In this document: in pieces, positions 1 to 64,000 of the stretch
How the letters are laid out: each line of letters opens with the position of its first letter
Numbering within the stretch: position 1 is the first letter of the stretch
Assembly: GCA_964036665.1 (NCBI GenBank)
Contig: OZ038528.1
Coordinates: 19,145,245-19,209,244 of the forward strand
DNA: 64,000 nucleotides
DNA from: Gordius sp. MW1
Taxonomy: Eukaryota > Nematomorpha > Gordioida > Gordea > Gordiidae
Reading direction: 5' to 3'
The notes under the pieces: generated by a model
What the model was told of the DNA's origin: nothing
The model's input: the letters and a program-made list of their open reading frames with translations, nothing else
Database searches by the model: none
Translations under genes and position numbers: made by a program

Positions 1-707
1 ATTAATTCTTTAAAAACTAAAATCCCCTTTAATATAAAGTTAAATTTATTTTTAATATGGATTAAATTATGCCCTAGCCATAATTAGAATTTATCACTTA
101 CTTTGACTGGCCCGGGCGGGTACCCTAACAAGATTTGGGCTAAATAAGATTTTTCTTTATAGAGGATTAATTTGTCTTCGTTTATTTTTTTGTCATCTTT
201 TTGATAATTGTTCAATATTTGTTTATAGTAATTCTTATAAAAAAGCGAGAACTAAATTAGAAATGTTTGGAAAATATGACAAAATTATTGGTAAATACTT
301 GAAAAATTATCATTTTAAACCGGGCAATTTGGGCAGCTCTAGTGATTCGCTTCTGGTTAGGCGGTCATATAGAAGGGTTCGAGCGGGCAATTTAGTTATG
401 AAATCGGACCGGGCCGGGTTCGTTCGCGGATTTTTGGCCAATTTTGGAAGATCCTCTCATGCAATATCAGGATAGTTTATTTTTATTATTTTATTCCACG
501 CATATTGTTTATTTTATATTTCATGTATTTATATTATATTACTGTCAACGGATTAAAAAAAATAAATTAAAAGAAAATTGAGCAAATCTGACCTCTGATC
601 GGTATGCCTTAGTTAAATTTCTAGTCACATTTTAAACTAGATATTTTTAAAAATGTTTATTTTTGCACCACTTATATAGCCGTTACCCCGACGCCCGTTA
701 ATTGCAG
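1..707. other. AT-rich left edge, no confident gene
   Basis: No exon that I can assign. Two GC-rich phrases of the CCCGGGCGGG / GGGCCGGG type (about 108-125 and 318-440) stand out from the AT-rich background and resemble the GC-rich subterminal sequence of hAT elements elsewhere in the window. The 5' exon (start codon, signal peptide) of the gene beginning at 708 is not recognised here and probably lies to the left of the window. Confidence 0.5.
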
Positions 708-3700
708 ACCGAGTATAGAGGGTGTTTACAGATTCGCTTATCGTTATGGCAAAACGATGGGTTATTGCGATACTCACCTCAACCGCATCTCGGCTTGCCA
801 AAAACCGGGCACCAATTTTGCCAACGAGAACGAGCGCTTCCATATGAACTACAGCCGTTGCGATAGCACTGTGGATCGGATAGAGGATGACCCCTATGCT
901 ACGAGCAATAAACAGGGCAAAGATCGTGAGTTTTGTTATTGCATTTAATTATTTTTTGCATTTATTTATTTATTTATTAAATTTATTTATTTATTAAATT
1001 TATTTTTATTTATTTAATTTATTACATTTATTGTATTTATTTATATTTATTGCATTCATTGCATTTATTTATTTTTTAATGAGTTTGAATTGATTTAAGG
1101 TAAGTCGATATCGGAATTTTTATTTTAACTAAAGCTTCTGGAACCTTATAAGAGAATTGAAATTTTGTGTGAAACCTTAAAAAGATGAAATTTAGCTAAG
1201 AAAACTTTTTTTGTCGTCATTTCTACAGTAAAATGTTTTAAAAATCAAATTTTATAAAGAAGGCCTTTTGTTGCGTCGCGAGTTGATAAAATAAATTAAA
1301 TGCAATGATAATAATAAATAAATATATATAAATATATACCAAGTTTACACCATATAATGGCGTAGTGTGGTGTTGAAAACAGGCTGGGCGAGGCAAAGCA
1401 TTTGCCTAGTGAGAACTCGTAAGTAGAAGGCGGCCCGAGAGAGTTTAGGCCGGGTTCCGTCATCAATAAAATAAGCGGGCCTCGGGCGCGGGTCAGGCTT
1501 AATGGGCTCTTGTCGCCATTTTTAAACTTTTTTTAACTCAATCGAGTAAGCTTTATCAAATGATACATTTGTGCGATAAATTAATGTTTTTAATTGATAA
1601 GGTTTCACCAACGCTCACATAACGTACAGTTGCTTGGGTCAATGGGAATTGTCGAACGGGAATCTTTACTTTGCCGTCGCTAATTTGGGAGAAGCCCAAG
1701 CCCATCTAAAGTATCGTTGCTTCATGACGCGCCGAGATCAACCCTATTACATGGTGAAATCGAAATCAGCAACCTGTTCCGAATTACGACACGCCCGAGA
1801 TGGACCTGAACAATTAATACTAACTCCGAGTACGACCTACAATTAAGATCTCTCGAAATTATGTTTACTTAGTTCCCTATAAATATGTGTTGGTATCAAA
1901 ATTTTAATTAGAATCTATAAGATTTAAAATGATTTAGGAAAGGATGTAATACTGATTTTCCGAAACTTTAAGCATAATTTCTTGAATTTGTGGGATTCAA
2001 ATATTTTTTTGACTTCCCTTGCCTAGTCCCTCGTTATCTTGGAGATTATTCGTGCCTGACATAATACCGCAACCGATAAAATAATTATCACTACTTTTCT
2101 TTGCAGTGGAATTTGCCCGGGTCACTCCGACTTGTCATTTTCCTAAAGATTTCAGCGGATCTTGGATCAACACAGCTAATTACGATTCCAAAGTGGTGAT
2201 TAATTCTACGCACTTGTACGAAGAAAATTTGCAAAATCAGAGGCTGATTCGGAGAACTTATTACGTCTGCAAGGAAAGTCAAGGCACCAGATACCTAACC
2301 ACTCGGCTCAGTTATTCTGGATGGTAATATTAATGAATTACTAAATTAATTACTAATTTATTTTATTCAATTTTGCACTTACAATTATTTCGAATCATGA
2401 TAATTATACAAATTAAGGCAAAATCAATTAGGAAATTAAGGGATCAATAAATTAGTAATTCTTTAATGCTTTAATTTCCTAATTCTTTAGTGGAATCCCA
2501 CCGCTATCACCATTAATGAATTACTAAATTAACTACTTGTACTTGCAAATATAAAATATCAACCCACGTTAGACAGGACAGGACGGACTGTACATTTTTC
2601 ACCCAAAAATTACATAGCAATTAATATTGACATGTGCACACGAAACTGATTTGATTTTGTATTATTTTGCAGATTTATTTGAAACCTAGAAATTTTCATT
2701 ATTAGAGAAATTTATATGTATCTTCTCTCATAGACGTACCCTGACTATCCCCCCCCCCCATAGCTAAAGACTTTTGGTTTAATAAAATTATTATTAAAAT
2801 TTTGGAAAAACATCATTTTGCTCCTCCCTATATTAATACCACACTATTTGGACCCCCTTCTAATTTTAATTTCTGGCTTTGCCCTTAAGTATCCATCTAT
2901 ATCATATTAACTTTTTTTCTTAATAATGGTTTCCTTTATATGGTTCATGATTGGAATGCGTTGCTAAAATTTAGTATTCTGTTGAATATACTCAGAAATG
3001 TTCAATCAATCATATAAGCAGGTGGTTAAAGAAAAAAGGTGTTTTCAAATAAAGTATTAACTAATGTAATTACCACTTTTCCCTAATAATGCCTTTATTT
3101 AAAAATACCTTTTTTTCATTTTTTATTCTCTATAATAGTCACAAGCGGACCTAAATATTGGAACCCCTTTCCTTCCACTTTATTTACCACTCCGATGAAA
3201 ACATTAATAAAACGACCTTGCTTATAGTATTCTGTCTTTTTTTCCTAAATTATCCATAGACTTTTCTAGCGCTTTACTTTATTCTTAAAGGATCGTGGAG
3301 TTTTTCAAATATGCCAAAAACATGGATATGAATATTTATGACTTTTCGCTCTCAAAGTGCAGCCCCGCTTGTACATATTATTAAAGTTAGAATTAGTAGG
3401 TTTTATAAAAGAGATACCTCTTATATTCCGGTAAAGGTAATAATTACTTTGAAAAATGTTGCGCTTTAAAGGGCTGGGGGGCGTGGGTTTGCTAAACTAA
3501 AATGCGGGACAACAATGCAATAAACATTTGCAAATATTACGATGTTTTTCTCTCTAAGTTTTTAAATCTGTATTTGCAGTCAGGTAGACCACGTATGTTG
3601 GGATTTTATGACGAATCAGCAAAACGTAATCCGCTACAGAGCGAGTTTAGCATCGCTGGATGGTAAATTTGGTCAAGTATGTTTGTGGAGTAATTTCCCG

Positions 3701-6141
3701 GCTACTCAAGCAAAATGGAAATATTCTACGCTACTAGCCATTAACCCTACGCCCATCAGCTGTCCCATCCAAGGCCGGTACTTATTTGATCAAAAGGGGC
3801 AAGTGCCCCTGGTAGATCGAATCATAGGGGGCGTTACTCATAATCCTCAAGTTCAGGTCACTGTCGTTTTTTTTGAAAAAAATATATTTTTTGATATTTT
3901 GTGGAAATGTTTATGGCAGAACTGTTAGGATTTTGGATTATTTAATAATTTAGATACATAAGGCCATTCCAATATAAAATAGATACATCACACGCCCTTT
4001 TCAGCCGACCCCCTCAGCATTTTGTTAAATTTAGTGAAAATTAAGAAACTCCTATTATATGTAATAGGAATGAGTTTTTCTTTTTTTCGCACAACTTTTT
4101 GGTTGTTATAAAATACATATTTTCTGAAGATGACTGATGTAAATGTAAAAAAATTGTTGTAAATATTTAGAAAGCGTTCAAATATAGCTAGTGAATTAAA
4201 TCTAAAGTTATGCAATGTTTAGTTTGTGAAATGCCTTTTTTTCTTTTTGAGATAATATGTATTGTATAAAATGAACTATTTTGTGTAAATTTGAAAGTTA
4301 ATTATTTTTTATTTTATAGATTTTGAAATTTAGTATCGTTTTTACATTGAAAGTTAGATGGCCCTAGGCAAAACTAATCATTTTTAACCATTATCATCTA
4401 TTATTTCTAAATATATCAGATTATAAATGTAACTAAGTATAATATAAAATAAATTTTTAATGTTTTTTGGGAATCAATTTATAGGTGGATTGTAATAGGA
4501 TCGAAGCCGAATTGCAAGTATGTTCTAGCAATAATAAAGTTATGAACGTGGACGTAGCGCGATGTGCCAGCTTAGATGCCCTGGGCAAGCCGATGGGTGA
4601 ATTTGATCGTTTCGATTACAAAATGACTTGTATTGGATACTGGAAAGAAGACACCCTTTCCCACCTCATAACTTACGATGAAAACGATTCTTCCAGCAAA
4701 TATCGTTGTTGGGTAGGACCCCCTTGCTCATGGGCGTAGCCAGGATTGGAATTAGAGGGGGGGGGGCAATAATGATTTAGGGAGGGGCAAAATGATCATT
4801 TTTTTGAAATATTAGCCATAATTTTAATAAATTTTAACAAATTTTTGGATTTAGAGGGGGGCAGCCGCGCCCCTTCTTGGCTAAGCCCTTGCCCTTGCTT
4901 CTTATGACGTTGTTTTACATATTGCTTTTATTTTTAAGATATAACCCTGTTTTGTTTATGTTTTTTCGAGTTTTAATTTAACTAGTGTGAGCTTAGTGGA
5001 TTTTAATCATCATCTCCATTGTTTTTGCCATGAAATGTATGATTTTGTTTGATAAGATCTCCTGGAAGTTCTTTAATTGCTTAAAATTCTTATGTTTTGT
5101 AGTTAGCATTCAATTTTCGTTAATTGAAACTTTACAAAATACTTTTTGATCGATATTGTTTAGAGGTTAGCCGAATTAATATGTATTTTAAAAGCCTAAA
5201 ATAAGGCATTTTTCGAGACTCTTATGCATTTATGTAATTGCGGTTTTTTGTAATTTATCAATATTTTTAGTTTAATCGATGTTTATTTTGGCAATGATAA
5301 AATTATAGATTTACCAAAGAACTCACATAGGAACCATTATAATGTCGAGATCGATTCAATCGTATTGTAGCGTTAACCAAATAGCTACGAGTTGGAATGC
5401 TAGCGAAGGGGCCAGTCTTAATCTTAAACTCATCGAGAGCGAGAGACAATGTAAACGCATTATCCCAAATTTAAAAATATTAAATTTAATTTTATAAATA
5501 ATAGAAAAGATGTTTTTCCCTTCTCTTTAATATTCCTTGATTAAAATTAGGTAATATAAAGCATGCGATATATAATATATAATTCGCAAACGAAAAAATG
5601 TGTTTTTTTTAATATGCTGAATATTTTAGTAAATAAAAACCCGAGGCTTTAAATCGGCCAAAAAATTTAAGATATTTTGATAAAACTCGTATTTGGCCAT
5701 ATTTTGTTCAAAATACAAATTTTAATGCATTTAATTTCTTAGTAATAAATTTTTTTGATTCGCATTATTAATTAAATTTAAAAATGGTCACCAATTTGAG
5801 AGAAAAACTTATTGTTTTGTATCGTTAAATCTTTAAATTTATAAATATTTCTAAATTGCAATTTATGTATGGTTGTGTCTATAAAATTTTAATATGTTTT
5901 ATGTTATTTTTCTTGAATAATTATTTTTATTCAAAATTATAACTTTGAATATTTATTCTAAAATAAATTTTTAATATCATTACCAGTTGACCACTGTCCG
6001 ATGTATTTCAATCCGGGTGATTTAGATAATGAAATCATCGATGAAAGAGAAATTATATTACTCAACTCATCACCTATTTCAATCAAACTCCATGGCATTT
6101 TAATTTTTATTATTTTTTGCACATTTTTTATAACTTTATAA
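708..6141 (+). CDS. DUF7042-7045-type cysteine-rich secreted/GPI-anchored protein, 5' partial
   Basis: Seven exons: 708-925 (or 929), 1630-1829, 2107-2323, 3580-3856, 4485-4712, 5309-5450, 5987-6141. All junctions from exon 2 onward are phase-consistent with GT/AG borders. The protein is a chain of cysteine-bearing blocks with signatures such as GVYRFAYRYGK...C, CLGQW, KYRCFMTRRDQPYY, CHFPKDFSGSW, CPIQGRYLFD, CIGYWKED and KYRCW. Their order (block, CLG-W, YRC, C-FP--W--SG-W, CP--GRY, YRCW) recalls invertebrate extracellular proteins annotated with DUF7042, 7044, 7043 and 7045; this family call rests on motif recognition. The last exon ends in a short hydrophobic tail (GILIFIIFCTFFITL) right before the stop, as expected for a GPI-attachment signal. 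The start codon is not in view. The exon 1/2 junction does not fit the best donor (gtgagt at 926, phase 1); only a weak GTTTTG donor at 930 restores frame. Function unknown. Confidence 0.72.
953..1080. repeat. TTTA/TTTAT microsatellite tract
   Basis: Imperfect (TTTA)n and ATTTATT repeats of about 130 bp in the first visible intron of the DUF7042-type gene. Simple low-complexity DNA. Confidence 0.85.
4729..4891. mobile_element. hAT-type MITE, family A
   Basis: 163-bp element starting CATGGGCGTAGCCAGG and ending with the degraded inverted copy TTGGCTAAGCCCTTG. It is flanked on both sides by the perfect 8-bp duplication CCCTTGCT (4721-4728 and 4892-4899). It carries a G-run next to the left end and a second G-run before the right end. 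The 8-bp duplication and CA...TG ends are typical of hAT transposons. It sits 16 bp downstream of a splice donor in the intron of the DUF7042-type gene. Confidence 0.9.
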
Positions 6142-6990
6142 AAAATTACCATTTTTATACAAACTTTTTTATAAAAGATTTTTGAAATTTTAGAAAATTG
6201 TACATAACCGAATTGTGTTTTACAAATGTGATATTTTTTAAACAAATTTGTCTTTATAAAATTTATGCATATTTGCGAATAGTTTAATTTAAAGCACAAC
6301 AAACGCGTTTTGTAAATTTTTAATAAATAGTTAAAATTCACATGTGTTGTTTATGAAAGTAATAAAATTTATTGTTACCATATAATACGATATAAAAAGC
6401 TTGTTACTATTATAGTTTACAAGAAATTTTTTCGCTAGCTTTGTCGTTAGAGACCAATTAAGATAAGCTCTAAACTAAAAAATTATAAAATAAATTCTAG
6501 TTACAAGGTTAATTTTAAATAGAAATTCAAAAAAAATTCTAGACTAAAATTAAAATTTTTGACGAATATTTATTTTCGACTATGTAATAATAGTTCAAAA
6601 AAACATGCTCGTCGTTATAAAATTTTAAACATTCTTGATTAAAGTGAATTCACAAAACGCTTTTAAATTATATATTCACATTATAAACATGAACATTTAA
6701 TATTCCGTGGATCATAAATCTAATATTCCTGCGCAAATCAGTGCATTAATAAAAAATATTTTATACAATTACAAAAAAAACTTTAATATGCAGGCTAATT
6801 GATTTCATAAATAACTATTTTAAAGTACGTAAAAATGGTCGTATTAAACAAAATAAGAGTGTTATTTATAAAATTATACATACACATTTGAACATTGTAT
6901 ATACAAACTAAAGTTAAATCGATAAATATGGTGTGTGAAGTATTGAACGAAAAACAATGTATTATGGTGGCATTTATTTTTTTGAATCGT
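6142..6990. other. AT-rich gap between convergent genes
   Basis: About 850 bp between the stop of the + strand DUF7042-type gene and the stop of KDM4 on the - strand. It should hold both 3' UTRs; an AATAAA on the - strand lies near 6975, just beyond the KDM4 stop. I see no repeat family member or further gene. Confidence 0.5.
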
Positions 6991-8451
6991 TCAACGTTTT
7001 TTCTTTTGATTGGGGCCTGCCAGAGTTTGGTCGAAAAATGAATTGTACTTGCGAGGAACACTCGCTTCCGATATTTTATTTCTAATTTTTTCCGGTATAT
7101 CTTCGTCAAGCCCGTAAATAAAATGGCTTTTAAGTATGGATTGCGACCCGTCTTCGAATTCAACCTGAAAAAAGGGACAGATAAAATATATTTAATTCGG
7201 ATAATTACCCTATTATTAAAAAAATATTTAGCTATTGTTCCCTAACTAAGTAACTGAAACAAATTTACCCGGGGATGCGATAAACACTATAGGATACCCG
7301 TTTAACTGTCGCAAGTTAAATAGGCAAAATTTTTTGATAATAATCTAAAGTTTAGCGAATTGGATATGAAACGCTTTCCAATTACATTATCGTATATCAC
7401 CAAACTAAGTATCTAATACCTAGTTTATAGTCAATTTATGTAATAAAAGGAATAGAAATAAAAAGGAATAAACAGCCTTATTTGTAGAAAAATTTAAAAC
7501 AATTCGCCCTACTTATATGGACATTATGACACTTAGCTAAGAAGATATATAAACACAAACATCGAGAAAAAGAAGCGAGTAGAAAAAAAGTAATGATATT
7601 GACTACAAAAACTTGCAACAGGCAATGGTTGAACTAGCTTACCATGTAGAAGGTGTTTGCATTAGAGCCCTTATATTTAGCCGAATACACTTGACCGTCT
7701 GTCCATCGCACCATAACTTTGGCTCCTACCGCTGGGGGACCGTTCAGAATGCAATCGTAATTCTGCAATCATCGGAATATTTATACAAATTTATTAAAAA
7801 AGCCAAAAATTTTGAAATTGCTAAACAACATAATTAGGGCGCATATAACTAAACCAAAAAAATGCTTTACACAAAATAACGCCACTTTTTCAGAAGAGAA
7901 CAAAGAAGACCTATCTATAGTAACCGAGGCCTCCTCTAAATTAAATAGCCTACTCAACAAAGGAATTAGTAAAAAGTTTAAAAAAATCTTTTATCTATAT
8001 TTTGCCTCGGGCTGGGCTCGGGCCCCGGGTTGACCCATCAGGCCCGATTAGATTTACTTTCAGCCACAAGAACATGTAAAATTGTATGGAAAAAGTAATA
8101 TTTAATGAAACGAAGCAATAAATCTTGTACCCTTCAAATGACACAAAATTATGTCAGGAATGTCGCTAAAACAAACAATTCTCGACAAAAGCAATCAATA
8201 TGTATAAAAATTTAAAAAAATTAAATTAACGCTAATAATGTACAAATCGTTGACAAAATTGGAAGCTGTCATAGCTATTATCGTGGTCATACTTCGATGT
8301 CTTGGGGCAACCCGTTGTCGCAAAAGGTGCCGTCTTCGAATTCAAACTTGTAATACTCTTCCTTTTGCCTATCCAAAACTTTAGCCCTGTAATAACGGGC
8401 ATTCTTATGCTTAGCATATACCATCTCACCTGCTACGTGAATCCTAGCCTC
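6991..8451 (-). other. KDM4: KDM4 exons 13-15: double Tudor domain and C-terminus
   Basis: Exon 13 (8451-8293): [19 protein letters not shown] and [17 protein letters not shown]. Exon 14 (7762-7643): [19 protein letters not shown]. Exon 15 (7164-6991): [22 protein letters not shown], then a short lysine-rich tail and TGA at 6993-6991. These match the interdigitated Tudor pair of KDM4, which reads methylated H3K4/H4K20 in vertebrates. The protein ends soon after the Tudor domain, shorter than in KDM4A. Confidence 0.93.
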
Positions 8452-11400
8452 CTGCAAAATAAAAGCAATGTGTAGTCAAAACCGTTTAATTGCAAAGCCT
8501 GAGGCCTGAAAAATCGCGATTAATCGATATTTCGCGATTAAACGATGGAAATAAAAGTATATGTACATTAAATTAAATATTCATTTCTTACGCTTCGCAA
8601 TAAAACGATATTTTATATAATTATCTGGTTGATTTAAGGACTAGAAAATGTTTGTGAATATCCGATATTGTACTATTAAGCGATTTGTCAATAAACGATG
8701 TTTTCGTTAATATTATCGTTTAAAAAAACAAAATGGCGGTTAACTTCGCGATTAAAAGATTTTTGCGATAATCCTATATTATTTCGGTAGGCCCCCCCCC
8801 GCATGACAAAAACTTACCACGTGATCGTGAGGAGAAGAATGGGCGTAGCAGGCGATACCTAATGGGGGATGAGGCCAATCTCTAATTTCAAACAAAGCCC
8901 CCGCCCCCCACCCACAAGTCACGTGAAAGCGAAGGGCGCATTTGCAACAGCCAACCGTCAAACCCTCCTCCGAGGCTGGTGGTGATGACGTCATGGTCGT
9001 GACGTAACGACAATAAAGACACGGCTAGGAGACGAATAAATAAACGAATTTAACATATAATGAACAAAAAAAATGAGCATTAAACAAAAACTCGGGCCTT
9101 CGGCCCTCGTGGGAAGGGGGAGAAGGGAAGGGAAGAGGGGAAGGGAAGGGAAGAGGGGAAGGGAAGGGGGGACGACTCATCTGTACTTCGTATAAATGTA
9201 TCATATTTGCTATGCAATTTATGGGCGAGAAAGGTGGGAAGGGGCGAGAATGCCTATAGGGGGGTATTAAATGCCTAATGATTAATTAATTATTTATACA
9301 AATTTTTCATTATAGGCAAAATGTAATATAGGCAAAATGTAATATAGGCAAGGGTTAGGGTTAGATTTAGTGTTTGCTTCTAGTTGCGTATTACATTAGT
9401 TTTTATGGCCTTTAGTGATTATGGGTCTAACAAACTTTATATTATAAAACAACACAATGTTAATTTGCAGAATTGTTGGGAGAAATTTTTTGTTGAATTT
9501 GAACAATTTTTAATTAAAAAAATCAAAAATTTGGCCAATGGTCACTTTTTCTCTATTGGTCAGTACCAACAGATACTCTATAAGTCAATGATAGCCAAAA
9601 AAACGGAAAAAAAAATTTTGATGCTGACTTTGGCCAATGGTCATTTTTTTCCATTGGTCAGCAGCCAGCACACGGTAAAAGTGGATATAAATTCATAAGA
9701 GTAAAAAAAACGAAAAAAAAATTTTCGAATCACATTGTGGCCAATGGTCATTTTTTTCCATTGGTCAGCAGCCAGGACACGGTAAAAGTGGATATAAATT
9801 CATAATAGTCAAAAAAAAACGAAAAAAAAGTTTTCGAATCACATTTTGGCCAATGGTCATTTTATTACATTGGTCAGCAGCCAGCGGACGGCCAAAAAGT
9901 CATAATAGCAATGGTAGTAACAGGAACAATCATAATAGTCAAAAAAAAAACGAAAAAAATAATTTCGATTCACATTTTGGCCAATGGTCATTTTTTCCAT
10001 CGGTCAGGAGCCAGCGGACGGCCAAAAAGTCATAATAGCAATGGTAGTAACAGGAACAATCATAATAGTCAAAAAAAACGAAAAAAATAATTTCGATTCA
10101 CATTTTGGCCAATGGTCATTTTTTTCATTGGTCAGCAGCCAACGGACGGCCAAAAAGTCTTATTATCAATGATAGTAACAAGAACAATCAGAAGAGTCAA
10201 AAAAACTCCGGGATTCTAACCCAAAAACTAGTTAAATTGCATAGCAATTAGAAGTAAACAACTTTTATTTATGTTTATTATATAACATTGGTCAGCAGCC
10301 AGCGGACGGCCAAAAAGTCATAATAGCAATGGTAGAAACAGGAACAATCATAATAATCAAAAAAAATAATTTCGATTCACATTTTGGCCAATGGTCATTT
10401 TTTTCATTGGTCAGCAGCCAGCGGACGGCCAAAAATTCTTATTATCAATGATAGTAACAAGAACAATCATAAGAGTCAAAAAAACTCCGGGATTCTAACC
10501 CCAAAACTAGTTAAATTGCATAGCAATTAAAAGTAAACAACTTTTATTTATGTTTATTATATAACTAGTTAAATTGCATAGCATTAAAAGTAAACAACTT
10601 TTATCTATGTTTATTATATAACAAAAACTAGTTAAATTGCATAGCAATTAAAAGTAAACAACTTTTATTTATGTTTATTATATAACTAGTTAAATTGCAT
10701 AGCAATTAAAAGTAAACAACTTTTATTTATGTTTATTATATAATAGATAATTTAACAAATCTTATATATAACACACCGAGGGAGAGAGAGATGAGGGGTG
10801 GGGCACCTCTTATGCATGAGATAGAGATGAGGGGTGGGGCACCTCTTTCTCATGCATAGCAATTAAAAAGCGATAACCTAATATACCCAATGCAAATAGA
10901 TAGGGAGGACAACGGACAACGGACGGACAACCAAAAACGAGCCCATAAATTGCATAGCAATTAATATATATTAAAAATAAATGTCAATGAACATGGGCGT
11001 AGCCAGGTTTTGGACAAGGGGGGGGGGGCGAAAGTTGTTTGTTCAATTAGGGGGGGGGGGGCAAAACATAAATTTTTAATTTTTTTATGTCATTTAGGCC
11101 CCCCTGGCTACGCCCATGTTAATGAACCTCCTGATGTAAGAGCGATAATTAGATTTAAGTTGGAAAATAAGCTTTCAAGAATAGACACGTTCCAAACGAA
11201 TTTTTGTAATTTAATACTAATTTTAGTATATTTAAAAGTATAATTTACATACATATGACTTGAAATCTATATATTTTCTAATTAAATCAATAGTAATTTT
11301 TAATCAATATAAAAATAGTAAAAAATAATTCAAGGCGTTTTAACTATGTCTTATGTAAAATAAAAATAATTCGCTCATTTCATAAAAAAAACGATAACGT

Positions 11401-14400
11401 TAAACTCAACAAAAAATAATTTTTTCGATTTTCTGGCCCCTCCCCCTGCAAATTAGAACGAGAAGAATCAATCTCGTGATAGTGCTACTCACGTGATTGC
11501 CTTCGTCCCTAGCGCCGAGACTGACGGTCACGAGATCGCGAGTAGCCACGTGGCCGAAGTGGACACCCGGAGTTGCCAAGGCACATGTCACGTGACACCA
11601 CGAACTTCGATCCGAAGTGGCCTTTAAAGCACCGCCCCGGCACCCGCAGAGCAAGCAGAGGGCGGCGGAAAGGGCGTGGCTTCCGCAAGGGTCACACAAC
11701 CATTCCTCAGCCTCCGTCAATTCCCCGACCCCGTAACAAGCTAAATGAATGAACGAAAGAATAAATACCAAATAACTAATAAATATTGATCGTTTAGCGA
11801 GGTGCCAAATGAAAATTTGTGGCTGAGTCTTCTCTTTTATGCATATGGATATGAAATTATCGTTAATGAGATTCATATTTTGAACTTGAAATACCGTATT
11901 TACACATCTCGAAAGTTTAATCTTTAGCTTTAAACTGCGTAAATATAAATGAACTATATCGTTGTTTATAAACAATTTGAAATATAAAACTCAAATATAT
12001 TTTTTAGTCGTAGGAATTAAAATTAGGCAGCTAACATCTTATGTATCTATAATACCCGCGTGAATTCGGACTTTGCAAGAAGAACAAGTTAAAAGTCGTT
12101 GACCGTCAAAGCAGGTGGCTTGAGGAGTGCTGTCACCTCCAGAACCCGCCACGTGACTATCCCCCTTGACCCCGCCCACTTCTGGTAACAATAGTTCTCC
12201 CCCATCAACCGGTCCCAGGGTGGTAGTGGGGGCTTTTTTGACCACGAAACAAATTTCTGGCATTAAAATGTCGCAGGAGGCGGGTGGAGCAGACATCTGG
12301 CATAGCATTATGTAAGAAAAACGGTAGGGGTAAGCAAAAAAATAACCAACAAATAAATATACAAAAAATAGAATACCATTGGGGAGTTTGGGAGAATACT
12401 TTGGTCGTTCGGGGCCAGCAAAAATTTTAGATCGGATGACCGCGTTTCACCCAAAACAATAACTTCTTCTTCATCCAAAGTCTTAGTTTTGAGGGGGGTA
12501 GGGGTTTGGAGTAAAGGCGTTTCGGGGAGATCGACGGGGACGTTTGGCACGATTGGCTATTTCGATAACGAGCGTCAAAAAGTATAATCAATATGACGAA
12601 TTATAAATAGTTACATCAAATTAAGTATTACACGAAATGTATATTTCAAAAACTTGACGTATAGGGGGGGGATTAAGTATAATTTGTGTTCACCGTAAAA
12701 AACTCTACCAACATCTACAAACAGTTCGCCGGTTAATTTTATAAGTCATTTATTCGTTGCCCAATGTTGTTAAAGATAAAAATGTTGCTAAAAGATATTA
12801 ATACCTATATAGAGCCCTGCAAAATAAAATTTCTTCGGCCCGAGCCCGGCCCGAACAACTTTCCTATTTTTGGCCCGATCCAAGCTGAGTCTAGCCCAAT
12901 TTTTTAAATTGAAACTTTTCAAATTTTATTTTATAAATATGAAACGCATTAAATTGTTATTACTCCTAATTTACAACAAGGATAAGTTTGAAATGAAAAA
13001 TCCATTTTAACTCGCCACAATTTATTTAACTAATAATTGAAAACTAAAAATCTAACTTTATAAATATATTTTAATTAACGATTCCAAACAAAAAAAACTT
13101 TTTAAAACTTTTCCTTATTTGATCTTTAGAGTAACAGCTGCTATGAATTTTGCAATTTTGTTAAAAATATTATAATAGACGGGAGGAAAAAGCCGAAGTT
13201 TGGAGGCTGTATTATTTATGGTGTACGAAGATAATTATACAATTACTTTCGTCAATTCTGGCCGGCCAGAGGCCCGATTATTTATTAAATTCTGCCCGAC
13301 CCCCCCCCTGCAGGGCTCTATACCTATAGCAGGATTTTGCTAAGTTATATTTTTACATAAATATATAGCCCTGGCTATTTTTTATACAATTTGTTTTCGG
13401 TAGACGGGCGAAAAAATGTCTGTAGGTTTACTTACTAATTTCAATAATACTTTAAAATAAAAATATTAAAAAAAAGATAAACGTAGAAATTAACATTTAC
13501 GTTGTTTTTTGGTTGTTTATTGAGGTTTTTAACGGTTCGAGGCTTGAGAATTTGACAAATGGCGCACCAAGCATCACCCCAACCAAATTCAAAATTATAT
13601 TTTCGGAGATGTTGGGCGTCTTGGGTATCGCAATGCGGGGTGGCCGGACAAAAATATTTGGCCCGAATAATGGGGTGGCGAAAAAGAGTTTGGGCGAAGA
13701 GGTTAACATCCGTTGACCGTTTAACAACGTTACATTTTGTTACGCCATTATCCCCCGAAACTTTAGAAGATATTCCTCCTCCTGCATACGTTTTTGTTTT
13801 TGATTATAAATAAACTATGATTACCTCAAAATAGATGGCGAAGGTAATGGCGTTATTGTTTCAAATAAGTTTCGCTAGTAAAACACTTTTTTTTGAAGCA
13901 ATTGGGTAGTTAAGTTCTTAGAACCAATATAAAAAATTCATGCATTATTGAAAAACGTTGTTGAACAAAAATCCACGTGGGAAATTAAATAGAGTAATTA
14001 ATATCTCGGTAATAACATTATTTGATTCTCGGATCTAATATTTTAAATCTCCAAAGTAAGCCCTAACAATTTATTTATTTAATCCTATCGACTTAATTAA
14101 AAGTTGTTGAATATATCAAATTAATCATCCATTTAATCTAAGGCTCAGCTCAACTATCTCACAACCAAACGATATTTAAAATCATTCAAAGTCAGATGGT
14201 TCATTTAAGTAAATGCAGAAGATTTTTACGTTTTTAATAATATTTATATATTTAATTTAATCCCTTCTTGTCTACTATATTAATTTGTTCAAACATAATT
14301 TCTATCATCTATCAGTACAATTAAATTGTTTAATTTCGTGTATTTTACAGACCTAAAGTCGGTTGTGAACATGCAAAAAAATATTTAGGTATTTGACTTA

Positions 14401-17400
14401 AATTTCTACTAATATAAAAACTTAATACTCGAAGTTCTCTTTTAATCGGAATCCTTCTTTTGGCATGCAAATAATTTATTTCCAAATAATTTAATTTAAT
14501 ATATACAAGACTTTTTTAATAACTAATAAAGGTTTATTTTAAATCATAGTATATAATACATGCAAAATATATTCAATAAATGAGCTGACCCTAAAAATTA
14601 TATTAAGCAGAAATTTACAACGCAAGAAATAATTAAATGAATTCAATAAAAAATCAAATCGTATGTATGGCAAAACTGAGACCTATTACCCGACGCGAAG
14701 GGATTTGGTGCAATAATCTCCATGGATGAAACACGGTCCAAGTCAATGACCTTAAACAGGGGCGAAGGCAAGGCAGCAGGGCCGGAAGGGATTGCTGGGA
14801 TGGGTCTTTCGAAATTTTCCGGAAAACAAATATGGCGTACCGCCGGCCCAGGATCCTCCGCCATATTGGATTCTTCCGGTCGGGTGTTAACCGGTTCGCT
14901 AGGAGGGATTCCTCCTCCTCCTCCTACGAGCAGTAATCGAGGCGGGCGCAAAATACTCGAGGAAACGTAGTGCCCTAAAAATGGCGGACATTCGGACTCC
15001 TCTTCCCCCGTTCCTTGGGTCAATGCGAAGGTTCGATCTTTGTGTTGTCCCGCGATGAGACGGGGTGACGCGAATATCGTATCCTTCCGCGCTCGCTTGA
15101 TCGGTTTACCACCGCACTTCCGGACATCAATAATTCCTCCGCCGTCGTGGCCGCCATGTTGAGAGGGGGCGGCGGACTTTCGATAGGCCGGGAGCCGTTT
15201 AGATTTGTAAATTTTGGCGGGCAGCCTTTTGTCAGCCCCATTATTTTGGTTAATTGATGTCGGGGTTTTTGAAACTTGAGGGGTTGTTGAGTTTCTAAGA
15301 AAATAAGTGGGACCCATAAACAATAATGGATATTGGACTTGGGGGAGGTCAAAAAATTAAAGCCAACCAGCGGTCATTAGATAGTGTATTTGCGAAACCA
15401 AAATGCATAAGTCCACACCCATTAAAAACCCTTATAAGTTTCCTGTTCCACGATAATAATGCAAAAATTACAAGTTGGACAGGACAACCAAAAGCGAGCC
15501 CATAAATTGCATAGCAATAAATATAAGTTATTAGTGTTTAGCAAGAGTCCTGCACCACCCGTCAGTGGCATAGATTTATAATGCTATAGAATGGCGAACG
15601 GCTGTTTATTGCATTGAATTCATTAAGCAACACAGGCCGGCCACCATTTTTAGCAGGAGACAACACTAAAGTTAATGTGTAAATCTTCTATACAATTTTA
15701 CTACTCACAATGTAGTTTTAAAATATTCACCGAGCAGGAGTTTTTTCTTTGTTAGGGTCTTTTCTTATGTGATGTTATCTCAATATAACTTTCTAAAGAT
15801 AAATATTAAAATTTAACAAAGTAATTAGAGATGAGTTTGTTAATGTATAAGATGACGGACTACACCCTTACTCAACAATTATCAGTTCTTCCCCAGTCTA
15901 TAGTATTATTAGTCTATGTTCAGGGACCCTAGCCCGGTCTCAGGGTGGGCCGAGTTAGGACAAAAATTAATAAAATAGTGAATCAGGCTCGGTCTAAAAC
16001 TGTTACTAAGTAATAAAGTGCCAGTGAATGAAACAAAATTTGTTGCTCATGTAATTGGTATTTGTATTTATATATATATAATGAATATTTAGAAATGCAT
16101 TGATCTATTCAAATTAAGATATTAAGAGACAACTATCTTAACCCTCGAGTCGGCAAAGAAAACATTTTGTAAAAAAACCAATCAGACCTTCTATATAAAA
16201 AACCCAAAGAAACTTACTCTGACGGTTGATTTTTATCTCTCGTAGCCAGCCATTTAGGTAAGAGCTCGTTGATCACGTGATCGGAGTAAGCCTTATAAGC
16301 GGGCCCATCTTCTGGGTGTGGGCCTAGGTCTAAGCCCGCCTTCCAAAGTTCCCACCTCTCAGGTTGATATTTTTCTACGAACGGGTCCATCCCTATCCTC
16401 ACCATGTCTGGGCTGCACGTACACTATCGGAATAGGAAAAAAAATTCAATTTGGATATGCTTGAATCTTTCTATAACCCTAACGCTACTTTAGTCTGGTT
16501 AAAAATATATTAAAAAAGCTTTCAACCTAGGTATAACAAATTGTTATTGCTACAAGAAACTACTAGAAAGGCGAATGCTTTCGAAGTAGTTAATAGCTCG
16601 TCGCACGTCACATGAGAGGTAGACCACAGTATACCACACTTACATACAGCATCTCTTTAGGTAAATCACTTTTAAGTGAATGAATGTAGGGAAAAACTCA
16701 CCAAAGAGGCCCGTTTCCCGTATTCGACCCAACGGATGGAGGCGAAATTAGTTGATTCGGCACAATTGTAGCCGTGGTTGTAGCCTTGATGATAACCGTA
16801 GGGAAAAGTTATCATAAACTCCCCCGGTTCTTGTGTCACCTATTACAAATACAATTGAAGAATAAAGTTAAAATTAATGGGACTATAATAATGGCTGGGT
16901 TTTGTTAGGTCGACCTGCGGTTCGACTAAGGCTAACGGTCCGGTCCGTTTTTAAAATTTCGACTAAGTCTGGAGGTCGACTAAGAAAAACAGACTAAACC
17001 TTAGGCTAAAACTAAATTTCGACTCAGCAACACCTTTTATTTTTTTTAAATAAAAGCGGCATAATAAGTAATATTTATTTATTTGTACCTATCTCTGTTT
17101 TTTATTTCATGCAGTTTTTACAGCATGTGCGTGGCTAACCAGCATGCGCGCGATGATACATATAATAAGCCAAATTAACTCATATTAAGGCCACTCGTTA
17201 ACACCTGTTAAAGGAAGTACCTTATTGAAGGGTATGGAATATTTTTTGAGTATCAAAGGCGATATCAGAGTCATCTTGTGGCGTAAGAAGGCCCGACAAT
17301 TTTTAGCCGTAGCCGCAAAGTAGTTGGAGGCCAAGCGTTCTAGCCTGCGCCCGAACTGGGGTGGAATGCAATACCACGATTTGGGGGCTCCGAAATGCAA

Positions 17401-20400
17401 ATAATTTATGCTGTACAAGTCTATGTCTTCCGTGTGCCACGCGAATGACGTTTTCCACATACCTATACAAACATGATTGTAATTAAAAAGTTTATATTTA
17501 TGTCGAATCATCAAAAAAAGACGATTTTCGACCGACCAACTTAGAACAAGATAATTTTTGGTGAGAGTGTAAGCCTCATGTATTAGAGTAATTTCTGAAA
17601 ATTTTAACCATTTTGCACCTTTATTTTTTAAGTTATGGCCGTTCAAAGGGCCTAAATTACGCTCAAGCACGTTTTATAAATTTTACTATTTTTCTCGTAT
17701 TTTTGAAAGTAATGGCGCTATTCACTTAATTTTTGGTGCATTTATTCCCTAAAAAATTATCTATCCAAATAAGATTACTCATTCTTTCTTGCAAAACCCT
17801 AGCAGCTTGCAGCTCAGATCATTAATATATTCGTTATAGTTTACCGAGTTTTGATATTAAATTAAAACGCGTGGTCCGGATGGTCAGATAAATATAGATT
17901 TGTTTTATCCATCTGGTGATATATTTTGATTTTAGTTTGAGATTTTCAATGAGGTTCGAGCCAAGTCGCGTTAATAATTTGGAATCGGCTTTGCAGAACA
18001 ATTGAGTAACATATTGTCACAGTTATTTACTCGTTTTATTAATGACGCAGTATTGGGCGTAGCCAGGGGGGGGGGGTACCCCCCCCCTTATAAATCCATA
18101 AATTATTTAAAATTTTATATAATTATAGCTAGAATTTTTAAAAATTGACATTTTGCCCCTCCCTCAAAAAACGAGCCCATAAATTGCATAGAAATTATTG
18201 ATTATAAATTTGGCTGCGTTAAATTTGACATCCTTCTATTAAAATAGTTAAAATAGCTGTTCTGCGGGGGACGAGTGCGAAAATACCGAAATAGAGGTAA
18301 GCCGTGTTAACGCCCTCGATTCGGATACTGCTATCGCGTCGTATGTCGTCCAAGATGGTACCCAACCGATTAATGTTCCATTCGGAGATGTGGGGATCGT
18401 ATAGGCTGCCCGAAATATCGGCCCCGTATATGGCTTGGTTGTAGAGGATGTTGGCCCAGTACTTACGCTCCAAATCGTCGTAGTCCGAAAAGTGGGGAGT
18501 GCGATGCCTGCGAGTAAAACAGGTGATAACATACATTCATTCGTAACGGGTATTAAATTTCAGATGTTGGGTTAGATAAATTGGAGGGTAAAAATCGTTT
18601 GCTTTTTATAAAAGGGTATTTTTCGTTGAATCATCAACTCATTTTACACGCCTAATATTTTTATGGGTACTCTAAACAATGCTGGTAATTTTAGCTTAAT
18701 GAATTATAGAATAATTACCTTTAACATCGTTTTGGAATTAATAACAAACGAGGATCAGATTAAATAAATCTTTTTTTACAAAACTTGCTATTTTAAACAA
18801 ATGCCATTGCATAAATTATATTTCATATGAACACAAAATTCATGCTTATCATTGTAAAATTCATTAATTTAATCAAATTCCTAATAAACATTTCAGGTCT
18901 TCTTAATTTTTCAAACATAAATTGGTGGCGTCAATTGATAAATAAATAAAAGGTTAATTTGTTGCTAAATTAAACACGTAATAATTTTTCCAAGCTTTCA
19001 AGTAGGGTCAGTTTTAATTTTCCAGGTCGGGTCAGTGTTATAAAATAAAAATAGTGACTGTGTTAACCCTAGATATAGTATAAAGTAGAGACCTGCAAAG
19101 CCCGGCCCGGCCCGCGGGCCGGGCTTTTACTTAAAAATAAAACAAAGGGCCGGGCCTGGACGGGCCGTCGTATAACTTAACGGGCTCGGGCCGGGCCGAG
19201 ATAAACTTAAGGCCCGTTAAAAGCCCGTGAAAAACAATTTGATATAGCATAGAGGAAGGTGTTTTTTAATGTTCTTATTTATAATTGTTTTATGTATATT
19301 AAATTAACGAGGAAAGCTAAATTTTATTTATATCTTAGTTCATTAATTCATCAAAATATCAACCCACATTTTAAACGTTAAAGATATTTATACACGAGAT
19401 CCCATGAGCATAGCCAATTTAAATTAGAGGGGAGCAGTTTAGGTAGGGCAAAATTGTTTTCAAAACCAATAAATTTTGGATTTGGAGGGGGGGGCAGCTG
19501 CCCATCCTTGCATCCTCATTTAAACCATCTAGCAATATTGAGTGAATTAATTCAATATTATGTAAGATTATTTATATATATTCTCATTAAATTTAAAAAC
19601 AAATTTTAAAATTTATTTCTTGAAGTTACTTTTGTAAAATATCACCGTTTTTTTTATTTTTATCAATAAACTGAAATGGTGGAAAAGCAAAGAAGCTAAG
19701 TATATTAAAAACATTATAAACTTAAATAGAAGGGTTTTAAAGTCTATTTAGCTAGTTTATGGACCTCGAAGTGCCATTTGTAAAAAAATTTTTACCCGAA
19801 ACCGACCAGACCCTAAAGTTTAAAATTTTAAACCCGAACCTAACCCGGCTCCACCCGGAAGCGTTTAAATTTGTTTTCCCGAATCCCTCCCGATCGCGTT
19901 TAAAATTTTAATAACGCGAGAGTAAGAAAAATTGCCGTGTATAAAATTTAATCGCCAAATTAAAGTACGATTTATAAAACTAATTGATACCACAGATGAT
20001 TTGTATTACTAAATTTATCTGAATGATTTATTATAGAGGTGTATAAATATGATAGCATATCTACAATATCGAGTCACATTTAATTTGGAATGTATAGTTT
20101 TGCAAATGAACCATTTATTAATTTTAAACTTGCTTTTATTTGTTTTATGCATTTACATTTATGTAGTTTAAATTAATAATGAACTACCTCTTCATATTAT
20201 TAAAATAAAATTCAAAAATATTATTTTGTTGATATATTTTATCTCTCAAATTTAAATTTGCGTGAAATTAAAACAATCCGATTTAAAAAAAACAAAGGTA
20301 TTTAATTACCTAAATAAAATAACTTCAATTATACATTTCGATATTAATCAAAAAATATTATATACATAATAGCATTCATTTAAAAGATATGTCCCGTGTA

Positions 20401-23400
20401 TTTTGCAATGTAAAATTCATAAGTGATCCGACACTTTAAATCCAACCCGACGCGAAAACATTTTAAAATTTTCAGCCCGAACCCGATCCGAAACCATTTT
20501 TGATTTTCAACCCAAACCCGAGGGTCGGGTTTGGGGTCACCCATGAAAGTCTCTAAAGTCGCCTCTTAAAAGATAGAAGATCGCGTCAGATCGGAAATTA
20601 TTAATTTATTATTTTTACAATATTTTAATTCACATTTTAACACATACATATTGTTTACCATATAGATAAAAAAAATTTAAAAAAAGTAAAAGTTTTTACG
20701 GGCCCGGGCAGAGTTTTGTATAAAATTACCGGGCCGGGCCCGGGCTTATAATTTAATATTTTGACGGGCCCGGGCCGAGCTTTTAAATTTTTATTACGGG
20801 CGGGCCGACTGACCTAAAAGGCCTTTTGCAGGTCTCTAGTACAAAGTTCAGGGGTGGGGGTTAGGTGTGGTAAGACGTAGATGTATAGATTGCTTTTCTT
20901 CATATCAAATCAACCAAAAATTTTATAAACACGAAAACAAAAACGTATTTCTTATTGCTACCCCAAGATATAAGGTTGATTACAACTGAGGACGAAGTTC
21001 GAGAGTCTAAGAGAGCTTTTTATTTGTACTTGTTGTATATTGCAAAGATTATTTTGACGCAAAGTAAAACATAACAAGTATTAAAAAGTGTTGTAAAAAG
21101 GGTGAGTTTCATTTGGTCGACCTTTGATTGAACTAAGACTACGGTCGACTATGGTCTATTTTTCAAGTTTCGACTAACCCTAGAGGTCGACTTAGGAGAA
21201 CAGACCAAAAAATCTTTGATCATTTTATGTTTAGTCGATTAGAACAAAAGGCCGACCTAACGAAACCCGACCGTTTTTACGACACTAGTTAAGGGTGGGG
21301 GAGATGTATTTCTCATATACTTTCAAAACACTAATATTTCGCTGGCTTTTTTTAGAATTCGAAGAAAAACTACATGAAAAGGCTAATAATAAATGTAATT
21401 GGAGTAATTCTGCACCATAAAACTAAGTCAAATTGCTGGCATAAGATAATTTTCGTGCGCTTATATCTGATATTACAGGTAGTATATTTTATTTTATATA
21501 ATTTTCATATGTTTTCACAATTGTTTAGTGTTTGAAAACGTGCTTCATTTAAAAAGTTTAATCTATGCTATACTAACCTGTAAAAAGGAAATGAAATCAT
21601 TATATTGATTAAATTTAGTGAGATAAAATCATGGGCGCAGCCAACATTGGATTTAGAGGGGGGCACTAATGATTAAGGAAGGGGCAAAATGATAATTTTT
21701 CGAAATTTTAGCCCTACTTTTAATAAATTTCAACTAATTTTTGAATTTAGAGGGGAGCAGCCGCCCCTTCCTCCCCCCCCCCCCGCTACGCCCATGGATT
21801 AAGTAGTCTCGAAACTAAATTATGATCATCATTTACTTTTCGGAATGGGCTAATTTCTTAAACTCGCGCACGATCATTGGTTTTTTTTGAATATTGAATT
21901 GCGTGTATATGCCACTCTTGCCAGAAACCATTTGAGATATCGGGGCAGGTATGATCATATCATCAAATTTATCATAGTCTTGGCTAACGGGTTTCCATTC
22001 TGATGGTGGTATGACCTTTAATAAATTTTTCCATGAAAATCAATATAAAAATAAGTGTTTTGTGGATGAATGACGAAGATTACTTAAATTTGTTAAAGCC
22101 TAATTTATATTATTTTGCAAAATAATACATTTGTCCGTATATTATTATTTGTATATACATGATGTATAAGGTAGTGTTGTAAAAATGGCTGGGTTTTGTT
22201 TGGTCGACTTTTCGTTGAATAAACATGGACAGACCATAGCTATTTTTCTCGTATCGGTGCAATCAACCAAAGTTTAACTAACCAAATATCTATGAATGTC
22301 TATGAATATTTAACGAAAATGCTCCTTGAAAGGGGTTTACAGAGACGAAAACGTTGGGGATAGTGTTTTAGGTCGGGGTTTTATAGGGTTAGGGTTAGAT
22401 GCACACATTTCAATCAACAAATGCATTTTCGTAGACAATCGTAGACATTTATTTGTTTTATGCTTTTTGGTCAAATGCAACTGAATCTATTTTTCTTAGT
22501 AGCATAAACAGACAAAAGGTTCTTTGATAGAACTTTTGGTCTGTTTATATTTAGTTGACTAAAATCAAAGGTTGACCAAACAAAACCTAGCCGTTTTCAC
22601 AACACTAGGCTAAGGCCATTTTTAATCACATATAAAAAATGCTTAAGTCAAAAATCTGAACAAATAAATATATATATATATAGCATTGTTATTGTATGGA
22701 TTGATATGTTAAATTTTGGATAAATTTGACAATGTATTAATAAAAAATTAATATTGTATCTATAGAAAAAAATCTGCTGCTTAATGAAAGTTTTTTTTAC
22801 TGGTTCAACATTTTTTTAATTCAATCAAACCTAAAATAATCTCTTGTTTTTCCTATTGTGAAAACAAATTAAACAAAGTAATATGAATATAATAATCATT
22901 TGGCAACATAAAATTCTTAAGCATCTTACAGTTTTATATGGTAATAAATACTAACTTTTTTGCCAATTGACCACATATAGTTCCAATATAAGGTCACGTA
23001 TTAGCAAGTAATTTATGCTAAGTACTTATTATCGTTGGCCAAATAAAAACATACTATATGCCTTAATAATAATTTTATTTCAAAAAAAAGCAAGATCAAT
23101 GTCTAGTAACTTTTATGCAAATTACTACCTAATTTATATTTAAAATAAAAAACAACTAAAGCTGATAGTGTATATTTGAAAAATTTAAAGCGATGATAAT
23201 TTAATTTGAATAGATAGCAATGAATATTTTTTTATAAGAATAAAAATTTTCAAATGGTTAATATTTGAAGAACTGTATATGCTTACTAGATACAATACAG
23301 CAAGATATAAAAAAGGTAATCTGTAACATATTAATCATATTTTTACTTTTGCCAGTCCTGCTTTATGAGCACCACATGACTCCATATAAGTTATGTATTT

Positions 23401-23490
23401 ATTAAAATCTCTGAATTCCTCCATTGTTGGTCTAAAGACCATAATCTGTGGAATACCAACTTGGCTACTAACGCCCCCATATTCATTCAT
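6991..23490 (-). CDS. KDM4: Lysine-specific histone demethylase 4 (JMJD2 family), complete
   Basis: Fifteen exons (23490-23347, 22015-21837, 18507-18287, 17462-17221, 16839-16702, 16423-16218, 15294-14690, 13781-13501, 12556-12377, 12296-12056, 11740-11493, 9024-8818, 8451-8293, 7762-7643, 7164-6991) join in consistent phase to a 1114-aa ORF. That is close to vertebrate KDM4A (about 1060 aa). Order: JmjN, JmjC, disordered linker, PHD, extended PHD, double Tudor. The family removes methyl groups from H3K9me2/3 and H3K36me2/3 using Fe(II) and 2-oxoglutarate in the nucleus. Fe ligands H191, E193 and H279 and the zinc ligands C309/C311 (CTC) are present at the spacing of KDM4A, so the enzyme looks active. 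The start ATG at 23490 gives MNEYGG just ahead of the conserved [16 protein letters not shown]. No frameshift or stop was met. Introns hold many transposons. Confidence 0.96.
8495..8805. repeat. TCGCGATTAA-rich repeat in KDM4 intron 12
   Basis: About 300 bp with recurring TTCGCGATTAAACGAT-like words on both strands, starting near AGGCCTGAAAAATCGCG and ending near TAGGCCCCCCCCC next to the exon at 9024-8818. Possibly a decayed hAT-like element; no target duplication was found. Confidence 0.35.
9085..10760 (+). repeat. Satellite complex (copy 1): GA-rich head, CCAATGG hairpin array, 62-bp array
   Basis: Starts with the hairpin CTCGGGCCTTCGGCCCTC at about 9091, followed by a purine tract of GGGAA units (9105-9175) and the word ATTTATGGGCGAGAAAGG. 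Then comes an array with a period of roughly 100-130 bp, each unit carrying GGCCAATGGTCA...CCATTGGTCAG (near 9533, 9633, 9738, 9848, 9980, 10105, 10384). CCAATGG and CCATTGG are reverse complements, so each unit can fold into a 7-bp-stem hairpin. Units also share GCAGCCAGCGGACGGCC. The same complex recurs at 62985-64000 (+) and reversed at 30660-31280. It lies inside a KDM4 intron. Confidence 0.85.
10225..10745 (+). repeat. 62-bp AT-rich minisatellite
   Basis: Five copies of a roughly 60-bp unit starting ACTAGTTAAATTGCATAGCA and ending in TTTATGTTTATTATATAAC, near 10228, 10505, 10566, 10624 and 10686. The first is separated from the rest by another CCAATGG unit, so the two repeats were amplified together. 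Each occurrence of CTCCGGGATTCTAACCC just upstream resembles, on the - strand, a Pol III B-box. Confidence 0.85.
10775..10860 (+). repeat. Short direct duplication GAGATGAGGGGTGGGGCACC
   Basis: Two copies of about 38 bp in tandem (near 10787 and 10825), each with GAGATGAGGGGTGGGGCACC followed by CTCTT and CATGCAT. Confidence 0.75.
10992..11118. mobile_element. hAT-type MITE, family A
   Basis: 127-bp copy with both ends intact (CATGGGCGTAGCCAGG ... CCTGGCTACGCCCATG). Flanks TCAATGAA and TTAATGAA form an 8-bp target duplication with one mismatch. G9 and G11 runs lie inside. Located in the KDM4 intron between exons 11 and 12. Confidence 0.9.
12810..13320. mobile_element. hAT-type non-autonomous element, GGCCCG-rich ends
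   Basis: 511-bp element with inverted ends TAGAGCCCTGCA ... TGCAGGGCTCTA and a perfect 8-bp duplication TACCTATA (12802-12809 and 13321-13328). The subterminal DNA is full of GGCCCG words (CGGCCCGAGCCCGGCCCG), as in the larger hAT at 19086-20838. No ORF; inserted in the KDM4 intron between exons 8 and 9. Confidence 0.92.
14690..15294 (-). other. KDM4: KDM4 exon 7: long disordered linker
   Basis: A 605-bp exon, the largest of the gene, with acceptor after TTTTCTTAG and a phase-1 exit into exon 8. The encoded ~202 residues are rich in P, S, G, K and R (for example SGPAALPSP and a run of five glycines) with no recognisable domain, as in the linker between JmjC and PHD of other KDM4 proteins. 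The GC content is visibly higher than in the flanking introns. Confidence 0.85.
15474..15535 (+). repeat. Dispersed GGACAACCAAAA-CGAGCCCATAAATTGCATAGCAAT repeat
   Basis: A short word set (GACAACCAAAA, then GAGCCCATAAATTGCATAGC) also found at 10905-10970, 18165-18200 and, reversed, near 47220-47285. It looks like the conserved end of a short interspersed repeat. Confidence 0.6.
16885..17035. mobile_element. hAT-type MITE, family B, fragment
   Basis: Begins AATGGCTGGGTTTTGTTAGG followed by TCGACC and contains paired GGTCGACTAAGAAAAACAGAC words, as in the intact family-B copies at 57936-58141 and 22172-22607. The right end is truncated. In KDM4 intron 4. Confidence 0.65.
18055..18200. mobile_element. 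Family-A MITE fragment fused to a dispersed repeat
   Basis: Left end TGGGCGTAGCCAGG with a G run directly followed by a C run (can fold back), then family-A interior. The right end is replaced by ACGAGCCCATAAATTGCATAG, the repeat at 15474-15535. In KDM4 intron 3. Confidence 0.65.
19086..20838. mobile_element. hAT-type element, 1.75 kb, no ORF
   Basis: Inverted ends TAGAGACCTGCAAAG ... CTTTTGCAGGTCTCTA, flanked by GTATAAAG (19078-19085) and GTACAAAG (20839-20846), an 8-bp duplication with one mismatch. Both ends carry dense GGGCCGGGC words. A second set of ACCCGAACCC-type words (19790-19890 and 20440-20540) suggests another decayed element nested inside. No transposase reading frame remains. 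It occupies KDM4 intron 2. Confidence 0.9.
21093..21290. mobile_element. hAT-type MITE, family B
   Basis: About 200 bp, from AGTGTTGTAAAAAGGGTGAG to CGACCGTTTTTACGACACTA, with internal TTTGGTCGACC / GGCCGACCTAACGAAA pairing. The target duplication is not clear. KDM4 intron 2. Confidence 0.75.
21630..21796. mobile_element. hAT-type MITE, family A
   Basis: 167-bp copy (CATGGGCGCAGCCAAC ... CCCGCTACGCCCATG) with flanks GATAAAAT and GATTAAGT matching at 6 of 8 positions. It ends 40 bp from the KDM4 exon 2 donor. Confidence 0.82.
22172..22607. mobile_element. hAT-type MITE, family B, with nested telomere-like insert
   Basis: Ends TAGTGTTGTAAAAATGGCTG and CTAGCCGTTTTCACAACACTA, flanks GTATAAGG and GGCTAAGG (6 of 8 identical). 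It is twice the size of the 206-bp copy at 57936 because a palindrome-armed segment with GGGTTAGGGTTAG is inserted at about 22290-22460. In KDM4 intron 1. Confidence 0.82.
22350..22404 (+). repeat. Telomere-like cassette, copy 1
   Basis: GGGATAGTGTTTTAGGTC, then GGGTTAGGGTTAGATGCACA. The same words occur in the same order at 27235-27310 (reversed) and 38561-38634. Here the arms are the inverted words ACGAAAATGC and GCATTTTCGT. Confidence 0.7.
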
Positions 23491-23914
23491 TGGAATAATA
23501 AACGCTTTAATACGTTATAAATATATGTCCAAAACCGTTAGTATACACAAGATTCGTTACATTTAATGTGATACACTTCTCAAATTAATGTAATTTAAAG
23601 GTAGACTATTCTATTGTTAAGGGTAAATGAAAAATATAAAAATTGAAGTTATAGTAATAATAAACTTGTACAAAGTTCTACATCGTCTATATATAGTATA
23701 GCGCTATGTCCCTTGATTTTAAATAATTTATAGGTCAATTAATTAATAAAATTTTTACATTAACAATGGTAATTTTACTTCTATTACTTTCTATATATAA
23801 AACTCAAAAAGTATCAAAAGTAAAACAAATAATTTTTTCATATATCACATTAAATATGTATAAACACCAAAGAATGCCAAAATTTTAAAGTGATTTAACT
23901 TGCGTCACATACCA

Positions 23915-25208
23915 TAGAAGGCGCGTAGCGAGGATTTACTCAGGGGGGGAGGGGAAGCTGCCAAAAAAATTTTGGCTTTTTATTTTTAATCAAAAATAAT
24001 AATTAAACGACAAAAATTCGCCCGCTGCTGGGCCCACTCGTCCAAGGAGCCGGGCAAGCAACCGTCGTAATTAAGATTTTCAATTAGGCCTGGGCGGGCG
24101 CCACAACAATGAGATTTTTTATAGTTTACTATTTTTTGTCACGTTTTTGTTTATAAAAATTATTGAATTTAATCAAAAAATTTCGAAGACAAAATTAATG
24201 CTTGAAATTTAAAAGCAACATTTTGGGCGCGGCTATTATGAAACCGAGATGGATTCTAGCAGACAATTTCGGACAAATATGATAAATGATAAAGGTATTA
24301 ATTCTATATATAATAAGGAACATTATCAAAAATGGTTATTTAATTTTTCATTAGCCCACCGATTGTCATTTAGAGATTTCACCTGAATTAGGAGAGTTAC
24401 CTATGATTCGTTAATATTGCTATTCATTCCATCGATGTCTTAACATTCTATCTTTTGAATAAGCTTCTAACCTCTTAATTATGGAAAACCCACGATCATT
24501 GATGCATGTGGTGTTAAGAAGACAAAAAATGTAATTAAAGATTTTGGTAAAAATTTTATTCATAAATAAATATAAAGTCTTTTATCTGACTAAATATTTT
24601 TAACTCATTTAATATTTTATTTACATCAATTTTTGTTGAATTTTTGCTTGGGGGGGGGCCTTGGCTACGCAACTGATCTACAACATTGTTTATAACTATA
24701 GGTGAGACGTTTTCATCTACATCTTTAAACAAAAACAAGGTATTAAAAATTATTTATATATAGGATAGGATCGATAATCATAAATAACATTTATTTTGAT
24801 AGTCATTGATGAATTAGGTTTGAATATGCATATGTTTTGTCTGTATATGCTCAAGTAACAACTTAAAAAATAAACCATAATAATTATAAGAATTGAACAA
24901 TTAATTACTATATTAAACAAAATCACTTAGTTAGCCACTTGCTGGGGCGGTCTGGTGTTTTCACGCAAAATATTCAACCAATTTTTTTTTTCATATCAAT
25001 TTTCAAAATCATATTCGGAATTTTACATTGCATTTTGTCAAAAATTAAATTAATCTAGATTTTTATATGTGTCGTAAAATCTTTTATGCAACTAAACCAT
25101 AATATTTTAAACACGTAATTTAGTTATAAAAAAACTTCAATTTTTTGCCAAGGGGGGGGGGCGGAATAGTCCCGCCTCTCCCGCCTCCCCCTTGTTACGC
25201 GCCTGCTA
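23915..25208. mobile_element. TIR element with GGCGCGTA ends, about 1.3 kb
   Basis: Left end ATAGAAGGCGCGTAGCGAGG and right end CCTTGTTACGCGCCTGCTAT are imperfect inverted copies, each next to a G/C homopolymer region as in family A. No target duplication was found and no transposase frame. It lies upstream of KDM4. Internally it holds GGGCGGGCGCC words (about 24090) and a partial family-A end (about 24645-24670). Confidence 0.6.
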
Positions 25209-25924
25209 TTAAAGAACTTTCATTATATAGAAAACAAATACGAAGGATATGTTAATATTTTATATTTTTATGCAAGCAAGCCATACCAATAGCCTCGCTT
25301 GCTTTATCCTGGGGGGGGGGGGGCGACCTTTAACTTCACACAAGTGGGCTAGGGTCAAGGCAATTTAAAAAATTCTAAAAAGCCATTTGTTAAACTTAAT
25401 AGTCAAATATTCTTTATATCTTTAAAAAATTGCTGAAACTCTTCCCTGTTCTATACTAAGATCTTCCTTCTTTCGCTTGGTTTACACTATGAGTAAACAA
25501 AATAAGACCTGCAATGGGCCACAATCAGCCCGCCTGTTGCAACTTTGATAGCCCAAACCCGGCCGAGATCTATTAAAATAATAAATAACAGCTTTAAGCC
25601 CGTACTTTTTATTTAGCATTCGCCCCGGGCCCGTATACAGACATAGTTCTTTAGCTTTTTTATAAATTCAATTGAAATTCATTTATAGAAATATCTAAAC
25701 AATTTTAATCTATTATTAATAATTATGTAAAAAGAATTCTTATTATTTGATGCGGGGGTTAAAGGGGTAATGAGGGCCAGTTATTGGAGGTAAATTGTTA
25801 GAGGGAAGGCAGATTAGGGGAGGATGCGAACTTTTAATTAGATGGAGTTTTTCTACTTTTTATTATATGCAAAAGCAAATACAAAAGAATTGATTAATGA
25901 ATGCATCATGCAAAACATAGTGTT

Positions 25925-26345
25925 GTGAAGGGCGCGTTGAAGGGCGCGCCCTACGATCAGCGGAGGTAGTATTGTAGTCTTAAAAAAAAAGCCACACCCA
26001 CATTCTTAGTCTACTTTTCTTGTGGAGACTTTCAGTGTGGGTGTGTAGCAAACCGATCCGTAGCGTAATGTTTTTTCTTAGAGACCTTGATGGACCATTA
26101 GATTATGCTTAGAGGGGTGTTAGTTAGTTGCAGTATTTTTGAGCAGCGCGCTAGAGGGCGCGCCCTACGGTCTGCTAAGGTGGTATTGTAGTCCTAATAA
26201 AAGAGCCACACCCACATTGTTAGTCTCATTTTCTTGTGAAGACATTCAATTAAAATGAATTGCAAACCGACCACTAGTGTATTATTTTTTCATAAATACC
26301 CTGATGGACCATTAGATATATGCTTAGGGGGTGTTAGCTAGTTTT
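25925..26345 (+). repeat. Tandem dimer of a ~200-bp repeat with GGGCGCGCCCTAC
   Basis: Two units (25925-26140 and 26145-26345) share in order AGGGCGCGCCCTACG, GTATTGTAGTC, GCCACACCCACATT, GCAAACCGA, CTTGATGGACCATTAGAT or CCTGATGGACCATTAGAT, and ATGCTTAG-GGGTGTTAG. No ORF; nature unknown. Confidence 0.8.
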
Positions 26346-27234
26346 TATTGTCATCCACATGTTGCTGTGCGTGCAGTCAAGTATAATAATCCTAGCTATT
26401 TTTAAAGCGTAAACTGATATTAACAAAGACTCTGTTAATACAATAGAAAATACCGGACATGAACTTTTGCTCCTCTTATAACAATTCAGGGGTGTCGGAT
26501 TTTATTTGGCAGGGTTCAAATTTTTTCGAACATCAAATAAATTTTATAAAAAAAAAATAAAATTTTGCAATTTGATTAAAGATTTATATACATAATATAG
26601 CATTCATGTGAATTTATCCAACCAAATTTCGATTATACATTCTATTGCAACTGTTGTAAATTTTTATTTTTGGGCGGGCACGATGATAGGATTTGGCGAT
26701 TCGGGCTTAATGAGATTTTTTAAATAGTGTATTACTTTGTTATTTTTTATTTAATTATATATGAAAAATGCTAAAAAAGTTAAGAAACTTGATCTCACCA
26801 CCCGTCTCCAAGTTATTTTTATAATCTTTGGAACCCCTATATTTCCATCAAGTCCCTAGCTACGCTCATGGAAAGGATTGAAATATTTATATATATGTAG
26901 CCCTTTCATTGTTCGTAGTTCAGATGTCTGTCTAGACATTTTACAAAAGCTTCATGCCCAAATTGAGACAATGCATGCAAGTGATAAATTTCATTCTAAT
27001 ATCATTTAATTTTTTTAACAAATTAAATTGATATAACTTATTTTTATGAATTGTGCTCAACTCAATTAAAATTCAGCCCACCTAAAACACCAATCTTAGA
27101 TATGTAAAGGATTCCGGTACATAAGATAAAGTTGCAAAAGATAAACGAATTGGGTTCAAAATGCCACAGTCCAAAATGCCACACTGAATATCACGTCACG
27201 GAAAATTAAATCTCAAATGGGGAGGGAATTTGAT

Positions 27235-27310
27235 GTGCATCTAATCCTAACCCTAACCTAAAACGCTGACCTAAAACACTACCCTGAACCTTAACCCTGT
27301 CCCTTAAAGT
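27235..27310 (-). repeat. Telomere-like cassette, copy 2
   Basis: On the - strand the order is TTTAAGGGACAGGGTTAAGG, TTTTAGGTCAGCGTTTTAGG, TTAGGGTTAGGATTAGATGC, which is nearly identical to the copy at 38561-38634. Flanking DNA is different (GCATACGCATGCGCATT palindromes on one side). Confidence 0.8.
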
Positions 27311-27750
27311 TTTAAAGTGCAGCAATAATTGTTAAATGCATACGCATGCGCATTATTAAAATGCGCATATCTGATTGGTCTGTTAAATGCGTACGCATGC
27401 ACATTAAAACGGACAAATTTAAAATGGTGAGAAATGGTGAAGGTTTGGTGGCAATTGGTGAAGTTATTATTTTGAAACTTTACCTTTTGAATTGAAACGA
27501 TGTAAAGTAAAAAATATAATTGCCAAATTTTATATATAACCTAAAAATTTATTATAGATGGTTTAACAGACAGCCAACTATGTAATATATATTTTTAACC
27601 TTATAAATGCATATATATTTTTTTATTGGGTAAATATATTTCATTTAATTAGATTGTGATTTCATAGAAAACCTAAAAAAGTAAGAGTTAAAAAAATATA
27701 GGTATAAGATTCTAATTTACGATACAATATATTGATAGAAACGGTTCCTA

Positions 27751-30292
27751 GGCTAAATCCCGAAAGCGCACAATCCCGAATTTTAATGCTACACTTTTAC
27801 GGCAATTAACATATGGTAAAAAATATGCAATCATATAATCAAGCTTTTAATGAATATTTGGTTGAGAGAACAAATCAAGATAATACAGAAAGTATAAGTA
27901 AGCTTAATATCTAAATATTTATAAATTATCTTTAGAATTTAAAAAGTCGAGTAGAAAAAATTTGATTCTGACCCATAAAGACTTGGATTATACCAAAATT
28001 AAAGATGGAAAACTTTATCATTTGTTAATTGTTAAAGCTTAATTTCATCAAATAAAAGTCTATTCTAGATATAAATAGGTTAAATCAATGATTCCTTAAA
28101 TTAATACTGAGATTCTTAAAAGTGCAGGAGATATTTAGATAACTCTTGACATCTCACATGAAGGTAACTTATAATTCTTAGCACTTATATATTATATAGC
28201 TTATTCAAATTATTTGTAAGTTTATTTATAACATTCTATGATTTTTTAGGAGAGGGTGTATCAGTTCTTCCTACAAATCTTTAGATTATACAACAGAGCT
28301 AGAGTATTATCATTTGTTAATTGTTAAAGCTTAATTACATCAAATAAAAGTCTATTCTAGATATAAATAGGTTAAATCAATGATTCCTTAAATTAATACT
28401 GAGATTCTTAAAAGTGCAGGAGATATTTAGATAACTCTTAGGTAAAGTTTCTTTGAATATGACTAATTTTGCTCATAACAAAAATAGCTTTTTTAATTTT
28501 ATGATGAACATATTAAATAAGGTACAAACTATAAATTTAGAAAATTTGGCTAAAAAAAACTTAAAAACAAAAATTAATAGAATCGTCCAAACTTAAGGAA
28601 GTGTTGACACTTTAAATAAAAATACATCATATAAGGTTATATTTAATAATATGAAAAAATCTAAATGTAATGTCTATAAACATATACAACTATAAAAATG
28701 ATAATTTTTGTGTAAAAATGAGTATCAAATTTAATTTATTGTAGATTAAAATGAAAATTATAATTAAGTAACTTAATAAACATAGTATAATGAGTTCATT
28801 AATTTAGAATTTTTGTGTATTAAGTTGCTAAGCTTTAATAATATTTACTATAATGTATAAACTCTTAAAACTATAAAATTAGATTATAAAACAAAGCTAA
28901 AATATTGTTATTTGTTGATTGTTAGAGCTTAATTTTATCAAATAAAAGCCTATGCTAGATATATATAGATTAAATGAATGAAAGTATAACCAATCTTTTA
29001 CTCATTGATAGATTACTCATTATTTACAATTTTATAACCATAAATTCAACAAATTCCATAAAATGGTATCAGAAATATACATGTAATATTTTCCAAAACA
29101 AAATTTTTATAATGTGGGTCTAACTTAAATTTCTATATGACAATAAGTATATTATTGATATTTCTTGAAATTAAGTTTGGTAAAATATAAAATTTTTCAC
29201 ATTCCTAAAAAAGTTATTGATAGGTACCAGATTTTCATAACCTGCTATAACATTTTCTAATTAGACTTTTTAAAACAAGAACAAGATTTTAAGGCATTTT
29301 TTTGCTAGGCTCTTTGGTAAGCATTAAATGTAAAAATTGGGGTAAGAGTTTCATCCATCAATCATCTTATATATCAATATAACAGCACATCAATAAGTAA
29401 ACATTAGTTGAGGTAGATAAAAATAAAATAGAAATAGTTAGTGATTTAGTTATAAATAAATTTGCCTTATAATAATAGCAAAAACTTAATACAAAAGCTT
29501 ATCTAATCACATGCACATTGATACTAATCATATTTAACAATGATCCCTTTACAATCTTATAGGATCTAAATTAAGTTATATAGCATCATAAATTGTATGA
29601 ATAATTTCTATTTAATCTAATGGCTAAAGAGATTGCCCTTTTAAAATTTAATATTTTTTCTATTAAAGTACAAAAAAACTTTAACAAATTTCTTATATGT
29701 TTACTTGCTGAGATTATACTCTGTAACTATATCACTTAACGTTCTAAATATTCCATTAATCAACTTTTATAAAAGAATCTAGAGGCATGGGATAGCACTG
29801 GGATGATATCCTTTATATAATACTTAAATTTATTATATATTGCTTATTTATACACCACCTTATACCAAACAAACGTATATCAGTTAATTATATAATTAGT
29901 AAATTGTAAAGGTTCCACCCAAATATAGCTCTTGAGTACATAATACCCAAACATTATTGTATACCTAATAGGATTAATGATTCCCTGATTTTAAATACGT
30001 TAAAATTACCTTAGATATTGATTCCAAACGATTATTATTAATGGCATCCTTTAATTTATACCTTGTCACTAAATATTAATACTCATCAGTGATCTGTAAA
30101 TAAAGCTATATTATGTTACTTGGTGCAGAGGTTAATTAAATGTGATTCTTACATAAGTAAATTGTAAAGGGGCACCCAAATCTTGCTCTTGATTATGGAT
30201 AAAACTTTAAAATTAAAAAACATATGGAAATTTGAAAATCGTAGCAGTAGCATTATTGTAGCTTCGGGATTGTGCCTTTTCGGGATTTAGCC
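27751..30292. mobile_element. 2.54-kb TIR element, unassigned superfamily
   Basis: Inverted ends GGCTAAATCCCGAAAGCGCA and TTTTCGGGATTTAGCC, both also containing CAATCCCGAA, flanked by TA on each side (possible 2-bp target duplication). The interior is very AT-rich with many stops, and I found no transposase motif. Two internal near-identical segments are listed separately. Confidence 0.65.
28018..28440 (+). repeat. ~125-bp direct duplication inside the 2.54-kb element
   Basis: Copies at 28018-28143 and 28309-28440, about 95 percent alike, share TTTGTTAATTGTTAAAGCTT through GCAGGAGATATTTAGATAAC. A decayed third copy starts near 28908. A separate short duplication (AGTAAATTGTAAAGG) lies at 29902 and 30157. 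Confidence 0.8.
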
Positions 30293-30659
30293 TATATCCC
30301 AACTAACACAAAATTCGAAACCTCCTTCAAAGGTATAATCATAGCCCGTTCTTTCTAATTAAATTCAATCTACTATTCCACTATTAAAACACGAATTGTA
30401 CTTTATTAGATGGCGCGCGTAAGTTTATATAATTAGTAAAATTTTCTACGTGTTATAGATATTACACCGCACGTGTGGCCGGGAAATGTCCGATATTTTT
30501 AAAACGAAAAGGTATTTTAGGAATCTGAAAAGGCTATTTTACCTCTGGGCACCTACGAGTAAAGTTTCGAGCGAATCGGGCGGGTAGTTTCAGAATTTAG
30601 CTCTTTTTTAAAACTAAAAGGAATTTTTATTTTAATTTTTTTTCTTAAATTAAATTAAT

Positions 30660-31280
30660 ATTATGTTCTTGTTAATACCATTGATAATTTGACTTTTTGA
30701 CCATCCGCTGGCTACTGACCGATGAAATATATTGATTTTCTAAACATAAAACAGAACTTCAATATTTCATTATCTATAAAAATAACATAATAACTTCTAC
30801 CATCATAATACCAGCATGGTGTGACGGGTTATAGCGCACGGCTTGTAAACAGGGTGACCTAGATATCCCGGGTTCAAGCTCGGGAGAGGGCAAAATTTTT
30901 ATTTTTTTTTTAAATTAAATAAAAATTTTGTTTAAATTAAATAAAAATTTTGTTCTTGTTAATATCATTGTTAATATGACTTTTTGATCGTCCGCAGGCT
31001 ACTGACCAATGGAAAAAATGACCATTGGCCAAATAAATCGAAATTTTTTTTCGTATTGGTTAACATTGATAATTACCCTATGACCTCCCCTACAAGGGTC
31101 TATAACTAATTATTTTGCATTTAAAACCCCCCTATAGGCATTCTCGCCCCTTCCTACCTTTCTCGCCCATAAATTGCATAGCAAATATGCTTCGTTTATA
31201 CGGAGTATAGATGAGTCGCCCCCCCCCTTCCCTTCCCCTACTCCCCTTCCCAAGAGGGCCGAAGGCCCGAGTTTTTTAAT
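30660..31280 (-). repeat. Satellite complex (copy 2), reversed and reduced
   Basis: On the - strand this reads from CTCGGGCCTTCGGCCCTC (about 31275) through the GGGAA-rich head and ATTTATGGGCGAGAAAGG to CCAATGG units with GTAGCC-GCGGACG words (near 31010 and 30715). This is the order found at 9085-10760 and 62985-64000. Only two array units remain and a tRNA-like sequence lies between them. Confidence 0.82.
30814..30890 (+). tRNA. tRNA-Thr(UGU)-like pseudogene or SINE head
   Basis: The sequence resembles a tRNA: an A-box-like GTGACGGGTTATAGCGC, an anticodon region GGCTTGTAAACAGG (TGT in a CTTGTAA loop), and a T-arm CCCGGGTTCAAGCTCGGG that fits the B-box GGTTCAANNC and forms a 5-bp stem. The acceptor stem does not pair well and the variable region is long, so a functional tRNA is unlikely. 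It sits inside a repeat complex, which favours a tRNA-derived SINE. Confidence 0.5.
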
Positions 31281-31499
31281 GGTTAGTAATGAATATAAAA
31301 CATATTCTAATTTTTTTTAGCTACTTTTTCCCGTTTCAAAATGTCAAAACATATTGAAGCCTGATTCTTTTTACCAAATGGGTTTTAATGATTGCGTATA
31401 AATAGTTTCAAGTGATAATTAAATATTTCATGTATCACACAACTCTAACTAAACAGGTATACTTACCCAATTTTTTAATTGTTTAAGACTGTTTGAATA

Positions 31500-31728
31500 A
31501 ATTAAATGATAGGTTTAAAATTAATTTTAAATATTGCAAACTCATCCCATATTTAATGAATGACTCCATGGTCCCTTATTATGGACACTACAATGCAAAG
31601 CAATTTAGAGGCAAGCCATTTATATCTAATTGTAAGGAGTAGTGCCCGGCTAGTAAAATGGGCTATCTTTTACGGAATTTTTCCAAGGGGTACGTATCGC
31701 TTGTCAACCAAATTAAAGTTGGGCTCAT
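31500..31728 (+). pseudogene. piggyBac transposase relic, left part
   Basis: Translating across frames gives LNDRF, then MNDSMVPYYGHYNAKQFRGK, close to the DESMVPYFGRHSAKQFIRGKP block of piggyBac/PGBD transposases (DDE_Tnp_1_7). It continues through SKMGYLLRNFSKG and NQIKVGL. A stop follows KE near 31650. The reading frame is cut at 31728 by the hAT element and resumes at about 34668 with GSMKIVVSVL, the expected hydrophobic strand, before decaying. The family motif is clear; the gene is dead. Confidence 0.68.
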
Positions 31729-32174
31729 TAGTGTTGTTAAATTGCTAAGTAGCTTCAACTACAAACGCGAGCACGCACACTAGCTGTTAATATGCTAGTT
31801 TAGCACAATGTGTGCTAGCTGTTCGGTGCAATGGTTTTAACAGTAGCATGTAAAAATGCTCGAGGGGTTAGTCGAAGCAGCCAAATCCGTTAAAGCATTT
31901 AGTAGAAGCTCGAGTATTAAATTCGAGCAGATAGTAGATTGAATTGCTATTTGTTGAAATTTAGTAACTTACAATTTTTGCTCATGGTATTTTATAAAGT
32001 TATTATATTATTTATAGTTTTATAAGAAACTAAGCATGTTGAGCATAAAATGATGGATTGCTCGATAATTGGATGAGATTGTATATTTGATTTTATACCT
32101 TACATGTAATTATATACATTTTGAGTTTTTAGGTATAAATATTTTGTACATGTGGTTAAATATATATGGGGTAA

Positions 32175-32480
32175 ATGTCATAATCTATATTTAAGATGCG
32201 ATTTAAATTTTTTTAGAAATTGTGACTCACTAAGAGCTTAAAAAATGTTTTTCACCTTTGAAATTAAGATTTTTCATAATCTAAATTTATAATGCGATTT
32301 AAATTTTTTTTGAAACTGTGACTTACTAAGACCTTAAATAATGTTTTTCACCTTTGAAATTAAGATTTTTAAAAGTTTAGAGATCGCACAGGTGACAAAT
32401 ATATGAATCTATATTTATGATGCGATTTAAATTGTTTTCGAAATTGTGACATACTAAGAGCTTAAAAAATGTTTTTCACA
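32175..32480 (+). repeat. Left tandem array of the hAT element
   Basis: Three units of about 100-120 bp, each with ATGCGATTTAAATT, TGTGACT, AAGAGCTTAAAAAATGTTTT and CACCTTTGAAATTAAGATTTT words. The same unit appears in reverse orientation at 33690-34190. Confidence 0.8.
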
Positions 32481-33270
32481 AGGATTAATTCGAATGCAAC
32501 TTAAACTTACCCCTTTGCGTTCTTAGTAAATAAATTATTTGGGTTCGCAAAATGGATGCGCTTATATTCTTTTTAATAAAATTAATGCTTTTATTTCCTA
32601 GTGTAGTGCTAACTTTTACATAAATAATTAAAGTATTTTAAAGAAAAAAAAATATATTTGGATCTTAATTGACTTTTTTTCAAATTAGATTTTTTCATGG
32701 GTCGGGCCTTTAAAAAAATACAGACGGCCTAGAAAATTTTTAAAACGGGTACGGGCGGGTCCAAAGTGCAAAAAAAATACGAACTGGCCTGGCCGGGTCT
32801 AAAAATTTTAGGTAGGGGAAGGGGAAGGTGGGCCCACCTCTTAAAAATAACCCCTTTTAGATTTCTATTATGAATTATAACAGCTCTCACACCTGTGTGA
32901 CCGCTAAACTTTTTAAAATCTTAATTTCAAAGGTGAAAACATTTTTTAAGCTCATGAGAGCTTTAATTTAAATGTTGCGGGATACCAAGATTCCAGTATT
33001 AAAAAATTTACCTTCATCCATTAATACTACGGGTATTTCTAATTTAATCACTTAATATTTTTTAATTTTTTTTTTTCAAATTATGAAAAGCTGGTGAATT
33101 TACATAGGATGTATATATTAAAAGGATCATTTTTTCCAAATGAGATTGCTCGTAAAGAAGATGATTATACCTTAGCCATTTTAATCGTTTAAGGAGGTAA
33201 ATAAATTTTTATATAATATTTTAATGACGCATTTAGTTCAACAGAGTCCTGTCTTGATTATGCTGGCGAA

Positions 33271-33483
33271 ATGAATGAATATGAAAAGGACATTCTTCTA
33301 GCAGCGAATACAGTATTAGAATGGTGGAAGATAAACGAATCACGGTTCCCTGGATTAGGAAAAATGGTCAGAGATTATGTGGCACAGTCCACCACCTCCG
33401 TTCCAAGTGAACGGATGTTTTCTATGGCCGGAAATATTCTAACTGCGAGACAAAATAGGTTACCACCCACTAATTCGTGGTAG
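33271..33483 (+). pseudogene. hAT transposase C-terminal dimerisation domain remnant
   Basis: A 70-aa frame encodes ILLAANTVLEWWKINESRFP, then GLGKMVRDYVAQSTTSVPSE and RMFSMAGNILTARQNRL. This is the hAT C-terminal dimerisation domain (LxWWkxn...FP.L..mardyla..atSvpSERvFS.ag.i...R.rl). The upstream RNase H-like catalytic part with its DDE residues is missing, so this is a remnant of the element's own transposase. Confidence 0.9.
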
Positions 33484-33689
33484 CATGTGCCTAAAATCAT
33501 GGTAAAATATTAATTTTACACCCTAAATATGATCTAATTTCGTCTATTATATGTTTATCATTGATTTCAAAAACTTATTATAAGACTTAATAAAATTTGA
33601 AAATATTATATCCATGACGATTTTTAGTATTATTTTAGCCATCTATAAGTGAAAATTAAAAAAATTCAAATTGCATCATAAATAGATTA

Positions 33690-34190
33690 ATATATTTGTC
33701 ATCTGTGCGACCGCTAAACTTTTTAAAATCCTAATTTCAAAGGTGAAAAACATTTTTAAGCTCTTAGTAAGTCACAATTTCAAAAAAAAATTAAATCGCA
33801 TCATAAATATAGATTATGACATATGTCACCAATGCGACCGCTCAATTTTTAAAAATTTTAATTTCAAAGGTGAAAAGCATTTTTTAAGCTCTTAGTGAGT
33901 CACAATTTCAAATAAAAATTTAAATCGCATCATAAATATAGATTATGACATTTGTCACCTGTGCGACTGCTAAACTTTCAAAATCTTAATTTCAAAGGTG
34001 AAAAACATTTTTTAAGCTCTTAGTAAGTCACAATTTCAAAAAAATTTAAATCGCATCATAAGTATAGATTATGACATTTGTCACTGTGCGACCGCTAAAC
34101 TTTTAAAAATCTTAATTTCAAAGGTGAAAAACATTTTTTAAGCTAGTGAGTCACAATTTCAAAAAAAAACCGCATCTTAAATATAGATTA
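33690..34190 (-). repeat. Right tandem array of the hAT element
   Basis: Four to five units of about 120 bp with TGTGCGACCGCTAAACTTTT, AATTTCAAAGGTGAAAAAC, TTAAGCTCTTAGTAAGTCAC and TCGCATCATAAATATAG, in inverse orientation to the array at 32175-32480. The two arrays can pair over several hundred bases. Confidence 0.85.
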
Positions 34191-35232
34191 TGACATTTAC
34201 CCCATATATATATATTTAACCACCTGTACAAAATATTTATACCTAAAAACTCAAAATGTATATAATTACAAAAAAATCAAATATACAATCTCTTCCAATT
34301 ATCGTGCAATCCATCATTTTGCTCAACATGCTTAATTTCTTATAAAACTATAATATAATAACTTTATAATATAGTATGAGCAAATATTGTAAATTACTAA
34401 ATTTTAACAAATAGCAATTCAATTCAATCTACTATCTGCATTTACTACTCGAGCTTCTGCTAAATGCTTTAACAGATTTGGCTGCTTCGACTAACCTCTC
34501 GAGCATTTTTACATGCTACTGTTAAAACCATAGAAGTCTATGGTTAAAACTATTGCACCGAACCGCTAGCACACGTTGTGCTAACTAGAATATTAAACAG
34601 CTCAGTGTGCGTGCTCGAGCATAGCACATAGTTAGCATTGCTAAAGCGAGCAATTTAACAACTCTAGGGTTCAATGAAAATTGTCGTATCTGTTTTATCG
34701 CATCAAGTATTGTAGTGACTAGAGATGTCAAAAAATGGTAAGGTTGCTTGAATCAAATCCTAAAAGTTATCATTGTTTAACAAAATTAGCTTTTCTTTTG
34801 TCATCATCGAAACCCTCCTGATGGCTATGAAGAGAAGTTTTATTTGAAAACAAGATGTCAAGCTTAATAACAATACCGCCACATATGGTAGACTTGAAAT
34901 TTTCAGTGAAATTTGAAAGTCATAACACTCTACGAATGATAGATATTTTAATTCTTTTCAAGAAATATTAAACGTGATGACGTACTTAGTAATTATTTTA
35001 ACCCAGAATTGATCTACTTATTAATTTTAGTATAGTAAAACTTTTGGAGACAAGATTTTTTGTAATATAGACCTAAAATAATTCTAAAAAAATGGCATGA
35101 CAATAAAATTACTGATCATTCCAATCAGAACCAGATGTTTTAAGCCCCAACAATAATTAAAATTAAATGGTGTCCAGGTATAGAGAAACAGATATATCAT
35201 AAAAATATGTAATAAATTCAAAAGGAAATTAC

Positions 35233-35350
35233 CGGGAAATTTGAAAGCACCAATGGGGATTTCTCGCGGAAATATAGAATCAGGAAAACTTTTTTTGTCA
35301 TGACCTTTCCACTTCCCATCTGGAAGGTACACAAAGGATGAATGGGGGTA
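35233..35350 (-). CDS. Single exon, possible LicD/fukutin-like fragment
   Basis: An exon-like segment bounded by a TATTTTGCAG acceptor and a CCCG|GTAATT donor on the - strand encodes DYPHSSFVYLPDGKWKGHDK, then SFPDSIFPREIPIGAFKFPG. The IFP...G..FPGP-like ending resembles the LicD/fukutin nucleotidyltransferase family, where IFPL precedes a conserved Gly and Pro. This is a weak call from a short stretch. No neighbouring exon was found on either side, and decayed transposons follow, so it may be an exon of a gene extending beyond what I can recognise or a gene fragment. Confidence 0.35.
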
Positions 35351-35716
35351 ATCTGCAAAATATTTAAAAGTAAATCTATCAAATTTGACCCGAAGGACTG
35401 ACATTGTTTCCCTTTTCAATATTCGTCTACTCCACACTTGACATTAAAAGCAAAGACACGTGTTTATTAATTATTAATGATTAAACGGTTAAAATCTAGG
35501 CCGATCAAGTACACATTTTCTGAAAATAAAACACCTATCTTGTTACAAATCCCTTGGTCCGACATAGGTTAGGAATATGCATTAGCCTAACAGGCGAACC
35601 GTGCAAGTCAAAACAACGGCAATAGCCTTTAATTCAAAGTATAAAAAATCAATTTTATAGGTAACACAGGAATTTGCCCAATATTTAGATAAGAGTTGAT
35701 TATTATGTCATCTTAA

Positions 35717-35772
35717 CATGGGCGTAGCCAGGATTTGGATTAGGGAGGGGCGAAACGTTCAAAAGTTTAATG
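35717..35772. mobile_element. Family-A MITE, right end lost, target duplication kept
   Basis: Only 56 bp: CATGGGCGTAGCCAGG and about 40 bp more, flanked by perfect CATCTTAA copies (35709-35716 and 35773-35780). The right inverted end is absent although the 8-bp duplication is intact, so most of the element was lost by internal/terminal deletion after insertion. Confidence 0.75.
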
Positions 35773-35894
35773 CATCTTAATATCTAAATTTAGGCCAATC
35801 ACATAATATGCATCCATAGAAAAGTGTTGAGTTGGTAATTTGAGCAGGTGATAAAATAGTAACAAATTGGAGACTTTATTTTTAAACGCCTCGC

Positions 35895-36332
35895 ATGAGT
35901 TTAGCAAACGCGTTTATAAAAATGATTGATGTTGTACATAAAAATCCTCAGAATCGGGAAGCCGTAGCAAAATCTATATTAAATTTATGTTCTTATTCTT
36001 ACAATTTATTAAAAAATAATAAATTAGCAAAAGGAAATGCTTTAATTGTTGCTCAAATTGCTGGAATTTTGGCAGCTAAGAATACTCCTTATTTTATCCC
36101 GTTATGTCATAATATACCTTTATCAAGCGTAGATATCAAATTTGAATTTGATGATATTCTTAAAGATTTGCACATTGAATCAAAAGTTAGAGCTTTTGCT
36201 AATACAGGTGTTGAAATGGAGGCATTGACGGCATGCTCTATTGCTTCATTAACAATTTATGATATGTGCAAGATGTATTCTAAAAACTTATCAATAAAGA
36301 AGATATATTTAGTCAATAAAATAAAATTTTAA
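35895..36332 (+). CDS. MOCS1: Cyclic pyranopterin monophosphate synthase (MoaC/MOCS1B-like)
   Basis: A single uninterrupted 145-aa ORF with the MoaC fold signature: KMIDVVHKNPQNREAVAKSI, KGNALIVAQIAGILAAKNT, IPLCHNIPLSSVDI, NTGVEMEALTACSIASLTIY and DMCK. MoaC converts the cyclic dihydro-GTP product of MoaA to cPMP in molybdenum-cofactor synthesis. The residues usually tied to catalysis (Lys of KGN, His of LCH, both Glu of GVEMEALT, Asp and Lys of YDMCK) are present. It resembles the animal MOCS1B version (SYNLLKNNKLAKGNALIVAQ) more than bacterial ones. An in-frame TAA lies 15 bases before the ATG. The usual C-terminal GGKSG/GGQRGD is absent; the ORF ends YLVNKIKF. No intron, unlike its neighbours, and no MOCS1A part is visible. 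Confidence 0.88.
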   Translation: MSLANAFIKMIDVVHKNPQNREAVAKSILNLCSYSYNLLKNNKLAKGNALIVAQIAGILAAKNTPYFIPLCHNIPLSSVDIKFEFDDILKDLHIESKVRAFANTGVEMEALTACSIASLTIYDMCKMYSKNLSIKKIYLVNKIKF

Positions 36333-38423
36333 CATAATATCAAGATGTCGTTATTTTAAAAAGTTAGCTAAGATCTTATGAGTGATTGCCATAAGGTTAG
36401 TTTTGTGAGCTATTATAATTATATTTTTAAGTATAAAACTTATATACACCTTTTTCTAATTGTAGATTTGTGGCTGAATTAAGACGACAAAAAAATTCTG
36501 GTTTTACTACTTAAATTAAATTTAGCATTAATTACCATAAGTTTAGACAATTTGCAAGTTTAAATTACATAATAATAAATCAAATTAAATGTATATAATA
36601 TGTTTCTAAGTTTTGAAAAGTGTCTTAAAGTCTTTGTATGTAATTAAACTATAATACCATTTAATTTAGTTATTAATAAAAAAACAAAGGGGGGGGATTC
36701 ATGTATTCCCTCCCCCCTTATTTATGCCACTGCCTTTACTATTAAATAATTTGAATAATGGATTTAAGTCAACCCATCTTATTGGAAAAAGGTTAAGTTT
36801 CCTCACATTAATATTTTTTTAAACAAATATAAATTTGTTTTTGTTGTAAACAATAAAATTGTATACTATACACTATATAACACCAAATTACCTAAATCAT
36901 GCTTAATATTTATTATACTAGCAATTTCAAAATAGTATGCAAAAGAAAGTTTTCTATTTTTAGAAATATAATCAAAATTAGCACATGATAAAATTTATAA
37001 GTTTAAATTATGTTTGCAAACATTTGATATATTAAATAATGAACATTATCATTTTAAGATTTCCAATACAAGATAATTGAAAATTTAAATTCAACTCTAA
37101 AAACATTGAATAATCATCTCTGTAGATTACAATGAGTTTTATAAATCTAAGCAAGAAAGGTAGTTGCCATGGGAATATTTCTAATGCAAAGCTGGACTTT
37201 GTTATAGCTGTTCTTACATGATTTTAAATGTAATTGATAGGCAATTTCCTTGTAGTTTATAACTTGAAGATATTTTCAGCTGCCCAGTCATCTTTCTACA
37301 TTAAACTGAATTTTGTAATGAGTGTAATATTTGACAATTAAGTGAGATAGCTGCATTTTAACTCCGAATTAAGTAATCAAATAATCTTAATATCAATAAT
37401 ATAGCAGCTATTGGCAATTTTATACAACATTTAAAACCAAAATAATCAAAAATCAATTCAACACTTTAAAAAATTGCAATTTTAAAAAATTCACAAATTT
37501 ATTAGGTTTTATAAATAAAATACGATAAAAATTATTAAACACAAATATATTAATTTATCAATCATATCCCATTGATTTTCTCATACGCATCAATTTAGTA
37601 CATGTTGCAATTATATCACTTAAAATATTAGGTTGATAATCTTGGAATAGCTCAGTATATCTTGGTATATCATTATTTTTATCCTTTATTTAAATTAAAT
37701 TTAATTAAAATTTAATATACTTTGGTAAGGTCATCCAGATTTTCATCCATTAAAGTATCATTCTCCAATATAGGCCCTAATTGTTTAGTAAAATCAGATG
37801 TGCCCACAGGTAAATCAGGACTAATTGTATTTTAAATAAAAAATATTTGTATTTACTCTATCATCCTGCTTTTTTCTTTTTGTATTTTTCTTAATGAGGC
37901 AGCTAAATTTGCTTTTATTCTATATTTAAAAAAATAATATAAGTTTATTTTATAAAAACTACAAAGGGTACTTCAATTTTTCTGACTTAGGTTCATGCCA
38001 CAGCTTGGCTTCGTTTTTTGTTTTTTCTCCACTATACAATTTTTTTTATTACACTAATAGATACAAAAAATACCTTGTAGTTAATTTTGGTTCATTTTTT
38101 GCCATCCATTTATTGGCTGCTTCTACCGTACCCCCTAATTCATTAAAAAACTTCATTGACATGTCTAATATCTAATCTGAATTTCATTATCATTTTATAT
38201 AGTTATACATCCTTGTTTTTTTTCATTTCCTCTTCCAAAAGCATATTATTTTCATTAATTAATTGATCCACAAAATTACGAAGCGAAGCCCTTTTTGCCT
38301 GTACTAAATAACTCATATGATATATATTCTTTATAACATACATTCTTTCTCAATTTTTTTGATATCAAAATCAATCGCTTTGATTAAGGCTTTTTTGGGC
38401 GCCATAGAGTTTAAAATGAACCA
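36333..38423. other. AT-rich intergenic DNA, no gene seen
   Basis: About 2 kb of AT-rich DNA with no ORF of note and no repeat family member that I recognise, apart from a G7/C-run stretch at 36690-36720. Confidence 0.5.
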
Positions 38424-38701
38424 GGCTATGTATTCTCGATTTTGAGTGATAAATAACAAAACGTAAAACGCATTTCTTAAACGTTCCATTCCCGAGCGCA
38501 ATCATCGCGTTCGAATTTGTGTGTTATTGTTTAAAAATAATCCTTTCAAGTCAAAATTATCTTTAAGGGACAGGGTTAAGGTTCGGGGTTAGGGTTTTAG
38601 GTCAGCGTTTTAGGTTAGGGTTAGGATTAGATGCAATGGAACGTTTAAGAAATGCGTTTTACGTTTTGTTATTTATCACTCAAAATCGAGAATACATAGC
38701 C
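38424..38701. mobile_element. Perfect 67-bp inverted repeat enclosing telomere-like cassette
   Basis: Arms 38424-38490 and 38635-38701 are exact reverse complements (starting GGCTATGTATTCTCGATTTT). Between them are 144 bp containing the telomere-like cassette. The flanks GTTTAAAATGAACC (about 38410-38423) and GTTTAAAATGTACC (about 38708-38721) differ by one base, which looks like a long target duplication of about 14 bp. No ORF. A foldback-type mobile element is the best description. Confidence 0.8.
38561..38634 (+). repeat. Telomere-like cassette, copy 3
   Basis: CTTTAAGGGACAGGGTTAAG, GGGGTTAGGG, TTTTAGGTCAGCGTTTTAGG, TTAGGGTTAGGATTAGATGC. Nearly identical to the reverse complement of 27235-27310. 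Confidence 0.85.
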
Positions 38702-38728
38702 TAGGCCGTTTAAAATGTACCGTTAATT

Positions 38729-38976
38729 ATGGCCCGTCAATTTGCCGAAACCATCTTGCTGAATTGAATGTCCCAATGTTAAAAAATGTCCCCTAATTGA
38801 AAAATGTCCATAACAAAAAAGCATATTAATCATTCAATTTCGGATTAAAGTTAAAATTTAGGTATTTTTTATTATAAAATTGATAATTATTATAAAAGGT
38901 ACTTAATTTAGGGCCTTCTTTATAATGTTCCAGGCTGAATTCAGCAAGATTTTTTTCGGCGAGTTGATAGGGCACC
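38729..38976. mobile_element. GGCCCGT...ACTCGCCGAAA MITE, family C
   Basis: Left end TGGCCCGTCAATTTGCCGAAA, right end TTCGGCGAGTTGATAGGGCACC, inverted to each other, with internal AATGTCCCC words. Same family as 55850-56033. Confidence 0.75.
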
Positions 38977-39284
38977 ACAATTAATTACAAAGACATAGCA
39001 ACTCTAGCCAACTCATAGACTAAAAATTTTAGTTTTTCTATTAATTTAAAAGCAAAAATAAATAAAAACCGATTTTGTTACTATATACAATAAAGGAAAT
39101 AGCGTTTGAACTTTGCACCGAAAAATGGGAATTCGGTCGAACTGTTGAAAATGACCACTGATGAAAAAAATGAAACACAAACAAGATACCTAATCTTTAT
39201 ATTTAAATTAAAAAATTCATATATATATTGAATATAATATAATGCAATTAATATATAATTAATAAAGTTAGGGACTCATATAGT

Positions 39285-39695
39285 AACTAGTAATATACAA
39301 TAGACTATAATTAAGCTATTAAAATCAAGCTTTTGTTGAATTACATATGTTGCTATAACTGTGTCTACTGTCTAGTACTTATATATTTAAATATAATTAG
39401 TTACATACAATAGGGTCTAATTAATTTATTAAAATAAGCTTTTGATAAATTATATGAATTGCGATAAATATGTCTAGTACTTATATACTTTAAATATAAT
39501 TAGTAATATACAATAGGGTCTAATTAATCTATTAAAATAATAGCTTTTGATAAATTATGTGAATTGCTATTAACTCTCTCTAGTACTTATATATATGTAT
39601 ACTTTAAATATAAATAGTAATATACAATTTGGTATAATTAATCTATCAAAATAATGGTTTTGATAAATTATATGAATTGCTATAACTATGTTTAG
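39285..39695 (+). repeat. ~110-bp AT-rich minisatellite, 4 copies
   Basis: Units share AGTAATATACAATAGGGTCT, TTAAAATAA-GCTTTTGATAA and GAATTGCTATAACT...CTAGTACTTATATA. Copies start near 39285, 39400, 39500 and 39610. Confidence 0.75.
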
Positions 39696-40304
39696 AAATG
39701 TTTACAAATCAATAAAAATTGCAAATTGGTAATATATTTTAACTTATATAAAAACACAATATAAATAATATTATAATTAAATTATGGCCTTAAAACTATA
39801 AATGTGTGTGCTCACTTAGATTAATATACTAAATAATATATTTTTATATAGGAATGATAAATTCACTAAGTAAACATAATAGTTAGTAAAGGCTATTAAA
39901 AAGAATACAAAAGCATGGATTTAAATTGGTTTATATGAATATTAAATATTTTTGCTAGATAACATGGGTGTATAAATTGTTGATATATGTTGTCTATGGT
40001 TTTAAATTAAAATCATGATAGATTCGGCAAGGTCAAATAAATATTTAAAATGTTAACCATAAGACTATTCATTTGCTTAGGTATAAAACTTTTTATCAAA
40101 TTTAAAACTTTTTGATGCAAGTTTGATAAAAAAATTCTAATAAATTGCAAACTAAAATATGATGTAGGTCATTATCAATAGGCCTTATTAATACTTAATA
40201 TTTGATTGCAAACCTTAATGTGATGTATGTTATATAAATAGGCATACTTTTGCTACTTTTTATATATACTCTAAATACTAGCTAAAATACTTAATAGATA
40301 ATAC

Positions 40305-40404
40305 CATGGGCCAATGACAAAAAAAATTTCAATACAAAAACCCTTAGAAATTAAAAAAAAATTATGTTTCCCCCCCCCCAATCCAAAACCTGGCTATGCT
40401 CATG
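40305..40404. mobile_element. hAT-type MITE, family A, short
   Basis: 100 bp from CATGGGCCAATGAC to CCTGGCTATGCTCATG with the perfect 8-bp duplication GATAATAC (40297-40304 and 40405-40412). A C10 run precedes the right end. Confidence 0.85.
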
Positions 40405-41488
40405 GATAATACAAAATAAGGGCTGAGACAAAGAAAATACTCAATTTGTGTGACCAATGTTTGTAAAAAATTATAAAAACATCAACAAGGCTGTAAGATT
40501 AAATATTAATTAATAAATTTAGAAAGACTATTTTATTTTTTTCCATATTCTTATATAAGTTATTGTCGTATATAAATATTAGGAAATATTTTTGTTGATT
40601 TTATATTGACATTCGCTGTTATGTTTTCTGTATCTAAAACATATTAATGATATTTCAACATATGTTACCATTTATAATAGTGTTCATCACATCCCACACA
40701 TTTTCTTCAGCAACCTTTAGGGCCCTAATTAAATCTAGATTTAAAATTATTTATTTGCCTATACAAAACTTGCTCTGTTGAGTCCTTCTATATTTATGAA
40801 TAAGTTTTTGTGGCATTAGTACATTGTTGAGATTTAAAAGAAAGGACTAAAATAATAGGTCATAAAAGACAAATAAACCTGTATATTTGCCAACTGAAAC
40901 ATGGGTTTCTTCTGAAAACAAAAATAAACGATGATTATTTACTTGATGTTAAGTCTAAATTTGGCACAATAGGATCTTGTTCTTTTGTGTCAGTGGTAGA
41001 CTTAAGGATGCCTATAAGTTTGCGGTTTAGTTTACTTGATGAATTTATCATTCATAAGAAACTATTCTATATTAATATAAAATATTTACTATATCAATCT
41101 AGTTTAAGTATAATATATTAATATTGTATATTAAATAAGTTAAAATATAATACTAATTTGCTAAAGGATGATATGAGTGGTTAATAAGTTTCGATTTTAT
41201 GACACATATTGAATCAAATTTTGCGAAAGTGCCAAATGATTTTATTGGTTTTGATCACTTGTATTTTTCATCACTTGTACAGAAGCGAAAAATGGCGGTT
41301 TTATAGTTGCCACTAAGCCTCTGGATTCGAATCGAATATTTTTGGTATTCGCGGATTCAAATATTTTATTTATAAAAAATATATGATTCGAAATTCGTCG
41401 AATATTAATACTAGTATTCAAATTCAATTTGAAAAAGTTTAGATTCGATTTCGATTCGAATATTTTTCAAGTCTCTTTAATTACTAAT

Positions 41489-41696
41489 TGTTGAGTCTTA
41501 AATTATATATTGTTGAATTTCCACTTACAAAAACACGAAACAGACTGAATAACTCATAAAGATTTTGTATATATAGGGTAAGGTCGCGTGATGGTGGGGT
41601 GATACGTGATAGTGGGGTGACACGCGTGATGGTGGGGTGATACGCGTGATGGGGATTAGAATTTGAATACTACCGCGCATGGTGCAGTCTATAACA
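41489..41696 (-). repeat. 3' LTR of the gypsy element
   Basis: 208 bp, with three to four copies of a GTGATACGCGTGATGGTGGG-type minisatellite. A purine-rich AAGGGGTAGGAGA on the - strand abuts it (41697-41709), as expected for the polypurine tract. Confidence 0.9.
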
Positions 41697-42079
41697 TCTC
41701 CTACCCCTTAAGTTATTCCATATCTTTCTATAGGTTTTCGGATTCGTGTAGATCGCCGGACCGTTATTTTGAGTGAGGGTATAGGTGAATGAGGGGAGTC
41801 CATAAGATGGGGTAGGAGTGAGAGCGGGGGTGTGATGGAAACTGGCATATATCGCTAGCTTCATCATGTGGTAGATTAGGCTGTTGCGTAATGGTGGCGT
41901 CAAGTAAATCACTGGGTTCATTTTGTGGCAGATCACCCGGTATTGCGTGTGAAATGTCAGCAAATCGATAGCGTTATCTAAAGATTTTCTAATATGATCA
42001 CCATGTCTCTTCCATAATGCCCCATTATCCATTTCTACCATGTACGATACTGGGCCTAAGATTTATACTATTTTTCCCT

Positions 42080-43118
42080 TTACCCATAATTTATCATTAG
42101 TTCTAACCATACTTTATCTCCAATTATAAAATTCCGTTTGATGGGTGCCAATTCGTCTTTGTGAAGACCAGATACATGTGGTTTGAGTAAATTTAATGGA
42201 CCGATTGGTTGTATTTTGATTAATAAATTGGCTGGAGTTAATCCAGTTGTTGGGTGAATGGTATTCCTATAAGAAAACAAAAAGTTATATAATTTATCGT
42301 TTTTAAAATTCTTAGTTTTGTTCAAAAACTCCTTAAAAACGTTCAGCTTCTCCGTTGGATCGAGGATGATACGGGCTGGAATATGCGTTACGAATACTAT
42401 TTGTTTTGCAGTATGTTTTAAACTCGGCGCTTGTGAATTGAGGCTCATTGTCTGTAGCCAGGGTGCCAGGTACTCCGAACCTTGAGAAAATTTCGAGAGC
42501 GTTAATAACGCTTGACGTTGTTATCGATGTCATAGGGATCACCTCGAGCCATTTACTGTAGGCGTCAATTACAATTAGATAATAATACCCATTAATTGGT
42601 CCACAAAAATCTGCATGTAACCTAGACCATGGTTTTCCAGAGTTTTCTCATTTTTGCGTTGCCAATCCGGTTGTACCCGTGAACCATTGTTGACAATCCG
42701 TACAGTTTTGAACATAACCTTCATTATCTTTATCAATACGGGGATACCAGAGATGTTGACGAGCCAAAATTTTTGAGCGACTCATGCCTGGGTGTCCTAA
42801 GTGGATTAGTTTCAAAATGGTTTGCCTTAATCCTCAAGGAATAATAACTCGGTATCCCCAAAATATGCAGCCTTTTAAGGTGGTGAGTTCTCTCTGCCGT
42901 TTTTGGTAAATTACTAGGTCTGGAGTAACTTTCTTCGGCCAGCCATGGAGTACATAGTTATAGACTTGTCCCAGGATAGGATCTTTACGAGTATGACGCT
43001 CTAAGTCGGCGGATGTAATGGGGAAACGTTGGAATGGTTCTTCATAAATGGTGTGCATATCATCTTCTTCTCCTTGTTCTAGCGTTTCTTCAGATTGTAT
43101 CGGAAGTCTGGATAACAT
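42080..43118 (-). pseudogene. gypsy integrase region
   Basis: In several frames on the - strand: an HxxxH..CxxC-type zinc-binding segment (SRSKILARQHLWYPRI, QNCTDCQQWFTG) near 42790-42660, and a core with DFCGPI, VIDAYSKWLEVIPM, ATDNEPQFTSAEFKTYC and SPYHPRSNGEAERF, giving a D-D-E pattern. A stop and frame changes near 42650 and 42440 break it. Confidence 0.88.
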
Positions 43119-43250
43119 ATCAGCTTGTGTATTTACCTTGCCAATTTTGTATTTTATGGTATAATTGATAAGGTGTTATTAACAAGGTCCATTTCTGAAG
43201 TCTCGCTGAAACGCCTTGTGATACATTTTTATTCGGGTTGAATATTGATA

Positions 43251-44351
43251 TTAATGGTTTGTGATCTGTAAGTAATGTAAAATGGAGGCCATATAAATAT
43301 TCCTTAAATTTATTAAAAGCATAATGGCTAAAGCTTCTTTTTTAATCTGGCTATAATTTCTTTCAGCAGCGTTAAGGGTACGGGACGCAAAAGCAATAGG
43401 GTGCTGATAACCTTTAACTTCGTGGGAAAGTACTGCGCCGAGTCCCTCAGATGAAGCATCCATCGAGAGTATTAACGGTAACTCAGGGCCAAATTGTTTT
43501 AATATCGGGGCCTTTATAATGGCTTTTTTAATGTTATCGAATGCATTTGTACTGTCTATGGACCAATTCCAAGATACCGTTTTTTTAGCAGTTTATAAAG
43601 AGGTTCTGCTAAAGAAGAGAAATTTTTTTGAATTTTGCGTAGTATGTTGCCATGCTTAAAAAGGATTGTAATAGTCTTATTTTAGTTGGGGCTGGTGCTG
43701 CTAAAATTGCTTTAGTATTCTTGTCAGTGGTAAAAATTCCGCCTTTACTAATGGTATGTCCTAAATATTCCACTTTTTTCCACAAATTTACACATTCCTA
43801 ATTTTAGTTTTAGGCCTGTTTTTTCCAATTCCTTAAAAACTTTTTCCAACTTTTGATTATGGTCCTCTACTGTCTTAGCTTAATAATGTCATCTAGGTTA
43901 ACTACTATTCCCTTATTATTTCTAAATAATGAATCCATAAATCTTTGAAAAATAGCTGGAGCCGAGGCTATGCCAAAAGGTAGCTTAGTATATTTAAAAA
44001 GGCCCCTATGTGTATTAATTGCTAATAGGTTTTGAGAATTTGCGCTAACCTGTATTTTAAAGTAGGTGTCCTTAAGGTCCAAGACGTAGAAATATTTAAA
44101 CCCGCCTAGTTGTGCAAATATATCTTGAATACGTGGCAAAGGATATTTTTTAATTAAAAGGTGCTTGTTTAAATCACGGAAATCGCAATACGGACGTGGC
44201 CATTATTTTTAATCACTGTTACAATAGGTGCAGCGTGTTCAGCATATTTTATTGGTTTTAAAACACCTTCTTTAACTAACCTATCTAATTCTTCGTCAAT
44301 TTTAGGTTTTAACATATAGGGGATGGGTCTAGGAAGGAAAAACGTGGACAT
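43251..44351 (-). pseudogene. gypsy reverse transcriptase and RNase H region
   Basis: RT blocks: LDRLVKEGVLKPIKYAEHAA, LGGFKYFYVLDLKDTYFKIQ, TKLPFGIASAPAIFQRFMD and VVNLDDI. In the last, the usual Tyr of YxDD is replaced by Asn. RNase H: MDASSEGLGAVLSHEV and IAFASRTLNAAERNYSQ. Frameshifts near 44160 and 43860 and in the 43470-43860 stretch disrupt the frame. Confidence 0.9.
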
Positions 44352-44354
44352 AAC

Positions 44355-45525
44355 TCATCTTTTAATTTTTGCTTCATAACCGATTACCCCTCCCAATCTA
44401 TTTTCAAACAAAACCGGATATTTTATAATAATATTATTTGTTACAACATCATCGTCAGTATGATTAATCTCGTGTCGTTGGAAAGGTTTATTACGCTTCC
44501 AATCTCCAGCTAGCTGCCGTAATATATGGGGAAAAATTCTCAACCAATCTCTTCCCAAAATGTTTTGACCATTCCCATCAACGACGTAAAGCAAGAGTTG
44601 GTGGGCTGCATCCTCTTTTTGCACGATGACTTTTGCCGATCCTTTTAGCGGTATAGTTGAACCATCGTAACCCTTTAGCACGGTACAACACGGTTGAGTT
44701 GTCAGGTGGGCTCCATTGATAGAATTAAATAAGGTTACTGCTGAACCTTTGTCGATTTCAAAATTTAAGATATGGTCATTTACCTTTAACGCATAGCATG
44801 GCCGGAACGTGTCTCTTAAATGGAAATAGTTCAATGATGAAACCTGTTTGAAACGGCATATCTTTCCGATATGGCCTTGGGTATGACACTTGTAACATGT
44901 TGCAAAACGAAATTTACAGTTGGATCGAAAGTGGTTACCCCCACATGCGAAACATTTCATATTTGGTACTGGGTGTTTGTTTGTCACTGTATGAATGAGT
45001 TCTAAATGTTGGGTTAACATATGGCTTTGGAGCCTCGCCCGTTCCATTGATCTCGCAATATCTAACGCCCCTTGCCAGGTCAGGTTATCTATAATCAATA
45101 GTCGCTCCACAATCTTATTATTTTGTAAGCCAGGAACGAACCGATCCCTTGGTTCGCCTCGAGAGATGCACCAAAATTGCAATTGATGGAAATACCTTTC
45201 AGTTTTGCAGCATATGAATCAATATTTTCCCCTCCAATTGTAGGCATTTGTGGAATTTATATCTATGGACAATAGCACTCAGCGTGGGGGAGAAAAAACT
45301 TTTCAAGGTGGAAACTATTTCTTCGAATATTTTTTGTAACGGATCTGATGGTGAGAGATGATTAATCAGCAATTCGTAATTCTCCGACCCACATACCGTA
45401 AGGAAAAGAGATTTCTTATCGCCATCTACTACTAGATGGTAATGATTAAATTGCGAAATGTACAGGTCAATATTATCGGAAGGAACATATGGGTGGAAGG
45501 TAAGCGAAGAAGTCGACCGCGCCAT
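44355..45525 (-). pseudogene. gypsy gag, zinc knuckles and protease
   Basis: The gag ATG is at 45525, directly next to the 5' LTR. Frames 45525-45199 and 45182-44355 are related by a frame change. Two CCHC knuckles: CFACGGNHFRSNC and CYKCHTQGHIGKIC. Then an aspartic protease-like FEIDKGSAVTLF, in which the usual DTG/DSG reads DKG. The knuckle spacing recalls Mag-like gypsy elements. Confidence 0.85.
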
Positions 45526-45754
45526 TGTTGAGTCTTAAATAATATATTGTTGAATCTCCAATCACAAAAACACGAAACAGACTGAACAACTCAAAAAGAT
45601 TTTGTATATTAAGGGTAAGGTCGCGTGATGGTGGGGTGATATGCGTGATGATGGGGTGATACGCGTGATAGGGGGTGATACGCGTGATGGTGGGGTGATA
45701 CGCGTGATGGTGATTAGAATTTGAATACTACCGCGCATGGTGCAGTCTATAACA
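45526..45754 (-). repeat. 5' LTR of the gypsy element
   Basis: 229 bp. On the - strand the LTR ends CTCAACA and is followed after one base (A) by TGGCGCGGTCGACTTC, a candidate tRNA primer-binding site that overlaps the gag start codon. Confidence 0.88.
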
Positions 45755-46019
45755 CTAATTATTGCATTAATTTATTAATACGTTATTAATACATTTCAAA
45801 AATCCATTCATATAAATACAAACATTGAATATAAGAATATTAAAGGGGAAAAGAATAAAATATCGTTATATCTGAAACAATGAAGAATTGTTTCTTAGTC
45901 AATTTTGTTTATTATTTTTTTTTTAAATATTTAAGGATTTATTAAGTTATTGGTATCACATGGGTAAAATACATTGGTAAATAAAATACTAAAAAGAAAA
46001 CGCGTTAAAATCTAATTGG

Positions 46020-46235
46020 ATGGCATTTATCCGTGTATGGAAATCGTGTTAGATTTGACCATTTCCATATGATGTAGAAGAATTCCTTAGGTTGTAAAGA
46101 GAATTCGTCATAGCTTTCCAGATTAGTTTGAGGAAAGCGAGAGCCTCTGAACCTAGGTTTCCAATAGTAGTAGCCACCACGGGGATGAAAACTGTATTGG
46201 TGAGAGTGGAATATTTTTCGGGTTTTTTCCTCTCT
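46020..46235 (-). pseudogene. Retroelement C-terminal fragment (PVVATTxG type)
   Basis: - strand translation gives RKKPEKYSTLTNTVFIPVV, then ATTIGNLGSEALAFLKLIW. The pattern KY..L.....FIPVV..T.G..G.EAL.FLK is the kind of tail found after RT domains in animal non-LTR elements. A second fragment of the same type is at 53840-54005. No RT core is attached. Low certainty on the family. Confidence 0.4.
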
Positions 46236-46239
46236 GTGT

Positions 46240-48524
46240 TGATTATAAGGTCAGGGGAAGAGTTTGTTTATTATATAAAAAGAACTTTCACAATGATTGC
46301 ACGTAGCATAATTTAATGATATGCAAAATGATCCCAAACCATTATCTTATATTTCTTCTTTAGTATCAAAATCCTAAATTTAACATAGTCTTTAATAAAA
46401 AATTTCGTCTAGATGGTATTAATTAGAGTTTACTTATTATTAGTTTGCGGTGCTTGTACTAGGGGTTATTATCTTGTTCTATTATAAATCTTTAATGATA
46501 TATATATAAATAAGATCTCGGCATATATTGTTCATTGTTTAATAATTTATGTTAAGTGTAATGACGATGGGCTATAATGGCCCGAGATATTGGGGTCCAT
46601 TTCCCTCTACCTATTTTATCAATCCACCCCAACGATATATAAAGGATCGATAACCATATTGAATTTTTATATAATCGCGAAAGATAATTTGAAACATTAA
46701 CCCTTCCTGATGGAAAGCTTGTATTTAAATCAGGCAAAAAATGAAGATCTTAGGATTGATGATGGATTAGAAGGCAATCCAATTGCTTGCCTATCATCTC
46801 TTGATTCAGGCTAGACCTTCTCTATGGCTTATATGATATCCAACATTTTCTATTTTCTGTGATAATTTTGATATTTATTAACCAAGCTATCACAAGATGA
46901 CCTTTAAATTTTTTTGGATACTTAGAGCCTGAGTTGAATTAAAAGATTTTAATTGGTACAAATATTGTTTCATCTTCGGTTTAACATATCACCAATCAGG
47001 AATTAGGATCATTTATTAACAATTATTGGTTAAATTGATAGTTAACATTTTTAGCAAAATTGTACTCTATAATATATTAACGTTGGGCAAAAATTTGTTA
47101 AGGTTGTTATTTTTAAATTGATTCTTTAGTATTATCATACTTGCGATATTTAGCTGAATGCCGTGTATCCAGTAATACTGTAACTTCAAATGAAATACAT
47201 TTGCATTTAAAATAAAATAAAGCATATATGAGCTCGCTTTTGGTTGTCCTGTCGTACTCTCCGTTTGTCTTGTAAAGTCCAACTTTTGTTTTTTAATTGT
47301 TTTAAATCTTAGATGGCGCTAATTTATATTTTTCCAAAACGTGTTACTTTCCAAAATAATTGGATACCTATTATCATGGGCGTGGCCAACATTTGAGAGG
47401 GGGGGGGGGCAATAATGATTTAGAGAGGGGCAAAATGATGATTCTTTAAAATTTTTAACATAATTTTATTAGATTTTAAGATTGTATTTAATTTAGAGGG
47501 GGGCAGCTGCCCCGCCTGTCTCCCCCTGGCTACGCCCACTTCATTTTCTATGTTATAAGAAAATATAATTTACCAATTTGTGATCTTTGTTTAAACAAAA
47601 TTTTTTTTTATTACGTTATCTTTTTAATAAGTGGCATAAGATACGAATTAAAAATTAATAAAAACGATGGCCCGTATCCTAAATTCAAATTCTTTTTAAA
47701 AAATCCCACTAATTTAAAAATATTTAAATGAATCGTTTATATTACTTCAAATTTAACATTTTAGACTTTTTACAAAAAATAAAAAATAATTTTAGTTATA
47801 TTGAAGCTACCATTCTATTTATTAAAACAAATATAAAAGAAATAGGACGGTATACCTAGTCAAGGCATCTTAGGAAGATTACATGAATTTATATTTAAAA
47901 TTTGCATACCAAACATGGTTATATTGCTATCGTTTGTCCGAAAAGTGAGAGTTTGAATTGACTGCCGAATGGCTGATAAAATTTCAGCAAGTATAGAAAG
48001 CGCCATTTTGAGGAATTCTCCACTTATTTTTTTTTCAAATTATAAATTAAGCTATTAGTCTGATTTTCCTAAATATTATATCGTGGAGAAGTATAAATAT
48101 ATCTGCTGTTGAGTTTCCCTTCAAGATGGCAGCTATTAAGGTGTCTGAATGATATTCATAGTAAAAATCAGCTGTTGGACAGTCTATGGTTTTATTAGTC
48201 TATGGTTACAATACATTAACATTAAAGGCATTATTTAATTTTACTAAACCTATATTTTACAAAGTAGATAGAATGTTGAAAAATATTAGTATTTTTAGAC
48301 GAAGTAAAATGCCTTTTTATTTCTTTCCTTCCGCTTTCGACCCAATCGCGAGTTTCAAACGGGTTAGAATTTGAAAGTATAGATAGCTCAACACAGCCAA
48401 AATCAACGTCTACCTTTTGGCCTTCTAGAAACTAGACTTTTTAACTTTAATAAAGTTATCGAATTAGCACATAGAACATTACATTCTATTATTAAATTTA
48501 TTCATACACTTTTAAATATATAAA
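46240..48524. other. AT-rich intergenic DNA with one MITE
   Basis: Apart from the family-A MITE at 47375-47538 and a reversed copy of the GACAACCAAAAGCGAGC repeat at 47220-47285, I see no gene. Confidence 0.5.
47375..47538. mobile_element. hAT-type MITE, family A
   Basis: 164 bp from CATGGGCGTGGCCAAC with a G11 run to CCCCTGGCTACGCCCA. A target duplication is not recognisable; the last bases of the right end have changed. Confidence 0.8.
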
Positions 48525-49141
48525 ATGTCCAAAGTTGTTGCCTTTCTTCTGCTATTTACCATGATACTATTTTGTTTAAATAATTCCTTGCCTAGTGCGG
48601 GCAAAAAAACTTTATATCGCATCAAAAGGGGTAATCATCAATAGATATTAATAATACTAATTTTTTTGTATATTTTTTTTATCTATATTTCGCAATTTAA
48701 AAAATATTTTTAAATTTATCAGGTTACAATTCCAAATTGATCAATAGAATTCTCAAATTTGGAAAACCACGTGACCAATTGCAGTGAGTTTCTATATATC
48801 TTTAATATTGTAGTAGCGTTCGAGTTAAATAAATATGAACGCAAACAAATTTTTTTGCTGTATGATAATCGCGAATCTTTTTTTGTGAGCCAGAAAATAA
48901 GCGCTACTTGTTATAAATATAATTCAATAGCAATGTCGGAATATTTTCCAAATATTTATAATACTTTACTTATTTTATATATTTCATTAATCTCTACGAA
49001 ATGTGTATTTTTAACTATAATATACATAAATTAATTAACTTAAAAAAAACTAAAATAATTCGTTTTTTATCTTTAAGAGTTTCTCCACCATGGTGCTTAC
49101 GTCCACGTTGGTGCCCACCAATGATCAAAGGCAGAAAATAG
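48525..49141 (+). CDS. Putative secreted peptide-hormone/neuropeptide precursor, 76 aa
   Basis: Three exons, 48525-48630, 48723-48783 and 49078-49141, join in phase (1, then 2). Residues 1-25 form a signal peptide (MSKVVAFLLLFTMILFCLNN). After KK and KR dibasic sites comes GYNSKLINRILKFGK, whose FGK could yield an amidated C-terminus. The C-terminal part reads PPWCLRPRWCPPMIKGRK and stops: two cysteines five residues apart, followed by GRK, the classic amidation plus dibasic signal right at the end. Signal peptide, dibasic sites and GRK end are the layout of a neuropeptide or peptide-hormone precursor. I do not recognise the mature sequence. The exon 2 donor is CA|GTGAGT; without splicing it the frame ends at TGA 48785. 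An antimicrobial or other secreted peptide is also possible. Confidence 0.68.
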
Positions 49142-49551
49142 AATTAAAGTTTTCATATAAATATGATACCCTAATTTATAAACTATTTACATTAAATTTA
49201 TATATATACTTCAAATTTTATAAACATGTCTAAAATAAAGTGATTGAACAATGGTTTGAAAAATATTTAACACTATTTGGAGATTTATATATTTGAACGA
49301 ATTTAAAACTAGCTGATTGATTCTATTTTTTAAAAAATACGTCCAATTAAGTTCCTATAATAATGTAAGGAACCATAAATAATAAAATAAAAAATTATTA
49401 ATTAAACATTTAAAAATAAACTATAAAATCTGGTGAAAGGGTTATGCCCTTTCCCCAGATCCCCTGGTTACGCATTTGTTTCACCAGGGGCGTTTATTAC
49501 CACTCTAAATATATACTACACAAACTACTCATATATGCGTATCAAAAAGCG

Positions 49552-49661
49552 AAATTTTGGAGTAAAGTATAAGTGGTGAAAAAGAGGGGGCAGAAAGCGT
49601 AAACGATATTGGAGCACAAAAAGAAGCGAATGCGGTAAGTGTGGTGCGTTTCGTTTATATA
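49552..49661 (-). repeat. Terminal direct repeat, 3' copy
   Basis: 110 bp starting AAATTTTGGAGTAAAGTATA and ending GTTTCGTTTATATA on the + strand. It lies 8 bp beyond the stop of the RNase H ORF. Confidence 0.9.
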
Positions 49662-49669
49662 GAGCGAGG

Positions 49670-50494
49670 TCACGTGCTTGGGGGATTTCTTGTTTGGTTT
49701 TCCCCTCTGGTTTCCAATATTTCGCTTTCCCAAAAGCTTAAGTCGATTTCTTCCTCGTTTCCTATTGCCGATAGGTCTAAAGTTTCTATGTTGGGCAATT
49801 GTGGTGGTACGGAGTATTGTGGTGTTTCTATGAACGTGCGGGACGGTTCGTCCGCCGGGTTGTCGGTCGTGGATACCCATCTTAAATTGTAGTGTAGCCG
49901 TAATAGGTGAGACACGTCGTAAGAGGCTACAAAGTATGCGATGATTTTCTCAACTACGGGTGAGTTCGATCCTCCTTTTTTGAGTACGAAATACGCTGTC
50001 ATGGAGTCTGTAAAGACTTTGGGGTATCTGTACCCATTATGGATGGCATGCAGGTAGGCATAAATTGCTGCTAGGGTTTCTGTGGCCGTTATGTGGTTAG
50101 TGTTGACCCAATCTAAACCGATGGCTTGGGCTGCTGTGGTGAACGACACGGAGAATTTTACGTTGTCCCACGAGATGCCTATGTGCGTATCGGATGCGTC
50201 AGCATATATCGTCGTGTCGCATTCCCTATGTAGCGGTACGATTTGATTTAGCAGTGCGAGACATCCTTGTAGTTTCATTGAAGCTGCTGGCCTATCATGG
50301 GTGGTGCCTTTCCCCGTGGATATTGCGTAGAACGTGGTGAACAACTTGGGCATCCCTGTTAGGTTGTAGAAAAAATAATTAAGGACTCCCAACGCTTCCA
50401 GGAGAGCGTAAGCTTGTGGGGGACCGGTGTTGCCAGGTACAGAAAGAGTATGTCCGCCGCGTGTCGAAGGCGTTTCTGCGTTTCGTCGGTGCAT
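49670..50494 (-). CDS. RNase H ORF of the compact retroelement
   Basis: 274-aa frame overlapping the end of the RT frame by 136 bp and lying in the -1 frame relative to it. From about 50420 onward the sequence (YALLEALGVLNYFFY, then MKLQGCLALLNQIVPLH) reads as the natural continuation of RT into RNase H. RNase H catalytic motifs: TTIYADASDTHIG (Asp), ATETLAAIYAYLHA (Glu), VFTDSMTAYF (Asp), NPADEPSRT (Asp). A -1 frameshift near GGTCCCCCAC (about 50425) would fuse it to the RT; whether that is programmed or a mutation is not clear. Confidence 0.85.
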   Translation of the reverse strand: MHRRNAETPSTRGGHTLSVPGNTGPPQAYALLEALGVLNYFFYNLTGMPKLFTTFYAISTGKGTTHDRPAASMKLQGCLALLNQIVPLHRECDTTIYADASDTHIGISWDNVKFSVSFTTAAQAIGLDWVNTNHITATETLAAIYAYLHAIHNGYRYPKVFTDSMTAYFVLKKGGSNSPVVEKIIAYFVASYDVSHLLRLHYNLRWVSTTDNPADEPSRTFIETPQYSVPPQLPNIETLDLSAIGNEEEIDLSFWESEILETRGENQTRNPPST

Positions 50495-51534
50495 TTGACC
50501 GTGTGGGTTGCGAAGTCGAGGGACATTCCTAGGTATTTTAGCTTGGTTTCAGCTGTAATGGACGACTTCTGCGTGTTTATGGTGAGGCCCCAATCAGTGG
50601 CCATCTGCGCAATGTTTCCAAGATCGGTTGTTACGTCATCCTCTTCTTTTGCGAAGATGAGTATGTCGTCAAGGTAGACGTTGTAATTGCATCGAGAGAC
50701 GGCTGCTTTCACTAGGTCGGCCACAGTGGTTTGCAGTACGTAAGGGGAGAATGACGCTCCCATCGGTAGTACATTGTATTGGTAGTTTCTCCCCCTCCAT
50801 CTGTACCCGCAGTACCGTTTGTAATTTTTATGGAGGGGTATACTGAAGAAGGCCGCCTTTAGGTCTATTTTGGCGGCGAAGTTAGCATTAGCTAATTGCT
50901 TGGCAGTCAACGGGATTGTCGCCAGTCTTACAGGTAAGTGGTGGAAGTTCCTAGAAGCTTCCGACATGTCCGTGATGACCCGGGCGTCTCCGTTGGCTTT
51001 GGCAAGGAAGAAGGTGGCGGAGGTGATGGCGAGCGCTTGCGTCTCGGAGACAACCCCCGATTCCTTCATTGCAGTGTAATAGCTGGGGCTTCCTTTCGAT
51101 ATGCTCCCCCACTTCTCGGGTTTGAACAAACCGCCATTTGCGCTGATCTTGGCTTTGTTTAGTGGGGGCTTAAAACCTTCAAAGGCTACTTTGAGTGTGA
51201 AGGACGACATCAGCGGGTGAGGCTTTAGCCTTGTCGTTTTTATGTCCAGCGGGCCCACCGGTTTCTTGTTGGTGGAATCTTTGCCCCATTGGAAGAGGTC
51301 TTTGTGGTTGCTCATGAGTGTCGGTAGCAATCCGGATCCTTGATCAACCTCGAGTGGCTCGTCATCGGGGTTGATACGATTCGCCGCATCGGGCGGCGGC
51401 ACAGGGTACGTGCGTGGTGGCAGCGGGTCCGGTGTAGGACTTGGGTCGTCTGTTGATTGCGGAGGCGAGAAAATAAGACGGCGCGTCTCCCGTAAAAAAT
51501 TGGTGATTTGGCGCCACCACCTTGGGGACTGCAT
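50359..51534 (-). CDS. Reverse transcriptase ORF of the compact retroelement
   Basis: 391-aa frame. Residues 1-60 are proline-rich, the rest is RT: ARVITDMSEASRNFH, NFAAKIDLKAAFFSIPLH (motif A Asp), NVLPMGASFSPYVLQ (motif B), NVYLDDILIFAKE (motif C, YLDD), WGLTINTQKS (motif D), LKYLGMSLDF (motif E). All catalytic Asp residues are present. Closest in style to DIRS-like/Ty3-like RTs. The final ~25 residues of this frame lie past the shift into the RNase H frame. Confidence 0.9.
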   Translation of the reverse strand: MQSPRWWRQITNFLRETRRLIFSPPQSTDDPSPTPDPLPPRTYPVPPPDAANRINPDDEPLEVDQGSGLLPTLMSNHKDLFQWGKDSTNKKPVGPLDIKTTRLKPHPLMSSFTLKVAFEGFKPPLNKAKISANGGLFKPEKWGSISKGSPSYYTAMKESGVVSETQALAITSATFFLAKANGDARVITDMSEASRNFHHLPVRLATIPLTAKQLANANFAAKIDLKAAFFSIPLHKNYKRYCGYRWRGRNYQYNVLPMGASFSPYVLQTTVADLVKAAVSRCNYNVYLDDILIFAKEEDDVTTDLGNIAQMATDWGLTINTQKSSITAETKLKYLGMSLDFATHTVKCTDETQKRLRHAADILFLYLATPVPHKLTLSWKRWESLIIFSTT

Positions 51535-51607
51535 GTCTCGGTCTCCGTTTGGGGTCGGTTCGCCCGAGGGCCCGTAACCCCATTGTTCAACAATGCGCTT
51601 TAAGAGT

Positions 51608-52330
51608 TTACGAACGCGGGGCAGGGGCCGCGCTCTTCTGGAAGTGTCGGCCCGGCTTGCTGCCTCGGCCCCTGCCAGCGCCTCGAAAAAACGATTTCTT
51701 GGGTGATTTCGGGGCGCTTCTTTTTATATCAACGTTCTGCCAGCCCATCTCGGCTAGCCAGCTTGTATCGGTCTTTATCGCCGTGGCCCAATTGTATTTG
51801 ATGGCTAGGCATAAGGTCTTGAGCTGTTTATCGTGCGTTGTCAAGACCTCTATTGGTATAGCGGCCGTACAGGCTTTGGTGATTTCTATAGCGTACTTGG
51901 CTTCGTGCCGATCGCGCTTTTGGATTCTTTGGTCTGGATCTTTTAGAAGAGCGTCCAGACCTTGTGTGTGTTTTAGTATATCTTCGTATACGTTAGCCGG
52001 AGTTTTCGGGACTTCAGGCGCGGGTAAAACTTGCATGGTTGGCGGCATTGTTGGTTGTAACGAGCCTTGTGGCACCTCTCGGATGGCTAAGGTGCTCATG
52101 ACCGTGAGGGAGGATTGCAGCATTTCCCGCATTGCGTCAATTTGACGCTGATTCGCTTCGGCCAGCTTCTGGTTTGTTTTGGCCTGCTCCTTCTGGAACT
52201 CCACCAGCTGCACTATTAGCTCATTAGGGCCCCCAGCGGGTAACCCTGCTCTGACAGGGCCCAAAGCGGAGCTTCCAGGGCTTAGTGGAGTTTCCCCGTC
52301 TTTTCCCCGATTTCCAGCCGGCTTGGTCAT
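51608..52330 (-). CDS. gag-like ORF of the compact retroelement
   Basis: 240-aa frame beginning 18 bp inside the 5' terminal repeat. It has a likely coiled coil (EFQKEQAKTNQKLAEANQRQ), a proline-rich stretch, then a conserved-looking helical part (LKHTQGLDALLKDPDQRIQK), and a basic RGAGRGRG tail that could bind RNA. No CCHC zinc knuckle. Position and build fit a structural protein; family not identified. Confidence 0.75.
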   Translation of the reverse strand: MTKPAGNRGKDGETPLSPGSSALGPVRAGLPAGGPNELIVQLVEFQKEQAKTNQKLAEANQRQIDAMREMLQSSLTVMSTLAIREVPQGSLQPTMPPTMQVLPAPEVPKTPANVYEDILKHTQGLDALLKDPDQRIQKRDRHEAKYAIEITKACTAAIPIEVLTTHDKQLKTLCLAIKYNWATAIKTDTSWLAEMGWQNVDIKRSAPKSPKKSFFRGAGRGRGSKPGRHFQKSAAPAPRS

Positions 52331-52347
52331 GAAGGGTGGAAATGAGT

Positions 52348-52457
52348 AAATTTTGGAGTAAAGTATAAGTGGTGAAAAAGAGGGGGCAGAAAGCGTAAAC
52401 GATATTGGAGCACAAAAAGAAGCGAATGCGGTAAGTGTGGTGCGTTTCGTTTATATA
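52348..52457 (-). promoter_or_regulatory. Terminal direct repeat, 5' copy, likely promoter
   Basis: On the - strand it starts TATATAAACGAAACGC, so a TATA-like box opens the element. It is followed 17 bp later by the gag-like ATG. The + strand bases outside it (AAATTTCTATCC) repeat the AAATTT with which the left copy starts, so a short target duplication is possible but cannot be separated from the repeat. Confidence 0.7.
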
Positions 52458-53079
52458 AAATTTCTATCCTCCACAGGTTAATAAATTAATAAAGATCTTA
52501 TAAATAAACTGCTTAATCAAAACATTTTATAGATTTTAATTATTATTCAAAGCTAAAATTTTGAATTAAAAATATAAAATTTAATTACGTGCTTTTACAC
52601 GTGTGTTTTTCAAATTTATGGGCAATAATTTTATAAATAAATATTTATTACATTTCTTAAATATATGAAATATAGCGACACAATAATTACAATAATATAA
52701 AATTTAAAGTTAACCATTACTAAAAAGAGCATGATTTAAGACGGGTGGTAATCAAATAATAATACCTTTAATTAACATGCTATCCTATGTCACCTGCTAC
52801 GCTTATTTTATATAACTTTGTAGTTCATAGCTTAAGAAGGCCTTAAACATAAAAGCTTAAAATTTAGTTATATCAACAAAATATGATACAAAAGCATAAT
52901 TTATTTGGGAATTTAGATATAAATAATTTAAAAGCTAACAAAAACACAAAAGCTTTGCCAGGAGCGAGAGAGAAATAAATAACATGAGAGGCGAGCAAAT
53001 CGAGGTAAAAAACACTAGGCGGGGCATTTTTTGGGTGAGAGTATTGCTATGCTGGTACAAATCATCGAAAATAAATTTG
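52458..53079. other. AT-rich spacer, no gene seen
   Basis: About 620 bp between the retroelement and the HOOK stop codon. It probably includes the HOOK 3' UTR. No repeat recognised. Confidence 0.45.
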
Positions 53080-56000
53080 TCAAATTTTTTTATATTTCGA
53101 TGAAATGATGCGCTGTCTGTTTAGGAATGAATTGGCCGACCACAGGGAAGTAGATAATCCTTCGTTCATATTTTGCTTGTACATCCGGAGAGCCTTATTT
53201 ATAAAAAAAGAATAAAAAATCAATTTAAAACGTAAAATGTTTGAAAATATTTATTTGTTTGGACATATTTAAAGTTGTTTACTAAGTTGTTCCATGCCAT
53301 GGCTATAATTTCTTGTGAAGTTCTCAATTGCTGCACTTTATTCTGCAAAGTTGACCATAAAATAGCATAGCAATGTTAAAATGAACAAAAAGGATTATAA
53401 AGGTATGATATTGATTACCTTTAAATCCTGTATTAAAGCATCCTTTTCTTCCAGTTGGTCGTTAAACAAATGGCCATTATGCAGTTGAGTTGCATTTTCG
53501 GTGCCGGAGGTAAGTTGAGTTATGATCTATAGATAAATTTCACTCGAAATTTTTTTTTGTAAATTAAATAAAAAAATAAACTTTGCCGTAAAAATCTTAC
53601 CATTTTGGCCTTTTCAAAATACTTCATATAACGAGCTTCCATTTCGGCCTTTTCATTCTTAAATTTCTCCAATTGAGCGCTCTGTGATTCCGGACCTTGT
53701 TCCAATAAAAAAGAGTAAAGTAAAATATTAAAAATGGTATTTATCCATGTACCCAAGATTTTATTAATATTTATTTTTTGCTTAGGTAACAATTTATTTA
53801 TTCAAATGGGTTAAAAAGAGACGCTAAAATAAGGCATGGAAAATTGTATTGGATTCTACAATTTCCAAGGTGGTTCTCTCCTTAATGTGGAAAAATTGAA
53901 AATCGTTTAGTTCTAATGACCGAGGGTTGTGGCCACTACTGGAACGAAAATTAAATTGTTGAGATATTTATTTTCCACTTTTCTCCTCTCCATAGAAGAG
54001 TAAAAGTAGGGGATTGGCTGTTTATTATTATTATTAATTTGACTTTTTGATAGTCCCTGCGGTCCAAAATTTTATAGCCCTCTCCCTCTGTCTCACTAAA
54101 TCAACCCCTTTAAAACCATGAATACATACCAAATTTACATTTAGGGCGCCAACTATAACTCCTCATTTCCTAGTAGTACTAAGTATTTTTATATAGCTAA
54201 TCTCTCTTAATGTTTTTCTCAAGCGCTTTTTTATTGTTATTAGTTTAAGATCTCGTTAAATTATTCAAATTGCACTATGCCCTAATTGTGATGAAAAAAC
54301 GAAGTTAACTTATCTTACGAAAGAAAAAGAAATGTATGAAAAAAATATCGTAAAATTACAGTACAAGTAGTACATAAATTATAAAAAATGGGATTGAAAA
54401 ATTAAATGACAGCGAATAATGATTAATGTAAATAACAAAAAAGACATCCTGCTGTGTTTAAAAATTTAAAAACTCGGTTATATAAATTGAGGAAAAAGAG
54501 AAATATGAAGGGAAATAAAAATAATTTAAATATCATATTTCCAATTCAATTTTTCACAGAAAAATTTAAATTTCGGTAATATTTTTATTTTGATTTTAAA
54601 TGTTATAAGGCAATTACTTGAACATATAAATATTATAATACCGTCGTTAGGTTCTTTAGTTTCTGCGCTTTTTCCATCCATACCTTCACTACTAGATAAT
54701 AAAAAAAGAATTATATAAACCATGTTTAACTATATATATAAATAAAATAGATGAAATGTTTTTGCAAAAGAGAACCTTTTTCAGAGAAATTGTTTCATTA
54801 ATATTAAAGATATTACAAATTCAATTTTAATTTTAATAGGCAATTCGTAAAAAAGCTTTTATAAGTTGTTTAAAAAATGGTAAAATTTAAGGAAAAAAGC
54901 TATAAATTAAAATATAAATTTAAAATCTTTACCCGAGTAAAAAGTCTGATTTTGAAGATTTCACCATTTCTACATCTTTAACCTCTTTAAAATATATAAA
55001 ATAGACATTCAAAAGATTAGAAATAATGTGAAAACAGCTAAACTTTTGCGAAAATCAAAATGAAACCGCCAATCAAAATTACCGTCTTTCAGCAAACACA
55101 GATTGAGGTGATGATTTTCGTCTAGCAACCTTTTGTTTTCCACGACCAAATTCTGACCAAAAGAATTTTTGGCAAAATATATCAAAAATCATTTAATTTG
55201 TAAAAGTTAGTTCAAATAAAAGAATTGGAAGGTTAAAAAGGAGATAAATTCATATTTAACAAGAAAAGCGATATAAAACTCTTTAGAATCATAAGAAAAA
55301 TAAATCTTTTATGAATTCAAAGATATTTTAAAAACAATATATTTTGAACAAATTAAAAGAAAAGGAAGGCCTAAGAATCAAACCTGATTTTCACTTTCAA
55401 TTTTAGCTATTTTTTCTTTCAATTCAACTTTTTCCACCAAACATTTTTCTAATCTTTCCCTATCATTTTCATTACTTTCAACAAGTTGTCGATTCGAACT
55501 TTTCAGCGTTTCAAGTTCGATCTTCATCATATTCAATTTTTTCTTATCCTTTCATAACCAAATCATTAATTTTTATTTGTATAACTTTTTAATAAATTAT
55601 TAAACCTCTTCTCTCTCGGTTGAATTTTTTAAAATTTCTCCTTTGTCTTCATGCAATACGTTTAGACGAGATTCGAATGATAAGGTATCTTTTTTAAAAA
55701 ATTATAATAGTATATATAAAGTTGTTTGGTAATTTTAATAAGATAGTGATAACCTCTTTCAGAAGGGCCGCAATTAACTTAAAAGTAAACTCTAATTGGC
55801 GCCATCTATAGGCGATTTTAATTTAAGACTAATTTGACTATAAATATACGGTGGCCCGTTAACTCGCCGAAAACAATCTCGCCGAATTTAATGTCCCCCA
55901 CCTAAAAAAGGTCCCCTAATTTGTGATTGGTTGAATGGGGACAATATTAAGCTGGGGGACATTAAACAACCAATCAGAAAATGTCCATTGGTAAGTTTCG

Positions 56001-57809
56001 GCGAGATTGTTTTCGGCGAGTTGATAGGGCACCTAATCATACCTATCTATTTTTTTTTATATCTTTTTAGCATGTGACTTGAAAATGATAACAGACATAT
56101 AACGTTTTCGCTCTTATTAATGCCATAGTTAATTGTTGTAGTCAGATTCTAAGCGAGATAGGTATATATAAAGGCAAATTAGATTCAACCCATTCTTATG
56201 GTGGTTAGGGAATAACCCTCATAATTATGGTGGATAATAATTATTTTGTTATATTATATCTGAAATTAATTAATAAAATGCGGATTTGTTAACATTTTTA
56301 AAAGGATAATAATAACCCCTTTTAAGAGTGCCACAGTCATCTTAAAAGTATACTCTAATTAGCGCCATCTATAGGCAATTTTAATTAAAGCTTATTTGAA
56401 TATACATATCCTATCTATTTTAAATTTATTTTTTTTTAACATGTGACTTGAAAAGGACACACGTGATATAAGTTAGGTCAGCCTAAGTGACATCAGTCAA
56501 CTCAGGATGTGAGTTGAGATAAATAAGTTTGTCACAATCACAACAACCAATGACATCAATCGATCCGTCTAATAAGATAATCTCTATATTTAGATTTTTC
56601 TAGAAGCTTACGCTCGTTCTTAAAAATTACTCATATTTCTGATGAGGTCAAATTCGACAAAATAATCCATCAACAATTCTTCCGCAATATCAACAACACC
56701 ACACAAAATATACATTCATTTTTGTATTTTTACATTCCTGATTTTAAATGTTCGCCATTTAATAAAATTAATAACATCGAGTTATTAAAGATAATAACTA
56801 TAATTATATTTAAAATTAATTAATAAATTGCGGGTTAGTTAGCATTTTTGAGAAGATAATTATAACCCCTTTCAGGAGTGCCGCAATTAACTTAAATGTA
56901 TACTATAATTAGCGCCATCTAGAGGCAGTTTTACTTTTTAAAATTTTATGCTACAAAATTTACACAAAGCTTACCAATCCTTTTCTGTAAAGATTCGATG
57001 TTAGCTTCGTACCTAGGCTAAATGTTAATAAAATATATAAATTCATATATTTAAAATGTATTTTTTTTTATTTTTTTTTACAAATATAACTTAACTATTT
57101 TTTCCGCCATATGTCTAAGCACGTCCACTTCGTCTTTAAACTTTTGCGCCTCGCTCACCAAATCGAGCATCTCATTGATCTTAAGATAAAAAAATGAATT
57201 GTAAAAAAATATATTTTAAAATTTATAATATTATAATTAATGAAAACTTCAAAAATATCATGAAAAAATATTTTACAAATAAAAATAGAAAAAAACCTTT
57301 TGATATATAATTATAATTTTTATTAGGTTAAGCAAAAATAAGTATTGCCCTTTAGAGTTTCAATAATTTTAATAAAAGAGATGAAAGTTAAATATTTGTA
57401 TCAATGAATTTTAGAAGAACCTTTTTCTTAAGTTGAACATTATCCACTTTAACCACTTCCCATTGACCATTCGCGTCATCTTTAGCTGCAATATTCGCGA
57501 AGTTTTTAAAAAAAATATCATTAATAACATCAAAAACATATATACTTATTTAAAATACACTTAATATTGCATATCATAATGTAAAACTTTATAAATTTTT
57601 GGTATAATATAAAAAGAACCTAGTTCCAATTTGTAAATTTCTTCTTTCAAAGCATTGATTTCCCGTTTAAGTTCCTGAGCCATTTTCCTTTCCCCGTCTA
57701 TTTCACTTATCTTGGCTTCATTGCTTACCTCGGGGTCCTTGCTGTTTATTCTATACAATCTTTGATTATCCATCGAAAGATTGGCTTTCTCTTCTTCCAA
57801 AAGAGCCAG
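53080..57809 (-). CDS. HOOK: HOOK-family dynein adaptor, C-terminal 392 aa
   Basis: Thirteen exons on the - strand: 57809-57620, 57485-57421, 57179-57096, 57017-56975, 55688-55606, 55548-55384, 55152-55083, 54984-54933, 54691-54642, 53695-53601, 53526-53419, 53342-53283, 53193-53080. Phases agree at every junction and the stop is TGA at 53082-53080. Matches to animal HOOK proteins: LALLEEEKANLSMDNQRL, YKLELAKDD, LVSEAQKFKDEVDVLRHMAE, MEARYMKYFEKAKM, EIIAMAWNNL, and the C-terminal SANSFLNRQRIISSKYKK (SxxSFLxRQR in vertebrates). HOOK proteins link dynein to cargo such as endosomes through a long coiled coil. The middle (55548-54642) is much shorter and more divergent than in vertebrates. The N-terminal CH domain is not found next to these exons. 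Confidence 0.9.
53840..54005 (-). pseudogene. Retroelement C-terminal fragment (PVVATTxG type)
   Basis: - strand gives ERRKVENKYLNNLIFVPVVA, then TTLGH and a stop. Homologous to the fragment at 46020-46235. Sits in a HOOK intron. Confidence 0.4.
55755..56940 (+). repeat. Three dispersed copies of a ~75-bp repeat
   Basis: Copies at about 55750-55822, 56315-56387 and 56863-56937 share GATAATAATAACC-CTTT, AGAGTGCCGCAATTAACTTA and TAATTAGCGCCATCTATAGG. All are in the same HOOK intron and orientation; a single part copy (TTAGATGGCGCTAATT, reversed) is near 47312. Confidence 0.75.
55850..56033. mobile_element. GGCCCGTT...CTCGCCGAAA MITE, family C
   Basis: 184 bp with near-perfect 37-bp inverted ends containing ACTCGCCGAAAACAATCTCG; left starts GGTGGCCCG, right ends GGGCACC. 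TA lies next to both ends. The interior has AATGTCCCCC and its inverse GGGGGACATT. Same family as 38729-38976. Confidence 0.85.
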
Positions 57810-57935
57810 CTTATCACAATTTCAAAAAAATTTCATATAAGGTCGAGAAAAAAGTCTAAGTGTTTCACAAAATAGAGCAAAGTAGATTTAACAAATATAT
57901 TAATATTAAAATTAAGCTCCGGCATTAATTTAAAG

Positions 57936-58141
57936 TAGTAAAAACGACCGGATTTTTGTTTGATCGCCCTCTGGTTCAACTGAGACTAATTGTTGACTCT
58001 GGGCTGTTTTTCAAATTTAGATTAAGCCTAGAGGTCGACCAAGAAAAACAGCAGACCAAAAAGCCTTTGGTCTGCTGTTTAGGTTTAGTCGACAAAAGCC
58101 AAAGGTCGTCCAAACAAAATCCAACCGTTTTCACAACACTA
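57936..58141. mobile_element. hAT-type MITE, family B, intact
   Basis: 206 bp with ends TAGTAAAAACGACCGGATTT and CAACCGTTTTCACAACACTA and the perfect 8-bp duplication ATTTAAAG (57928-57935, 58142-58149). The middle carries an exact palindrome AAACAGCAGACCAAA / TTTGGTCTGCTGTTT. Confidence 0.92.
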
Positions 58142-58491
58142 ATTTAAAGGGAGGCGGACACAGTGAAAAGTTAGGTGTATAAGATGATGATTCTTTAGTT
58201 TCAACCACAATTATAATGAGAAATTGTCGTATATGTGGATACGTGCAAAAAAGATTAGTTTAATTTAGTATAATAACCTTTATTTGTATAACATTTTCTA
58301 CAGATTATATTATTGCTAGTATTATATGTTTAAATATTGTAAGCCAAAGCCGAGTTGGTAAAACAATATGATTTTATAGATGTATTCATGGATGTATTGG
58401 CTTTTCGCTTCTGCACAGCCTCTAGATTTTGTATCGTCTAGACGACCAATCAAATTTACCCAAATATTTTCTCAAGTAATGTCATAACACT

Positions 58492-59895
58492 TAGTGATGC
58501 GGAAAAACAGAGAAAAATCTCGGTCTCGTCTCGAAAAACCGAGACGAGAATTTGAAAAATGGAGTCGAGATCGAGACGAGAATTTTGGTGTCGAGACGAG
58601 ACGAGATTTGTTCGGCGAGATCTCGACTTTTTATTGGTCGTTAGATTCTAAAATTTTAGGCCTAGAATGAGTTATGATGGAATAGTAAATATTACTAAAG
58701 CATATTTGAACTTTGCAGTTACTCATCCTGCATGATGCGGTAATTATAAATTAGTGTTCAATCAGTTTCAATTATACAAGTTAAACTAAGGTGGCTTGAG
58801 ATTTTTGAGCACCCGCCTAACGATCTCAAAAGTTCAATAGAATATTTAATGACACCGTAATCGATTAAATCTTAAATCATGAGTTTTTTTAAACGTTTTT
58901 ATGCTTCAACTAACAGTATACCTCCCAAATTATAGTTTTGTCATATGCGTCACTTTTCACATTATATGCTGGGTTGGCATGTGCATTCAAATTTGCTATA
59001 ATTTCTATAATTGTGCAATACAAAATAAATACCCGACCCTATGCTGTATTTTATAAATAACTATTTAATGGCAAAGTTAGTTGGAATTGGAAGTTAATTA
59101 TTTGGAGTATAAATTTTATTATAATGATTTTTGTTATAGATTAAAATACGTGCACCTTAATTTATAGTTTAAAACTTTATGTTTTTAATCCTATAATAAT
59201 GCTGCTTTTATTGTTGTTTTTACAACGTTTTAATATGTGCAACTATTTATCAATTCTATCAATAATAATATTATCATTAAAAGTCACTCACACTTTGTCG
59301 TTTATAACTATTAAACATGCAATAAACATTCTGGTCTGTAATTGATGATGGTAATATTAATGGACTTAAACGTTTGCATTAAATATGTTAAGGTGTACTC
59401 TGAAAACTTTAACCAGGGTTAATAAAGGGTCTCAATTTGTTCAATTATGCAACTAAGCCAACTATAAGCGAACTTATAATTTTTGAAGTATGTTAATAGT
59501 TGAGAGACACCGTGAATTTGATACAAATGTTATAATTTGCTAACACAATAAAATTTAATTTTCTATATTTCAACTTTATTTTTAGTTTTTTTAGTCTGCA
59601 CTTTCCATAGAAAATGTTATCTTTATGAATTAATTTATATCTTCATATTGTCAAGGAGATGTCGTGGTCCGCTATATCTTTAAAAAGCTTGTGCATTATT
59701 TTCAAAATATACAAAAGTTTGCGTTTGAATTTATTAACACTTATTTAATATTTTTAATAAAGAAGGAGAAATTTTTATTCCGTTTATTTTTTTTAAAGTC
59801 GAGACGAGACGAGAATTCTCGTCGAGACGAGACCGAGATTTTTCTAGACCGAGACGAGATTTTGTTTTCGAGACAGAGACGAGATCGAAACACTA
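58492..59895. mobile_element. hAT-type element with CGAGACGAGA arms, 1.4 kb
   Basis: Ends TAGTGATGCGG and CGAAACACTA (inverted, imperfect) with the perfect 8-bp duplication ATAACACT (58484-58491, 59896-59903). Both arms are made of CGAGACGAGA-type words in inverse orientation (58520-58630 and 59797-59890). The interior is AT-rich with no transposase frame. Confidence 0.9.
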
Positions 59896-60114
59896 ATAAC
59901 ACTAATACCCCTCCCTGTAGTATAATCCTTGTATTTATTTCTAAAACTAACGCATATTTATCATGTGTAATTACTTCAGATTTTTAAATATTTAGTAATC
60001 TTTTCACATTTTAAAGGTCTGAGGTGGAACATAATCATTATAGAAAATGAAATTTGATTTTATTATATTGCAAACTAATACATATTTATTTATATTTAGG
60101 CCTTTCTAATGTTA

Positions 60115-60760
60115 AGTAAGCTGCCCATATGTTATAGGCTTGAGAGGCAATTTGGTTAGGTTGTTGGGAGGTGGAATTGCACAAATTCTAGCAACTTGTG
60201 GACCTAAAAAGTATTAAAAAAATGTAATTCATATTTACGGGGAAAGGAAATTGTTGTGGAATTGGTAAGGCTGTTCTAAAAGGTGAAATTACACAAATCA
60301 TAGCAACTTGTGGACCTAAAAAGTATAAAAAAAATGCAAGTCTTATGTATTTAGAGAAGCAAATTGTTGGGCTGGAATTGGTAAAGTTGTTCTAGGGGGT
60401 GGAATTGCACAAATTCTGACAGCTTGTGGACCTAAAAATTATAAATAACGCATTTCGTATGTACTGGGGAAGCTAATTGTTGGGCGGAAATTGGTTAGAT
60501 TGTTCTAGGGGGTGGACTTGCAAAAATTCTGACAGCTTGTGGGCCTAAAAGGTACAAAAAGTGTAATTCTTATAAACTGCGAGAAGCAGCGTATTGGACT
60601 GGAATTTACCTAGGCAAAGTTATTCGAGGAGCAGTATGAGACACATTTTCACAACATTTAAAGGTTGACCTATAAATTCAGATTAAAAAAATTCATACAA
60701 TGTATTATTACAAGGCTGCCGTTTTGATGTTTGGGGTTTGGTAGAAATTTGACTTATGAT
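60115..60760 (-). pseudogene. Decayed inverted copy of the tandem micro-exon gene
   Basis: Reverse-complement homologue of 61283-62080. The first exon corresponds to 60760-60713 but its ATG has become ATA. Then a GTCAACCTTTAAATGTTGTG exon and four repeat exons follow, with TTTTTAG acceptors and text such as SPQAVRICAIPPPRTTLPI. The copies differ from each other by many changes, some donors are lost, and no C-terminal exon equivalent to 62082-62413 was recognised. Confidence 0.7.
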
Positions 60761-61286
60761 GCTAAAATTCTAAAACGGAAAAATGGATTGTGCGCCCTCG
60801 TTGTTTAAAATTGGAACTATTTCGCGAATCTTCGTTATTCAGATTTTATGTTATGACATATACACTTCTGCACAGCCTCCAGATTTTGAATCGTCACGAC
60901 GACCAATCATATTTTCCCAAATTTTTGCACGAGATATGTCATAACACTAAGAGCATGGATCATAACACTAACAGCGTGTGTCACAACATAAAATTTAAAC
61001 AACCACTCATATTATGGCGAAATAGTTCAATTTTAAATTTTTACGCTCCTGCACAGCCTCTAGATTTTCCATCGTCACAACGACCAATCAAATTCACCCA
61101 AATATTTGCTCCGAGTAATGTCATATCACTAACATCATGGTCAAAACACAATCAGTAAGTGTCATAACATAAAATTTAAACAACCAATCAGATTATCGCA
61201 AATTACTTCCAATTTTAAATTTATATTAATTTTTACACAATTGAGACGCTAAATCCATCTTTCCGTTTAGTTTGAATTTTAGCAAC
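60761..61286. promoter_or_regulatory. Divergent spacer between inverted gene copies
   Basis: About 500 bp shared upstream region of the two diverging copies. It holds two direct repeats (CTGCACAGCCTC..., near 60867 and 61047) and inverted words such as AAACAACCAATCAGATTA / GTTTAAAATTGGAACTA. Promoters for both copies are expected here; no clear TATA box was identified. Confidence 0.45.
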
Positions 61287-62413
61287 ATGAGTCACATTTC
61301 TGCAATTCCCAAAACATCAAAACGCCAGGGTATTTGTAGTTAGTTATACATTGTGTATGATTTTTAAAATATAAAACTTTAGGTCAACCTCTAAATGTTG
61401 TGAGAATGTGTCTCACTACAACAGCTCCTAGAACAAATTTCCCAATTCAAGCCCAACAATTTTCTTCTCCAAGTATATAACCCTTGCATTTCTTTGTACT
61501 TTTTAGGTCCACAAGCTGTGAGAATTAGTGCAATAGCTCTTCCTAGAACAAATTTGCCAATTCAGGCCCAACAATTTTTTACTCCAAGTATATAACCCTT
61601 GCATTTCTTTGTACTTTTTAGGTCCACAAGCTGTGAGAATACGTGCAATAGCTCCTCCTAGAACAAATTTCCCAATTCAAGCCCAACAATTTTCTTCTCC
61701 AAGTATATAACCCTTGCATTTCTTTGTACTTTTTAGGTCCACAAGCTGTGAGAATACGTGAAATACCTCCTCCTAGAACAAATTTGCCAATTCAGGCCCA
61801 ACAATTTTCTACTCCAAGTATATAACCCTTGCATTTCTTTGTACTTTTTAGGTCCACAAGCTGTGAGAATACGTGAAATACCTCCTCCTAGAACAAATTT
61901 GCCAATTCAGGCCCAACAATTTTCTACTCCAAGTATATAACCCTTGCATTTCTTTGTACTTTTTAGGTCCACAAGCTGTGAGAATACGTGCAATAGCTCC
62001 TCCTAGAACAAATTTCCCAATTCAAGCCCAACAATTTTCTACTCCAAGTATATAACCCTTGCATTTCTTTGTACTTTTTAGGTCCACAAGCTGTGAGAAT
62101 ACGTGCAATAGCTCCTCCTAGAACAGATTTCCCAATTCAAGCTAAGTCAATTATTATTTTCTGTAAAAAACAGGTACGCGATAAAAATACGCGTATTAAT
62201 ATTTTACGCGATTTATACATGAATACATCGCGTAATTACAATATTTTTAACTATGTAGAAAATATAGCTAAATATATTTCATATAGTGGTACTTCGCGCG
62301 TTTATAATCCTGTTAATTTTTCTTCGAACTCGCATTTTGATAATAATTCGCTTGATGTTAATACTATTCCGCGTGAAAGAGACACTAGTGATTTTACTAG
62401 TGACTCCGAATAA
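61287..62413 (+). CDS. Tandem micro-exon gene encoding a 27-aa-repeat protein, 289 aa
   Basis: Eight exons: 61287-61329, 61383-61472, five of exactly 81 bp (61507-61587, 61622-61702, 61737-61817, 61852-61932, 61967-62047), and 62082-62413. Every junction is phase 1, so each 81-bp exon adds 27 residues of the type SPQAVRIRAIAPPRTNFPIQ plus AQQFSTP. Six 34-bp introns, each from GTATATAACC to TGTACTTTTTAG, are essentially identical and contain in-frame TAA, so the array is only open when spliced. The N-terminus is MSHISAIPKTSKRQG. The last exon changes from repeat to a unique 90-residue tail (IIIFCKKQVRDKNTR, NYNIFNYVENIAKYI, a Ser/Asn-rich part, acidic end TSDFTSDSE). No domain recognised; the repeat part looks unstructured. 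A decayed mirror copy lies at 60115-60760. Confidence 0.72.
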
Positions 62414-62984
62414 AATCTTTGTTGTAAAGTAACATACTATAGTAATCAGTGTAAATATTTGCTAAAGGGGTTAAATAAACAAATGTTAGCATCTATTTAA
62501 AGTTTACTTAGCATTTTGTTTCTTTAGCCTATAATAATTATATCCCCTGAAAATGTCATACATATATATGAAACATCGCGAGGTCCACTAGTGTGAAAAT
62601 TAAGGAATATATAAAGTCATTTCAAAAGGATGCCATTTTACTTACCCAAAAATTATCACCTTCATGCCGGTCTATAATTTCATAAATCTATGACAATAAC
62701 AGTTTCTCTAAGGGAAAAAAAATATATAAATTAGTTTCAATACGAAGGGATTATTAACGATCTATCGTCTTATTTATTAATTCTAATCTAAAGGCGCGAC
62801 GAGGAAAAAAAATACACGAAAATAAGTTTAGAGATATATTTTAGTTTTCTACATTTTTTTCCTTCTTTTATTATTATCGACACACCAAAAATATAATAAT
62901 CATCATTCTACGAGCGATATCGAGGTTATCAAATATATTTGCTAAATCACGTTAATAAAATAACGATCTTAATTCGATATAATA
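62414..62984. other. AT-rich spacer
   Basis: Holds the probable 3' UTR of the micro-exon gene and, on the other strand, one candidate HOOK exon at 62646-62687. Otherwise nothing recognised. Confidence 0.45.
62646..62687 (-). CDS. HOOK: Candidate HOOK CH-domain exon
   Basis: A 42-bp segment with a GTCATAG acceptor and TTTGG|GTAAGT donor on the - strand encodes IYEIIDRHEGDNFW. The EGDNFW end resembles the EVGDNWR segment of the HOOK N-terminal CH domain. If correct, the HOOK gene continues to the right and the micro-exon gene lies in one of its introns. The match is short and the exons that should follow it (before 57809) were not found, so this is tentative. Confidence 0.25.
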
Positions 62985-64000
62985 AAACTCGTGCCTTCGG
63001 CCCTCGTGGGAAGGGGGAGAAGGGAAGGGAAGAGGGGAAGGGAAGGGGGGACGACTTATCTGTACTTCGTATAAATGTATCATATTTGCTATGCAATTTA
63101 TGGGCGAGAAAGGTGGGAAGGGGCGAGAATGCCTATAGGGGGGGGGTATTAAATGCCTAATGATTAATTAATTATTAATACAAATTTTCCATTTATATGC
63201 AAAATGGAATATAGGCAAGGGTTAGATTTAGTGTTTGCATCTAGTTGCGTATTACATTAGTTTTTATTGATTATGGGTCTAACAAACATTATATTATAAA
63301 ACATCACAATGTTAAGAATTTGCAGAATTGTTGGGAGAAATTTTTTGTTGAATTTGAACAATTTTTAATTAAAAAAATCAAAAATTTGGCCAATGGTCAT
63401 TTTTTCTCCATTGGTCAGTACCAACAGATACTCTATAAGTCAATGATAGCCAAAAAAACGGAAAAAAAAATTTTGATGCTCACTTTGACCAATGGTCATT
63501 TTTTTCCATTGGTCAGCAGCCAGGACACGGTAAAAGTGGATATAAATTCATAATAGTCAAAAAAAACGAAAAAAAAATTTTCAAATCACATTTTGGCCAA
63601 TGGTCATTTTTTTCCATTGGTCAGCAGCCAGCACACGGTAAAAGTGGATATAAATTCATAATAGTCCAAAAAAAACGAAAAAAAAAGTTTTCGAATCACA
63701 TTTTGGCCAATGGTCATTTTATTCCATTGGTCAGCAGCCAGCGGACGGCCAAAAAGTGATAATAGCAATGGTAGGAACAGGAACAATCATAATAGTCAAA
63801 AAAAAACGAAAAAAATATTTTCGATTCACATTTTGGCCAATGGTCATTTTTTCCATCGGTCAGGAGCCAGCGGATGGCCAAAAAGTCATAATAGCAATGG
63901 TAGTAACAGGAACAATCATAATAGTCAAAAAAAAACGAAAAAATAAACTCGGATTCACATTTTGGCCAATGGTCATTTTTTTCATTGGTCAGCAGCCAGC
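62985..64000 (+). repeat. Satellite complex (copy 3), runs off the window
   Basis: Same order as copy 1: CTCGTGCCTTCGGCCCTCGT, GGGAA tract, ATTTATGGGCGAGAAAGG, then CCAATGGTCA...CCATTGGTCAG units near 63388, 63487, 63594, 63706, 63834 and 63962. Long stretches are nearly identical to 9090-9900, so the two copies spread recently. Confidence 0.88.

Follow-up and report, generated by a model that had tools for sequence, protein, structure and literature searches.

What kind of gene carries five exons of exactly the same length, separated by introns of 34 bp that are identical letter for letter? This question is raised by positions 61287-62413 of a 64,000-nucleotide stretch of contig OZ038528.1 from the hairworm Gordius sp. 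MW1, the whole of which we refer to as the window. The initial annotation took these positions for a gene in its own right, resembling the micro-exon genes of flatworms and closed by a unique last exon. Here we compare the locus with its relatives in the same genome.

Exon-intron anatomy of the locus

When spliced in silico at GT-AG sites, the locus consists of exons of 43, 90, 5 x 81 and 332 bp, and every exon joint is in phase 1 (Table 1). The predicted product has its ATG at 61287 and a stop ending at 62413, and it encodes 289 aa without an internal stop, so the single frame first proposed stands. The same is true of the symmetric phase-1 pattern, with five exons of exactly 81 bp and six letter-identical 34-bp introns. 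The frame was also said to be closed unless spliced, and five tandem copies of the unspliced unit consensus indeed contain stops in all three frames. Tandem Repeats Finder reports a period of 115, 6.2 copies and 96% matches at 61425-62142, in agreement with the proposal that exon and intron were amplified together as DNA. Within the last exon, most of repeat 7 extends up to ~62142, and a transposase tail occupies ~62146-62413.

Table 1. Positions within the window of the predicted exons and introns and of transposon-related sequence around them
Feature	Position	Strand	Remarks
Decayed relative of element 5' region	60152-60757 (approx.)	-	~113-bp units; donor sites partly lost
Left-end sequence, copy 1	60865-61003	+	CTTCTGCACAGCC...; 85% identity to left end of C1 copy
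Left-end sequence, copy 2, direct repeat	61044-61184	+	86.5% identity over 141 bp
Start exon	61287-61329	+	43 bp; MSHISAIPKTSKRQ; phase 1 at its end
First intron	61330-61382	+	53 bp, GT-AG
Exon 2	61383-61472	+	90 bp; first array exon, diverged
First 34-bp intron	61473-61506	+	One of six identical
Five 81-bp exons	61507-61587, 61622-61702, 61737-61817, 61852-61932, 61967-62047	+	Phase 1
Five-exon block	61507-62047	+	Encodes 27-residue repeats of the SPQAVRIRAIAPPRTNFPIQAQQFSTP kind
Remaining five 34-bp introns	61588-61621, 61703-61736, 61818-61851, 61933-61966, 62048-62081	+	
Last exon	62082-62413	+	332 bp; partial seventh repeat, then transposase C-terminal tail
Junction without core	62142-62146	+	Array end and tail start 4 apart, versus 1462 in 9 of 10 young loci
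Transposase-gene 3' flank	62414-62661	+	Common to relatives; 90% identity to L026 until 62661

Elsewhere in the window, a host gene resembling the lysine demethylase KDM4 lies at 11400-18560 on the reverse strand (JmjC exon 17185-17670, E 2.7e-43 to KDM4A; PHD-like exon 11406-11975), and its introns appear to exceed 34 bp by a wide margin. An open frame at 35895-36332 on the forward strand has a MoaC domain (E 5.2e-47) and is presumably part of a molybdenum cofactor gene. A GC-rich reverse transcriptase ORF (RVT_1, E 2.1e-25; GC 0.52 at 50-52 kb) occupies 49670-52330 on the reverse strand. The region 31831-34531 contains inverted arms that are up to 98% complementary (pieces between 31831-32475 and 33682-34531) and include ~96- and ~128-bp tandem repeats, perhaps representing another foldback-like element. 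Two blocks, at 9111-10565 and 63008-64000, each combine a GGGAAG-rich stretch with 107- to 129-bp tandem units of similar consensus behind it; the second block lies within a stretch that interrupts the transposon copy described below. Fragments at 28015-28981 and 58406-58491 resemble the 5' region and left end of that same transposon.

Relatives of the locus are Mutator-like elements

We searched the genome (212 Mb in 12 contigs) and scored 40 of 65 candidate matches. On that basis, the locus has at least 70 genomic matches, on contigs C1 to C8, and its array matches many loci at ~84% identity. The last exon proved to be anything but unique, with nearly full-length matches at 86-96% identity in at least 15 further places. 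The idea of a gene in its own right fared no better: in relatives, the array lies in frame before FLYWCH and MULE domains. Flatworm micro-exon genes also have many small symmetric exons, but these are diverse and single and measure at most ~36 bp, whereas here 81-bp clonal copies of one exon plus its intron sit in a transposase gene. The small symmetric exons and very short introns would suit a free-standing gene of the flatworm kind. However, we regard this origin as extremely improbable, since the last exon is the C-terminus of a transposase found at those other places, the array elsewhere precedes open transposase frames, and the 81-bp exons exceed micro-exon length.

The copy on C1 (L020) encodes a FLYWCH finger (PF04500, E 1.6e-7) ahead of a MULE transposase domain (PF10551, E 1.6e-6; 28.9 bits, above the cut-off of 27.6). 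In an alignment with 10 public MULE proteins, some of which are partial predictions, D273 and E396 never vary and D207 hardly does; we take these three residues to be the DDE catalytic triad. Linker and transposase exons continue the frame of the array, with introns of 38, 38 and 37 bp. A stop-free chain of 525 aa from linker to tail, 0-3 residues from that of the C1 copy, is found in 9 of 11 young copies. The two others lack the full chain: a piece of the tail is missing from C4_16.0, and C7_18.8 is interrupted. A composite query of repeat and transposase best matched two proteins of Gordionus, another hairworm (37-39% identity, 55-61% query coverage), while the C-terminal transposase ORF alone had no homologue at E <= 0.001. 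The CCT-eta protein of the host matched proteins from many groups of animals, mostly at 69-73% identity (60-74% among the 120 listed of 6038 matches, from 8000 scored candidates); Gordionus is not among the names in that list, in which many entries are nameless. The ORF listing of L051 and L052 yielded nothing of use.

At their left end the copies have CGCTTCTGCACAGCC... in common, and at their right end ...GACGTTGCATATGATTC. Exact target duplications of 8 or 9 bp, within the 8-11 bp range of Mutator-like elements, flank all eight young copies tested, which are 4,909 to 6,935 bp in length. The test left out the C1 copy, which stops before the right end, and two head-to-head copies at C8 35.09-35.10 Mb. 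The terminal inverted repeat is weak, consisting of an imperfect 24-bp match at equal offset at both ends that 380 of 5000 shuffles score as high. Judged from its domains and target duplications, the element is Mutator-like with Phantom features. The head-to-head copies (L009/L010, C8:35.089-35.105 Mb) are young and near-identical, with 43 and 34 counted units; an extra left-end piece past one right end looks like a nested insertion or a palindrome.

To compare arrays, we counted as an array exon any acceptor with a neighbouring acceptor 110-120 bp away. The 11 young copies have 4, 4, 8, 8, 6, 9, 14, 2, 15, 34 and 43 such exons, and all 147 are open and exactly 81 bp long. A stricter count, restricted to exons flanked by two introns, gave 81 bp in 136 of 136. 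Introns with both ends found measure 34 bp (83 introns) or 35 bp (53). Between genomic copies, whole exon-plus-intron units thus vary in number in the DNA while the frame is kept, as in a coding VNTR. The range of 2 to 43 counted units accords with the original claim that unit number shifts the protein in steps of 27 residues.

The locus L026 (C3:4.014 Mb; gene at C3:4013.5-4018 kb) carries a diverged type of this gene that is complete, its 21 exons encoding 972 aa without a stop. An ATG exon of 46 bp is followed by sixteen 81-bp exons, a 66-bp linker and transposase exons of 590, 220 and 701 bp, and the introns measure 44, 15 x 34, 79, 39, 38 and 53 bp. Its repeat, SQIYSVRSCAIMPHMPIQFPVQTFAPT, has only 4 of 27 residues in common with the window repeat in an ungapped alignment. 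Despite this divergence, L026 and the window agree in exon size, phase and intron size. The L026 start exon, MQFSAIPQTSKRQ (reverse strand of L026), resembles that of the window, and decayed versions of such an exon occur at L012, at L013 and outside the window.

Other families show the same architecture. The C8_5.9 pair has 81-bp exons in five of five cases, with introns of 34 and 33 bp, and the array exons of L027 are one codon longer (84 bp in 4 of 4). Exons in intact families are 81 or 84 bp, and introns 33-35 bp. Degraded arrays depart from this: among the 11 exons of L025, one is 80 bp long and one stop occurs, one of the 2 exons of C8_0.55 measures 79 bp, and L012 has one stop in 2 exons and an 'intron' of 22 bp. 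Arrays of the L026 type were counted at 21 places, two of which are perhaps the halves of a single locus divided by a young insertion, and a window-type unit lies within ~0.45 kb at 12 of the 21. At L014 (4700-6001), a young copy has apparently inserted in an intron of the L026-type exon array of a decayed element.

The human LPA kringle IV type 2 coding VNTR offers one comparison. Its unit contains exons and introns. It is likewise a protein-coding tandem repeat, with 1-40 units per allele; however, its 5.6-kb unit belongs to a human host gene, whereas the 115-bp unit here belongs to a mobile element and varies between insertions. Minisatellites in Mutator-like elements are also described in passages of PMC6446971, after the transposase ORF in aphid Phantom (PMC6446971 Table 1) and before the 3' TIR in Rehavkus. 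The same passages give Phantom MULEs a FLYWCH finger, a MULE transposase and target duplications of 8-10 bp, all as here, but in our element the minisatellite precedes the transposase, inside the gene, as an exon/intron array. Tm1 Mutator/Foldback elements of root-knot nematodes, as portrayed in passages of PMC3169594, have variable repeats in their TIRs and share with our element the FLYWCH finger, the MULE transposase, 9-bp target duplications and a varying number of tandem motifs. In contrast, the Tm1 motifs are ~14 bp long and lie in the terminal inverted repeats, and those passages mention no coding role. We found no case of an exon-plus-intron array within a transposase in the PMC articles searched, judged mostly from titles and abstract openings, and no exon-array transposase appears in the passages of PMC6446971, PMC13359780 and PMC3169594.

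Proposed splicing and translation of the array, and selection on it

The best reading of these sequences is that an exon-plus-intron minisatellite encodes the N-terminal part of the transposase. In this model, an intact element would have one gene, beginning with a short ATG exon, as found in L026-type copies, and continuing through an array of 81-bp phase-1 exons with introns of 34-35 bp. A 66-bp linker exon would lead to three large exons for the FLYWCH zinc finger, the DDE core and an acidic tail. Near-identical insertions differ by whole units, and unequal exchange or slippage may add or remove copies of the 115-bp unit. With a symmetric exon and a minimal intron making up each unit, every such event would alter the N-terminus of the enzyme in whole steps of 27 residues. 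The repeats might contribute to the enzyme, interact with a host factor or act additionally as binding sites in the DNA.

Alternatively, the array could be a non-coding minisatellite in the 5' region of the transposon, with repeats that act as a promoter or bind the transposase, as in Foldback-like elements. The resemblance of its borders to splice sites would then be incidental, with translation beginning no earlier than the linker exon. Minisatellites in MULEs are on record, at least in passages of PMC6446971, and no clear or convincing ATG exon was seen ahead of the array in the young copies. Most of the aligned MULE proteins start near the FLYWCH finger, and N-terminal repeats of the array kind are absent from all 10, some of which are partial predictions, suggesting that the enzyme may not need them. 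Purifying selection on the amino acids of the repeats was not detected. Within arrays, there is no excess of synonymous variants (pooled S 5, N 24; close to the neutral expectation), so amino-acid constraint gives no proof of repeat translation. Because a shuffled exon is open by chance with P 0.22-0.29 and the units are clonal and related, finding open frames in five unit types is improbable only to a moderate degree.

Against a non-coding array stands L026, where a single frame of 972 aa runs without a stop from the ATG exon through 16 array exons, the linker and the transposase. Array exons of intact families hold whole codons, at 81 or 84 bp, while their introns take odd bases, at 33-35 bp. 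Linker residues ahead of the first ATG are similar between families (by eye), and that linker ATG is missing in C8_5.96 (also by eye). The array introns match short host introns in size, those of two chaperonin genes measuring 36 and 41 bp, and the transposase's own introns of 37-38 bp are similar. We therefore consider a non-coding array unlikely, and it is quite probable that the array is spliced and translated.

Comparison of the C1 copy with L026 gives a transposase dN of 0.089, a dS of 0.656 and a dN/dS of 0.14 (bootstrap 0.10-0.19), and the transposase is under purifying selection. The linker exon has a dN/dS of 0.25, with an interval from 0.09 upward that includes neutrality. For the array exons, dN/dS is 1.53 (0.66-9.2) between young copies and the window, 3.44 (1.04 upward) between young copies and C8_5.9, 1.19 (0.52-5.1) between the window and C8_5.9, and 0.79 (0.26-2.4; 23 aligned codons) between young copies and L026. 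The interval excludes 1 in only one of these four comparisons. When six unit types are compared without gaps, dN is larger than dS in 14 of the 15 pairs, although these pairs are not independent. These values suggest that the amino-acid sequence of the repeats is either unconstrained or diversifying.

The 34-bp introns diverge less than the exons in most pairs. Window and young units differ at 1 of 34 intron positions against 15 of 81 exon positions, and window and L026 units at 9 of 34 and 47 of 81. The exception is L026 versus L027, with 7 of 34 in introns and 12 of 81 in exons. Low intron divergence would be consistent with introns made up largely of splice signals. The last 91 transposase codons (L020 4263-4538; L026 reverse strand) have a dS of 0.135 between families versus 0.656 for the whole transposase, for which gene conversion or a DNA/RNA signal at the 3' end is a possible cause.

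A copy without its catalytic core

How does the window copy relate to intact elements? In 9 of the 10 young loci with both parts, the matched array end and the tail start are 1462 bp apart (3719 in the tenth). At the window junction, ~1.46 kb of the intact copies is absent, comprising the linker exon, FLYWCH and the MULE/DDE core. The PF10551 part is therefore lacking, and D207, D273 and E396 all fall within the missing portion. The transition from array to tail lies inside the partial seventh repeat, and positions 62146-62495 are 92.5% identical to the C1 copy. Upstream, the direct repeat at 61044-61184 is most likely the left end of the array-bearing element. After 62661, another repeat breaks the element; similarity resumes outside the window at ~65.2-65.5 kb, and a second decayed MULE copy follows at ~66.7-68.6 kb.

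Taken jointly with the coding model of the array, it is probable that the locus represents a Phantom-like Mutator (MULE) DNA transposon, in a copy that is missing its catalytic core. The copy is most simply seen as internally deleted, with loss of the core by deletion suggested by comparison with intact copies. It would make, if anything, a catalytically dead protein of repeats and tail. Such a protein might instead have come under selection after the core was lost, as the product of a functional or domesticated host gene, perhaps a regulator or a dominant-negative partner of the transposase. All eight exons lack internal stops, and past the junction the tail is still read in its native frame, while the related L012 and L013 carry a stop in the start exon (by eye). 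However, the frame would be kept by chance one time in three. For the tail, dN/dS is 0.70 relative to the C1 young copy and 0.92 relative to L026, and both intervals span 1; the same tail compared between C1 and L026 gives 0.43 (0.18-1.41). The element is also broken downstream and adjoins decayed copies. We thus consider domestication improbable. The missing core, the neutral-range tail, the interruption and the decayed neighbours together indicate that the window copy is most likely a dead or non-autonomous derivative.

As a tentative reading of the family as a whole, the transposase may have an N-terminal repeat domain that is self-amplifying and fast-evolving, encoded as an exon-plus-intron minisatellite of a mobile element. 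Minimal introns would isolate the exons and render each gain or loss frame-safe. The repeats would diversify while purifying selection holds the catalytic part, as if the repeats were engaged in a conflict with rival elements or the silencing machinery of the host, and core-less copies such as that of the window could serve as trans-acting inhibitors or decoys.

Arrays of this kind may be annotated as strange host genes although they are parts of transposons. If they are coding, the 2 to 43 repeats among near-identical copies of one genome form a natural series for the growth of an exon array. They would also allow one to ask how 34-bp introns are recognised dozens of times consecutively and whether the transposase N-terminus evolves in conflict with the host. 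Splicing and translation of the array would mean that a DNA transposon has made a minisatellite into a frame-safe way to resize its own enzyme.
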